Position numbers and translations under genes: made by a program. A stretch of DNA of 48,875 bases from Bacillota bacterium (GTDB lineage Bacteria; Bacillota; Sulfobacillia; Sulfobacillales; Sulfobacillaceae): NCBI GenBank assembly GCA_023511625.1, contig JAIMBD010000018.1:1-48875 (forward strand). Reading direction: 5' to 3'. This document shows, one piece after another, positions 1-48,875 of this stretch. Below the pieces are notes generated by a model, which worked only from the letters and a program-made list of their open reading frames with translations, was not told where the DNA came from and ran no database searches. Each line of letters starts with the position of its first letter. Positions within the stretch are counted from its first letter, which is position 1.

Positions 1-252
1 GAGTTTCCGAGGCGCCTTGCGCACGACGGTTCCCGCTGGGCCCGGTTCGGCCCACAACCGGTCGTCCCACTGTTCCAACGCGGCGGCCAGCAATTGTCGC
101 GCCGCCTGCTGACACAGGTCCTGCACCCCGGCTTCCCAGGCCGAGAAATCCCGGGCCGTCGTGAACTGCTGCCGGATCCCCTCCCTCAGGAGCCGGCGAA
201 TGCCCGTCAGTTGCCGAACCGTCCACACCGCGAGACCTTCAGCCCTCCTCAT
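1..252 (-). pseudogene. ISLre2/UPF0236-type transposase, N-terminal part (cut by window edge)
   Basis: An open frame without stops runs from an ATG at 252 to the window edge, 84 codons. It contains a helical start, then an aromatic and acidic stretch around LEQWDDRLWAEPG and a basic stretch near VRKAPRKL. This pattern resembles the N-terminus of UPF0236 (ISLre2 family) transposases. A GTG at 228 with GAAGG seven bases upstream is an equally good start. The rest of the gene lies outside the window, so it cannot be judged intact or broken. The assignment rests on pattern memory only. Confidence 0.45.
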
Positions 253-412
253 TGATGTTGGTCACACCCGAGGAGTTCGCGGGAATCCCCGGGAGTCCCT
301 GTGGAAGGTCTCGTTGTTTTGACGATCCCTGACCTAGGAAAAGTCTACACGCTCCGGGCTTTTCCGAAGGTATGGGTTTCGGGGAAGGGAGCGGCTCAGC
401 AAGCCGGGGCGC

Positions 413-1831
413 CTAGACGGTCGGTCGGGCCCGACGAGCCAACCCTTCTGCGGCTGCCACCCGACTGACGGCCTCGGCCACGGCGTCGACCACCGAGCGG
501 TTAAAGACTCCGGGGATGATGTAGTCGGGCCCGCGCTCATCTGGTCGCACCACCCCCGCCAGGGCCTCGGCCGCAGCCACCTTCATGCCCATGGTGATCC
601 GGCGGGCGCGGCTGTCGAGCACGCCGCGGAAGAGCCCGGGAAAGCACAGGACGTTGTTGATCTGGTTGGGGTAGTCTGACCGGCCGGTGGCGACGACGGC
701 CGCGTATTCCTGGGCGATCTCCGGCGCGATTTCCGGTTCGGGATTGGCCAAAAGAAAGGCGATGGCTCCTGGGGCCATGACTTGGAGGTCTTCTGGCTGC
801 AAAAGGTGGCCAGTCGAAACGCCGATGAAGACGTCGGCACCGGTCAGGACCTCCCTGAGGGTGCCGGTGCGGCGGTACGGATTGGTGATGGCGGCGTACT
901 CCTCCCAGATTGGGCGATCGGGGTAGGAGCGGCCCCGTACGATGACGCCTTCGCGGTCGTAGCCTACGATGTCGCGAACGCCGACGTGGAGCAGCAATTT
1001 GGTGATGGCCGTTCCCGCGGCGCCGACTCCTGCCACCACCACCCGCAGAGCGGGGAGCGGTTTTTTGACCACCTGGGCGGCGTTGATGAGGCCGGCCAAG
1101 GCCACCACTGCAGTCCCGTGCTGGTCGTCGTGGAACACCGGGATGTCCAGGGCTTCCTCCAGTCGCCGTTCCACCTCAAAACAGGCCGGTGCCGCGATGT
1201 CCTCGAGGTTGATGCCCCCGAACGCCGGGGCGATGCGCACCACCGTCTCCACGATGGCGTCAGGGCCCGAAACCTCGAGGCACAGGGGGAAGGCGTCCAC
1301 GTTGGCCAAGGTTTTAAACAGGACCGCCTTGCCTTCCATCACCGGCAAGGCCGCCCGCGGGCCGAGGTTTCCCATGCCGAGGATGGCCGATCCGTCGGTG
1401 ACGATGGCGACGGTGTTGCGTTTGAGGGTCAACTGAAAGGCCTTCGTGGGGTCCTGGGCGATGGCTTCCACCACCCGCGCTACACCGGGAGTGTAGATGT
1501 GGGCGAGATCGCTGCGGGTTTTGACCTGCACCCGGGGGGCGATTTCGATTTTGCCCCCGAGGTGCATGAGGAACGTGCGATCGGAAATGTTTTCCACCGC
1601 CACCCCAGGCAGTCTCTCCAGGGCCGCCTTCAGGGCGTCGACGAGCGCCGGCTGGGGCAATTCCACCGTCAGGTCACGAACCGTCTTGGCTCCTTCGCTG
1701 CGCACAAGGTCTAGGGCCACGATGTCTCCACCGATCCCGTCCACCGCCCGGGCCAAGTCGCTGAAGGTCACTCGGTCTCGGCTCAGGCTCAGGCGCATGA
1801 TGTATTGGATCCCGGACCGCGCGCTGTCCAT
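413..1831 (-). CDS. NAD(P)-dependent malic enzyme with N-terminal ACT domain
   Basis: This enzyme oxidatively decarboxylates malate to pyruvate in the cytosol, linking the TCA cycle with pyruvate metabolism. The 472-residue product starts with an ACT-type regulatory domain (about residues 9-85), as in many Firmicutes malic enzymes. The catalytic part follows. HIYTPGVA carries the expected catalytic Tyr (about 113), PVMEGKAVLFK the catalytic Lys (about 168), ED (210-211) and HDDQHG (235-236) the metal ligands, and GVGAAG (268-273) the dinucleotide-binding loop. All key motifs are present, so it is probably functional. A purine-rich GGGGGAAG lies upstream of the ATG at 1831; an internal ATG twelve codons in is an alternative start. 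Cofactor preference (NAD or NADP) cannot be read from the sequence. It stands alone. Confidence 0.93.
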   Translation of the reverse strand: MDSARSGIQYIMRLSLSRDRVTFSDLARAVDGIGGDIVALDLVRSEGAKTVRDLTVELPQPALVDALKAALERLPGVAVENISDRTFLMHLGGKIEIAPRVQVKTRSDLAHIYTPGVARVVEAIAQDPTKAFQLTLKRNTVAIVTDGSAILGMGNLGPRAALPVMEGKAVLFKTLANVDAFPLCLEVSGPDAIVETVVRIAPAFGGINLEDIAAPACFEVERRLEEALDIPVFHDDQHGTAVVALAGLINAAQVVKKPLPALRVVVAGVGAAGTAITKLLLHVGVRDIVGYDREGVIVRGRSYPDRPIWEEYAAITNPYRRTGTLREVLTGADVFIGVSTGHLLQPEDLQVMAPGAIAFLLANPEPEIAPEIAQEYAAVVATGRSDYPNQINNVLCFPGLFRGVLDSRARRITMGMKVAAAEALAGVVRPDERGPDYIIPGVFNRSVVDAVAEAVSRVAAAEGLARRARPTV

Positions 1832-2267
1832 ACGCTTCTTCCCCCGAGGCTATGGTTGGACCGGGTCCTACCGCCGAAGGGCGGTCGTGACCGGCTGGCC
1901 GTCGGCTCCTGTCTCACTCGCGGAGGCCGAGATGTGGCCTCCTGGCTATCGGGTGAATCGATTGTACCATGCCGGGCCGGGAGCCTCTAGGCAAGGGCCC
2001 CGGGCGAGGGGGACCGGTCTCGCCGGGTGCGAATGACGAGCGGAGGGCAGCAGGCCAGGGGTAAGGGCTGTAGGGTGTAAGATAGGGTACAAGAATCCTG
2101 GAATGGGGCGTAAGAGGTGCCAAGGGATGGGTTGAAAGAGCAGCACCTCCCTCATCGGGTGAAAGCCGTTCCCGCTAAACCCCACCCGCCAGGGAGGACA
2201 TCATCGATAATCCCGCAGAGTGTCGACCCAAAGCCGGGGTTCGTGCAAGGGAAAGGGGGTGGCCGGG
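1832..2267. other. Intergenic region between the malic enzyme and an IS110 remnant
   Basis: I see no convincing gene. It should hold the promoter of the leftward malic enzyme gene and the left end of the IS110-type element, but I could not define either precisely. Confidence 0.4.
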
Positions 2268-3457
2268 ATGGACGTAGCGGAGGGGTGGCATTACGTTCAG
2301 TGGCTGCGGCCCGATGGGCGTCCGCAGGGCCGTCCCATCCGGGTGGCCGACAGCCGGGAGGGGGTGGCTCGCAGTCTGGCGCACCGTCCCCCCGCCGAGG
2401 TCGTCATCGGCCTCGAGTCGACGGGCGTCTGGGGGCACCCCCTCGCCCACTGGTTAGCCCAGCAACCGGGTGTCACCGTGGTGCTGGTCAATCCGGCCCG
2501 CGTCCACCGGGCCCAAGCGCGGGACGATAACACGCCGACCACAAGGGACCCGAACGATGCCGGCGTCATTGCGCGCTGGGTGGCCCCGGGACGGTGGCTG
2601 GGGTGGTCCTGCCGGGACGCGGTCTCGGCCGAATTGCGCATGCTGGCCATCGTCCCCCAACAGCCACGGGCGGAAGTCACCCGGTGGGAAACCCGGATCC
2701 ATGCCTGGTATGCGCAGTACTTTCCCGAATTTCCGACCGTGTATAAGGACTGGCGGGGGAAGGCGGCGCAGGGGGGCTTGCGACCGGAACCGTTGCCGGC
2801 CGATTGTGTGGCGCAGGGGGTGGTCACCTTGGCCGCCGGCATGCTGGCGCCGACCAGGCACCGGGTGGGCCGGAAGCGCGCGACCGCCTGGGTGGCCGTA
2901 GCCGCGCAGTCCATTGGCGTGACCCCGGGCGCGCAGGCGGCGCGCTATCACCTCCAGGCCTATCTGCGCGGGTGGCGAGGGGCCCGCGCGATGCTGGCAC
3001 GGACGCAAGCCCGGCAGCGGGAGCTGGTGACCCAAAGGGGCGATGGGGACGTGCTACTGAGTCTGCCGGGCTTTGGCCTCGTGGTGGTGGCCACGCTCCC
3101 GGGCTGGCTGGGGGATCTCCCGCGCTTTGCCGACCCCCGCCAGGCCCTCAAGATGGCCGGGCTGAACCTGACCCAGCAGCGTTCCGGGCATCCCCGGGGC
3201 GCCGCGCACAGCAGCAAACGGGGTCTCCTGCCGTCCTCCGTGCGTCGTATCAAGCCGCCGTCGTGGCCATTGCCAAAGATGCGGTGTGGCGGGGGTGGTA
3301 TCAGCGTTGATGTCAGCGGGCGGATCTCCCGTTGCCGCGGAAGGCGGCGCTGGTCGCGGTGGCCGGTAAACTCGTACGGGGGGCGTGGGCGCGTGCACGG
3401 CAGCGCACCCCGTACGTGGCCCACCGCCGCGCCCACGCCTGGGGGGTGGCGGGCTGA
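2268..3457 (+). pseudogene. IS110-family transposase, inactivated by a frameshift and a stop
   Basis: This encodes a DEDD-type transposase of the IS110 family. The RNase-H-like part has the acidic residues in GMDVAEGW (residue 2), GLESTG (about 48) and DPNDAG (about 93-96). The C-terminal half has the LPGFGLVVVATLPG and KMAGLNLTQQRSGHPRG blocks typical of the transposase_20 domain. The reading frame is lost at about 3220-3226, just after SSKRG. The continuation SPAVLRASYQAAVVAIAK lies in the frame one base back, consistent with loss of one G from a G run. That frame then meets a TGA at 3308-3310 and continues recognisably (LPRKAALVAVAGKLVR) to the TGA at 3455. ATG 2268 follows a G-rich ribosome site; a frame opening at 2220 is less likely. 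IS110 elements lack typical inverted repeats, and I did not define the element ends. Confidence 0.85.
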
Positions 3458-3756
3458 CAGTGCGGGCGTCGGCAGCGCCGGGGGCGAGGCAGGTTGTTCT
3501 CTCCTTCTGGGCCTCCGCCGTCCGGAGTGACCCCAGAGACCAGTTCCGCCGCCTCGTCCTGGGCGGTTGACACGGAGTTGAACGGAGGATTGGTCGGGCT
3601 AAGACTCTAGGAGACCTGAGAAGGTTCGCCTAGGTTGACCAATGGGGACCGTCCAAGAGGTTGCCGGCACCCGACCCCGTGAAACGCTGAGAAAACGGGA
3701 CAGACTGCGACAAAACATTGAGATAGGAGAGACTTCCAAGGACAGGAGGGCCGCGC

Positions 3757-4560
3757 ATGGAAGAGGGGGCCACGGCGGGACAGACATTGGAGGGACGGAC
3801 GACGGAGGGCGTCCCGGTGTTTACCTGCGATTGGAGTGTGGACGAGCTGGTCTTGATGGCGGATGCCGGGTTTGACCCGCTCGGCCTCGTTATGGGGACC
3901 GCCGTCTTTCACTTGGGTTCGGGCGGTGGGCACGGGCGGACGCAACCTGAGGTGGCGGCGCTTTCGCAGGTGTTGCGCACGGCCCGCGAGCGGGCCCTGG
4001 CCCGGATGCAGGCTGAAGCGATGGCGCTCGGCGCCGACGGCGTGGTGGGGGTGCAGGTTACGGTCCGGCACGGCGAGTGGGGCGAGCAGGTGGCTGAATT
4101 TTGGGCCGGCGGCACAGCCGTACGGGCCCGGGCCCCAGGGCCCTGGCGGATGGCGGACGAGACGCCGTTTACGGCAGGGTTTTTGGGCCAAGCGTTCTGG
4201 ATGTTGGTGCGGGCAGGGTGGCGCCCCCTGCGCGTGGTGATGGGGAACTGCGTGATGCATCGCCATCTTCCGGGATTGCTGCAAACCTTGCGACAGGTTG
4301 GCCATCAGGTCGAGGTCGAGGAGCTGACCCAAGAGGTGATCCAGGGGCGGGAGGTGGCCATCGGCCGGATGCAAGCGGCGGCCGCGGCGCTGGGGGCATC
4401 AGGAGTGGTCGAGGTGCGGGTGGCCGAAGATCACCACCGATGGGGGGCGCATCTTGTGGAGTGGTTCGCCATGGGCACGGCCGTGCAACGATTGCAGGAA
4501 TCGGCGTTGCCCACCCCCCAGCTGTTCTTGGCCCTGGATACCCGTGGAGGCGCGTCGTAG
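3757..4560 (+). CDS. Tandem YbjQ-like (heavy-metal-binding-type domain) protein 1
   Basis: The 267-residue cytosolic protein is built of two copies of the YbjQ/PF01906-like fold. Copy 1 (about 14-128) has the typical sequence of an SVDELVLM helix, FDPLGLVMGTAVFH, a long helix ARERALARMQ, then LGADGVVGVQV and FWAGGTAV. Copy 2 (about 138-260) repeats this with PLRVVMGNCVMH, REVAIGRMQ, LGASGVVEVRV and FAMGTAV. Family members form pentamers and are often annotated as heavy-metal-binding, but their function is not firmly known and no metal ligand set is obvious here. ATG 3757 follows AGGAGGG at a spacing of about nine. The stop codon is directly followed by the ATG of a second gene of the same design, so the two form an operon. 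Confidence 0.8.
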   Translation: MEEGATAGQTLEGRTTEGVPVFTCDWSVDELVLMADAGFDPLGLVMGTAVFHLGSGGGHGRTQPEVAALSQVLRTARERALARMQAEAMALGADGVVGVQVTVRHGEWGEQVAEFWAGGTAVRARAPGPWRMADETPFTAGFLGQAFWMLVRAGWRPLRVVMGNCVMHRHLPGLLQTLRQVGHQVEVEELTQEVIQGREVAIGRMQAAAAALGASGVVEVRVAEDHHRWGAHLVEWFAMGTAVQRLQESALPTPQLFLALDTRGGAS

Positions 4561-5502
4561 ATGCCACCGGTAGACCGACCGGGCGGCGGCCGGGATCCTC
4601 GCGTACTGCGCCCGCCGAGGTTCTGGCGGCCGCCCCGTGCGGCTGGCCGCGGCGCGGCGCCGGCCGTGCCGAGGGAAGAGGCGGCCGGTCGTCTTGAGCG
4701 CACGGCCCGCGGCGAGTGGCCCTGGACAGCGGCTTGGGGCGCCGGAGACTTGGCGGCGCTTTACGCCTTCGGGTGGGAACCGGTGGGACAAGTCAGCGGG
4801 GCCTGCGCCATCCATGCGGCCGTGGAGGGAGACGGCGACGTGGAGTCGGTGGCGAGGGCCTGGGCTCGGGCGTACTACACGGCTCGGGATACCGCCATGA
4901 AGCGGGCTCAGGCGCAGGCCGAAACCCTGGGAGGCACCTTGGTGTTGGGAGCGCGCCCCGAGTGGCGGCGCGATGGGGCCGTCGTGGAGTGTCGCCTTCA
5001 CGGGACCGCCTTTCGGGGGCCGGAAACCGGAACGGTGGTGGTCAGTCCCCTCAGCGCGCAAGAGGCCGCGCGCCTTCGGGCCGTGGGAATCCGGCCGGTC
5101 GGGACGGCGTTCGGGTACGCGCGGCAGACCTGGCCGGTGGGGTACCGGGCCGAGTCGTCCGCAGCGCCTCCCGGTGGGGCCCTCGCCGAATGGGAAGGGC
5201 TGACGCGACGGCTGGCCCAAGTGCGGCGCGCAGCGCTCGAGCGCCTGCGCGAGGACGCCCAGCGGATTGTGGGGGCCAGAGGGGTCGTGGGGGCAGTGAC
5301 CCGGCAAACGGTTGAAGACACCGAGCTGCGCTTTGTCGGCTATCCGGGGCAAGGGCTGGTTTTAGACGGAGTCTACTACGCTTACGAGGCCAATGGCGTC
5401 GTGAACGTGCCCGCGTTCACCTTTGAGGTCTTTATGGTGGGCGCTGCCGTGACCGGTTGGGCGTCTGGAATGAACGCCATCGGGACAGGGATCCGACTGT
5501 AA
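4561..5502 (+). CDS. Tandem YbjQ-like protein 2 (diverged paralogue)
   Basis: The 313-residue protein begins on the base after the stop of the preceding gene; GGAGG in the end of that gene serves as ribosome site. After a basic, Pro/Arg-rich N-terminal extension of about 55 residues, it repeats the two-domain plan. The first copy has LYAFGWEPVGQVSGACAIH, the helix TARDTAMKRAQAQAETLGG, then VECRLHGTAF. The second has LRAVGIRPVGTAFGYA, the helix RRAALERLREDAQRIVGARG, then a longer C-terminal end with VGAAVTG. It is clearly a diverged relative of gene 1, so the operon encodes four such domains. Function is unknown; joint assembly with protein 1 is an inference from the gene order and shared fold. 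Confidence 0.7.
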   Translation: MPPVDRPGGGRDPRVLRPPRFWRPPRAAGRGAAPAVPREEAAGRLERTARGEWPWTAAWGAGDLAALYAFGWEPVGQVSGACAIHAAVEGDGDVESVARAWARAYYTARDTAMKRAQAQAETLGGTLVLGARPEWRRDGAVVECRLHGTAFRGPETGTVVVSPLSAQEAARLRAVGIRPVGTAFGYARQTWPVGYRAESSAAPPGGALAEWEGLTRRLAQVRRAALERLREDAQRIVGARGVVGAVTRQTVEDTELRFVGYPGQGLVLDGVYYAYEANGVVNVPAFTFEVFMVGAAVTGWASGMNAIGTGIRL

Positions 5503-5521
5503 GCGTAAGGGTTCGGGGAGT

Positions 5522-5550
5522 GGCCCAGGCGGTCTTGTACTGCCTGGGCC
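5522..5550 (+). terminator. Hairpin after the YbjQ-like operon (terminator-like, no U tract)
   Basis: A 12-bp stem with one mismatch (arms GGCCCAGGCGGT and ACTGCCTGGGCC, loop CTTGT) starts 20 bases after the stop codon. It is not followed by a T run, so it may be an imperfect terminator or an mRNA 3' stabiliser. Confidence 0.5.
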
Positions 5551-6175
5551 CGGCCGATGGCACGGGGCCGTCGACGATGTCCAGGCCGGGGCCACCGGTT
5601 TCCCTTGCTCGATAGCCGCGATGGACGACCCGGTTTATCCGCAGGTGTGCGGCGGCGCCGCCGGGAGAGGGGATGGGGATTCTGCTCGCGCGGAAGGTTT
5701 GTACCACCGTTGCCGGGATCATCGCAATCTCTTCCCGCCATCCGCCCGTTGCCGGACGGAGGCGCCGGGCTTAGGGGCGGGGGCCCCGCCAGGTTCCCGC
5801 TTCCTCCGGAATTGCCCGGCTGGCGGCGGGGCTTCCATCCCGTCCACAGGCGTTTTGCGTCTTCGGTCCACTGCCGGCGACGGCGGCTGATTGCCGCCGC
5901 GTTGGCCGAGGGGTTCCCCGGTACACCGCCAATCCCGACGACGTTCGGGATGTCGCGACGCGGGTTGAGATCGTGCCGGTCCCGCCCCGACCGCCCAATC
6001 GATGCGCGCCATCGTTCGGCAGCTGTGGCCTCCGCTTCTGCGGGGGCCGCACGGTTTGCCGCGGTTCCCAACTGGATTTGCATGGGAAAGACACCGCAGG
6101 CGCCGCCATCCCCCATCCGGAAACCCGCCAGGGAGGCGAAGGCGGCCAGCCGATGGCGTCGGACCCGCGGGGGTC
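5551..6175. other. Gene-poor stretch between the YbjQ operon and the exonuclease pseudogene
   Basis: About 620 bases of GC-rich sequence. Long open frames exist on both strands, but they have low-complexity Arg/Pro/Gly translations typical of chance frames in GC-rich DNA. I see no recognisable gene, promoter or RNA. Confidence 0.35.
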
Positions 6176-7058
6176 TCACCCGCTCGCTCCGCCTTCGCCG
6201 GGCGGCGCCGGAACCTCTGGCTCGTCCCACGGCGCGGTGCCGAAGGCCGCCGCCCACGCCGCGTCGGCGCTCTCGCGGCAGCGGGTGGCCTGTACGGCAG
6301 GCCACCAGCCGCGGTGGAAGGCGTAGTGCGCGAAGATGTGGGTCGTCATCCAGATGTCATGCACACTGTAGCGGCGGATGGCCTCCACGGCGCCCGCCTG
6401 CCACCACGCCCACACGTCGCTGCCGGTGCCGAGCGGCTTGACCGGCAGGGCGAGCGCGACGGCCAGTTCGGCCAGGGCCTGCCGCGGGGCGGCCCCGTAG
6501 GAACCGAGCGGGTCCATGAGGTCGATGCGCGACCTCGTCGTACCGCCCCCGGTAGGCGTCGACGGCGTAGAAGCCTGGCGCCGGAATTTCCCAGCGCACG
6601 GCGCGGTTGGTCAGCACCGGCAGGTCGAACCTGCCCGAGTTCCAGCCGACGAGGCGGGGCCGCTGGTCGCCGACGAACTGGAAGAACTGGCGCAAAAGCT
6701 CTGCCTCCCGGCTGTCGGGGGTGCCCAAGGCCCCGATCCGCTGCACGGCGCCGTCGGGGGCAATCCAGGCCAAGCCGATCGCGACGACCTGCTGGAGGGC
6801 CGGCTTCCGCGGCGGGCGGCTCGGATGGGCGCGATCGGCGAGCTGCACCCCGGGCCAGGCGACGAGGGCCTCCACCCACCGCGCCCGAGCGGGCCGCTCG
6901 GCGTCCGGCCAGTATTGCCCGCTCCAGGTCAGGAGCGCGCCTAGGACCACCGGGTCGCACTGGACGGTGTCGAGGCCGCGTCTGACCGGTCCAGCCACGC
7001 CCGCTCCGGCCCGTCCGGGTCGGCCTGGGCCCGCGTCACGGTGGCGGCATCGCACCAC
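6176..7058 (-). pseudogene. PolB-type 3'-5' exonuclease (COG3298/PF10108-like), frameshifted
   Basis: The upstream piece reads VVAIGLAWIAPDGAVQ, then EAELLRQFFQFVGDQRPRLVGWNSGRFDLPVL. This is the hallmark exonuclease II block of the predicted exonucleases related to the exonuclease domain of DNA polymerase B. The continuation RIDLMDPLGSYGA, then LGTGSDVWAWWQAGAVEAIRRYSVHDI lies in a different frame, so the frame is lost near 6517-6530 within a GCGCATCGAC context. The expected N-terminal D-x-E catalytic motif is not found; at the matching place the protein reads GLDTVQCDP. The 5' end is also doubtful, because an integrase remnant on the other strand abuts it. It is broken or, less likely, affected by a sequencing error. 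Confidence 0.7.
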
Positions 7059-7060
7059 CG

Positions 7061-7270
7061 CAGTGGCAGCTGGCGCGGGCGGTCGGCCAGACGGATTCGA
7101 TTGGGAGGCACACGCTACAGAAGACTCTCGGCTACCATGCCGGCCGCAGCGGTATCGACTTGGCGTTGTTACAAGACCTCTTGAACCACAGCAGTTCGGC
7201 TACGACCTTAGCCTACATCGGGATTACGCGGGATGACCGGGCCGCGGTGTATCGGGGGTTGAATTTGTAA
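7061..7270 (+). pseudogene. Tyrosine recombinase/integrase, C-terminal remnant
   Basis: The open frame ending at TAA 7268 reads IGRHTLQKTLGYHAGRSG, then LALLQDLLNHSSSATTLAYIGI. This is the C-terminal catalytic core of XerC/D- or phage-type tyrosine recombinases, with the HxLR box, the LNHSS box and the nucleophilic Tyr (in AYIGI). The second catalytic Arg of the HxLR box is Gln here (HTLQ). Nothing upstream in this frame looks like the N-terminal half. It is therefore a truncated and probably dead integrase, abutting the antisense exonuclease pseudogene. Confidence 0.75.
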
Positions 7271-8321
7271 CCAGCCCGGCGGCGGGCCAGGTAGGCACCG
7301 CCACGCGGATCCTTACCTTGCCTCCAGCGCAGGCCAAAGTCATCGATCACCGCATGGTCCCTTCAGATAAGCCCGGGAGCGGAGCCAAAAGCGGGCTGAC
7401 GGACGGGTTCTTGCAGAAGTGCGGCGGGAGGGCAAGGCCTTGGCCGTGCCTTTCCGTCCAAGAGGCAGCCGGTGCTTCCGCGCACGGAACGATGGTCCCG
7501 TCGCCCTTGGTATACTTTTTCGCTTTATGTCCAGTATGCCCTTGTGGTCGTCGACATCCTCGTGGTGAGTGGGATGGAGCGGGTGCAGAGCCGCTCACAG
7601 GGCGGTGCTTTGGCGACACCGCGTTCGCCGGTGAGCACCAAGACACTGGGCTCCTCGACGCCGGCAGCAATCCGAGCCCGGCACTCCATGAACGGAGCGG
7701 TGGCGGGCGGTCGCCACGTCTGGGGGCAGCTCGGTCACTCCCATCCCCAGGCCTGCCATGGCTGGCCAATGCGCTGCCGGCAGATCGCGGCCCGTCGGAG
7801 CCACCGCCTCAGGCGGTGCTGCAGCCAATGCCGCGGCCACGCTCCGTGCTGTTCGACGACGGGCCAGGACTGCCCCGCCAGGGCCATGGCATCACACAAC
7901 GCGGTCAACAGCCACAGGGCGGTTGGTTCATAGGGCAAGAGCCAGGGGGAAAGCCGGGCTCCACCGTCCGACAGCGCGGACAGCGCACGCGCAGGAGCCG
8001 GAGCCGATCCCACCGGCCCGGCGCCCAAATTACCCAGCGGGGGCGCCCACGGTGGCGGGTGCGACGGCCCCCACACTGCGGACAGCGAAAGCCTTCGCCT
8101 TCTCCTCCTGGGACAAACGCTCGACACTGCTACCGAAGCCCACCGAGGGACGCGGGAGCAACGCGATACGGACAATTCCAAAACCCGGGGTTGACGACGG
8201 CCCCCACCTTGGCCCCTTCGGCGACGCCTTCGGAGTCAGGGCGGTTTCTGCGTCCGCCGTCCTTGGTCAGGGAGCGTGAGAGGCATTTCCCCCTGGCCGG
8301 CCCAAAAAGTTAAATCCTACC
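7271..8321. other. Degenerate stretch with mobile-element debris
   Basis: About 1 kb without an intact gene. A minus-strand zinc-ribbon remnant (7735-8110) is listed separately. Next to it, minus-strand codons at about 7560-7690 read GVEEPSVLVLTGERGVAKA. This resembles a decayed Walker A region of an ExeA/TniB-type transposon ATPase, where GxGK[ST] would be expected. The rest has no recognisable feature. Confidence 0.35.
7735..8110 (-). pseudogene. Zinc-ribbon (DUF6431-like) protein remnant
   Basis: Read on the minus strand from about 8110, the frame gives GFRCPQCGGRRTRHRGR, then RLRLLRVRCPRCRTVEPGFPP. This is a two-knuckle zinc ribbon followed by a beta-rich segment. The frame then shifts, apparently by loss of one C in a C run near 7945-7955. 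It continues as WLLPYEPTALWLLTALCDA, then TVxRWLRR-like helices down to about 7735. This order (zinc ribbon, LLPY box, helical tail) resembles DUF6431 proteins often found beside transposases. The match is from memory and the gene is broken. Confidence 0.35.
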
Positions 8322-11300
8322 CTACCAGCAGGCTAGTTCTACTTCTGGTCGCCAGGGCATGCCCATCTCACCGGCCAGCGCCTGCGCGAGCTGATAATGC
8401 GAAACCGCTTGTAGTCCATCACAAAAGGCCGCCAACCGGCGATGGCACCACATCACCTCGGGTCTCGCCTGCAGTGACGTCAAAATATCTAAGGCCCGGC
8501 GCAAGGTAGCCAACCCGTGTGTGCGGTCTCCCAGGGCGGCTTGGGCGGCCCCCAAGACGCGTAAATTGATGCCTTCGCCGACGCGATACCCATCCTCTTG
8601 CGCAATCCGTAGCCCCTCCTGGGCTGCCTCCAAAGCGGGTTGGTACTGGCCTGCGGCAATCAAGATCTCGCCTAACCAGGCCCAAGCGCGGTCGCGCAAG
8701 ATGCGCATCCCGAGTCGCGTCCCCAAGTCCATCGCCTGGTGGAGCACGCCGACGGCTCCCGATGCGTCTCCCAGGGCTGCCATAGGTAGTGCGAGGTAGA
8801 TCAGCCCCACGTACTCCAGTGTCGGATGATCGCCAGGCTTAAGTCGTTCCAGCAACCGGCGCCCTACCTCCACGGCGCGTGACCAATCTCCCTGTTGGCT
8901 GTGCACCGTTAACTCGTGGACGGTCGCCACGATGGGTACCGTGGGATGACGCCACCCTGGGGTCCATTGAGCCAGTGTCTGCAGCACCCGCCGCGCTTGC
9001 TCAAATTCTCCCAAGGCGGCCAGCACGGTGGCCCACGTGCCGATGCATTCCGCGTACCACGGCGGCGGCGCCGCCTCCAGGAGGGGCGCGCACAGCGCAA
9101 AGTCCTGACTGGCAGCGGACAATTCCCCGGCGGTCGCCCGCAACTGGCCCAAGCGGAGGAGGACAATCCCGCGGAAGTGCGCCGGGCCGAGCCGTTCGGT
9201 CCACGGCACCACTCGTCGCAGGACCGCTTGGGCTTGGTTTAGGCGTCCACTGAGCAGCATGCCTTCCATCCGGCGCAGCCACCAGGCCGCACGAAGCTCC
9301 CCACCCTCGGGCAATGCTCGCTCAGGATCGATGGCCTCCAGTGCCGCTATCCCTTGATGCGGAGCCGTGTGCCAGGACAACAAGGCCAGTCGCAAGCGGA
9401 CGTCCACCCACGCGCGGCGGCGCTCGGCAGTTTCGGGGAGGCGTTGCAGATGGGCAGCCGTGACCTCGAGCCATCGCACCGCCTCCGCGTAGGCGCCCAA
9501 CGTTTCCGCTGCTTCGGCGGCGATGAGACTCCAGCGCGTGGCTTCCTCCCACATTCCGGCTTCCCCGGCGTGATAGGCGAGAAACCCTGCATCATAGACG
9601 CCTTCCTTGGCCGCCCCAATCCCCAGCTCCACCGCTCGGCGGTGTAATACCGCCCACTTGGACCGCGGCATGGACTCTTGAATCACCGAGCGCACCAGGT
9701 CATGGTACAAAACCCCGCGAACCCCGGGAAAACGCTGGCACAGCCAATCCTTCTGCCCCAGTCCCCACTCCTCTTCAATCACCCCAGAGTGCAACAGCTC
9801 CTGCCAGGCCTCAAGCGCGCTGTCTTCCGGCATCGACGCCACCTGGCGTAGAAATGCCAACGCCACCGGTGTGGAAAAGACCGCCAGCGCCTCCGCGAGG
9901 CGCTGGGCCGAGGGCGAGAGGTGTCCGAGCCAATATTGCACCACATCGCGCACAGAATTCGGCACGCGTGCCGGGTCTTGACTGCCGGCGGGCAATTTCC
10001 GGGCGGCGCGCGCCACCTCAGTGAGAAACAGGGGGTGCCCTTTGGTGTCTCGGTAGAGGGTTTCTGCCCACTCCCGGGACCGGTGAGGCCATATCACCTG
10101 CGCTAGCTGCTCGACTTCTACTGCGGAAAGTGGCCCCAAAGTGATGAAGGCGGCCTTCTCTTCCCGCCGCCACACCTCGAGTTGTTGCCTCCACGCCGAG
10201 TGCAAGCCATCCGGTCGCAGGGCCGCCACTACTGTGAAGTGATCCAATACGCGCGATTCCATCACCAGGGTGAGCGTAGCCCACGAGGCCTCGTCCGCCC
10301 ATTGAAGGTCGTCGAGCACGACCACGAGGGGTTCGTCCAAACTCGCCCAATAATGAACCACCGCCTCGCAGATCTGGCGCTGGCGGGTGCCACAGTCGTT
10401 CTCTACGGGAGGTCCCTGCACACCCGGGGGATACTCCAGTTCAGGTAAAATCCGACTCAGTGCCCCACGCCAAGGAGGCGGCACCGACTCGGCGCCTCGC
10501 CTTCGCACTTCTTCCCTTATCAGGGTAATCCAGGGCACATAGGGCAGCGTCTGCATAGTCTGGTAGCAGATTGCCCAGCGATCAGTCTCCCCGACCTGTA
10601 GGTTGAGCGCCTCCCGGATTAGGCGCGTCTTTCCAATTCCCACCGGTCCCTCCACCACGACCAGGCGGGCTCCCGCCTTGCCGGGTTCCAGCATGGTCCG
10701 AAGTCGCTGTAATTCCTCGACCCGGCCCACCCACGGTAGCTCCCAGGGGGAAGACTCCTGAGTCCGTGGCAAGCCCGCCACCGGTCTCGGCGCGTCTGCA
10801 CGGGGAGCAGCGCTCTCTGTCGGTAGAACGGCTTGAACGGTGCCGCGCCGAATACTCTCCGCCAAGGCGATAGTCTCGGGATCGGGCTCGGACTCCAGTT
10901 CTTGGCGCAATCGTTGGCCGAGCCGTTGAAAGTGGGTCAACGCGGCCGCTCGATCCCCCAACCGATGGTGGGCCGTCATGATCCAGCGGTGGAATTTTTC
11001 CTGCCAAGGGTCGATGTGTAGGGCCGCTGCGGCGTGGCGATGGACGGCTTGCCAGTCTTTCACCCTGGCATCTAGGCCCACTAATCGCTCCCAGCTATCC
11101 AAGAGGCGTTGGTCCCATTCCAGGCGTTGGTGCGATAGCCACTCTTCGTATCCGGGGGCGTCCGGAAGATGAAACCCCGCGAGAAACGGGCCTCGCCGCC
11201 AAGCTAAAATTTCCTCGAGTCGGCGGCGGGCGTCGCTTGGCTCGCTCGCGCCGGAAACCTCATCCAGCGTTTGAAGAAAGCTGACGGTGTCCACCGTGAG

Positions 11301-11585
11301 CTTTGGGGCGTTGTCCCACCCTACTGCCCGGCGGTCGCTGCGCACCGGGCATTGCGGCAGCGACTGGCGAAGCCGCGTCAAGGTGGTGTTCAATCGGTTG
11401 CGCCCTTCGTCCAAGCCCACGGCATCCCACAGCAAGGAGACGATCTCGTCTCGTGAAAACATTCCTTCCGGGTGCGCCGCGAGAAACCAAAGCAGTGCGG
11501 CCGCTCGTATGGTTGCGATCTCCACTACCCGCCCGGCAGCTACCACGCGCGGAGGGCCTAGCATTTCGATCCGCATGACGGACAT
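8322..11585 (-). CDS. BTAD-type transcriptional regulator with AAA ATPase and TPR domains
   Basis: A large cytosolic regulator of about 1087 residues. Residues 1-100 form an OmpR-like winged helix (RDEIVSLLWDAV, then LNTTLTRLRQSLP). Residues about 100-250 form a bacterial transcriptional activation domain (BTAD) of helical repeats. The ATPase part has a Walker A motif GPVGIGKTR (about 310) and Walker B VVVLDDLQWADE (about 420). The C-terminal half is TPR-like. The design matches SARP/AfsR-like or MalT-like signal-integrating activators; the ligand is unknown. ATG 11585 is preferred because GAGGTGA lies at correct spacing; GTG 11594 and ATG 11576 are alternatives. It lies downstream of the giant surface-protein gene on the same strand but behind a strong terminator, so it probably has its own promoter between 11595 and 11766. 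Confidence 0.88.
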   Translation of the reverse strand: MSVMRIEMLGPPRVVAAGRVVEIATIRAAALLWFLAAHPEGMFSRDEIVSLLWDAVGLDEGRNRLNTTLTRLRQSLPQCPVRSDRRAVGWDNAPKLTVDTVSFLQTLDEVSGASEPSDARRRLEEILAWRRGPFLAGFHLPDAPGYEEWLSHQRLEWDQRLLDSWERLVGLDARVKDWQAVHRHAAAALHIDPWQEKFHRWIMTAHHRLGDRAAALTHFQRLGQRLRQELESEPDPETIALAESIRRGTVQAVLPTESAAPRADAPRPVAGLPRTQESSPWELPWVGRVEELQRLRTMLEPGKAGARLVVVEGPVGIGKTRLIREALNLQVGETDRWAICYQTMQTLPYVPWITLIREEVRRRGAESVPPPWRGALSRILPELEYPPGVQGPPVENDCGTRQRQICEAVVHYWASLDEPLVVVLDDLQWADEASWATLTLVMESRVLDHFTVVAALRPDGLHSAWRQQLEVWRREEKAAFITLGPLSAVEVEQLAQVIWPHRSREWAETLYRDTKGHPLFLTEVARAARKLPAGSQDPARVPNSVRDVVQYWLGHLSPSAQRLAEALAVFSTPVALAFLRQVASMPEDSALEAWQELLHSGVIEEEWGLGQKDWLCQRFPGVRGVLYHDLVRSVIQESMPRSKWAVLHRRAVELGIGAAKEGVYDAGFLAYHAGEAGMWEEATRWSLIAAEAAETLGAYAEAVRWLEVTAAHLQRLPETAERRRAWVDVRLRLALLSWHTAPHQGIAALEAIDPERALPEGGELRAAWWLRRMEGMLLSGRLNQAQAVLRRVVPWTERLGPAHFRGIVLLRLGQLRATAGELSAASQDFALCAPLLEAAPPPWYAECIGTWATVLAALGEFEQARRVLQTLAQWTPGWRHPTVPIVATVHELTVHSQQGDWSRAVEVGRRLLERLKPGDHPTLEYVGLIYLALPMAALGDASGAVGVLHQAMDLGTRLGMRILRDRAWAWLGEILIAAGQYQPALEAAQEGLRIAQEDGYRVGEGINLRVLGAAQAALGDRTHGLATLRRALDILTSLQARPEVMWCHRRLAAFCDGLQAVSHYQLAQALAGEMGMPWRPEVELACW

Positions 11586-11647
11586 CCCCCTCACCTCGGT
11601 CCCAATCCTTCAGACGTAGAGGTGGTCGAATCGTGCCCGCTGTTGTC

Positions 11648-11660
11648 TTGATACTATCAA
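11648..11660. promoter_or_regulatory. Perfect small palindrome upstream of the BTAD regulator
   Basis: TTGATACTATCAA is a perfect inverted repeat with a one-base centre, 63-75 bases upstream of the regulator start. A second inverted repeat (GATAG, eight bases, CTATC) lies just upstream near 11697-11714. These could be operator half-sites for this or another regulator; there is no direct evidence. Confidence 0.3.
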
Positions 11661-11766
11661 TGTTTGGTATGATTGTGGGAATCCCATTTTCCGGATGATA
11701 GATCTCACACTATCTGCCATTTTACATCTTATGGGGTCATAGGCCCGTTTCGCAGTTAACGCCACC

Positions 11767-11795
11767 AAAAACCGGGGGCCCGAAGGCCCCCGGCA
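11767..11795 (-). terminator. Rho-independent terminator of the giant surface-protein gene
   Basis: On the minus strand a perfect 9-bp stem CCGGGGGCC / GGCCCCCGG with a four-base loop is followed by TTTTT. It lies about 25 bases after the stop codon of the giant gene and should end its transcript before the BTAD regulator. Confidence 0.9.
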
Positions 11796-11818
11796 TTCCG
11801 TGTAGGCGCTTAGGATCG

Positions 11819-14800
11819 TTAAGACGACGTTCCGGGCAGTCTCTTGAGACCTTCTACAACGGAGGACTCGACCGCCGCCGTGCCTCCGACCACCCACAGT
11901 GCCTCGATAGCAGGGAGGTGGTCCAGGTAGGCGGTCGTGGAAGCGGGCAGCTGAGTTGGGCCGGTCAACACCACCGGGAGGTTGGCGAGCGCCGCCAATG
12001 GCCCAGCGGTCAACGCGTCCACGAAGCTGCTGCCCTCACTACCATCGGCCGCCAACACTGCGCCGGTGGCCTGCGGGAAGTAACGCCTCGCGATGGCGAT
12101 CGCCGTGGCCTCCCGATCGGCTCCGCCGAGACGGGTGACCACCACCCCCGGCCACGCCGCCACCTCCTGGGCAATGCTGGGTGCCACTGCCGCCGGCCCG
12201 CCGAGAATCACCACCTGACGTATGCCTACCTGCTGTACGAAGGCCAACGCCGTCGAGGGTAGCTGGGTTTGCCCAGGGGCCACCAACCACAGGGGCGCCG
12301 ACGCCTGGGCCAGCACAGGACTGGCGGCCAACGCATCGACCATGCTCACGCCGTTAGCCACGTAGAGGGTGCTCGCATGGCTAAGGTGTTGTTGGTAGAG
12401 GTAGGCATCGATCAACGCTGCGGTTTGCGTTCGATCCTGGCCTTCGAAGCTACGAACGACGGTTAGCCCTGCTTGCTTCAGCGTCCCCACCACAGGATCG
12501 GAAACCGCCGCCGGTCCGCCGACCACGTACACCGTCCGGGCGCCCAGCGCTTGAATGGCCGCAAGCACGGAGGAGGGCAACATCTCAGCCGGGGTGAGGA
12601 GAATGGGGGCTTTCAGGGCCCCGGCCAACCCGGCCGCTGCCAAGGCATCGGGACTAGGCGTCCCCGCGCCGGCATTGGCCAAAATCACGGCCGGCGCGCC
12701 ATTGGGGTACGCGGCTTCGGCGGCAGCAATGGCGGTCCCTATACGGTCCGTGCCGGCCACCCGGGTCACGGTGGGCAGGGCCCCAGCCGGAACTACGGCG
12801 AACAGCCCAGGTTCTCTGACGCTCCACTCCAGTGTGGTGCCGGTGACCTGCACCCCCGCCACTGGCTGCCAGACCGCTCGTAGGGGGTTCCAAACGGCGA
12901 CGGCGTCGGATAGGGGTCTCATCCCCGGAATCGTCACGGTAAGCGCCACGGGCGCGGCGAACACCGAAAGCGTGGCCTCGGACCCATTGGGAGTGGCCGT
13001 CAAGGCCAACAAGGCGACGGGCGTCGTGGATAAAGTGACCCCGTTGGGAAGGTTCGGCGTCGCGTTAAGCCCCGCGGTGACAGGCCCCGTTACGGCATTG
13101 GTCGGTAGCGCGGCCGTAACCGTTACCCCTGTAGCGCTGGTGGCGGTCAGCGTGGCCCCCGCCCCGGGATTGACGGTTTCGGTCTCCGCCGACGGAGGGC
13201 CGGAGATCCCGCCCATCCCGCTGCCGCCTGCCGCTCCGGGGTTGGCACTCCCGCTCCCGCCGCTGGTCTGAACCGCCGCAAATGGCGTGCCCGTCAAAGC
13301 CGCAATGGGGGGAGTCGAGGTAGCAGAGAAGGTTACGGTGATGCATCCCGTGCTCGCGTCATACTGCTGCGGGGTCACTGCGGCCCAGCTAGATCCGGTC
13401 CAGTACTGGAGGGAACTCCCATTGGGAAGGCCGCAGAACGCCGCTTGGACTGCGGTAAAACTATTGCCTGCACTGGTGCTAAGGTCGTAGTAGCCGGATG
13501 CGGTTCCGCTCGGTGATGTTCCAACCGGATTGCCTGTGTACTGGCTCACGGTCACGGAACCGGTTCCTCCGGACGCGGTGGCCGTAATGGTGGGAGTTTG
13601 GTGGCTCCCGTACACGGTAGCAGTGGTCGACGAGCTGGCACTGGTGGTGCTCCCGGCCGAGGTGATGGCAGAGAGTTGGATGCCGGACCCGGTGACCAGC
13701 AGACCCAGCGTCACGCTCGCGGTGGCCCCCGTCTTATCCACGACCATTGCCGTGAACGTCGCCGGCCCGACCGTAGAGGGGGTCCCAGAGAGGACGCCGG
13801 TTGTGGCATTGAGGCTCAGCCCGGCGGGCAGGGAGCTACCGGGAGCTAGCTGCCATGTGTAGGGGGCTTCCCCCCCGGTGGCCGTCAGCGTCGCCGCGTA
13901 GGCTTGGCCCACCGCCGCACTCGGCAGCGAGGTGGTGGTCAGTTGCAGCGGGGATCCCCCCGTATAGGTGAAGGCGTTGGCAAGGGCGGGACCGATGCCG
14001 GCCGCATTGCCGACGGCGATCCCGACCGGCCCCGTCCCCGGCGGCGTGATAGCCTGCAGGGTCCCGTTGGGTCCGGGTTGGGCCGCAACCGCCTGTTGCC
14101 CGAAGTAGACCGTGGTGGCACCCGTAAAGCCGGTCCCGGAGACCGTGACCGTGGTACCCCCCGCGTAACTCCCGCCGGTGGGATTGATCCCGGTGACTAC
14201 CGGTACCGGGTCGGCAGTTATCGAGGTCTCTTCTTGCAGCGGCGGCGACCCGGCCACCTCCGCGCTGATGGTGGTAGCTCCGGGGGTGTCGGTCGACCAC
14301 GTCACGAGTGCCACCCCGGTGGCGTTGGTCGGCGCGGACGTCGCGCTTAAGCTACCATTGGTAGCGGTGAACGTGACCGTTGCACCTGCTACCGGCTGCC
14401 CATTGCTCGTCAGCACCGTGGCGGCTAATGTCGTCGCGTCTTGCTGGTTGGGCATCGCCATCACCGCCTCGGGATAGGCGGTCAGTCCGAGACTGGCTGG
14501 CGTGCAGGCCGCCGAGCCGACCGTACAACTACTGGCGCCGGCGTAGGTAAATTGGTCTGCTGGCGTCGTGACGCTCGCGGTATTGTTTTGATTAACCACC
14601 ACGTCCACGGTGCCCGTGTTGCCCGCCGGGGCCACCGCCTGGACGGTGGTGCTGTTGACCAGTTGCTCGCCCAACGCCGAAACACAGACCGCTGGGCTCC
14701 CCGGCGTGCAGAAGTCGACCGTGGGGGGGAGAAGGAGGGTGGCGATAGCATTGCCGCTGGTGACGGCCGAGGTTGGCTGAAGCGCAAAATTCTGCCCTGT

Positions 14801-17800
14801 GATGGTCACTGGGGTGCCACCTGCGGTCGGTCCGGTGTCGGGGGTCACTCCATTGATCACAGGGGTGGCTTGTAACTCTGCGGGCCCACAGCTTTGACTG
14901 CCCACCCCCGTATAGGTGAACGCCGTGCCGGTGGTGGCACTACTCCAAAGTCCACTCGGCCCAACGACTGCCACCGTAACCGCCTGACCACTCGGTACGG
15001 CCGGAGTACAGGCCAAAATGGTGTTGTTATTGAGGATCTCAAAGGCGGGAGCCGGGGCCACGTAGGGACTGGCAGCCTGGCCAGGATTACTTTGCTCTGC
15101 GTTCCATAGCTGCGGGTCCACACTGGGCTTGCTGCCGCCAAACCATACCGCCTGCGTCCCCTGCAAATTCTCCCCGGTGATGGTTATCACCGTGCCGCCT
15201 CCTATCGGGCCGGCGTTGGGAGTGACGCCGGTGATAATTGGTGCCGTGCTGCTGGACGGCGGCGTAACGGTGAAGGTGACGGGCGGGCACGAACTCGTAC
15301 CGCACGTGGGCGTGCTGGTTGTTCCCCATGAGGTGACCGTCACCGTGTACGTGCCGGGATTTAAGGTCGGCGGCACGGTGACTTGGATTTCGGTATTGGT
15401 ACTCCCCGCCACCGGGGTGGGGGCGCCCGTGGGCACGCAAGGTCCCCCGTCGGTTGGACAGAATGAGACGGCAAGCGGCCCATCGGCGAAGCCTTGCCCC
15501 TGGATTACCGCAGTCTGCCCGGCGTTCCCGGTGCTCGGCTGAATCCCGCTGATCTGAAGCGAGGGCACCTGAAACATCAGGGTGTCCCAACGGGGATCGA
15601 GCAGAACGTTGACCGCCATCGGACTGGTGGTATCTCCCAGGGTGGCCTGCGCGTCCTGCTGCCAGGTGGTGGTGGAAGTGCTGGAGGTTTGCACCGAGAC
15701 AGCTTGGGTCATCGAGTGTTCGGTGCCCATGGTGAAGGTTGCCCCCACTTGGGCCTTCGCCGAAACCAGACCACCAGCATACGAGCCGTCTAGTCCCGAG
15801 GAGATGGCTGCCGTATCCACAAAGGCGGTGTCTACGCTGGCGTCGTATTCGGTCGAACTCGACAAGCTACTGGTGTTGATTTGGGAGTTGGAGAGGTCCA
15901 CGGTGTAGGTTCCCTGTACTCCCCCGGTAGTAATCGCCTGAGTGACCGTCGGAGCGTTGAGATTGGGAAAGACGGTATTGGGATTGGCGGCCTGGTTGTT
16001 GGTGGCGGCAAAGGGATCGAGATTCAAGAGGTTTTGACACTCGGCCGGCGTCAACTCCACCGTGGGCGTGTAGGCGCCGACCTGTAGGGGCGTCCCTTGC
16101 GCACAAGAGGCCAGCTTTCCGGCCGAGACGGTCAAAAGCGTCTGGTTGGCCCCGATCATGGCATAGGGCAGCATGGCCCCACTCTGATTGGCCGCCTGTG
16201 GGGCCCCTTGGGGACAGTTGGGGGCCCCGCCGCCGGTGACCGGTGCCGCTCCATTGGCACACACCGCCTCATCCCAGATGGCAAACTGCGGATGAACCAG
16301 GAGAATGAACTGGTCGGAACGCCAAGGGGCCTGCGTGGGACTGCTGCTGCCCGACCCTGTGGTCCAGGTCTGACTGCTACTAGAGGTGTAGCTAACTCCT
16401 TGATCCGAGGTGGACGAGTTGGTGGAGGAATTGGTGGCTGACTGATCCCACTCGGCATTATTTTTGACTTCAGCTCCCCATCCGTCGTAGGAAAAGGCCA
16501 AGTCCACCGAGAGACTGGTATCGAACGTCGACGTCGTGCTGTTGGTCGTCGACTGGGTGAAGCTATAGTCGGTGCTGGTGGACTGCCCCTGCTGGACGGA
16601 ATACTGAGCGCTGCTGTTGTCTCCAGGAGGCTGGTAGAGAATTTTGAACGGCAGTACGTCGAGCTGTTCAATGGCGGAGGGAACCTGGACGACTTCGATG
16701 GGAGCCGCGTACGCGTAGAGCGTATCCTCACACTGTCCCGTGGCAGGGTCTGTAAACGTGGGACACGCGGCATTGTTGACGTTGATGTATTGATACGTCA
16801 CCGCCTCCACGATGGTCAGGGTGGTGGCCACGTTCGGCAAGGTGAAGCTCAGGGAATCGACCCCGACCGCGGTCTGGTAACCCTGGGCGTTCTGGGGGGG
16901 TGGCGTGTAATTGAACTGGGAAGGGAGCTGGACGAGTTGGGGAGTTACGGTTCCGTTGCTAGAGACGTCTTCGATCGCCGCGGCATACACGTTCAGTTGG
17001 CAGCCCGTCAGGTCGGGGTAGCTGCCGCTCAACTCCGTAGCCAGCGTCGGACAGCCGGTGGCGTCGTAAATGGGCATGGTGACCGTAGGACTTTGGGCCA
17101 CGAAGACCCCCGGATTGTTCGAGCCGTTGGGGAAGGCATCGGCCAGTGGCGTCCCGCCCGACCCCGGCGGATTCGTCGGGTTCCATAGGGCGCTCGCGCA
17201 GGTGTAATTGCTGAAGTTGGCGCCGTTTTGCAGGTCCTGATTGAACGGGTCGCTGCAAGCGAAGTTGGTCAGCCCCTGCATGGCCACCGATAGCGTACCC
17301 CCATTGCCGTCTTTAAGCGGCTCGGCCGGCAACGGATGTACGCCCGACGGGGCGAGGTTGACCGTGGGAGCGGAAGGCGTTCCCGACGCGCCTACGGTGC
17401 CAAAGGCTCCCACCCCGGCGGGCGGCCATGCCTGGGGCGTGCCCGCCGGCACCCCGGTGGTGGCCGCGGCCACTGCCACCGTGGCCGTGGACGGGTTGGT
17501 CACGCCACGGATTTGAACGGCTACCGTCTGAAGCGGGGCGGCCGTTGCGGTATTGGGTAGCGTCAACGTCACCCCGCAGTTGGCCGAACAGCCTCCAGGC
17601 CCGGTATTTAACACTGCAGCTGCCGAAGCGGGTTCGGATTGTCCTCCCTCGACGCTGATCGCATATTCGCCGGGATCGGCAGGGAATTGCGCCCCTTCCG
17701 CATACAGCGTGAGGGTGTCTCCTCCGCTCAAGGCCGCCTCTGCAGGAAACGACATCGTCCAGGTCACACCCGGGGCATCGGCTTGATAGGAGGTCACGGA

Positions 17801-19231
17801 GGTGGCGACCGGCGGTTCGGCGCTGACCCAGGTGTACCCCTCGGTACTGCTCAGAGTGACCCCGGCTGCGCTGACCTGCCATTGACTGCCTGGCACGGCT
17901 CCAGCGGCGGGGTTGATGACGCCGCTGACTGTCATGGCCACCGTATCCCCGGCGGTCACCGCCACTGGCAACGAAAGTTCGACGGAGCTGCCGGATGCCG
18001 CCACGTTGCTGGGCGTGATCGCGCCACCGTTGTTGACGGAAACGGTATACGCACTCGCTTGGCTCGGGAACGTCCACGGCGCCGAGAACGTCCACGAGCT
18101 CCCTGCAGGAACTGCCACCGGACTGGTCACGGATGCCGTCCATGTCGCGGGTGCCCCTGCCACCAGGCTAGAGTCGGGCGTCCAGTTGAGGCCACCGAAC
18201 ACCTGGCCTTGCGCGGCATAGGCCGTAGCCCCCAATCCGGTGGTGGTACTACTGTTCCACGCCAGGGAAAAGTCGGTGGCCGGATAACTGCCCGCTGGGG
18301 GATTGGTCACCCCATACACCGCCATCGTCACCGGCGTGGTGGCCGAGGATGAGCCGAGATTTCCCCCGAGAACCAGCGTAATCTGGTTGGACGGGCCCGA
18401 GTTGGACAAAAAGAGATTCGTGATGGGGACAGAACCTGAGGGGGTACTGAGGTGATACAGTGACTGGTTCTGGGTGAAGATAGTCCCGGGGGGACCTGTC
18501 AAGGTTAGCGTGTCATTTTGGCTCAGCACCTGGTTGGATACGGCAAAGCTCACCGTCCAGGCGTTCGTTGCCGCAGCCTGTAAAGAGGTGGGCGCGACGG
18601 CAAGAGGGCTGATGAATGGCGTGGCAAACGTCAGGCCAACGCCGGGGCTGGTAGGTGTCGTCTCGTTAAGGCCCAGGGTAAAATCGCTGGCTGGGTAGGT
18701 GTTGGCGGGCGGGTTGACCACGTTGGAAATAAAGAGGTCAAAGCCCTGATTCGGAATGATGGCTTGCCCGGAAGGGGCCCCGGGTCCCGGTGCAGTGACC
18801 AAGTTGACGGCGTCGGTCGTCCCCCCGGAACTGGCCGCATACACTGCAGACACCACCGGCGCCACAAATGAAGAGGGTGAGCCTTCTCCGGGGAGGATCT
18901 GGTAATCCCCCGGATCCAGGGGAAACTGGGTGCCTGGCGGACCGGTTAGTTGGATGGTTACCGGGGCGTACACCGCTTGGTAGACAAAGGCCTCGGTCTC
19001 CCACTGCGACGTAGCTCCTGCGATGGGCTGAGCATTGTTATTAGTGGGAGTAGGTGTGACAAAGTAGACGGTTGCAATGAGGGGAGAGCCTGTACTGCTC
19101 TGGGCCGCGACGGCCGTTGAGCCCGGTATCAGAAAGGTCCAAACCCACAAGATGATCAGCAGGATTCGCCTCAGCCGGGCGAGCTGTGGGCGGTGCCGTA
19201 AATTCCGGCGCCATTTTGTCCACCATTGCAA
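11819..19231 (-). CDS. Giant exported surface protein with Ig-like domains and C-terminal CWB2 repeats
   Basis: The TTG at 19231 is the best start. It follows AAGGAGGAGGT at spacing seven and gives a clean signal peptide: a basic KWRRNLRHRPQLARLRR, a hydrophobic ILLIILWVWTFLIPG, then a cleavage-like AVAA. Upstream ATG codons would add an implausible tail. The 2470-residue product has many Ser/Thr/Pro/Gly-rich beta-sandwich repeats. At least four are IPT/TIG-like (about 1225, 1330, 1457 and 1675, e.g. PVITGVTPNAGPIGGG), one is Big_1/invasin-like (about 1590-1670) and one He_PIG-like (about 1765-1850). Three CWB2 repeats (about 2155-2470; VAGTDRIGTAIA, FEGQDRTQTAA, LGGADREATAIA) should bind anionic wall polymers. 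A Ser/Thr/Asn-rich zone around 880-1000 matches no domain I know. It is probably a wall-bound adhesin or S-layer-associated protein. Confidence 0.88.
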   Translation of the reverse strand: MQWWTKWRRNLRHRPQLARLRRILLIILWVWTFLIPGSTAVAAQSSTGSPLIATVYFVTPTPTNNNAQPIAGATSQWETEAFVYQAVYAPVTIQLTGPPGTQFPLDPGDYQILPGEGSPSSFVAPVVSAVYAASSGGTTDAVNLVTAPGPGAPSGQAIIPNQGFDLFISNVVNPPANTYPASDFTLGLNETTPTSPGVGLTFATPFISPLAVAPTSLQAAATNAWTVSFAVSNQVLSQNDTLTLTGPPGTIFTQNQSLYHLSTPSGSVPITNLFLSNSGPSNQITLVLGGNLGSSSATTPVTMAVYGVTNPPAGSYPATDFSLAWNSSTTTGLGATAYAAQGQVFGGLNWTPDSSLVAGAPATWTASVTSPVAVPAGSSWTFSAPWTFPSQASAYTVSVNNGGAITPSNVAASGSSVELSLPVAVTAGDTVAMTVSGVINPAAGAVPGSQWQVSAAGVTLSSTEGYTWVSAEPPVATSVTSYQADAPGVTWTMSFPAEAALSGGDTLTLYAEGAQFPADPGEYAISVEGGQSEPASAAAVLNTGPGGCSANCGVTLTLPNTATAAPLQTVAVQIRGVTNPSTATVAVAAATTGVPAGTPQAWPPAGVGAFGTVGASGTPSAPTVNLAPSGVHPLPAEPLKDGNGGTLSVAMQGLTNFACSDPFNQDLQNGANFSNYTCASALWNPTNPPGSGGTPLADAFPNGSNNPGVFVAQSPTVTMPIYDATGCPTLATELSGSYPDLTGCQLNVYAAAIEDVSSNGTVTPQLVQLPSQFNYTPPPQNAQGYQTAVGVDSLSFTLPNVATTLTIVEAVTYQYINVNNAACPTFTDPATGQCEDTLYAYAAPIEVVQVPSAIEQLDVLPFKILYQPPGDNSSAQYSVQQGQSTSTDYSFTQSTTNSTTSTFDTSLSVDLAFSYDGWGAEVKNNAEWDQSATNSSTNSSTSDQGVSYTSSSSQTWTTGSGSSSPTQAPWRSDQFILLVHPQFAIWDEAVCANGAAPVTGGGAPNCPQGAPQAANQSGAMLPYAMIGANQTLLTVSAGKLASCAQGTPLQVGAYTPTVELTPAECQNLLNLDPFAATNNQAANPNTVFPNLNAPTVTQAITTGGVQGTYTVDLSNSQINTSSLSSSTEYDASVDTAFVDTAAISSGLDGSYAGGLVSAKAQVGATFTMGTEHSMTQAVSVQTSSTSTTTWQQDAQATLGDTTSPMAVNVLLDPRWDTLMFQVPSLQISGIQPSTGNAGQTAVIQGQGFADGPLAVSFCPTDGGPCVPTGAPTPVAGSTNTEIQVTVPPTLNPGTYTVTVTSWGTTSTPTCGTSSCPPVTFTVTPPSSSTAPIITGVTPNAGPIGGGTVITITGENLQGTQAVWFGGSKPSVDPQLWNAEQSNPGQAASPYVAPAPAFEILNNNTILACTPAVPSGQAVTVAVVGPSGLWSSATTGTAFTYTGVGSQSCGPAELQATPVINGVTPDTGPTAGGTPVTITGQNFALQPTSAVTSGNAIATLLLPPTVDFCTPGSPAVCVSALGEQLVNSTTVQAVAPAGNTGTVDVVVNQNNTASVTTPADQFTYAGASSCTVGSAACTPASLGLTAYPEAVMAMPNQQDATTLAATVLTSNGQPVAGATVTFTATNGSLSATSAPTNATGVALVTWSTDTPGATTISAEVAGSPPLQEETSITADPVPVVTGINPTGGSYAGGTTVTVSGTGFTGATTVYFGQQAVAAQPGPNGTLQAITPPGTGPVGIAVGNAAGIGPALANAFTYTGGSPLQLTTTSLPSAAVGQAYAATLTATGGEAPYTWQLAPGSSLPAGLSLNATTGVLSGTPSTVGPATFTAMVVDKTGATASVTLGLLVTGSGIQLSAITSAGSTTSASSSTTATVYGSHQTPTITATASGGTGSVTVSQYTGNPVGTSPSGTASGYYDLSTSAGNSFTAVQAAFCGLPNGSSLQYWTGSSWAAVTPQQYDASTGCITVTFSATSTPPIAALTGTPFAAVQTSGGSGSANPGAAGGSGMGGISGPPSAETETVNPGAGATLTATSATGVTVTAALPTNAVTGPVTAGLNATPNLPNGVTLSTTPVALLALTATPNGSEATLSVFAAPVALTVTIPGMRPLSDAVAVWNPLRAVWQPVAGVQVTGTTLEWSVREPGLFAVVPAGALPTVTRVAGTDRIGTAIAAAEAAYPNGAPAVILANAGAGTPSPDALAAAGLAGALKAPILLTPAEMLPSSVLAAIQALGARTVYVVGGPAAVSDPVVGTLKQAGLTVVRSFEGQDRTQTAALIDAYLYQQHLSHASTLYVANGVSMVDALAASPVLAQASAPLWLVAPGQTQLPSTALAFVQQVGIRQVVILGGPAAVAPSIAQEVAAWPGVVVTRLGGADREATAIAIARRYFPQATGAVLAADGSEGSSFVDALTAGPLAALANLPVVLTGPTQLPASTTAYLDHLPAIEALWVVGGTAAVESSVVEGLKRLPGTSS

Positions 19232-19332
19232 GATGTAACCTCCTCCTTTGCCGTGTGCCCGGTAACATGTCGTCCGGTAATATAAAGCTGTCCAATGACT
19301 GGGACATTTGGATGAAGTAAAGACAAAGTTCA

Positions 19333-19389
19333 CTACTGTATACGCTACCAGAACTGCCATACGGTTCCCTTACGGCGTCCATACAGTAG
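19333..19389. promoter_or_regulatory. Long-range inverted repeat upstream of the giant surface-protein gene
   Basis: CTACTGTAT at 19333-19341 is repeated as its exact reverse complement ATACAGTAG at 19381-19389. A GGTTCC/GGAACC pair is interleaved. The block lies 100-160 bases upstream of the TTG start in the likely promoter region, so it may be a two-site operator. No clear -35/-10 pair could be fixed. Confidence 0.4.
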
Positions 19390-21037
19390 CCAAACGGAAC
19401 CTTGACGGCGAAAAAATTTGTTTCATAGCAATACAGGGGGAGAGGGCGCCTTGGTAAGCCATGCAGCAAATGCGGGGGCGTGCCATACGTGTGTCACCAG
19501 GCTCTTGGGTTAAGAAGACGGCGAGGGAACTCAATCCCCTGATTCCAATTGGGCCGGGAGCTGGGCTTGTAACTCTTGGTCACGACGCCGTGAGGCTTAC
19601 GGGGGCCTTGGTATTGGTGGAAGCTCGTGCCCTTCGGTACGGCCAGGAGGGTTGGTCACAGGCCGTATGCCATGAGGCGTCCACGTTGAACCCGGTGGAT
19701 GCGCTTCTCCCTGGAATTGCGAGCGCCGAACCCCGTGTTGCCGTCCCCCCGTCGGGCCAGTGCGGGAAGAGCGGGGCGGGAACTGAAATTCCTGATACGC
19801 TCTACCCCGGGTGTAGATAACTCCTCCGTAGCTCCTGGGGAGGGGGCGCGGGGGGATACGCTGATGGATGCTGGGGATAGCGGGGAAACCGCCGCGGCGC
19901 CTGCCCGCAAGGCATACCTTGTTCGGCAGGCTCCTGCGCCTGGAGGGGCGTCCGTGGTTCCAGGGGTCTCCTAGGGGATGGCCCGCGCCCCGGGGGACCC
20001 GGCCACGAGCCGACAGGGCGCCGCGAGCGGAGCGCGGGCTCTGAAGGGCCAGCAAGGACCCGGGGACTCTTGTTAGGCCCAGGAAGCAGGAACCGCAGGG
20101 TCAATCCCGAATACACCCAGGACTCCCTGCTTCTCCTTGTTCTTGCGGTTTATTCCAGTAATGGTGGCTCTCCCGCACTTTGTGTAGCAGCGCGGACGAC
20201 GGCGCTGGCAACATCCGGAGGACAGGAGTCCTTGCATTTCCCGGTGATCCCTTGTGTCCTCCCTCTTGACCATACCGACCCAGCCGTCCTTCCAGACCAT
20301 CGGCATTCACGAAGAGGATGGCGTGATTTAGTTGGACGAGGTCTCGGTTTCCTGCATGGGCCAGTGCCCGGCCTATGACCAGCCGTCCACCCGCGCGGCC
20401 GGCTGGGTCACGCGCACGCCGTGAACGACCCTGTGGCGCCTACAGCCCAACCGGCCCCGCATCCCACTGCGGCGCTTTTGTTGCGACAACCCGGCCTGCT
20501 CTCGAAAGCCCTTGGTCGAACGCCTGACGGACGTGGCGCCCCGCCCACGGCGGACCACGGCCTTTGTCCAATGGGTGCTCGGGGTGGCGTGGGTGCTGAA
20601 CGTGGAGCTGGCGGCGGCGCGGCCCGCCGGATAACCGACGGTAACGCCGACCGCCTACCCTCTGAAACCCCGCCGGGTGTAAATCCTCCGCCCGTTCTAC
20701 CCGCACCGCGGGCTTTTGGCCACCGTTTCCACCATTTCCACCAGCCCGTTGGTATCGTAGGGGTGGTCAGGCTGCACGGCATCGACGAGGCGGCACCTGC
20801 CGCGTGAACAGTTGAGGGGGCCACAAGGGTGTCCGGCGCCTATCCGATACCAGGCCACAGCGTGACCACCGCTGGTGCGCCCGCCCCCGACCACCACACG
20901 CCGTCTTGACTGGGTTTTATCATGACTTTGCAGGCGCTCTTGACTGTCCCCGACCCGATCGGCATCCCCTGGCGGCGACACCGCGGATCCTCCATCTGCA
21001 CCGCGTGATGCGCCGACCTCTTGCAGACATTGGTCCC
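19390..21037. other. About 1.6 kb without a recognisable gene
   Basis: Open frames exist on both strands (for example plus 19461-19820 and 20421-20807, minus 20408-20824), but their translations match no family I know and lack good ribosome sites. Composition and codon choice do not look like the neighbouring genes. The stretch may be decayed mobile DNA or may hold a non-coding RNA; I cannot tell. Confidence 0.35.
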
Positions 21038-21109
21038 TCACTTAAGATCCCCTTCGTCGGGGAAACCGGCTTTCTGCCGAACTGGGCTAAACATATAGGG
21101 GTGCCTAAT

Positions 21110-21296
21110 TTTCGCCCTGGATTTTTTAAAGGGATCCAGTTTTGAAGGACGGACCACCGGGGAAGGGGGCGTTGGAGAGAAACTCTTTCGAGATATTGGC
21201 GGACGGTTTTGCGGTCGCGGCCACAGTAGAGACCGCAATCGCGGAAATACTCCATTCTTGGGCGTATAAACTACAGACTTCGGCCACGTACTCCAT
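21110..21296 (-). pseudogene. IS21-family IstA transposase, N-terminal remnant with frameshifts
   Basis: From the ATG at 21296 the minus strand reads MEYVAEVCSLYAQEW-SISAIA. It then shifts frame to GRDRKTVRQYLERV, and shifts again to PSKLDPFK. Together these give the N-terminal helix-turn-helix of IstA (EYVAEVYRLYxxxGxSxxEIA, then LGRDRKTVRKYL, then RPSKLDP). Homology stops at about 21130 and no DDE core or IstB follows, so the element is truncated. Its terminal repeats lie just upstream (21383-21439). Confidence 0.7.
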
Positions 21297-21382
21297 GCTT
21301 CAAGCCATCCTTTTTGCCTCCTTGAGAAGAATTTCTGTACGGAGGCCATCGTCGAAGGAGGCTGCGTGATTCGTCAAGATCG

Positions 21383-21439
21383 CGGTGAAACTGGGCAATT
21401 TCGGACGGTGAAACTGGGGGAATGGCCGCGGTGAAACTG
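21383..21439 (-). repeat. IS21-type terminal direct repeats, three copies at 23-bp period
   Basis: CGGTGAAACTG occurs at 21383-21393, 21406-21416 and 21429-21439, exactly 23 bases apart. Multiple direct repeats at the ends are known in IS21-family elements as transposase-binding sites. They lie directly upstream of the istA remnant, so this is the left (istA-proximal) end of the broken element. Confidence 0.65.
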
Positions 21440-21446
21440 TCCGACA

Positions 21447-21749
21447 TCAGATGTGATAAACCACAGCAGGCAGCGAGGACCACTGGGTGGGCCGGTGCCC
21501 TGCGGCGATTCCAGACCGCATGTGGGCTTCTAGCGCCCTGAGGATGGCGGTCAGCGTTGCGATGACGACAGGCACCCAGCCGTTGACGCGGAACCCGAGG
21601 CGCTGCTCCATAGCCTGGCAGCGGCCGTGCATCTCGGGTTCCAGCGCCTCGAAGCGACCGCGCAGGTGGGCCTTCAGCGCGTCAAACCGGTGGTCGAGGC
21701 GCTCGAACGGCTGGGGGACCCGTACAAAACGCTGATCAATCCGGGCCAA
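21447..21749 (-). CDS. Possible small coiled-coil membrane-anchored protein (doubtful)
   Basis: The 100-residue frame has an N-terminal heptad-like coiled coil (FERLDHRFDALKAHLRGRFEALEPEMHGRCQAMEQRL) and then a hydrophobic segment VNGWVPVVIATLTAILRAL. This plan resembles small DUF-type proteins with a coiled coil and one membrane helix. The only start is a TTG with no good ribosome site, and coding-like sequence continues upstream in frame (SPDFFHWDD) to a stop without any start codon. It may therefore be a 5'-truncated remnant next to the IS21 end. Confidence 0.35.
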   Translation of the reverse strand: MARIDQRFVRVPQPFERLDHRFDALKAHLRGRFEALEPEMHGRCQAMEQRLGFRVNGWVPVVIATLTAILRALEAHMRSGIAAGHRPTQWSSLPAVVYHI

Positions 21750-21897
21750 GTCATCCCAATGAAAGAAGTCGGGGGAACCGTTTTCTCGGCCCCAAAATTG
21801 TGACTGGCCGAAGACCCTCAGGATAAATTGACCTTATTTGACCTTAATGGTATTTGATGGGCATGGCGGTACCTGATAGGTTAATGATCGGAATCAG

Positions 21898-21924
21898 TTG
21901 GCACTCTCGTAAATGGAGTGCTAA
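21898..21924. promoter_or_regulatory. CIRCE element (HrcA operator)
   Basis: The sequence is TTGGCACTC, nine bases, GAGTGCTAA. This matches the consensus TTAGCACTC-N9-GAGTGCTAA at 17 of 18 arm positions. CIRCE is bound by the heat-shock repressor HrcA, usually upstream of groESL or hrcA-dnaK. Here it lies 72 bases before a small membrane-protein gene, within the probable leader. A weak promoter candidate (TTGACC at 21828, TATTTG at 21851, spacing 17) lies upstream. Confidence 0.9.
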
Positions 21925-21995
21925 TTGCCGGGAACTACCGAAAATGGGCAGGCCGGAGATTTCTCCGGATTGCCAGAGATAAGGAGGTGCTGGCC

Positions 21996-22235
21996 ATGCT
22001 GGTGCCCGTTTGGTATCCGAATCCGGAGGTTTTCCCCTGGATTCAACCGTCTGCCCTGCACAATCCGTGGGTCTTGGCAGGCTTTGTGACTTCGGCGGGA
22101 CTCTTGGTAGCCTTAATGGGGTTTGTGGTGGGGCTGTTCGCAGGCGCTCCTCGACCCGCTACGGGAGAGCCGGTCAGGGCGTCCAGCCGCCGGGAGGCCG
22201 ATGCCGGTGTCGACGCGCCTCGCCGTTCCGCCTAG
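21996..22235 (+). CDS. Small single-helix membrane protein under CIRCE control
   Basis: ATG 21996 follows AAGGAGGTG at good spacing and gives 79 residues. A short N-terminus (MLVPVWYPNPEVFPW) leads to one strongly hydrophobic helix, about residues 28-50 (WVLAGFVTSAGLLVALMGFV, then VGLF), and then a polar, Arg/Glu-rich tail of about 28 residues. No family is recognised. It is the first gene of a two-gene unit: CIRCE lies upstream, a zinc-ribbon gene 34 bases downstream, and a terminator after that. Heat-shock regulation is inferred from the operator. Topology (long C-terminal tail probably inside) and role are unknown. Confidence 0.7.
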   Translation: MLVPVWYPNPEVFPWIQPSALHNPWVLAGFVTSAGLLVALMGFVVGLFAGAPRPATGEPVRASSRREADAGVDAPRRSA

Positions 22236-22269
22236 GCCTTGTCCGCGTGGGGCGAGGGGGGATGGCGCT

Positions 22270-22428
22270 GTGGCGCGTGCAGGATCCCGTCGGGCTCCAT
22301 TTGTGGAAATCGGAGGGTGCCAGGCTTGTGGCCAACCCATCGACTGGGACACCTACCGGGTAACGGCCCAAGCCACGTGGTGTTACGCTTGCTACCGCGA
22401 ATTCCGGCGTCTGCGAGAGGCGGTCTAG
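22270..22428 (+). CDS. Small zinc-ribbon protein, second gene of the CIRCE operon
   Basis: GTG 22270 lies about eight bases after AGGGGGGA and gives 52 residues. The core is IGGCQACGQPIDWDTYRV, then WCYACYREFRRLREAV: two CxxC knuckles 22 residues apart, typical of a one-zinc ribbon. It is too short for the usual ORF cut-offs. It follows the CIRCE-controlled membrane-protein gene by 34 bases and is closed by a terminator two bases after its stop, so both genes are probably on one mRNA. Its function is unknown. Small CxxC proteins in heat-shock units can be redox- or zinc-responsive, but that is inference. Confidence 0.65.
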   Translation: MARAGSRRAPFVEIGGCQACGQPIDWDTYRVTAQATWCYACYREFRRLREAV

Positions 22429-22429
22429 G

Positions 22430-22468
22430 GCCGAGGTTCCTTCGCCGTGGAGGAATCTCGGCTTTTTT
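22430..22468 (+). terminator. Rho-independent terminator of the CIRCE operon
   Basis: GCCGAGGTTCC and GGAATCTCGGC form an 11-bp stem with one mismatch, followed directly by TTTTTT. It begins right after the stop codon of the zinc-ribbon gene. Confidence 0.9.
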
Positions 22469-23088
22469 ACTGCTCAAGTCCTCGACCGTCCGGAGACGGC
22501 GGGAGTTGCGCCATGTTTGGGTGGGGGCCCAAGGGACAGAGCCTCCGGCGGGAAGCTCAGGTTTGCCCGCGCTGCTCCTCTGCGTCGGGGAGCCGCGAAG
22601 ACAGGTGTTCGCTCTAAACTGACGGAGTGGACGGTTAGGGAGAATTGCCGCACGGCGGGAATGGCACAGGCGTTCATCGTGCGAACCCGGGGCGGCGAGG
22701 GTCTGTTCTCGGCGATGAAGGACCAGGGGAACAACGTGACGGGTCAGCGTCCCTTCTTCCGGTCGGACGCCGCGTTGGAGGAGCGCCTAACGCTGACGGA
22801 TCCGACATCCTGGAGACGGCGATTGTAGGGAGGGCTGCCGGCGTGCCGAAGCCAGGGGCGGGTGTGCCAGTGGACCGGGTTGTTTGCAGGGGGCAGACCG
22901 TTGCCGGGTGCGCCCTTTACGTCTGGAACGGCAGACCCCAACGGGGCCCGTCATCCCGCTGCCCAGCGGGTGCTTCCGCTCGGACCGCCGTGCGGTCGAA
23001 CCGTGAAGACTTTCGTCTGTCCCCCCTGGTAGGTCCGATGGTCCGGTGGGTAGCCCCTACTGGCCTGCCCTGGGTCTAGGGGCTGCCC
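22469..23088. other. Gene-poor stretch between the CIRCE operon and the integrated element
   Basis: About 620 bases. A plus-strand frame ending at 22828 contains QAFIVRTRGGEGLFSAMKDQ, which looks somewhat protein-like but matches no family I know and has no convincing start. Nothing else is seen. Confidence 0.3.
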
Positions 23089-23287
23089 CTATAACCTCCC
23101 CAGCATCAAAAGGGTGCCGATGACGATGAAGGCCGCCCCGGCCCCCAGATGGATAAGATGCGTCGGCACCAAGCGGGTGATGGCGTCGCCGAAGAGCACG
23201 CCGAGCGCTGCACTTAAGGTTAACGCCAGTGCGGCACCCAGAAAGACGGACCACGACGCGTCGCTTTGCGCCGACAGAGTCATAGTG
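23089..23287 (-). pseudogene. GDT1/UPF0016 (TMEM165-like) cation transporter, C-terminal half, split by the element
   Basis: The minus-strand frame reads KTQLTTMTLSAQS, then AVFLGAAL-type membrane helices (SVFLGAALALTLSAALGVLF), then LIHLGAGAAFIVIGTLLML and the stop. This is the second conserved half of UPF0016 proteins, small-cation (Mn/Ca) exchangers whose signature is E-x-G-D-K-[TS]. The sequence begins exactly at the K of GDKT; the EGD part is replaced by the end of the serine recombinase gene. The N-terminal half is not in this window. The gene has thus been cut by integration at its signature motif. Confidence 0.75.
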
Positions 23288-23305
23288 GTTAATTGAGTTT
23301 TGACA
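23275..23305. other. Element/chromosome junction (putative att site)
   Basis: On the minus strand the recombinase codons GTG TCA AAA CTC AAT TAA are read in another frame as V-KTQLTT of the GDT1-type gene. The boundary therefore lies within the few bases around AAAACTCAATTAACC. A matching site with the other half of the gene was not found in the window, so the exact crossover dinucleotide is unknown. Confidence 0.5.
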
Positions 23306-24920
23306 CCGCGTCCGTCTCGACTATGAAATCCTCCACCGGGCGTCGCAGGGCGTCGGGGGGGATCCGCAGGTTGAGTTGGACCGTGCCGTCGGGCGCCACC
23401 GTGATCCCGCGGTGCCCGACCAGCGCGGCCAGGACTTGCCGCTTTTGGGACACGGACAGGGCTGCGCCCTGGAGCAGGTCGTGCAGGTACGCGCGCACCT
23501 TGTCCGGGTCGGCGACCAATTGGGGGGCGGTGCGGGCCACCCGGCGCACCTCGGCTTCGAGCCGCTGGATCTGGGCGCCGAGGTGCTGGCGTTGCTGGTC
23601 GAGGGCCTGCATTTTTTCCTGCAGCAGGTCCGGGGGAATGGTCCCGTCCGCCGCCCGATCCACCAGCCGGCGCATCTTGGTTTCCACCGCCGCGCGGTCT
23701 TTCCGCAGGGACTCCAGCTGGTGCTGCAACGCCTCGAACCGGGGTTGGTGGCCCCGTTTGGCCTCCTCTACCACCCGGGCCACGATGTGCGGGTCGGTGG
23801 CGAGGCCCACGAGAAACTGCCAGACCAGGGCGTCCAGGGCCTCCATCCGGAGGAACGGGAAGGCGCAGGCGGTCCGGGCCGCTTTCCGCGAGAAGTTGTA
23901 GCGGCTGCCGCACGTGAAATGCACGCGGGGCTCGACCTTGCCCTTGTACTGGTACACCGTGCGCCGTGGCACCAGGTTGCTCCCGCACACCGCGCACGTC
24001 AGGAATCCGGCGAGCAGCACGTCCTGCTCGGATTCCGGCCGGCGGGGGCGCGTATGCCGGCGGTTGGCGTCCAGGAGCCCCTGCACCTGCTCCCAGGTGG
24101 GCCGGTCCACCAGCGGCGGGTGGTTGTCCGGCACCCGAATCCAGCGATCCGGCGGGGCCGGTCGGGCAGTGCCGTGGCCGGCCTGGCTGGTTTTCGCGTA
24201 CACGAAATCGCCGGTGTAGACCGGGTTGCGGAGGATTTGCCGCACGGACGTCTTCGTCCAGCGCTCCTTGGGCGGCGGTACCTGGGTGTCGAGGAGCCAG
24301 TCCACGACGGCCTGGATCCCCCGGCCCGCCCGCGCCGCGGCCGCGTACCGGCGGTACAGCTCCGGCACCACGGTCGCGGGGGTCCACGAGCCGGTCACCG
24401 GGCGGTCGTCGGGCGCGTAGACGCCGTTGTCCTGGACGACGTAGCCATAGGGCACGGCCCCGCCGGTGTACTTGCCCTTCCCCGCCCGGACCCGCTTGCC
24501 CTTCATGGCGTTGTCGAGGATGTTCTGGCGGACGAACTTCCCGATGGCGCCGAGGATGGTGAGCATGAGCTCGCCCGCCGGGTCGTTGGCGTCGACCGCC
24601 TCCGTGACCGAACGGAGCTGAATGCCGAGGGCCTTGAGCTCGTTGACCAGGAACAAGAGGTCCAGGGGTTCGCGGCTGAACCGGTCGACGCGGAAGATGA
24701 GGACGACGTCAAAGCGGCGCCGTTTGGCGTCGGCGATCAGCTGCTGCAATCCCTCGCGCCGGGTGTTCGCGCCGGACCGGCCCCCGTCCTCGTAGACGCC
24801 GGCGATTTCCAGGTGCTCGCGCGCGCAGTGCGCGCGCAGAATGTCGTCCTGAAACTCCAGGGAGTAGCCGTCCCGCGCCTGGGCCACCGAGGAGACGCGC
24901 TTGTAGAGTGCGGCCCGCAA
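23289..24920 (-). CDS. Large serine recombinase (site-specific integrase)
   Basis: The 543-residue enzyme catalyses site-specific DNA integration and excision via a phosphoserine link. Residues 3-150 are the resolvase catalytic domain, with the nucleophile Ser at about residue 10 (LYKRVSSVAQ) and Arg motifs in FRVDRFSR. Residues about 170-290 form the recombinase domain (YGYVVQDNGVYAP, then TSVRQILRNPVYTGDFVY). A zinc ribbon follows (CAVCGSNLVP, then HFTCGSRYNF). A coiled coil (about 375-450) and a C-terminal tail complete it, as in phage/ICE integrases. All domains are present, so it may be active. Its last codons overlap the junction with the split GDT1-type gene, the usual position of an attachment site. 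The start (ATG 24920) fits the family N-terminus. Confidence 0.93.
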   Translation of the reverse strand: MRAALYKRVSSVAQARDGYSLEFQDDILRAHCAREHLEIAGVYEDGGRSGANTRREGLQQLIADAKRRRFDVVLIFRVDRFSREPLDLLFLVNELKALGIQLRSVTEAVDANDPAGELMLTILGAIGKFVRQNILDNAMKGKRVRAGKGKYTGGAVPYGYVVQDNGVYAPDDRPVTGSWTPATVVPELYRRYAAAARAGRGIQAVVDWLLDTQVPPPKERWTKTSVRQILRNPVYTGDFVYAKTSQAGHGTARPAPPDRWIRVPDNHPPLVDRPTWEQVQGLLDANRRHTRPRRPESEQDVLLAGFLTCAVCGSNLVPRRTVYQYKGKVEPRVHFTCGSRYNFSRKAARTACAFPFLRMEALDALVWQFLVGLATDPHIVARVVEEAKRGHQPRFEALQHQLESLRKDRAAVETKMRRLVDRAADGTIPPDLLQEKMQALDQQRQHLGAQIQRLEAEVRRVARTAPQLVADPDKVRAYLHDLLQGAALSVSQKRQVLAALVGHRGITVAPDGTVQLNLRIPPDALRRPVEDFIVETDAVSKLN

Positions 24921-25196
24921 TCCGCTCCCTCCTACTCTGGATTTCGGGGCTGCACCCGGGATCGTATCATATCCGCAAGGGATTGCACGAAGGCGGCGAG
25001 GGCCTGGGGATCCGGCTGCGGCTGGACGACGAGGCGCAGCCGGACCGCGTCCGCTCGCGCGGAAGCTCGGGGACCGTCGGGCGATGCGGGTCGCCCCGCG
25101 TGCGGCGGCACCGGGATCACCTCCGCCTTACGGTATGAGGGGCTGCCACCGGCTAGACGTGGCCCGGGCCGGACGGGCCGCGGGGGCGCAGGAGCG

Positions 25197-26153
25197 CTAC
25201 GGGGCTGGGGGCGCTGCTTCCCCCCGGCGCGGCGGCACGGGGGCCATGCTGGCGTGCTGCCGATCGTCGGGGGCTTGGCGCCGGGAGTCGGCTGCGCGGC
25301 TGCGGGCGGATGCGGGGCCGGGCGTCCGGCCGCGATGCGCCCCGGCCCAGGCGGCGTACACGGCCGGCTCGGCCTCCGCGACGATGGCCAGCGCTTCCGG
25401 CCAGCGCATCCCAGCCAGGTCCGCCCGGAGGCCGGCCAGCGTGGGCAGGAACGGATCGGGCTGGCCGGTCAGCCGGCTGAGCACCCAGAGGGTGGCGTAC
25501 AGGATGCGCAGCGGATCGTCGCGCCACCGGGACAGCACGTGGTGCCCCATCGGGGCGACGAGCCCCCGCATCCGGTGGGCGAGCGCCGGCCAGGCGGCTT
25601 CGCAGTCTCCCAGGCGGGCGATTTCGCCGAGGGCGCGCTCCAGTTGGCGGAGGGACAGGTCGACACCGCCGTAGGCGCGGGCGGCCAGCCGTTCCAGGGT
25701 TTGCTGCAACGTCCGCAGGCGGATGGCCTCGTCCACCACCCCGGCCGCCGTGGCCAGCAGGAGCTCGTCGACGGCCCGCGGGGTGAGGGACTGGGTGAGC
25801 ATGAGGCAGCGGGGCCACCGCCGGTCGCGGAGCGTGCCGACCACCGTGACCAGGGGGTCGCGTCCGTTGTCGCTGCGGACCCACCGCTCGGGGTGCTGCA
25901 CCAGCTCGCGCGCCACCCGGGGATGCAGGGTTTGGGAGAGCGGCACGCCATGGGCGTCCAGGAGCAGGGTGCCGGCGCGCTCCGGCACCGGATCGCGGGG
26001 CGCGCGGCCCAGGAGAATGGTGCCATACCGGCGATCCGGGAGGTGGCGGGGCTGATGGCACCAGGCGGCCCGGCCGCGCGCGACCTTCTCCTGGGCGCGG
26101 CGGGGGGCCATGGTGCGGACCCGGCGTCCGTGGGGATCCAAGACGAGAATCAT
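25197..26153 (-). CDS. Unknown element protein with PLMP/RRXRR-like N-terminus
   Basis: A protein of about 318 residues that I cannot assign. Its first 40 residues, MILVLDPHGRRVRTMAPRRA, then QEKVARGRAAW, resemble the N-terminal RRXRR (PLMP) motif of IscB-type and related proteins (V-L-D-x-x-G-x-P-L-M-P, then ARxLLxxGRA), although the central Pro-Leu is missing. No RuvC or HNH motif follows. The rest is largely helical (for example RAVDELLLATAAGVVDEAIRLRTLQQTLERLA) and ends in a Pro/Arg-rich tail. ATG 26153 is chosen because the RRXRR-like motif starts there; GTG 26165 is also possible. It lies between the recombinase and the divergent XRE-ImmA pair, so it is cargo of the integrated element. 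Confidence 0.6.
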   Translation of the reverse strand: MILVLDPHGRRVRTMAPRRAQEKVARGRAAWCHQPRHLPDRRYGTILLGRAPRDPVPERAGTLLLDAHGVPLSQTLHPRVARELVQHPERWVRSDNGRDPLVTVVGTLRDRRWPRCLMLTQSLTPRAVDELLLATAAGVVDEAIRLRTLQQTLERLAARAYGGVDLSLRQLERALGEIARLGDCEAAWPALAHRMRGLVAPMGHHVLSRWRDDPLRILYATLWVLSRLTGQPDPFLPTLAGLRADLAGMRWPEALAIVAEAEPAVYAAWAGAHRGRTPGPASARSRAADSRRQAPDDRQHASMAPVPPRRGEAAPPAP

Positions 26154-26165
26154 GGCCAGCGTCAC

Positions 26166-26657
26166 ATCCTTCCAAGCTCAAGCCAAGCGAGCGCGTGGAA
26201 AGGGCAGCGGGATGGGGACCGGCGACAGGGTTCCAGGGGTGTCGGGACAACACGAAGCCCGCCGGGGACCGGCGGGCAGGCCAAAGGGCAGACTGCTCCC
26301 TTGGGGGTCGCGGAGCCGACGCGGCCACGGCACGCGTCGGCACGGTCTCCGAGACCGGACGTATTCGGGTCCATGACGCACCCCGGCGCGGGTTGCGGCC
26401 GGAGGCGGGACCCGCGGATCCAGCGCGAAGGACCGGACCCGCCACACCCTCAGCGCGAAGGACCGAGGGCCAACAAACAGCTGTCGAGGCCTATGATACA
26501 GACAATGTGTCAGTAAACAAAGGAGAAGACCCGTCAGGACTGCGCGTATCGGCTGGTGGCTGGGGATTATTTCTGCCACGCTTCGGATTTTGCAGAATCC
26601 GGTCGGATTGGGTGTTTTCTGCCGGACGCGGCGGGCGTATGATGGAGGCGGAAGCGG
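26166..26657. other. Divergent control region of the integrated element
   Basis: About 490 bases between the leftward unknown gene and the rightward XRE gene. It is noticeably richer in A/T near 26490-26620 than its flanks. It holds the probable promoters and the TTCTGC-type sites listed separately. No gene was recognised. Confidence 0.45.
26571..26623. promoter_or_regulatory. Putative repressor operator: three TTCTGC half-sites
   Basis: TTCTGCC at 26571-26577, the reverse complement GCAGAA at 26592-26597, and TTCTGCC again at 26617-26623 lie upstream of the XRE repressor gene. A TATGAT (26638-26643) may be the -10 element. XRE regulators of ImmR type usually bind repeated sites in their own promoter, so autoregulation is plausible. 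Confidence 0.35.
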
Positions 26658-27020
26658 GTGGGGAAGATGGCACGCGACGAGACGACCATTCAGGCGCGCA
26701 TGCGCAAGGTCCGCAAGATGCGGCGGATGACCCAGCAGGAGGTGGCGGACTTGCTGGGAATCAGCCGGGATTACTACCAGAAGATCGAGTCGGGGGTCCG
26801 GTCGCCCAATCTGCGCCTGATCCAACGCTTTTGCGACCAGCTGGGCGTGCCGCAGAGCGTGCTGCTGGGGGAGGAGAACCCCGAGGCCTCCTTGATGGCG
26901 AAATGGCCAAAGGGCTACTACATCCTGCGGCGGGCGGCCGAGGGGCCGGCCTGGCGCCGGGAGCAGCTCGAGAAGCTCTTCGAGGTGGTGTTCGGGGAGC
27001 CGCCGGATGCCGATGGGTAG
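26658..27020 (+). CDS. XRE-family repressor (ImmR-like)
   Basis: A DNA-binding protein of about 117-120 residues. Residues about 14-70 form a lambda-repressor-like helix-turn-helix (RMTQQEVADLLGISRDYYQ, then KIESGVRSPNLRLIQRFCDQLGV). The C-terminal part, with YYILRRAAEGPAWRREQLEKLFEVVF, is probably the dimerisation or protease-contact region. GTG 26658 has GGAGG at a spacing of nine; ATG 26667 is the alternative. The next gene, an ImmA-type metalloprotease, overlaps its end by 14 bases. In ICEBs1-type elements this pair forms a switch in which ImmA cleaves ImmR after DNA damage or quorum signals. The same role is likely here, controlling the recombinase and cargo. Confidence 0.85.
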   Translation: MGKMARDETTIQARMRKVRKMRRMTQQEVADLLGISRDYYQKIESGVRSPNLRLIQRFCDQLGVPQSVLLGEENPEASLMAKWPKGYYILRRAAEGPAWRREQLEKLFEVVFGEPPDADG

Positions 27021-28077
27021 GCAGGACGCCTGGGAGGCCGAGGAGGACCGGAGCGACGACCCCGCCCGGATCGTCCGGCTGGCGCAGATGGTCTGGCGGC
27101 GCAACGGGTGGGAGGGGCCGCCCTTCGGGCCGCGGCTGGTGGCGGCGATGGAAGGGTGGCCCGTGGCGACGCAGGTCATCACGTTCGACCGGGCCCGCGC
27201 CATTCTGGGCCCGGACTGCCCGCCAAAGCCGGAAAAGTACGACGCCGAGGTGGTCGCCGAGCGTCGCGAAGACGGAACCGTCCGCTACTTGGTGATTTAC
27301 GTGCCCGAGCGTCCGCTGGCGCGGATTTGGTGGTCCCTGGCGCACGAATTCGGGCACATCGTGCTCGGGCACGCGGTGGAGCCCGCGGCGCGGGACACGC
27401 CATGGCGCAACCGCCAGGCGGACATCTTCGCGGCGGAGCTCCTGATGCCGCTCGGCGCCGTCCTGGAGGTGCGGCAGGCGCCCGCATGGTGGGTGGCCCG
27501 GCGGTTCGGCGTCTCGCTGCAGGCGGCCGCCAACCGCCTGGAGGATCTGAAGCGGGGGTGGCTGCGCTTTTACACGCTGGAGGAATTGGAAGCAGGGCGG
27601 AACCTGCTGCGTCGGCCGCCACGACAGGCCGTGCGGGAAGGCGTTCCGGCCCATCGGGGAGCGTGTCCCGCCGCGCCCCTGCCGGAAGAGGAGGTTCGGG
27701 GAGATCGGATGACAAGCGGCAACGGTCGGTCGCCGGGTGCATCGGACGGCAATGGGGTGACGTGGTTCGTGGCCAACGGCGGCTCAGACCGGTTTCCGAA
27801 ACTGGCCGCCTGCCCGGTGTGCGGGTTCGTCAACGACAGTCCGCACGCACCGCTGGAGCGGTTTTGCGGCGGATGCGGCCAGCTGCTCATCAATGCGTGT
27901 GAATGGTCGGAGTGTGCCTACCATCACGTCCCGTTGCCGCCGGGGTACCGGTACTGCGGGGTCTGTGGCCAGCCGACCAGTTGGCATGACCTGGACGACG
28001 CGGTCCGGCGCGCCGCACGGGAGCAGTGGGAGGCGGAGATCGAGCCTGTACCCTTGCCCGACGATTTGCCGTTTTGA
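27007..28077 (+). CDS. ImmA/IrrE metallopeptidase fused to C-terminal zinc ribbons
   Basis: The 356-residue protein overlaps the repressor gene. Its first 220 residues are an ImmA/IrrE (COG2856) zinc protease: HEFGH at 113-117 with the third ligand Glu in DIFAAELLMP (about 144). Such proteases cleave XRE repressors. Unusually, the C-terminus (about 235-356) adds cysteine pairs ACPVCGF, FCGGCGQ, NACEWSECAYH and YCGVCGQP, forming probable double zinc ribbons, and ends in an acidic tail. An internal ATG at 27709 preceded by a GGGGAG might start a separate zinc-ribbon product in the same frame. The zinc part may sense a signal or bind DNA or RNA; this is inference. Confidence 0.85.
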   Translation: MPMGRQDAWEAEEDRSDDPARIVRLAQMVWRRNGWEGPPFGPRLVAAMEGWPVATQVITFDRARAILGPDCPPKPEKYDAEVVAERREDGTVRYLVIYVPERPLARIWWSLAHEFGHIVLGHAVEPAARDTPWRNRQADIFAAELLMPLGAVLEVRQAPAWWVARRFGVSLQAAANRLEDLKRGWLRFYTLEELEAGRNLLRRPPRQAVREGVPAHRGACPAAPLPEEEVRGDRMTSGNGRSPGASDGNGVTWFVANGGSDRFPKLAACPVCGFVNDSPHAPLERFCGGCGQLLINACEWSECAYHHVPLPPGYRYCGVCGQPTSWHDLDDAVRRAAREQWEAEIEPVPLPDDLPF

Positions 28078-28359
28078 TTCTGACGGGCGGGCCAAACTCC
28101 AGATGACTAGGGGCAAAGCCCGCCGGGGGGCATATCGGGGCGCTGTTCCCGGGCGACCATCAGATCGCGGGTCTCGCGTATAGGCAAATCCCTCGATTTA
28201 CGATGGCTACGCTGGGTAGCCTTAAACCGTAGGTTTGAGATATCCACTGGGTAGGGGCTCGTGGTGCTCAGGGTTAAGAAATGCTGAACTTCATTATTCG
28301 GAGACCGGCTAGACGTTTAGGCTGTTCAGTGCGGGCATGTTTTTTTCAAAACTACGGGT
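28078..28359. other. Composition boundary with two small hairpins
   Basis: About 280 bases separating the GC-rich element from a lower-GC defence segment. Two adjacent hairpins lie at 28205-28236: GGCTAC/GTAGCC, and AAACC/GGTTT with a GTA loop. They could be an attachment or termination structure. No gene is seen. Confidence 0.35.
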
Positions 28360-29436
28360 TTACCGCACTGCTTGTTCACCCGCTTGCCCATCCTGCGGGA
28401 CGCGCAGAAGGGATGACGTGACGGTATCGCCTAATACATTGCCGTTCCTTGCCGGGTCAACTTCAGGTAAGGTGAGGTTGTCAGTGGTGGTGATATGGCG
28501 AGGAGGTAGTCCTACATGAGAAAACAACCGTTGTTCGAGGCGATCCACGATAGCGTCCGCGATTAACTCCACGGAGTGTTCGATCCACAGGGCTGTGTGG
28601 GATCCCGGTCGATAATCAGCGGGTCCAAATCCCTGAACTCGGCCCTGCCGCTGCAGTTCGTAGTTTTGATGAAACTCCTCCAAATGGTTGGGATTATAGA
28701 CAGCGAAGGTTTTGCCGCCGTTGCGGTTGAGAATCGAGAACATTGGAATGTCACTAGGTCCATCCGCAATATAGATCATATTTGCGAACGGAATGCGTCT
28801 CTCGGCTTCCGGAAGACTCGCGTTGACGTCGATTTCTGGATGCACGTTGGAACCCTTATTAATTTCGAACAGGGCCCGGGTCTTAGTGGTATGGTCAACG
28901 ACATAGCCGACCTGCCGGATCGTACGAGGCTCCTGTTGGTCCTCGGGCATTGTTCCAAGGCCTGGGAGTGGCCAAACTTCCAGAAATTCGCAGGCCCATA
29001 CCCCGGTGACCCAGGGAGCGACGGCGCTACCCAAAATTGTCTGGCGTAGTCCATTGCTAACGATGTAGTACTCTAATTCTACGCGATACTTCGCCCACCG
29101 TGGTTCGGACGCCACTTTCTCTTTTAGTTGGCCAAGGAACTCCGGCATACCGGGATAGAACTGTAGCTTGCGGCCTAGGTCCCGCAGCCGCTGGTTGCTA
29201 AGACCTGGCAAACGTCCTGATGCTACGTAGCTTAGCAAGTGGTTTAGATAAAGACTGTCTGGAGCGATCCGGACATCGGGATGCAATTCCGTCAGCTTGT
29301 TTCTCAAATCGAAGACTTCTTGCCAGAAATGTCGGGGCTCGATCCCGTACGCCTCCAATATGGGATCCTCCATGTAGCCGGGTATTAAGGTGTGGTCGAA
29401 GTCCCATATGACCGCAATCACATTTTGAGGGAACAT
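28360..29436 (-). CDS. HAD-superfamily hydrolase in the defence segment
   Basis: The 358-residue protein has the haloacid-dehalogenase signature motifs: DFDHT at 12-16 (nucleophile and acid/base Asp), SNG at 127-129, and DGPSD at 225-229 (metal-binding Asp). The family hydrolyses phosphate esters through a phospho-aspartate; the substrate cannot be predicted. The C-terminal third (about 260-358) has no motif I know. ATG 29436 follows AGGAGGG at a rather long spacing. Base composition is clearly lower in GC than the element to the left and the drmA/drmB parts to the right, and similar to the methyltransferase half of the adjacent upstream gene, so these two pieces probably arrived together. 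A nucleotide- or phosphate-processing defence role is a guess. Confidence 0.75.
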   Translation of the reverse strand: MFPQNVIAVIWDFDHTLIPGYMEDPILEAYGIEPRHFWQEVFDLRNKLTELHPDVRIAPDSLYLNHLLSYVASGRLPGLSNQRLRDLGRKLQFYPGMPEFLGQLKEKVASEPRWAKYRVELEYYIVSNGLRQTILGSAVAPWVTGVWACEFLEVWPLPGLGTMPEDQQEPRTIRQVGYVVDHTTKTRALFEINKGSNVHPEIDVNASLPEAERRIPFANMIYIADGPSDIPMFSILNRNGGKTFAVYNPNHLEEFHQNYELQRQGRVQGFGPADYRPGSHTALWIEHSVELIADAIVDRLEQRLFSHVGLPPRHITTTDNLTLPEVDPARNGNVLGDTVTSSLLRVPQDGQAGEQAVR

Positions 29437-29625
29437 CAGACTATATACCCTCCTACGTGTGGGATAGGATACGGGTCCCTCTTTACCAAACGCGTTCGGA
29501 TTCCTGCGTTAGTCACGTCGCTTGTCTGCCGTGGCTACGGAGTTAACGGAGTCATACAGAGAACAAGAATTCGGTGGCGAGACCACTCTGAATCGAACTC
29601 CAATAAGCGAGGTAAAATTGGAGCG

Positions 29626-31995
29626 TTAATTCCGGCTGGCCCAGATGTCATATTCAATCATGGGCTCGCTTTTCTGGCGAAGAAAGGCGTCTGCCTGCCG
29701 TTTACCTGCTTGGGCATGTCCTGCTTCCTCAACACGGGTAATGCGCCAACCCGTAAACTCTAAAGACCTCTGAATCAGCTTCAGCGGATTAATCTGTCGA
29801 TCTCTAATTCCTCCAAAACGCACTACCATGATGGCATCGTCGGTGCATACTTCCTTCACGTTTAACCACACGCGCCGAAGATCATCCACAAAGTGGTCGG
29901 GGCTGGAATGCACCAGCTGGTTGCAACGAGAGTAATCCACTACGTCTGGCCCTCCGACAAACCAGTGCCGAAGCCATTGGTCCGGGATGTAAGTTCGCAT
30001 CCCGTAGTAGGGGGGTGAGGTGATTACCCATCTGAAACGCAACCCTGGCGCGGTGGGCCTCAGGGTCTCGGCATCCCGGCTGTCTCCTAACCGCACTGCT
30101 CCCGACACGTCGAGCGGATGCGCATAGTAACGGTTTGCGCGCCGTTCGATGACCGCTAAAACGTCTACGAATTCCGGAAGGAGCCGATGGTGCTGCCAAA
30201 AGCGGATGGCGTAGGCCGGTTTGGGCGCATAGGTTCGTGGGCACTGGTTCGACAAGTAACTCGGAAACGTCTTCTGTTTCGGGCCATGTAGTGCGCCTAA
30301 GATAATACCTCGGAGCGCCAACCGGACGGGGCTGCTACAGTCCTCCAGGAAGGCCTCGCGGAATTGACACACGGCATGAAGAACCGCAGGGTGAAATGCC
30401 CATTGCCAGAACTCGCCTTCTGGGATGGCGCTCGGCTGACGCTGGGCCAGGATGCAGCGGGCTTCCGCAAGGATGTCCTCGACTCGGGGACTAACGAGCT
30501 TGCTGGCCGTAATCGCCGTGGCGACCGGGCTGGAATGCCACCAAACGAAAAGGGGCGAAAGCTCGTCCGGCTGGTGCAGGCTGGCACCGCGGAACAGGAA
30601 CTCCTTTCCTGCATACCAGGCCGCGGCGTTCCCGGCGGCGGCGGTCCAGGCGCCGTCGTCCAGAGGGGCCGGGCTGCCCGTGAGAAAAAGCCCTTCCCCT
30701 TGCAGTTCCACGGCCGGATACCAGGTGCCCTCCTCCGTCGGTACGCCGATGTCAACCGGATCGGACTGCCGCGACTGACTCGGGACGAGCCGGCGGTAGG
30801 CGTGCTGCACCAGCAGGGATTCCAGGCGCACGGCGGGCACGACCCGCAGGGGCGCCGCCGGTCCGGAACCCGTCCACGGCACGGTCATGGCTTGCTCGGT
30901 GGCAAACTGCGGGGTGGCGCCTGTTTCGGCCGGCGGGGCATCTGGCTGCGCAAGACTCAGGAGCTCGCCGAACTCCCGGCGGACGATCTCCGCGACGGTC
31001 CGGGCCCCGGCTCCCATCGTCAGGACGCGGCGGACCAGCCGGAGCACGCGGTCCGGTCCGGCTTGGCGAATCGCGTCGGCTTCGGCCGCGGTCAACTCAC
31101 GGTCGCCGAGCAATCGGTCACACACCGCCGCGAGGACTTCCGGCGAAAGGGAGCCGTCGTGGCGCCCCAGCAGGACGTATTCGAAGGCGCGGCGCACTGC
31201 GGGGCGCTCCAGGCAGGCCTGGAGGGCGTCCGTCCGGATCCGGAAGGCGGTGAGGATGTCGGCCACGCGCAGCGCGGCGGCGCCCCGTTGCATGAGCCGC
31301 GCCGGGACGGAACAACCGCCCGGTCGGACCGGTCGGACGGCATCGGCCTTCTCTTGCTCGGGAAAACGGCCGCGGCAGGTCCATTCCCGCTGGAAGGCGC
31401 GACCCAGGGACCCCCCCTGCCGGCACCGCGGACACCGGACTCGCAGCTCGCGCAGGCTGCCACCGCCGCCTTCCCAGAAGTAGTAAGGCATCTCCTCGGA
31501 CCGGCCCGGAGCCCTGGGGCAGCGCGGGGCTGGGTCGTGGGCCACCTGCTCCCAGGGTACCTCGTCCAGGTGGCCGGCGGGGCATGCCAGCACGAACCGG
31601 ACGGCCTCGAGGTCGTCCGGGTTCTCGCTGCGGCAGATCGGGCACGCGCGCCCGGGGTACAGGACGACGTGGCGCCCGGGGTGCGCCGCCCGGTTCCAGC
31701 AAAGGCGCCACCGGGGGAAGGGGCGCGTCCGGTAGACGACGGCCTGCTCGTCCCGGCCCAGTGCGGGGTTGGAGGGGACCCGGAAGAGGCGGGGAGGGGC
31801 CGGCCGGCCGGCCTTGGCCAGCACGGCGCCCAGGGGTCCGGGATCCAGCTCGAAGGCCTGCACGGTCGCCTGCCAGTTCGCCAAGCCGTCGCAATCGGGC
31901 CGTGGGATGACGCGGCTCAGCCGGCCCTCCAGCAGGGCGCCAGGGCCGTAGGTGGTGACGAACTGCGCGGTGCGCATCTGCAGTGGGTGTGCCAT
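29626..31995 (-). CDS. DrmB (DISARM)-DNA methyltransferase chimera
   Basis: The N-terminal part (about 1-487) is DrmB/DUF1998-like. It starts with MRTAQFVTTYGPGALLEG, has zinc knuckles such as CPICRSE and CPRCRQGG, and reaches the DUF1998 signature DELSPLFVWWH. At that point, codons near 30530, it switches to SPVATAITASKLVSP, which in amino-methyltransferases directly follows SAM motif I. The rest is the back of a DNA methyltransferase: RGIILGALHGP, then YLSNQCPRTYA, then the catalytic TSPPYYG (about 655). So DrmB lacks the rest of DUF1998 and the methyltransferase lacks motif I, although the frame is open for 789 codons. GC content falls at the junction. ATG 31995 has AAGGAG upstream; drmA ends 20 bases before it. 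It is probably a deletion product; activity is doubtful. Confidence 0.8.
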   Translation of the reverse strand: MAHPLQMRTAQFVTTYGPGALLEGRLSRVIPRPDCDGLANWQATVQAFELDPGPLGAVLAKAGRPAPPRLFRVPSNPALGRDEQAVVYRTRPFPRWRLCWNRAAHPGRHVVLYPGRACPICRSENPDDLEAVRFVLACPAGHLDEVPWEQVAHDPAPRCPRAPGRSEEMPYYFWEGGGGSLRELRVRCPRCRQGGSLGRAFQREWTCRGRFPEQEKADAVRPVRPGGCSVPARLMQRGAAALRVADILTAFRIRTDALQACLERPAVRRAFEYVLLGRHDGSLSPEVLAAVCDRLLGDRELTAAEADAIRQAGPDRVLRLVRRVLTMGAGARTVAEIVRREFGELLSLAQPDAPPAETGATPQFATEQAMTVPWTGSGPAAPLRVVPAVRLESLLVQHAYRRLVPSQSRQSDPVDIGVPTEEGTWYPAVELQGEGLFLTGSPAPLDDGAWTAAAGNAAAWYAGKEFLFRGASLHQPDELSPLFVWWHSSPVATAITASKLVSPRVEDILAEARCILAQRQPSAIPEGEFWQWAFHPAVLHAVCQFREAFLEDCSSPVRLALRGIILGALHGPKQKTFPSYLSNQCPRTYAPKPAYAIRFWQHHRLLPEFVDVLAVIERRANRYYAHPLDVSGAVRLGDSRDAETLRPTAPGLRFRWVITSPPYYGMRTYIPDQWLRHWFVGGPDVVDYSRCNQLVHSSPDHFVDDLRRVWLNVKEVCTDDAIMVVRFGGIRDRQINPLKLIQRSLEFTGWRITRVEEAGHAQAGKRQADAFLRQKSEPMIEYDIWASRN

Positions 31996-32014
31996 GGGCG
32001 GTACGGACTCCTTC

Positions 32015-33990
32015 CTAGGTCTCGAAGCCCAGGGTTTCGTCGACCTCCCGGAGCGACTGCGGGACGTCGGGAAACACGGTGGCCAGTTTGCCGTGACGGT
32101 GGGGCGGGTCACCCAGCACGACCGGCCGGGTGGCGCGCAGGTACTCTGCCCAGGCCAGCTGCTCCTCGCGGAGTGCGATGCTCCTCCACCGGGTCATGGC
32201 CTCGTCCACGGCCTGGGCCAGCGCGCCCGGCGGAAGCTGGCGGCCGCGGGGTTGCTCGCGGTTGCGCCCCTCCAGGTGGTCGACCCAGCGCTGCACGGAA
32301 GCGGAATCGGCGGTGCGCCGCAGGACGTGGTCCCGGGGGCTGGTCCAGCCGGCCGGGTGCGGGCGGTTCCGGAGGTATGAGACCGTGACCGGACCCAGGG
32401 CCCGGGCAAGGACGCCCGGGGCCAGGGGAAAGACGGTGACGGGTTCCACGTAGAGGTCCGCGTGGAGGTGGAAGCCGACGAAGAACTCGTAATGGGTCAG
32501 GTCCCGCGGCCGGCTGGCACGCAGGAAGGTGATCACGAGGGCGCCCCGCCGGCGACCGACCCGCCCGGTCGCCTGCAGGTACTCGGCCATGCTCTTGGGC
32601 TGGCCGTGGACCACCATGAGCCCGAGGCGGTCGACGTCCACGCCGGTGCCGAACATCGAGGTGGTGAAGACCGCGTCGAGGGTTCCCGGATCCGGGAGGG
32701 CGCGGGCCACCGCGTCGAGGGCCGCCGGCAGGTCGCCGGATTCCATGCGGCTGGACAGCTCGATGACGCGCCCCTCGTCCAGGGGCCGCTGCGGATGTCC
32801 CTCCCGGCTTGCCCGGTCCTCCAGGCGCTCGCGGACATCCTGGCGGTAAAGGCTGCGGGCCCGGGCCAGCTCCCGGATCGCGTTGAAGTAGCCTACCACC
32901 GTCCAGAAGGAATCGGCCTCGGCAGGGTCGGCTTCCTGCCGGGTCCGGGCCCCCGCAGCCAGCAGGCTCGCCCAGATGTCCCGGACCGGGCTGAGGGGGC
33001 CGCGGCCCGGGGCGGCGATGCCCAGGTAGAGGCGCCCGGGCCGGGCGTCCTCCAGGACGCCGCCCGCTCCCAGCGGGGGCGTGCGGAGGAAGAACGCGTC
33101 CTCGGGGTCCGGCCCGCCCGGCGGGAAGAGTTCGGCCTGACGGGCGTAGAGGGCCTCGACCTGGGCTCCGGCCCGGGTGACGGTGGCCGTGGACGCGATG
33201 TACTTGGGAAGCTCTCCCCGCTCGCGGGCCAGGGCGTCCACGGCCGCCTCGAACAGGCCGGCCAGGCTGCCCAGGGGACCGGAGATCAGGTGCAGCTCGT
33301 CCTGGACCACCAGGAGCGGCGGCGGGAGGGGCCGCACCGGCGTGGTGTCCCGCTGCCCTTCGGGGGCGAATCCGTGCTGGGGGTGGTGCCGGTGGACGTT
33401 GCCGAACAGGATGCGGCTGCGGTCCTCGGCGGGCAGGCGGGCAATCTTGTCGGCCGTGGCCACCACGATGCTCGGCGCGCGGCGCCAGATCTGCTCGTCC
33501 ACGGTCAGGGCAGGAATGGGGATGCGGGTGCCCCAGTGAGAGTCAGGCGCCCTCCGATATGCGCGGACCGGGCGGACCGCGCAGCCGCGGCGGTCCGGCG
33601 CCTCGGGCAGGTCGCCGTGTCCCCGGACGCGGTCGGCGAGGAACTCGTCGTCGAGGCCGCCCGACGGGGTCAGCTCGCCCCACGGCCGCGCGAGCGGGCA
33701 GCCGGGGTTCGGGCACACGATCTCGAAGTCGTACGACTCGGGGTCGCCCGGATGGTGGCCCCTGGTGGTCCGGTAGGTGCGGAACACGTAGCCCGGGCGG
33801 GCGCCGTGCGTGCACAGGAGGGAGCCGTCAAGCCGCTCGCACACCGCCTTGGCTAGGTCCTCCAGGTCCGACAGGCGCAGGGGCTGGGCCAGGGCGAGCT
33901 CGACGGTCACCACCACCCGGCCGGGCCCCAGGGGAGCTGCCTGGATCCGCCGGGGGGCTGCCAGTCGGCGCCGTCCGCCAGCCCGTCTGC
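32015..33990 (-). pseudogene. DrmA-type helicase of DISARM, 5'-truncated
   Basis: This is the C-terminal two thirds of a DISARM DrmA helicase. Recognisable blocks are SYDFEIVCPNPGCPL, ALTVDEQIWRRAPSIVVATA, then DKIARLP, the DExH-type LLVVQDELHLISGPLGSL (Walker B), ASTATVTR (motif III-like), MFGTGVDVDRLGLMVVHGQP and EYLQATGRVGRR (motifs V and VI). The upstream part with Walker A (GxGKT) is absent. Sequence before about 33990 has no helicase similarity and soon meets the oppositely oriented GNAT gene. A longer open frame up to 34270 has no family-like content. Without motif I the helicase cannot bind ATP normally, so it is called a pseudogene. The stop is 20 bases before the drmB chimera, in the original operon order. 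Confidence 0.8.
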
Positions 33991-34119
33991 GGCGGCCAAC
34001 GGATGACCTTGCGGTGAAGCAGGTCCAGCGGCGCAGCGGAGCGGGTCGCCACAATTGAACCTTGCGGCCTTGCGGCGGGAAGGTGTCTGTCGCGCATTGC
34101 GGAGGGGGAGCGGCACGGG

Positions 34120-34680
34120 ATGATGCTGGAGACCGCCCGGTTGCGGGTGCGCCCGTTGAGATCGGAGGACCTGCCGGCGTTCGCCGCGCTGATGGCGGAC
34201 CCGGCGGTCTGCCGGTTTCTGGAGATTGGCCCGATCCGGTCTCTCGCAGAGCTGCAGGTGCTGTGGGCATGGTACGTGCATCAGGGGCGGCACGGGGTGG
34301 AGCTGCGCGAGACCGGCACCTGGATTGGGACGGTAGGGGTGGCGCTCTCGTCCAATCCCTTTTACCCCGGAGGGATGGTGGGGTACGAGCTGGCTCGCCC
34401 GTACTGGGGCCAAGGCTACATGCGCGAGGCCCTGGGCGCGGTCATTGCGGCCGTCTTTGCGGAGCGCCAGGTGCATCGGTTGGCCGCGTTTGTCATGGCC
34501 GACAACGCGCCGTCGCAGCGGCTGTTACGCCGCCTGGGATTTCGCCACGAGGGCACGCTGCGCGACTTCGGGCGGTGGAAAGGCGGGTATCATACCATGC
34601 TGGTGTTCGGGCTCCTGGATTCGGATTGGGACGCCGGCCAAGCGTTTGGGGTCTCCCTTCTCTCAGGCGGGGACCCTTAG
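34120..34680 (+). CDS. GNAT-family N-acetyltransferase (RimJ/RimL type)
   Basis: The 186-residue protein fits the Acetyltransf_3 subfamily, which transfers an acetyl group from acetyl-CoA to an amine. It starts with LETARLRVRPLRSEDLPAFA. The acetyl-CoA loop is in ARPYWGQGYMREALGAV (about 92-108). The C-terminal part has FVMADNAPSQRLLRRLGFRHEGTLRD, the usual SxRxxEKxGFxxEG-type end. GGAGGGGGAG lies upstream of ATG 34120. The substrate is unknown (ribosomal protein, antibiotic or small amine). It runs away from the truncated drmA and may mark the site where drmA lost its 5' end. Confidence 0.9.
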   Translation: MMLETARLRVRPLRSEDLPAFAALMADPAVCRFLEIGPIRSLAELQVLWAWYVHQGRHGVELRETGTWIGTVGVALSSNPFYPGGMVGYELARPYWGQGYMREALGAVIAAVFAERQVHRLAAFVMADNAPSQRLLRRLGFRHEGTLRDFGRWKGGYHTMLVFGLLDSDWDAGQAFGVSLLSGGDP

Positions 34681-34788
34681 CTCCGGGCGCGCTGGTCGGC
34701 CCCGCCCGCCCCCGCACCGCGTCTGGACCGCCGCCCGTCGAGGGGGAAGGATGCCGGGCATCCGGCTTTCAGCCCGCCTCCCAGCTGA

Positions 34789-34819
34789 CAGCGCCCCCAA
34801 CCCGACGGAGGGGGCGCTG
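34789..34819 (+). terminator. Perfect hairpin downstream of the GNAT gene
   Basis: CAGCGCCCCC and GGGGGCGCTG form a perfect 10-bp stem with an 11-base loop, about 110 bases after the GNAT stop. No T run follows, so it is terminator-like at best. Confidence 0.45.
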
Positions 34820-34971
34820 CCTGTACGTAGGTGTGTCTGGAGGGCTATCCAGCACACAGGGATAGCATAACACCGTCCTCGCTCCATGGCAAGGGCTTCC
34901 AAATTCCGCCACGGTCTGTCCGCTGAAAAGTCGCTGAATGGCCTCCAGATGCTGGCGTCCTCGGGACGAAT

Positions 34972-34980
34972 TGGTATAAT
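34972..34980 (+). promoter_or_regulatory. Extended -10 promoter upstream of the RHH pair
   Basis: TGGTATAAT is a perfect -10 hexamer with the extended TGn motif. No good -35 is present at 17 bases, which extended -10 promoters tolerate. It would give a leader of about 210 bases before the first RHH gene. Confidence 0.5.
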
Positions 34981-35199
34981 GGGGCGCCGGAGACGGTTCC
35001 ATCCCAACCGTTTCACCCCGTACCGCAGCGCGATAAATTTTCCCTGAACCGGCAGGAAAATGGCGATGCGGAACGAATAGGTATGGCAGGTATCACCCCG
35101 CCGCCCCGCCAGCATGCCGCCCGTGCGGTGGTGCCGACCGGGATTGCGGGATGGTACCGGTTCGGCGGATGTGCTGTAGGGGGTGAGAGGTGATCCGCG

Positions 35200-35424
35200 G
35201 TGGCCGAATTCTACGGGCGCCCGCGCATGAAAACCTATGTGGCGTTTCAAGTGCGGCTACCGCCCGAATTGAAGGAAAAATTGGTGCGCCGGGCTCTGGC
35301 CACCGGTCAGAGTCAGGTGGCCATCGTCAAGGAAGCGTTGGAGCAGTACTTTGACCATCTCACCCGCGAGCATCCCGAGGAACGCGCGCGGATTGAGGAG
35401 GGCCTGAACAAGGAGGGCGAATAA
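35200..35424 (+). CDS. Ribbon-helix-helix protein 1 (CopG-like)
   Basis: The 74-residue protein has a ribbon-helix-helix pattern: a short beta strand (KTYVAFQVRLP), then helix A (PELKEKLVRRALATG) and helix B (SQVAIVKEALEQYFDHL). Members dimerise to bind DNA and often serve as antitoxins or plasmid and operon repressors. GTG 35200 follows GAGAGGTGATC. A second RHH-like gene starts two bases after its stop and no toxin is adjacent, so it is more likely a transcription factor than an antitoxin. Confidence 0.7.
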   Translation: MAEFYGRPRMKTYVAFQVRLPPELKEKLVRRALATGQSQVAIVKEALEQYFDHLTREHPEERARIEEGLNKEGE

Positions 35425-35425
35425 C

Positions 35426-35605
35426 ATGGGCCAGGCTTTCTGCCGGCTGGAGGTGCCGATGGATCCGCGCTGGAAAGCCCGGATCGAGCGGTACGCCTGG
35501 CTCCACGGATTGCGCCAGAACGCGGTGGTGATCGAAGCCCTGCGCCGGTACTTCGCGCAATTGGAGGACGCCGGCGAGGTGCCCGACCACGCGACCGCGG
35601 GCTAG
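35426..35605 (+). CDS. Ribbon-helix-helix protein 2 (small)
   Basis: ATG 35426 follows AAGGAGGG at good spacing and gives 59 residues, so it is easily missed by length filters. The strand FCRLEVPM and helices DPRWKARIERYAWLHGL and RQNAVVIEALRRYFAQLED match the RHH pattern, like its upstream neighbour. The pair may form a heterodimer (inference). The S-layer-type gene starts 93 bases later, which suggests a local regulatory role. Confidence 0.65.
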   Translation: MGQAFCRLEVPMDPRWKARIERYAWLHGLRQNAVVIEALRRYFAQLEDAGEVPDHATAG

Positions 35606-35698
35606 GCGCCGCCAGAAGCCTCCGGCAGCCTCACGGGAAGTTGCAATGGAGACCCGCGAGCCACACGCTCGCATGGTAAGGAGGGCTAGGACGCTTCA

Positions 35699-38600
35699 AT
35701 GGCTAAACAGCGATTCAAAGGGCGGTCCAAGTGGGGAGTGGTTGCCGCCGCCGGCCTGTTGGCGTGGACGCTGGCCCCGATGGGGTCGGTGTTTGCGGCC
35801 AGCGGCCCGCAGGAGACCACGCTCGGCGGGGCCGACCGGATGGCCACGGCGATCCAAATCGCCAACGCCGAGTATCCGAACGGGCCGACCAACGGCTCGG
35901 TAATCATTGCCTCTGGCGCCGACGCGAACCTGATTGACTCGATCACGGCAGCGCCGTTGGCCAAGGCGTTAGGTGCGCCGATCCTCTTGAGCCAGGACGC
36001 CAACACGCTCGGCTCGGAAACCATGAGCTACCTCACGTCGCACGCCATCACCAAGGTGTACCTGATCGGGGCGGCGGCTAATGCCAACATCGAGAGCCAG
36101 CTCCCGGCCGGGGTGACCACGGTGACGCTGACGGGGGCGGACCGCTACGCCACGGCGGCGGCCATTGCCAACCAGCTGGCGCAGGTGGAAGGTACGTCTT
36201 CGTTTAGCACCGTGTACGTCGCGTCTGGCGACGACGCCGACCTGAGCGACGCCTTGGCGATTGCGCCGTGGGCGGCGGCCAAGGGCGACCCGGTGCTGTT
36301 GGCGGCGCCCGGGCAGACGGCGTTGCCGTCCTCCGAGGCCTCCTTCATCACCGGCCAGTCGAGCCAGACGCCGGTGGTCGTGGGGGCGGCGACGGGCTAC
36401 GGCTTGGTCTTTACGGGGGACAACACACCTCAGACGATCGGAAGCAGTACCAACGATAACTATGCCAACGCGGTGGCGATTGCCCAGGCCATGGCCCCGT
36501 CGAGTGGGTACACCACCATTGACATCGCCAACGACAGCAGCACCGAGCTCGACACGGAAGCCAACGGGACGGTGTCCTACCACCTGGTGGACGCTATCAC
36601 CGGCGGACCGCTGGCGGCGATGCAGGGCGCGCCCATCCTCTTTACCGATGGCGCGAACATCCCGTCCAGCCTGCAGTCGTTCCTGTCTAGCAGTGCGGTC
36701 AAGGGCGTGACGATGGTGGATGTGTTTGGCGGCACCGCTTCGATTCCGTCGACCACGGTGACGCAGATCGTCAACACCATCGCGGGGGTTGTGACGCCGC
36801 AGCCCACCAACTCGGGCGGGAATCTGAGCCTCATTCAGATTAGCGGTCAAAGCTTCGGGCAGGGGACGGCAGCGAATCCCGCAGTCGCGGTAGGCGGTAC
36901 GCCGATGACGCTGTCAACCACCTTAACGGACGCCAACGGCAACCCCGTGCCGGGGGTGGACGTCAACCTCTACTTCATTCTGCATACGACACCGCCTACC
37001 TCGGTGACCTCGAATGGACAGCCTTTGGCGGAAGGGTCCGACCAGAACGGCACTTACTTCGCAGTTCCGACCAACGCAGAAGGGGTCGCCGCGGCGCAAT
37101 TGTCGGAGTCGGCGGGGTCTTCGTTGGCGGACGTCGCTCACTATGTAGGGCCGTACACGGCCAACGGCGTCCAGATCAACACGCCGCCAGTCTACCTGGA
37201 GTTCGTCGGTAATAACCAGGCGGCCTTATCTCCGGAGGACACCACGCCGCCCCAGTCTTTCGCGGCGTCCAGCCCCGGCAATCCCACGGCGGGGTTAGTG
37301 CCGGTAGTCTTCACGCTGCCGCCGTTGAACGGGCAGGAGCCAGTGAATGTGCCAGTGACCTTCACGCTCACGCAGACCTACACCAACGCGGCGAACGACA
37401 ACACGGCCTTCTTCGCCAACAGCGACGGCGCGGCCTCGGTCCAGAACACCCAGACCACGAATGCCCAGGGCCAGACGGTCTTCACGGCCCAGGAGGTCGT
37501 GAACACCAACTCCAACGGGCAGGCGGTGGCCTACGTTAACAGTGACACCAGTGGGGCGCAGGTGACGGTTTCGGCATCGGCTACGGACGGCGGCGGATCC
37601 TTCAGCGGGTCGACCACGTTCGGGTTTGGTACGGCCGGGATTCCGAACCACACCATCAACTACGGCGTGTCGGGCGTCACCAACACGCTCGGGCAGTACG
37701 GCCAGGAGGAGCTTTACACCGCCCAGGTGGGGACGGATGTGACCTTCTATGGCCAGGCCTTTGACGCCAACAACAACCCGGTGCCCAACGCGCAGCTGTT
37801 CGTGGTGGCCGGAGGGAACGACAACAACACCGACGCGATGATTGTCAACGGCTCCAGCCAGCCGTTCCCCTACGTGGTCAGCGCGCCGCAAATTCTGCAG
37901 GCGAACGGACAGGCGGTGCCGAACGTCAGCAACGTGACCGTCGGGGGCCTGAGCGGACAGCCGGCGGCATCTTCCAGCTATGGCTTCACGATCAGCGCGA
38001 ACGCGTCCGGCCAGTTCAACTTCACGGTCACCAACTCGACCGCAACGTTGACTGTCAACCCGAACACCAACATCCTCAGCCAGCCCAACGACTACCTCGT
38101 GTACCCGGTGGAGAATGGCACGGTGCAGACCGGATCCGGGCCTGGCAACGGCACAATCTTTACCACCAACGGACTCGTGCCAGCGATTGAGTGGGTGGTG
38201 TCGGGCAACCTGACTAGCATCGGCGTGGCAGGAGTTCCGGACATCAAGTCCACCGACACTTCGGTGAGCGGAATTCAGGCGCAGGCTTCGCCGTCCAACA
38301 TCGTGGGTACGTCGCAGGTGCCCGCGACCGCCACGCTCTACATTGAAGGCTTCTCGGGCGGCGCGGCGTACCCGACCTCCAGCACGGTGCCGAGCGGGCA
38401 GGCCGCGACGGAGACCTTCACGGTCAATGCCGGTGGGAACGCCAGCATTTACAGCGTCGATGGAGTCCCGCTGTCCCAGTACTACCAGGTGACCAAGTCC
38501 GTTCAGATTGGCGTGACCTTCGCCAACGGCACGTACACCGTGTCGGTCAACGGCCAGCAAACCGGGTACGCCCCCGGGGCCGTCTATGGGTCCAACGGGT

Positions 38601-39430
38601 CCTACTCGTACTGGCTCAACCAGAACGTGGGCACCTACGGGCCGGTGCTGGAGATTGGGTTGGCCGATACGACGAGTGAATCGCCGACTGTGACCATCTC
38701 CAGCGGGACGGTCAGTGCGACCGCCAGCCTGAACTTCGGCGCGACGTCGGCGAGCAAGCTCGCGGCGGTGTCGCCGTCGTCCACGACCCTGAGCCCCGGC
38801 CAGTCCTCCAGCGCTATCACGATCACGGTGGAGGACGCCAATGGCAACCCGGTGCCCAACACGACGGTGAACTTCACCTACTCCGACATGCCCGACCTGT
38901 GGGTCACCCAGATCAATGGCGTGACGCTGCAGCTGTCCGAGCCGAACGGAAGCAACGCGACGGCCGACGAGCCGACGCCGCTGCCGCTGTTCAACCCGAG
39001 CACGCTCGCAACGCCGCTCGGCTACGGCGCGGTGGTCATTCCGGGAGTGGTGGACGCCCAGTACGTCAGCGGGGTGCCGACCATCAGCGTCGTGACCAAC
39101 AGCCAGGGCCAGGTGACGCTCACGATCTCGAACGGGGCCCAGGCGTACTACGCCGGGTCGCCAGCCTCCCAGAACTACGTGGCGCAGTTCGGGTCTGATC
39201 TGAACGCGCTGCCGTCCCAAGGCGGTACGGCGTACTTCTGGTTCTGGCCGAACGGGGCGACGCTAGGCACAACGGGGCAGATCTCCGGTGGTAGCCCGGC
39301 ATCCTTAGTCGACAGCTCGCCGGGGACCAACGGCAGCATCGTGCTGAGCGAGAACCCGCCGAGCCAGATCACGGTGAACGGCAACACGGTCAACCTCAAC
39401 CTCGAAGGCTCGGTGAGCTGGCAAGGGTAA
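35699..39430 (+). CDS. S-layer-type surface protein with N-terminal CWB2 repeats
   Basis: The 1243-residue exported protein starts with a signal peptide: basic MAKQRFKGRSKW, hydrophobic GVVAAAGLLAWTLAPMGSV, cleavage near FAASG. Three CWB2 repeats follow: ETTLGGADRMATAIQIA (about 38), VTLTGADRYATAAAIA (about 141) and a diverged one, QTIGSSTNDNYANAVAIA (about 245). They should anchor the protein to anionic wall polymers. The rest is made of Asn/Gly/Ser/Thr-rich beta domains. Several are Big_1/invasin-like, with DANGNPVPG near 400, DANNNPVPN near 680 and DANGNPVPN near 1030. No C-terminal anchor is seen. AAGGAGGG lies 13 bases before ATG 35699, rather far. It is probably the main S-layer or a major surface protein. 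Confidence 0.9.
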   Translation: MAKQRFKGRSKWGVVAAAGLLAWTLAPMGSVFAASGPQETTLGGADRMATAIQIANAEYPNGPTNGSVIIASGADANLIDSITAAPLAKALGAPILLSQDANTLGSETMSYLTSHAITKVYLIGAAANANIESQLPAGVTTVTLTGADRYATAAAIANQLAQVEGTSSFSTVYVASGDDADLSDALAIAPWAAAKGDPVLLAAPGQTALPSSEASFITGQSSQTPVVVGAATGYGLVFTGDNTPQTIGSSTNDNYANAVAIAQAMAPSSGYTTIDIANDSSTELDTEANGTVSYHLVDAITGGPLAAMQGAPILFTDGANIPSSLQSFLSSSAVKGVTMVDVFGGTASIPSTTVTQIVNTIAGVVTPQPTNSGGNLSLIQISGQSFGQGTAANPAVAVGGTPMTLSTTLTDANGNPVPGVDVNLYFILHTTPPTSVTSNGQPLAEGSDQNGTYFAVPTNAEGVAAAQLSESAGSSLADVAHYVGPYTANGVQINTPPVYLEFVGNNQAALSPEDTTPPQSFAASSPGNPTAGLVPVVFTLPPLNGQEPVNVPVTFTLTQTYTNAANDNTAFFANSDGAASVQNTQTTNAQGQTVFTAQEVVNTNSNGQAVAYVNSDTSGAQVTVSASATDGGGSFSGSTTFGFGTAGIPNHTINYGVSGVTNTLGQYGQEELYTAQVGTDVTFYGQAFDANNNPVPNAQLFVVAGGNDNNTDAMIVNGSSQPFPYVVSAPQILQANGQAVPNVSNVTVGGLSGQPAASSSYGFTISANASGQFNFTVTNSTATLTVNPNTNILSQPNDYLVYPVENGTVQTGSGPGNGTIFTTNGLVPAIEWVVSGNLTSIGVAGVPDIKSTDTSVSGIQAQASPSNIVGTSQVPATATLYIEGFSGGAAYPTSSTVPSGQAATETFTVNAGGNASIYSVDGVPLSQYYQVTKSVQIGVTFANGTYTVSVNGQQTGYAPGAVYGSNGSYSYWLNQNVGTYGPVLEIGLADTTSESPTVTISSGTVSATASLNFGATSASKLAAVSPSSTTLSPGQSSSAITITVEDANGNPVPNTTVNFTYSDMPDLWVTQINGVTLQLSEPNGSNATADEPTPLPLFNPSTLATPLGYGAVVIPGVVDAQYVSGVPTISVVTNSQGQVTLTISNGAQAYYAGSPASQNYVAQFGSDLNALPSQGGTAYFWFWPNGATLGTTGQISGGSPASLVDSSPGTNGSIVLSENPPSQITVNGNTVNLNLEGSVSWQG

Positions 39431-39457
39431 TCCAAGTCGGTTGAGGGTCGGTGCAAG

Positions 39458-39496
39458 CTCTGTGGGTCCCAGGTGGGACCCACAGAGTGTTTTGCG
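39458..39496 (+). terminator. Rho-independent terminator of the S-layer-type gene
   Basis: CTCTGTGGGTCCC and GGGACCCACAGAG form a perfect 13-bp stem with a four-base loop, followed by TGTTTTG. It begins 28 bases after the stop codon. Confidence 0.9.
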
Positions 39497-39565
39497 TGTG
39501 CTGCAGGCGACTGTGCGGGAAGTCACTAGCCAAACCTTTTCAAACTTATTCAGAGTGTGGGGGGT

Positions 39566-40314
39566 TAACGACGTGGTGGCGGTGGGGCCGGGGGTGACGC
39601 GGGTGGCGGTGGGCGACCGGGTTTACGGCGCCGGCGCCCCCACCTACGCCGAGGAGACCAACGCCCCGGAGTCGGCAGTGTGGCCGCTGCCGCCGGGACT
39701 GAGTTACGAGCAGGGGGCCGCCATCGGCATCCCGTATCTCACCGCCTGGCGGGCCCTGGCCTTAAGCGGGGCCGCCCCCGGGGATTGGGTCCTGGTCCAC
39801 GGCGCTTCGGGCGCCATGGGCTTGGCGGCGGTGCAAATCGGCCGAGCCTGGGGGTTGCGGGTGGTCGGCACCGCCTCGACCGACGCCGGCCGGCGTTCGG
39901 TGTCGGAGCAGGGAGCCGAAGCGGCCCTGGCCGATGACCTCGAGGGATTGCGAGCCGCCTCCGGCGGCCAGGGTTACCTGGTCATCCTGGCCATGGGCGA
40001 GGCCCAGACCCTCGACCGCGACCTCCGGCTGGCCCAACCGCTCGGCACCATTATGGGTGATCGGCGCCACCGGGCCGGTGACGGTGCAAACCCCCGACCT
40101 CCTCGGCAAGACCGTGGCCGTGCGAGGGTATACCAATCGCCAGGTGACCCCGGAAGAACGGGTGCGGATTCACCACGCTCTGGGCGGGCTCTTGCGGGCT
40201 GGCCTGGCCCGTCCGGTCATCGGGCGGCGCTACCCCTTGGAGGAAGCCGGGGACGCCCAGGAGTCGCTGTTCAGCCAACCCGCCACCAGCAAGGTGGTTT
40301 TCTCCATCGCCTAA
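39566..40314 (+). pseudogene. Quinone oxidoreductase (zeta-crystallin type MDR), truncated and frameshifted
   Basis: The frame reads VVAVGPGVTRVAVGDRVYG, then YEQGAAIGIPYLTAWRAL and the nucleotide-binding loop VHGASGAMGLAAVQIG. These are the core of NADPH:quinone reductases of the medium-chain dehydrogenase family. The first 50-60 residues of the usual fold are missing; homology starts abruptly just after the S-layer terminator. At 40055-40057 a GGG run has one G too many. Without it the protein would continue VIGATGPVTVQTPDLLGKTV and end normally at 40314 (KVVFSIA). It is therefore doubly broken. If the extra G is a sequencing error, the missing 5' end still argues for a pseudogene. Confidence 0.8.
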
Positions 40315-40433
40315 CCCAAGCTTTTCAGTCAAGTTACGGGGATTGGGGTTTTAGAACACGCAAATGCCCGCCTGCTCAGGGATAATGGGGTTGTCCAGAA
40401 CCCACCGTTCCCACCGAGGAGGGCACTTGTTAG

Positions 40434-40790
40434 ATGCAGCATACCACCGTTCGACCCCGCTTGCACGTCACCACCGGCGGCAAGCGGGTTGTGTCGCATG
40501 TCGGGGCACGATTGCTGTGTGACCTGGCCGACGTGCTTGGTGTGCAGGCGGGCCTGTCCCAAGCGTTGGCCCCGACCAAACAGCGCCGGCGAGGCCACGA
40601 CCGGGGTCAGGTGCTGGTGGATCTGGCGGTCGCCCTGGCGGACGGCGCGACGACGCTGACCGATATCCTATCCAGGTCTTGGCGGACCAGCCATCCGTCT
40701 TTGGGCCGGTGGCCTCGGTGGCGACGGTCTGGCGCACCTTGGCGGCCCTAGAGGCGGCGGCGCAGGACCGGGTTGCCCAGGCCCGCTCGC
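40434..40790 (+). pseudogene. IS1380-family transposase, N-terminal remnant with 5-bp tandem duplication
   Basis: MQHTTVRPRLHVTTGGKRVVSHVGARLL, then DRGQVLVDLAVALADG and TDI match the N-terminus of IS1380 transposases. The frame is then lost at 40664-40673, where TATCC is duplicated (TATCCTATCC). Removing one copy restores DIQVLADQPSVFGPVASVATVWRTL. Homology stops at about 40790, well before the catalytic core, so the element is also 3'-truncated. GGAGGGCACTTGTTAG precedes the ATG and GATAAT-like bases lie upstream, as expected for the element's own start signals. Confidence 0.75.
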
Positions 40791-40800
40791 GGCCCGGCAG

Positions 40801-40992
40801 GTGCAGCCTGTCGTGCCACAGCGCCTCGTGATCTTCCGCTGGTCGCGCCAGTATTTCCTCTATCAGCTGGATCCGGTCGCGCTCGACGGGGCTGGCCGCC
40901 CGGTCGCGTACTACGGCTACCCGCCGGGGCCCATCGCGGATTCGGCGGCCCTGCGCTGGTACCCGCTGGCCGCCGAATCCGCGTCGCCTTAA
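40801..40992 (+). CDS. Short hypothetical frame (doubtful)
   Basis: The GTG-initiated 63-residue frame reads VIFRWSRQYFLYQLDPVALD, then YYGYPPGPIADSAALRWYPL. It looks protein-like but is unrecognised, has no convincing ribosome site, and abuts an IS remnant. It may be the tail of a gene whose 5' end was lost. Confidence 0.3.
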   Translation: MQPVVPQRLVIFRWSRQYFLYQLDPVALDGAGRPVAYYGYPPGPIADSAALRWYPLAAESASP

Positions 40993-41200
40993 CGCCAGTC
41001 AAGGGCTGACATCTTCGGCCTACGGCCCGACGCCTGCGCCCGACCACCGGTCTTCGGGGCGGCCACGGGCGAATGGCAAGCGGTGAGGGAAACCCAGGAG
41101 CTCGGCGAGGTCGTTATCCACCCTGCAGCCGGTCGCGTTGGGAGGAACGTGCGAGGGCGGGAAACGTGCCCGTTCCGGCATGGAAGATCCCCATCCAATT
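40993..41200. other. Flank of the IS1182-like element
   Basis: No gene recognised. It ends with AATT (41197-41200), which matches the AATT on the other flank of the element and is the likely target-site duplication. Confidence 0.4.
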
Positions 41201-41479
41201 GAGGGTTTTTCATAACTCGACGAAGCACGGCTGTGGATAAGTGCCCCCTCAATGATGATGTCCTTCCGAACGTTCTGGCACTAGTTTGGAGGGGGTGATC
41301 CACGCACCATGGCAACACGATACCCGGCGAACGACCCCGGGTCGCTCGCCCCATCGCCGGTGCATGATGGGAGCGGAACTGGATTACAGTGCGGAAGCCA
41401 GCACGGAGGCGGCCAACGCAACGACCGCGAACAGAGTATGCGTATGAACCTTTCGGCGTCCGCGTACGCGGACGGTCCG

Positions 41480-41513
41480 TAAATTTAGTTGTTCCTTAAA
41501 TTTAGTTGTTCCT
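41480..41513. repeat. 17-bp perfect tandem duplication inside the transposase gene
   Basis: TAAATTTAGTTGTTCCT occurs at 41480-41496 and again at 41497-41513 with no spacer. Because 17 is not a multiple of three, the second copy brings a premature TAA into the transposase frame. Confidence 0.95.
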
Positions 41514-42588
41514 TCAGGTAGCTGAACGCCCGTTCCACGCTAGTCCGCAAGTCATAAAGCGCATTCCACGTCGCAGTCCCCCGGACGATGCGCCCCACCT
41601 CGCGCGGGTCATCGGTAATGGCGATTTTCTGTACATAGCCGTAGTTGGAGGACGAACACCAGGCCATGCCCATGGGACAATCGACATGACCCGTCGCATG
41701 AGGACACCGAAACTTTTGGGTCTCGGTGGTCGCATCGTACCCGGCCAACGTCAGCGTGTATCCCATGGAACAGGTCGGACGCCCCAGGTCGTCGCGACCC
41801 TCCGGCGCCTCACCCCCGTGGCGATTCAGTGGGATAATCGGGATCAGCCCTTGCGCTTGGAGATCCTGATAGAGGGTCGCCTGGTCGTACCCGGCATCGA
41901 ATATCGCTACCTGCTGCCCCATATCCCGGTCCGTGGTAATCTGGACCAAGGGCCGCGCCATGTTGACGTCATGCATCTTGGCCGTTGTCGTCAGAGCAGC
42001 CAACGGGAAGAGACTCCCGGCAGCCACGGAGAGGTGCAATTTATAGCCGAACCAGCGATATTGCTGGCCCTTGGGTCCGGTCTTCAGCCCCCAGCTCGCG
42101 CGTTCCGGATCTTGGGCGTCGGCATGCCGACGCGTCTTTTCATATGCCGGAACATCCGAGGCGTCGTAGGCGGCTTCGTCGGTCGAGACGATCTGACGCT
42201 CGCGGGCAGTCTCCACTTGTTGCGCATGCACGGCTTGCAAGCTGATGCACTGGCTGAGTTGGTCAAACAGGCGGGAAAACGTGGCCGCGGAGGGGATATC
42301 CGACTTGCCCCGATAGCCGACAATCCAGCGAAAGACGGGATCGCGGCGAAGCCGCGCCCGCAAGGCTTCGGTCGTCGGGATTTGTTCCACCGCTTTCGCA
42401 ACGTAGGCCCGAATCATGAGGGCCCGATCGTGCGTTTCTGGCCGGCCCGTGCGGGCTGGTTTCGGTAAGGCGCTGAGCGCGGGTCCCAAGGGCACCGCAT
42501 CCAGAATGGCTTGGAGCCGGTCATCCCACTCCGTGTCTTTGATCCACTCGTCCAAGGAAAACAAGGATGTTTGTCGAAGTAAGTCCAT
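41485..42588 (-). CDS. IS1182-like DDE transposase, C-terminally shortened
   Basis: The 367-residue frame has an N-terminal DUF772-type helical part (SLDEWIKDTEWDDRLQAILD, then FRWIVGYRGKSDIPSAATF). The DDE core follows: D137 in VSTDEAAYD, D231 in AIFDAGYDQ and E about 352 in SVERAFSYLKEQL. A Cys/His cluster (CPHATGHVDCPM) lies between. It stops at LNLRNN because a 17-bp tandem duplication (41480-41513) shifts the frame. Without the duplication it would read on as KEQLNLRTVRVRGRRKVHTH to a TAA at 41384-41386, adding about 30 residues. All three acidic residues survive, so residual activity cannot be excluded. The start at 42588 suits the family. Confidence 0.85.
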   Translation of the reverse strand: MDLLRQTSLFSLDEWIKDTEWDDRLQAILDAVPLGPALSALPKPARTGRPETHDRALMIRAYVAKAVEQIPTTEALRARLRRDPVFRWIVGYRGKSDIPSAATFSRLFDQLSQCISLQAVHAQQVETARERQIVSTDEAAYDASDVPAYEKTRRHADAQDPERASWGLKTGPKGQQYRWFGYKLHLSVAAGSLFPLAALTTTAKMHDVNMARPLVQITTDRDMGQQVAIFDAGYDQATLYQDLQAQGLIPIIPLNRHGGEAPEGRDDLGRPTCSMGYTLTLAGYDATTETQKFRCPHATGHVDCPMGMAWCSSSNYGYVQKIAITDDPREVGRIVRGTATWNALYDLRTSVERAFSYLKEQLNLRNN

Positions 42589-42742
42589 TAAGCGAGTTCC
42601 TCCTCATGCGTGTTTGGCGGGCTAACCAAAACTTCGCGAATGAGGGGAGGAACTCCTTTTTGCGTCGCATTTAGGGGGAAAGCATGTTTCCCACGACGTA
42701 AAGACCGCATGTAGCATAGGCTTCGAGTTATGAAAAAGCCTC

Positions 42743-43105
42743 AATTGGGAAACCGCTGAGGTCATGCGGCGTTCGAGCCGTGTCTGTCTTGGGGGGTGCG
42801 GTCATGCTGGCTGTGGCCCCGCTTCGGCTCGCACGGCGGATAGCCCGGGGCAGCCCTCTCGCGGGTTCCGGCACCGCAACCGCCATCGAGCCCCCCAACC
42901 GGCAACGGACGCGGCCACGGTCCAACGAATTCCCCGTGGGGCTTCGCACCACGGCGCCTCCGCCGCCCGCGCGTCGGCCGCTTCGGCCCGATACCCCCGT
43001 CCGGAGGGCGGCACGCCGCCCATGGAATCGTGGGCCGATCCGTGGTACGATCCGGGTATCGGCGTTTCCGCGGCGCCACCCATCGCAGGAAGGAGGCTCC
43101 AGGGC
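42743..43105. other. Region upstream of the L7/L12-like gene
   Basis: No gene recognised; the frame of the downstream gene stays open here but lacks coding character. TGGTACGAT near 43043 could be a -10 region. GAAGGAGG at 43088-43095 is the ribosome site of the next gene. Confidence 0.4.
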
Positions 43106-43525
43106 GTGCCAAGGCCGTGGCTGGAACGCGTGACGGGGGTTCGGGGCCCGTTCAGCCTGCCGGCTCTCTATGGCTTGGTGGCTGCCGGCATCTGTGTACT
43201 CGCCGAGGTCTGGCCGGGCCTTTCGCTACAGCGGCAAGTCCAGGCTTTGCTGATCGCCGGGGTGTGGCTGGCGTTGGCGTTCGTCCGGGCCCTGGCCGCC
43301 CTGGGGAGCCGGACGCCTCCGCCGACGGCCGAGTCCGATCCGCACTCTCCAACGACCTTGGTTCCGGAACTCGCGGCGCTCGTCGCCGAGGGACAGAAAC
43401 TCGCGGCCATTCGCCTCGTGCGCCAGACCCTGGGCTGTTCACTGGTCGAGGCCAAGCAGTTAGTCGACGCCGCCGCGTCCAGTTCGTCGGATCCGTCCTC
43501 AGACCAAGGGGAACACTCATCCTAG
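43106..43525 (+). CDS. Membrane protein with a ribosomal L7/L12-like C-terminal domain
   Basis: GTG 43106 follows GAAGGAGG at a spacing of ten and gives 139 residues; an ATG at 43022 in the same frame has a poorer site. Two hydrophobic helices (LYGLVAAGICVLAEV and VQALLIAGVWLALAFVRAL) are followed by a linker. The end, LVAEGQKLAAIRLVRQTLG, then CSLVEAKQLVDA, resembles the C-terminal domain of ribosomal protein L7/L12, a module found in many small Gram-positive membrane proteins of unknown role. It ends in a Ser/Asp-rich tail. It stands alone on the plus strand. Confidence 0.7.
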   Translation: MPRPWLERVTGVRGPFSLPALYGLVAAGICVLAEVWPGLSLQRQVQALLIAGVWLALAFVRALAALGSRTPPPTAESDPHSPTTLVPELAALVAEGQKLAAIRLVRQTLGCSLVEAKQLVDAAASSSSDPSSDQGEHSS

Positions 43526-43926
43526 GCTCCGAGGAGACGCTTCCCGCAGCTCCCGATGTTCCTACGCTCCCGCTTTGAAGAAGAACAGGATTGCACTTCC
43601 AAGACGGTCCCGTGCGTGCTGCCGCCTTCTGTGCAGATTGAAAGGCTCCCGGCTCCTCTGCGAGGCGGAAACATCGTACCCTCCCCTTTGACCCAGTTCC
43701 TGGGTCAGGCCGGTCGGGGACGTAGATCACGGTCCTCGGGGAAGGAGCAGCGCCCGGCAGACGCGTCTGCGCAACACCTGCTGCTGCAGGGCTACGCGCT
43801 CCCGGATTCGCGGAAACGCGACGGGAGCCCGGTCGCAGACGGCCATTCGTTCGAAGAAAGGGTCGGATCCCCCGATCCCCTCATCACGGGCCTTGCTCTC
43901 CTGCCGTGCGGAGCATCGCCTGCGGC
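43526..43926. other. Intergenic region with an 8-bp inverted repeat
   Basis: TGACCCAG, three bases, CTGGGTCA (43689-43707) is a perfect inverted repeat. It lacks a T run and could be an operator or hairpin. Open frames here are unconvincing. Confidence 0.35.
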
Positions 43927-44070
43927 TCAGCGCTTCCCCAACCGCCGTAGCCCGCGATCGAGCGCCCGCGCCCCTGCCAACAGCCCGGTTGCCGCCGCGA
44001 CGACCGCGACAAACTTCACCGCGCGGAATCCCCACCCGCCGGTCATCACCCACAATGACACCGCATGCAT
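43927..44070 (-). CDS. Very small membrane peptide (47 residues)
   Basis: ATG 44070 follows GAGAGGGGGAG at a suitable distance. The peptide starts MHAVSLWVMTGGWGF, has one hydrophobic helix (VKFVAVVAAATGLLAGARAL) and ends in a basic RGLRRLGKR. Such basic one-helix peptides occur as holin-like, toxin-like or regulatory peptides, but no family is recognised. Support comes only from the ribosome site and the clean helix. Confidence 0.4.
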   Translation of the reverse strand: MHAVSLWVMTGGWGFRAVKFVAVVAAATGLLAGARALDRGLRRLGKR

Positions 44071-44491
44071 CGGGTCTCCCCCTCTCCCCACCCCATTGCG
44101 CCTTCGAACCGACGATGGCGGCGAACCGGCCCGACCGACCCCCTTCTCGATCCTTCGGTTGGGACCCGAACCCGCTACGAACCCCGGATGCCGCCCCCTT
44201 GGCAGTCGGCCCGCTCAAGGGCTCGCCGTCGCCTGCGTCGAGCGCCCGGCGTCCCCCAGTCGCTCCCATGCTGTAGCGCCCCCCGCCTTGGCCCCGGCGG
44301 GCGTCGATTCGGCGAGACGTTTCGTGTTCCAGGATACCCCCGACTCCGGAGGGCGGCAAGGCAGGGGTGAACAACCGCCGGATCGTGCCTGCCGTTCCCG
44401 ACCCCGAACCTGTGGTCGCATCACCGTCCGGCAGGGCGCCACCGGAGCGTCCGGGCCAGGGACCACTGACCCGGCGCGCACCGCGTTCCCC
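44071..44491. other. Intergenic region downstream of the ECF gene
   Basis: Nothing recognisable apart from GC-rich chance frames; it would contain the promoter of the small membrane peptide. Confidence 0.3.
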
Positions 44492-46096
44492 TCATCGGTC
44501 CCACGGGACCAGATGGGATGCCAGGTTTAACACCGTCTCCCGCGGCAGGTGGAAGGCCATTAACCGGAACGGCCGGCCATTGTGTTCCCAATAGACCGAG
44601 ACCATGGGCAGCAGGCCCATCACTTCCCGGCAATGCGCCGCCGGGCCCAGTTCGGGGGCCGGGACGGCATCCTCGGCCCCGTCGACCCGCCAATGGCGCC
44701 GGACGGCTGCCGTCGGCGCCGCCGCCTGCCACAGGTGCACGAGGGGGAGCCCGCGGGGCGGACGATGGCCGACCGCGGGGCCGTACCGCACCATCCACTC
44801 CGTGCCCCGGTAGTAGGTGTAGACCTGGGGTTCCGTCGGAACCCCGAGCTGGGCGAGGATCGCCGGGTCGAGGCCCATCAACGGGAACGGGCACCGGCGC
44901 GAGACGTCGTCCCGAGGCACCTCCCGTCCCACGCCACCGAGCGCGTCCTGCAAACGCGGGAAAGGGCGCGGTCCGGAATTGCTGCACGGCAACAGAAAAT
45001 CCCGCCGGGTGAGCCCAGGATTTTTTTCGAGGTCCGTGACTTCCGCTCGCCAAGTCCACGTGTGGCCGCGCCACACCTCCACGACGTGGGGCCATCCGTC
45101 GACGGGGTCCACCCACACGTGCACACTGGCTTCGGACGCCTCCGCCTCCAGCGGCCACCACACGTGCCACCATGCGGCGTACTCCCCCGGCGGCAACACG
45201 ACTAAACCGGGATGGGTCGGTAACCGTCGCCACAGTTGCATCAGGAGATCGTCGAGACCGACCGCGCGGGGCAACGGGTCTCGCGTCACTACGCCGGTCC
45301 GTTCCCACCACATGCGCATCTGGCGCCCATGGACCACAGTCACCACGCGGCCCATCTCGGGCGTGGCGGTCTCCCACCGGAGCCAATTCGGTCTCCGCCA
45401 CGCATACGCCACCGTTTGCTCGCGGTGGGGCTCGGCCCACGTCCGGCGCACGGTAAACCTAAGGCTATGCAATCCGGCCCAGCGCTCGGCCACGGCGCGC
45501 CGTACCGTGTCCGCCGTGGGCAGGGGGCCTCGCGCCATCGCCCGGAGGAGCCGGTCCCAGGATCCCGACTCCGACGCGAACCGAATCGGGGCGTCGCCCA
45601 GCTGGGCCTGTATCTGTTGGCGAGCGCGAGCGAGGCGGGACTTCACCGTCCCTTCCGGCATCGCCAAAAACCGCGCCACATCGCGGAGCGGCCAGCCGTA
45701 AATCCCGGCGAGGAAAAAGACCTGACTCAGTGCGACCGGCATGGCGGCGAGAATGCGATCCACGTCAGCCTGGAGTGTCCATGCCTCGTCCAGCCTGTCC
45801 ACCGAGACGGCGGCATCCGAAAGGACGTGTGTCGGGCCAGGGGTTTGCAGCATGCGATAGGCTTGGGTGCGCACGATGCGCAGGAACCAGCCGGGAAAGG
45901 CCTCCGGCTCCCGCAATTCCCGCAGATGTTGGAAGGCCGTCAGCCAACTGCTTTGCACCACATCGTCGGCCAAGGTTTCGTCCCGACACAACTGCTGGGC
46001 CACCCTGTGGGCCCGGGGGCTGAAGGTGTTCACCAAGGTCTCCCAGGCATCCGCCCGGCCCATGAGACATCCTGCAATCGTGGTCGCCAGATTCAC
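44492..46096 (-). CDS. ECF sigma factor fused to a LolA/RseB-like domain
   Basis: The 534-residue protein starts at GTG 46096 after AGGAGGCGAG. Residues about 15-75 are sigma region 2 (ADDVVQSSWLTAFQHL, then FPGWFLRIVRTQAYRML). Residues about 110-155 are region 4 (LSQVFFLAGIYGWPLRDVA, then MPEGTVKSRLARARQQI). So it directs RNA polymerase to a dedicated promoter set. The remaining 370 residues look like an outer-membrane-carrier/RseB- or DUF4367-type half-barrel (WAGLHSLRFTVRRTW, then WRRPNWLRWETATPEMG, then a final RETVLNLASHLV). Such domains are normally extracytoplasmic, but no membrane helix lies between the parts. No separate anti-sigma gene is adjacent, so the tail may regulate the sigma part in cis (inference). 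Confidence 0.8.
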   Translation of the reverse strand: MNLATTIAGCLMGRADAWETLVNTFSPRAHRVAQQLCRDETLADDVVQSSWLTAFQHLRELREPEAFPGWFLRIVRTQAYRMLQTPGPTHVLSDAAVSVDRLDEAWTLQADVDRILAAMPVALSQVFFLAGIYGWPLRDVARFLAMPEGTVKSRLARARQQIQAQLGDAPIRFASESGSWDRLLRAMARGPLPTADTVRRAVAERWAGLHSLRFTVRRTWAEPHREQTVAYAWRRPNWLRWETATPEMGRVVTVVHGRQMRMWWERTGVVTRDPLPRAVGLDDLLMQLWRRLPTHPGLVVLPPGEYAAWWHVWWPLEAEASEASVHVWVDPVDGWPHVVEVWRGHTWTWRAEVTDLEKNPGLTRRDFLLPCSNSGPRPFPRLQDALGGVGREVPRDDVSRRCPFPLMGLDPAILAQLGVPTEPQVYTYYRGTEWMVRYGPAVGHRPPRGLPLVHLWQAAAPTAAVRRHWRVDGAEDAVPAPELGPAAHCREVMGLLPMVSVYWEHNGRPFRLMAFHLPRETVLNLASHLVPWDR

Positions 46097-47154
46097 GGGA
46101 CTCGCCTCCTGTCCTGCGTTTACCCTAGAGGATCCCGGAGGGAGCCGATTGGTTCTCTCCAAGGTCATCAATGCGCGGGAAATCAGGACGCCGATCCCCC
46201 GCTGGAGATGGCACCAAGACCTCGGGATCGCATCCGCATCCCCCGGGCCGAAGGGGCGGGGACCCGCGACCACGAGTCCCGGCCCACAAACCCCGTGCCT
46301 GTGGATTTGCCCGATGGTTGTCGCGAGAGGCTCCCCGCCGCTTGTGCGAACCAGCTCCTCCCTCCGGCTCACTCGGCTGGAGGGCCTAGTCGGTGCAAGA
46401 ACTCGGCCCAGCCGGTCAACCGGAGCGGCGGCCGGCGCCAGTGCGCGTCGGCGGCGGCCGCCAAGTCCTGGAGCAGCGCGGCCAAGTCCGGTCGGAGCAG
46501 GCGCAGCCCCGGGACGAGACCTGGGAACGAGCGTCCCGGCTACGCCGCCGTGTCGGCGGCGTGGTTGGACCAGCCCGCAGAGTTTGGGCGGTGGTTGCAG
46601 CAGTTTTTGGCCACGGCGCCGGGCGAGTCAGGTTCTGGTTAAGCTCCCGCGACACGGTAGCCGGATGCACGGGATGCGCCTGATGCCGTAGGCGCTTGGG
46701 ATGGAGAGGAGGCGCACCGCCACCGGAACGCTGGCTGTGTGCCTTCCGGTTCCCCCAGCTGGTTGTGCCTACCGGACCCACTGGGGAATGGCGCGCAGTG
46801 CCCTGCCTACAGTGGACGACGCGAGGCGAGCTTGACAGCGGGGCACGAGTTCCTCGCGAGCGGTTTGCCACGCGCTGAACGCAGGCCGAGACCGGTCGTG
46901 GAGCCGCCAGTGCGTGGCGCACATCATACGGGTTCCCCGGGAAGCCCCCTACGGTAGAGATCCCAGATTGAAGGTTCCGAGGACTTGTTGACGGGATCCT
47001 GACGATAAGGTAACAGATGCGATGCACATAGGGGAGAGCCCCTGCGGCCGATGCCCAATGGCACCTAACGGTTAGCAGGGATCCCTGGAGGGACGATTCT
47101 CCATCTCCAGCTCCATTGGCCTCCTATCTATCCCTGATTCCCCAAGAAAGATAT
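46097..47154. other. About 1 kb without a clear gene, with two gene tails
   Basis: Two short coding-like tails converge. On the minus strand, LLRPDLAALLQDLAAAADAH, then LTGWAEFLHRLG ends at a TGA near 46372. On the plus strand, AWLDQPAEFGRWLQQFLATAPG ends at TAA 46640-46642. Neither has a start or a known family, so both are probably remnants. The rest (46643-47154) shows nothing recognisable. Confidence 0.35.
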
Positions 47155-47182
47155 TTGAGGTTTAGCAAAAAGGCTATATAAT
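47155..47182 (+). promoter_or_regulatory. Sigma-A-type promoter of sdpRI, probably giving a leaderless mRNA
   Basis: TTGAGG (47155-47160) and TATAAT (47177-47182) are 16 bases apart. Transcription would start about seven bases after the -10, which is at the ATG (47189) of the ArsR/SdpR gene. There is no ribosome site before that ATG. Confidence 0.75.
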
Positions 47183-47188
47183 GTCGCC

Positions 47189-47461
47189 ATGCACGAGGGT
47201 GTCTTTCGAGCCTTGGCTGACCCGACGCGACGGCGCATCTTGGAGTTGCTCAAAGCTGGGCCGATGACCGCGGGCGAGATCGCGGCCCACTTTCCGTCGC
47301 GCCAACCGACGATCAGCCGACATTTAGGAGTGCTGAAGCAGGCGGGGCTAGTGTTCGACGAACGGCAAGGCCAATATGTCATCTACCATCTCAATGCCAC
47401 GGTGTTGCAAAGCTGGCTCCAGTGGCTATGGGACCGTTGGGGAGGCGACCATAACACATGA
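47189..47461 (+). CDS. sdpR: ArsR/SmtB-family repressor, SdpR-like
   Basis: The 90-residue winged helix (VFRALADPTRRRILELL, then MTAGEIAAHFPSRQPTISRH, then LGVLKQAGLVFDERQGQYVIYHL) matches ArsR-type repressors. It lacks the metal-binding Cys residues (no ELCVCDL), as in SdpR. In Bacillus subtilis SdpR represses the sdpRI operon and is sequestered by SdpI bound to the SDP toxin. The stop overlaps the start of the sdpI-like gene by four bases (ATGA), so the two are translationally coupled. The start codon lies at the predicted transcription start, implying leaderless translation. Confidence 0.85.
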   Translation: MHEGVFRALADPTRRRILELLKAGPMTAGEIAAHFPSRQPTISRHLGVLKQAGLVFDERQGQYVIYHLNATVLQSWLQWLWDRWGGDHNT

Positions 47462-48135
47462 ACGAGGATCCAAAAGCCCTGGGAGCCCCTTGGTGGGCGT
47501 GGGTCGTGTGGGGTGTGGTGACTGTGGGCAGTGTGCTGGCGGCCCCCCATCTGCCGCCTCGCATCGCCACCCATTTTGGGGTGAACGGCGCCCCGAACGG
47601 ATATAGCAACCGCTGGGTGGGAGCACTGCTGCAGCCGGGCATCATGCTGATCCTCTTGCTCGGGTGGCAGGTGCTCTGGCGCCTGGATCCCCGGCGCCGC
47701 AACTATACGGCGATGGCTCTAACCTATCGCTGGGTGGGTGGCCTGATCATTGGATTTCTGGCGCTGGCGCAGACCTTCCTCCTCCTACACGCGCTCGGAT
47801 GGGTAGCCTGGAACGCTGCCCGGCTGCTCGGCGCGTCGGTCGGTGTTTTTGTCGTGCTGCTAGCCAATGTGTTGCCTCGGGTGCAGCCCAATTGGTGGCT
47901 GGGCATTCGCACGCCTTGGACTCTGAGTGATGAAGCGGTCTGGCGGCGGACGCACCGATTCGGGGGGCAGGTAGGCGTGGTGGCCGGCTTGGCCATGGTT
48001 GCGGCTAGTTTGGCGCTCCCGACTGCCTGGTCGGGCATAGTGACAGTAACCATCGCAATGCTCTGGGGAGTGGGTCTGGTAGTTGCCTCGTATTGGTTTT
48101 TCGCCCAGTCGCGGGACCGGGAAAACGTGTCGTAA
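47458..48135 (+). CDS. sdpI: SdpI-family immunity/signal membrane protein
   Basis: The 225-residue multi-pass membrane protein has a DUF1648-type start (PHLPPRIATHFGVNGAPNGYS) and the SdpI signature NWWLGIRTPWTLSDEAVWRR, then THRFGG in the C-terminal half, with about six hydrophobic helices. SdpI gives immunity to the SDP killing peptide and acts as a signal receptor that captures SdpR. It overlaps sdpR by four bases. No sdpA, sdpB or sdpC gene is in the window, so it may protect against toxins made by others or serve in envelope-stress sensing (inference). Confidence 0.88.
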   Translation: MNEDPKALGAPWWAWVVWGVVTVGSVLAAPHLPPRIATHFGVNGAPNGYSNRWVGALLQPGIMLILLLGWQVLWRLDPRRRNYTAMALTYRWVGGLIIGFLALAQTFLLLHALGWVAWNAARLLGASVGVFVVLLANVLPRVQPNWWLGIRTPWTLSDEAVWRRTHRFGGQVGVVAGLAMVAASLALPTAWSGIVTVTIAMLWGVGLVVASYWFFAQSRDRENVS

Positions 48136-48194
48136 CCTCGACTTCATGAAGGATTCTGGGCCACCGGGGGGAGCTGCTCCCGCGTATCCCGGGG

Positions 48195-48560
48195 CTAGGA
48201 CGCCGGCCCCCAGGTCTTCGTCTTCTCACCGTCTTGGCTCACGATCGGAAAGGGTGTGCCGGCAGGCAAAGGCAGCCAGACGCTCGTCCGCACCGCACCC
48301 CCATGCAGCAGCCAGAACCGGACCAGCAGGGCCCCAATCGGCACGGCCCCAACCCACCCCGCGAGCGCGCCCCATAAGCGTTGCCAGGTGCTCCCCAACA
48401 GGCCGGGCAGTGGCACCCACCGGGCTTGCTACACGGCACGGCCCAGCGCCGTGGCACCCATCCCCAGCAGCACGGTGAAAATTCCCCACCGGGGTACCGC
48501 GTGAGGCAGCGACGGCCACGACCCGACGAAGAAGCTGGCGCGGCAATCCCGAGCCCGATC
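48195..48560 (-). pseudogene. Small membrane protein, interrupted by an in-frame stop
   Basis: On the minus strand, SFFVGSWPSLPHAVPRWGIF, then TVLLGMGATALGRAV ends in a TAG at about 48430. The same frame goes on with WVPLPGLLGSTWQRLWGALAG, then PIGALLVRFWLLHGG and stops at 48195. Both parts hold membrane-helix-like segments and look like one broken protein of two or three helices. The family is not recognised. It is convergent with sdpI. Confidence 0.4.
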
Positions 48561-48606
48561 CGAGGGAACCCCCGGCAAGGCCGTGGCTGCAGTGGACTGG
48601 AGCGCG

Positions 48607-48636
48607 TTGACAGCGCATCGATGCCTCGGGTACAAT
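48607..48636 (+). promoter_or_regulatory. Promoter of the padR-like gene
   Basis: TTGACA (48607-48612) and TACAAT (48631-48636) are 18 bases apart, close to the sigma-A consensus. An A/T-rich near-palindrome (AATATATTACGTATT) overlaps the start region and could be the operator for autoregulation. Confidence 0.75.
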
Positions 48637-48669
48637 ATATTACGTATTCGATGCAGAGGAGGGAGTGCC

Positions 48670-48875
48670 ATGCCGCACGTGGCGCGGGATCCGGTGGTGG
48701 GTCTGGTGCTGGCGGTCTTGGAAGCGGGGCCGGCCCACGGATATCAAATCAGTCGCCGGATCGTTGAATGGTCCGGCGCGACGCTGCGCGTGGGGGAAGG
48801 GACCCTGTACCCCGTCCTGCACGCGCTGGAAGCCCAAGGCTGGGTGACGGCGACCGTCGAATCCCACGGCGATCG
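48670..48875 (+). CDS. PadR-family transcriptional regulator (cut by window edge)
   Basis: ATG 48670 follows GAGGAGGGAG. The 68 codons seen read VLAVLEAGPAHGYQISRRI, then LRVGEGTLYPVLHALEAQGW and VTATVES. This is the winged-helix part of PadR regulators: the HGYxI box and the GTLYPxLxxLExxG box are both present. The C-terminal dimerisation helix is outside the window. PadR proteins usually repress a neighbouring transporter, membrane protein or detoxification gene; the target would lie to the right. Confidence 0.88.
   Translation, partial: MPHVARDPVVGLVLAVLEAGPAHGYQISRRIVEWSGATLRVGEGTLYPVLHALEAQGWVTATVESHGD

Follow-up and report, generated by a model that had tools for sequence, protein, structure and literature searches.

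HrcA regulons are usually seen as chaperonin and DnaK operons. What, then, might a near-perfect CIRCE operator control when the genes behind it encode a single-helix membrane peptide and a 52-residue double-CxxC protein? The two genes lie in a 48.9-kb stretch of DNA, referred to throughout as the window, and all coordinates without a contig or locus label refer to it.

The CIRCE operator and the two-gene unit

The following features make up the unit, all on the plus strand, with the basis for each given in brackets.

21854..21882, plus strand: candidate sigma-A-type promoter TTGATG-17-TAGGTT, a weak match (sequence; layout as at groES and hrcA)
21898..21924, plus strand: CIRCE, predicted HrcA binding site, TTGGCACTC-N9-GAGTGCTAA (pattern scans; TTGG variant also in the sister genome)
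21981..21989, plus strand: ribosome binding site (RBS) AAGGAGGTG of gene 1 (sequence)
21996..22235, plus strand: gene 1, 79-aa single-helix membrane peptide (homologues in a paralogous operon and in the sister genome; modelled helix)
22254..22261, plus strand: RBS GAGGGGGG of gene 2 (sequence)
22270..22428, plus strand: gene 2, 52-aa double-CxxC (C4) zinc-finger-like protein, GTG start (homologues, profile, model)
22427..22468, plus strand: intrinsic terminator, stem 22427-22465 followed by a T-run (folding energy against shuffles)

The operator reads TTGGCACTC-TCGTAAATG-GAGTGCTAA, a single mismatch from the consensus TTAGCACTC-N9-GAGTGCTAA. It is the only CIRCE match in the window with up to three mismatches allowed, and 100 shuffles gave none, which bears out the near-perfect HrcA operator of the initial annotation. 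The site lies 71 nt upstream of the gene 1 ATG, and the candidate promoter, which a strict consensus scan did not list, ends 15 nt upstream of it. The promoters of groES (TTGACT-17-TAAACT-13-CIRCE) and hrcA (TTGACA-18-TATGGT-13-CIRCE) in the same genome are arranged likewise. Operator sequence and position between promoter and RBS are thus those of the HrcA/CIRCE class I regulon, and the hrcA and groES genes of this genome stand behind CIRCE sites of their own. The unit departs from that regulon in its target, two mini-proteins rather than chaperones, and in its restriction to one genus.

Gene 1 (ATG at 21996, stop at 22235, 79 codons) is modelled with one transmembrane helix at residues 24-50, and its best 19-mer has a mean hydropathy of 2.27. 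No family was found for it in Pfam, NCBIfam or PHROG; assignment as a phage holin (PF16082) was rejected at 11.9 bits against a cut-off of 30 (E 0.22), with no PHROG match. Other copies of the membrane peptide are about 31-36% identical to it, and a pattern of short N-terminal part, glycine-rich helix and short tail is kept despite this divergence. Convincing relatives are confined to the window's genus, with three to four copies per genome, further copies adjoining a Mur-ligase-like gene and a sugar nucleotidyltransferase.

Gene 2 follows after a gap of 34 nt, with its RBS 8 nt upstream of a GTG at 22270 and its stop at 22428 after 52 codons; its cysteines are spaced C17xxC20-17-C38xxC41. The terminator has a folding energy of -27 kcal/mol (z -4.5 against shuffles) and six T after the stem; a simple consensus terminator scan did not list the 22427-22468 hairpin. 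The RBS, the 79-residue one-helix peptide, the 52-residue double-CxxC protein and the strong terminator described initially were all recovered. The chance that both frames are open is about 4%, and the frames alone are weak evidence; we accept genes 1 and 2 as genes because they are homologous to a paralogous operon.

The surrounding DNA holds several further features. Directly upstream of the CIRCE is IS debris (21118-21472 and 21508-21609), also present at several sites in the sister genome; these stretches, within 21118-21609, contain repeated GTGAAACTG boxes and an apparent IS21-type fragment. A large serine recombinase (23289-24920, minus strand; Resolvase, Recombinase and Zn_ribbon_recom) adjoins the unit and may belong to a mobile element, and at 26658-28077 (plus strand) an IrrE/ImmA-type M78 peptidase comes after a helix-turn-helix regulator. 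Very large surface proteins with repeats that resemble cell-wall-binding repeat 2 are predicted at two places (11819-19360, minus strand; 35699-39430, plus strand). Two tandem genes occupy 3757-5502 (plus strand), the first with YbjQ (PF01906) domains, and a pair resembling them directly adjoins a double-CxxC gene in genome G035 (L019 3451-5475).

CIRCE sites and paralogous operons in the genus

The genus was sampled through two genomes, that of the window (G000; 2.59 Mb, 40 contigs, 97% complete) and a sister genome, G001, the MAG 'Bacillota bacterium HOT.CON.99' (sister contig JAIMAE010000084.1). With up to three mismatches allowed, G000 contains exactly three CIRCE sites, upstream of groES (L001), of hrcA (L003) and of the window unit, and a reversed control pattern at the same tolerance matched nowhere in this genome. 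Nearly all of the 42 genomes of the order have one or two sites, and those inspected in other genomes stand upstream of groES/groEL or hrcA. A credible third site within the order was found in the window's genus only, in both of its genomes. The third site of G001 (L016 5602-5628, TTGGCACTC-TGGGGAAAA-GAGTGCTAA) has the TTGG variant in common with the window operator and lies 215 nt upstream of a membrane peptide gene. Another third site, in G027 (contig 66:5610-5636), was rejected as a further example. It most likely comes from a contaminant contig, because its sequence, including the spacer, matches exactly the groES operator of G031, from another genus, and its bin is 63% complete.

When relatives were searched for the same gene pair behind CIRCE, operator and both gene families were found together in the sister genome (L016 5602-6816), with a universal stress protein gene (usp) between the two genes, and were absent in this combination from every other genome of the order (42 searched). 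The G001 operon, on contig 241, is a trio of membrane peptide (L016 5844-6050), Usp (L016 6149-6598) and double-CxxC gene (L016 6652-6816). A trio in the same gene neighbourhood is present on contig 5 of G000 (L015: peptide 5393-5593, Usp 5772-6224, double-CxxC 6257-6415), where no CIRCE was found even allowing six mismatches. Both trios share with the window pair the gene order and homologous genes for the membrane peptide and the double-CxxC protein; they differ from it by the intervening usp, and only the G001 trio is preceded by a CIRCE. Since G000 holds the trio elsewhere, the window pair can be regarded as a diverged paralogous unit without usp, and the contig 5 trio, lacking a CIRCE, indicates that HrcA control is dispensable for the cassette.

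The syntenic trios are preceded by a peroxiredoxin and a DUF981 membrane protein and followed by a CtaA/Cox15 haem A synthase and a haem-oxygenase-like gene. Between G000 and G001, the syntenic double-CxxC genes differ at 8, 5 and 25 sites in codon positions 1, 2 and 3, and the usp genes at 22, 8 and 65, which argues for purifying selection on both. A search for DNA conservation between the window unit and G001 returned repeat or IS-like stretches only and left the two genes unmatched. The simplest history would start from an ancestral CIRCE-peptide-Usp-CxxC operon, with a second copy in the window lineage keeping the operator and losing usp and the syntenic copy losing the operator; alternatively, the window unit may have been acquired from a relative. 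Because the sister species retains the arrangement, we regard the unit, on sequence comparison, as very probably a genuine addition to the HrcA regulon that is specific to this lineage.

The double-CxxC protein and its possible counterparts in other HrcA regulons

The gene 2 family comprises proteins of 50-70 aa with an invariant C-x2-C, Q and C-x2-C. Its profile matches in 18 of the 42 genomes of the order and thinly across the class; outside the window's genus, no CIRCE accompanied any of the loci inspected. Aligned with the contig 5 copy, the window copy shows 51% identity over the matched stretch (E 1.8e-10). None of the four cysteines or of the other near-invariant residues has been lost from it, and it falls near the genus copies in a family tree with few supported branches.

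Against the PF01258 cut-off of 24.9 bits, the G001 copy scores 28.3 and the contig 5 copy 23.0, and the window copy is unlisted, falling under every family cut-off in Pfam and NCBIfam. Both syntenic copies match the PHROG 'DksA-like zinc-finger'. In the structure model (pLDDT 86), a helix at residues 38-50 terminates the protein and no helix lies ahead of the finger; fold searches place TraR, DksA2 and YbiI at the top, as weak matches (E about 1, Z under 3). Gene 2 resembles the DksA/TraR C4 finger (PF01258) in its finger sequence and, weakly, in its predicted fold. In DksA/TraR proteins, a coiled coil with an acidic tip enters the RNA polymerase channel, whereas gene 2 has neither N-terminal coiled coil nor acidic tip and carries 16 net-basic residues before the finger. 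The protein can be seen as related to the C4 finger of DksA/TraR type but lacking the RNA-polymerase arm. The initial description of two unknown small proteins thus holds for gene 1, which has no family, and fails for gene 2, given this relationship; the pair also has a usp-containing paralogous operon. A family of about 60-aa proteins was additionally noted in the order (MRHALAYESVGYCQxCDEPLTSRDVLETGQARLCPxCW; L025-L034, L041 and L050, near 1500), with up to four copies in some genomes and neither of two tested members above a Pfam cut-off.

Third or fourth CIRCE sites are not rare in the same class outside the order. In ten genomes with extra sites that we inspected, most lie upstream of groES or hrcA. 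One site of G081 (L120) is located between other genes, and in G070 (L126, minus strand) a CIRCE at 1501-1527 is followed 43 nt on by an Hsp20 gene (PF00011). An exact CIRCE also precedes a Zn_ribbon_8 (Ruc/FmdB-type) protein in two other families of the class (G062, L118:1501-1871; G081, L131:1501-1887). These proteins, of 84-91 aa with a Ser/Lys-rich tail and encoded 72-109 nt downstream of the operator, have the architecture of Ruc. In M. tuberculosis, HrcA is a direct repressor of Ruc (Rv0991c), whose level rises upon heat; the four cysteines of Ruc hold zinc, oxidation turns it into a chaperone, and this activity requires its disordered tail (PMC7448276). The expectation that CIRCE normally controls groESL or hrcA-dnaK, stated at the outset of the annotation, is therefore qualified by precedents for other targets, including the small double-CxxC Ruc (PMC7448276; class genomes).

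Like Ruc and the G062 and G081 proteins, gene 2 is a small two-CxxC protein joined to an HrcA regulon. Unlike Ruc, it has neither a Zn_ribbon_8 domain nor a hydrophilic disordered C-terminal tail, and in the window unit a membrane peptide precedes the double-CxxC protein. Gene 2 gave no match to PF09723 (Zn_ribbon_8), and direct homology to Ruc was rejected at an hhalign probability of 7% against the Ruc type; Zn_ribbon_8 proteins were found in neither the window's genome nor its sister. No paper in the literature searched links CIRCE and HrcA to a zinc ribbon or to Sulfobacillus. With Ruc-type proteins behind CIRCE in G062 and G081 and control of Ruc by HrcA proven, a small four-cysteine protein under HrcA looks like a recurring solution, and the gene 2 protein may fill the Ruc slot.

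Proposed control and function of the unit

HrcA is active via GroEL, and unfolded proteins titrate GroEL, freeing the operon (summarised in PMC3842655). This known HrcA-GroEL biology, together with the CIRCE operator, makes control of the window unit by HrcA highly likely. Free GroEL would keep HrcA active, and HrcA, occupying the CIRCE between promoter and RBS, would block transcription. Once unfolded proteins engage GroEL, HrcA would be released and both mini-proteins would be made alongside GroESL and DnaK. The gene 2 protein would most likely hold a zinc ion with its two CxxC motifs and act as a thiol switch or assist protein quality control as a small, redox-activated factor; the gene 1 peptide would probably serve the gene 2 protein or the respiratory membrane. 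As the best overall explanation, with a probability of roughly 0.55, we propose a third HrcA-regulon operon of the genus, in which a heat-induced zinc-thiol protein and a membrane peptide would occupy a Ruc-like slot. The zinc-thiol quality-control role, taken on its own, is a tentative suggestion drawn from analogy. The dedicated heat-shock unit and the membrane stress module proposed initially are likewise conjectural. The stress and respiration genes of the syntenic operon (peroxiredoxin, Usp, CtaA, haem-oxygenase-like) offer supporting context for the overall explanation; the divergence, low GC3 and IS remnants around the window copy, and the sample of only two genomes in the genus, count against it, as do the missing CIRCE of the contig 5 trio and the differences of gene 2 from Ruc in tail and profile.

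Several other readings were weighed. We give negligible probability to a CIRCE that arose as a palindrome by chance or is a groE promoter fragment stranded in an IS-rich region: shuffling expects no such site, its flanks and spacer differ from those at groES and hrcA, and G001 likewise has a CIRCE upstream of its homologous operon. We rejected a chance origin on the shuffles, the genome-wide count and the pattern of recurrence across the 42 genomes of the order. The window copy could instead be a decaying or recently transferred duplicate that no longer contributes, the trio on the other contig being the working cassette. Such a copy might well show the sequence divergence seen here (44-47% and about 31% identity to other copies), the near-flat codon-position differences, the atypical GC3 (0.68 and 0.63 for the window genes, against 0.73-0.93 in other operon copies), the IS remnants upstream and the absence of usp. 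It would be less expected to retain the four cysteines and other near-invariant residues, two open frames, both RBSs, the terminator and a near-perfect CIRCE, whereas the syntenic copy has no CIRCE at all, and we regard this reading as unlikely.

Two further alternatives concern function, and we consider both quite improbable. The double-CxxC protein might be a heat-induced miniature DksA/TraR-type transcription modulator, as the PF01258 score of the sister copy, the PHROG matches of both syntenic copies and the nearest folds would suggest; yet the 16 basic-character residues before the finger leave no coiled coil or acidic tip, the window copy is under every cut-off, and the fold matches are weak. 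The unit might also be a respiratory-chain cassette, its peptide a small terminal-oxidase accessory subunit or assembly factor and its zinc protein helping to provide the oxidase with metal or haem during stress. The syntenic trio indeed lies directly upstream of CtaA/Cox15 and the haem-oxygenase-like gene and downstream of the peroxiredoxin and DUF981 protein in both genomes, but the window copy and the other membrane-peptide copies are in unrelated neighbourhoods and no family match points to such a role.

Under the HrcA-regulon reading that we prefer, what is new here is that the genus placed a membrane peptide and a zinc-finger-like mini-protein under CIRCE; other additions within the class are the unrelated Ruc-type protein in two families and Hsp20 in one genome. 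A bolder version, which we hold to be doubtful, takes a DksA/TraR-type finger as the starting point from which the genus evolved a zinc-thiol chaperone pair of its own, linked to the membrane, controlled by HrcA and functionally convergent on Ruc. If so, small four-cysteine redox proteins would have been recruited into the GroE/HrcA heat-shock regulon repeatedly and independently. Repeated recruitment of four-cysteine proteins under CIRCE would suggest that GroE titration and thiol/redox state are generally tied to each other, and would provide a simple, testable handle on proteins to which no function has been assigned.
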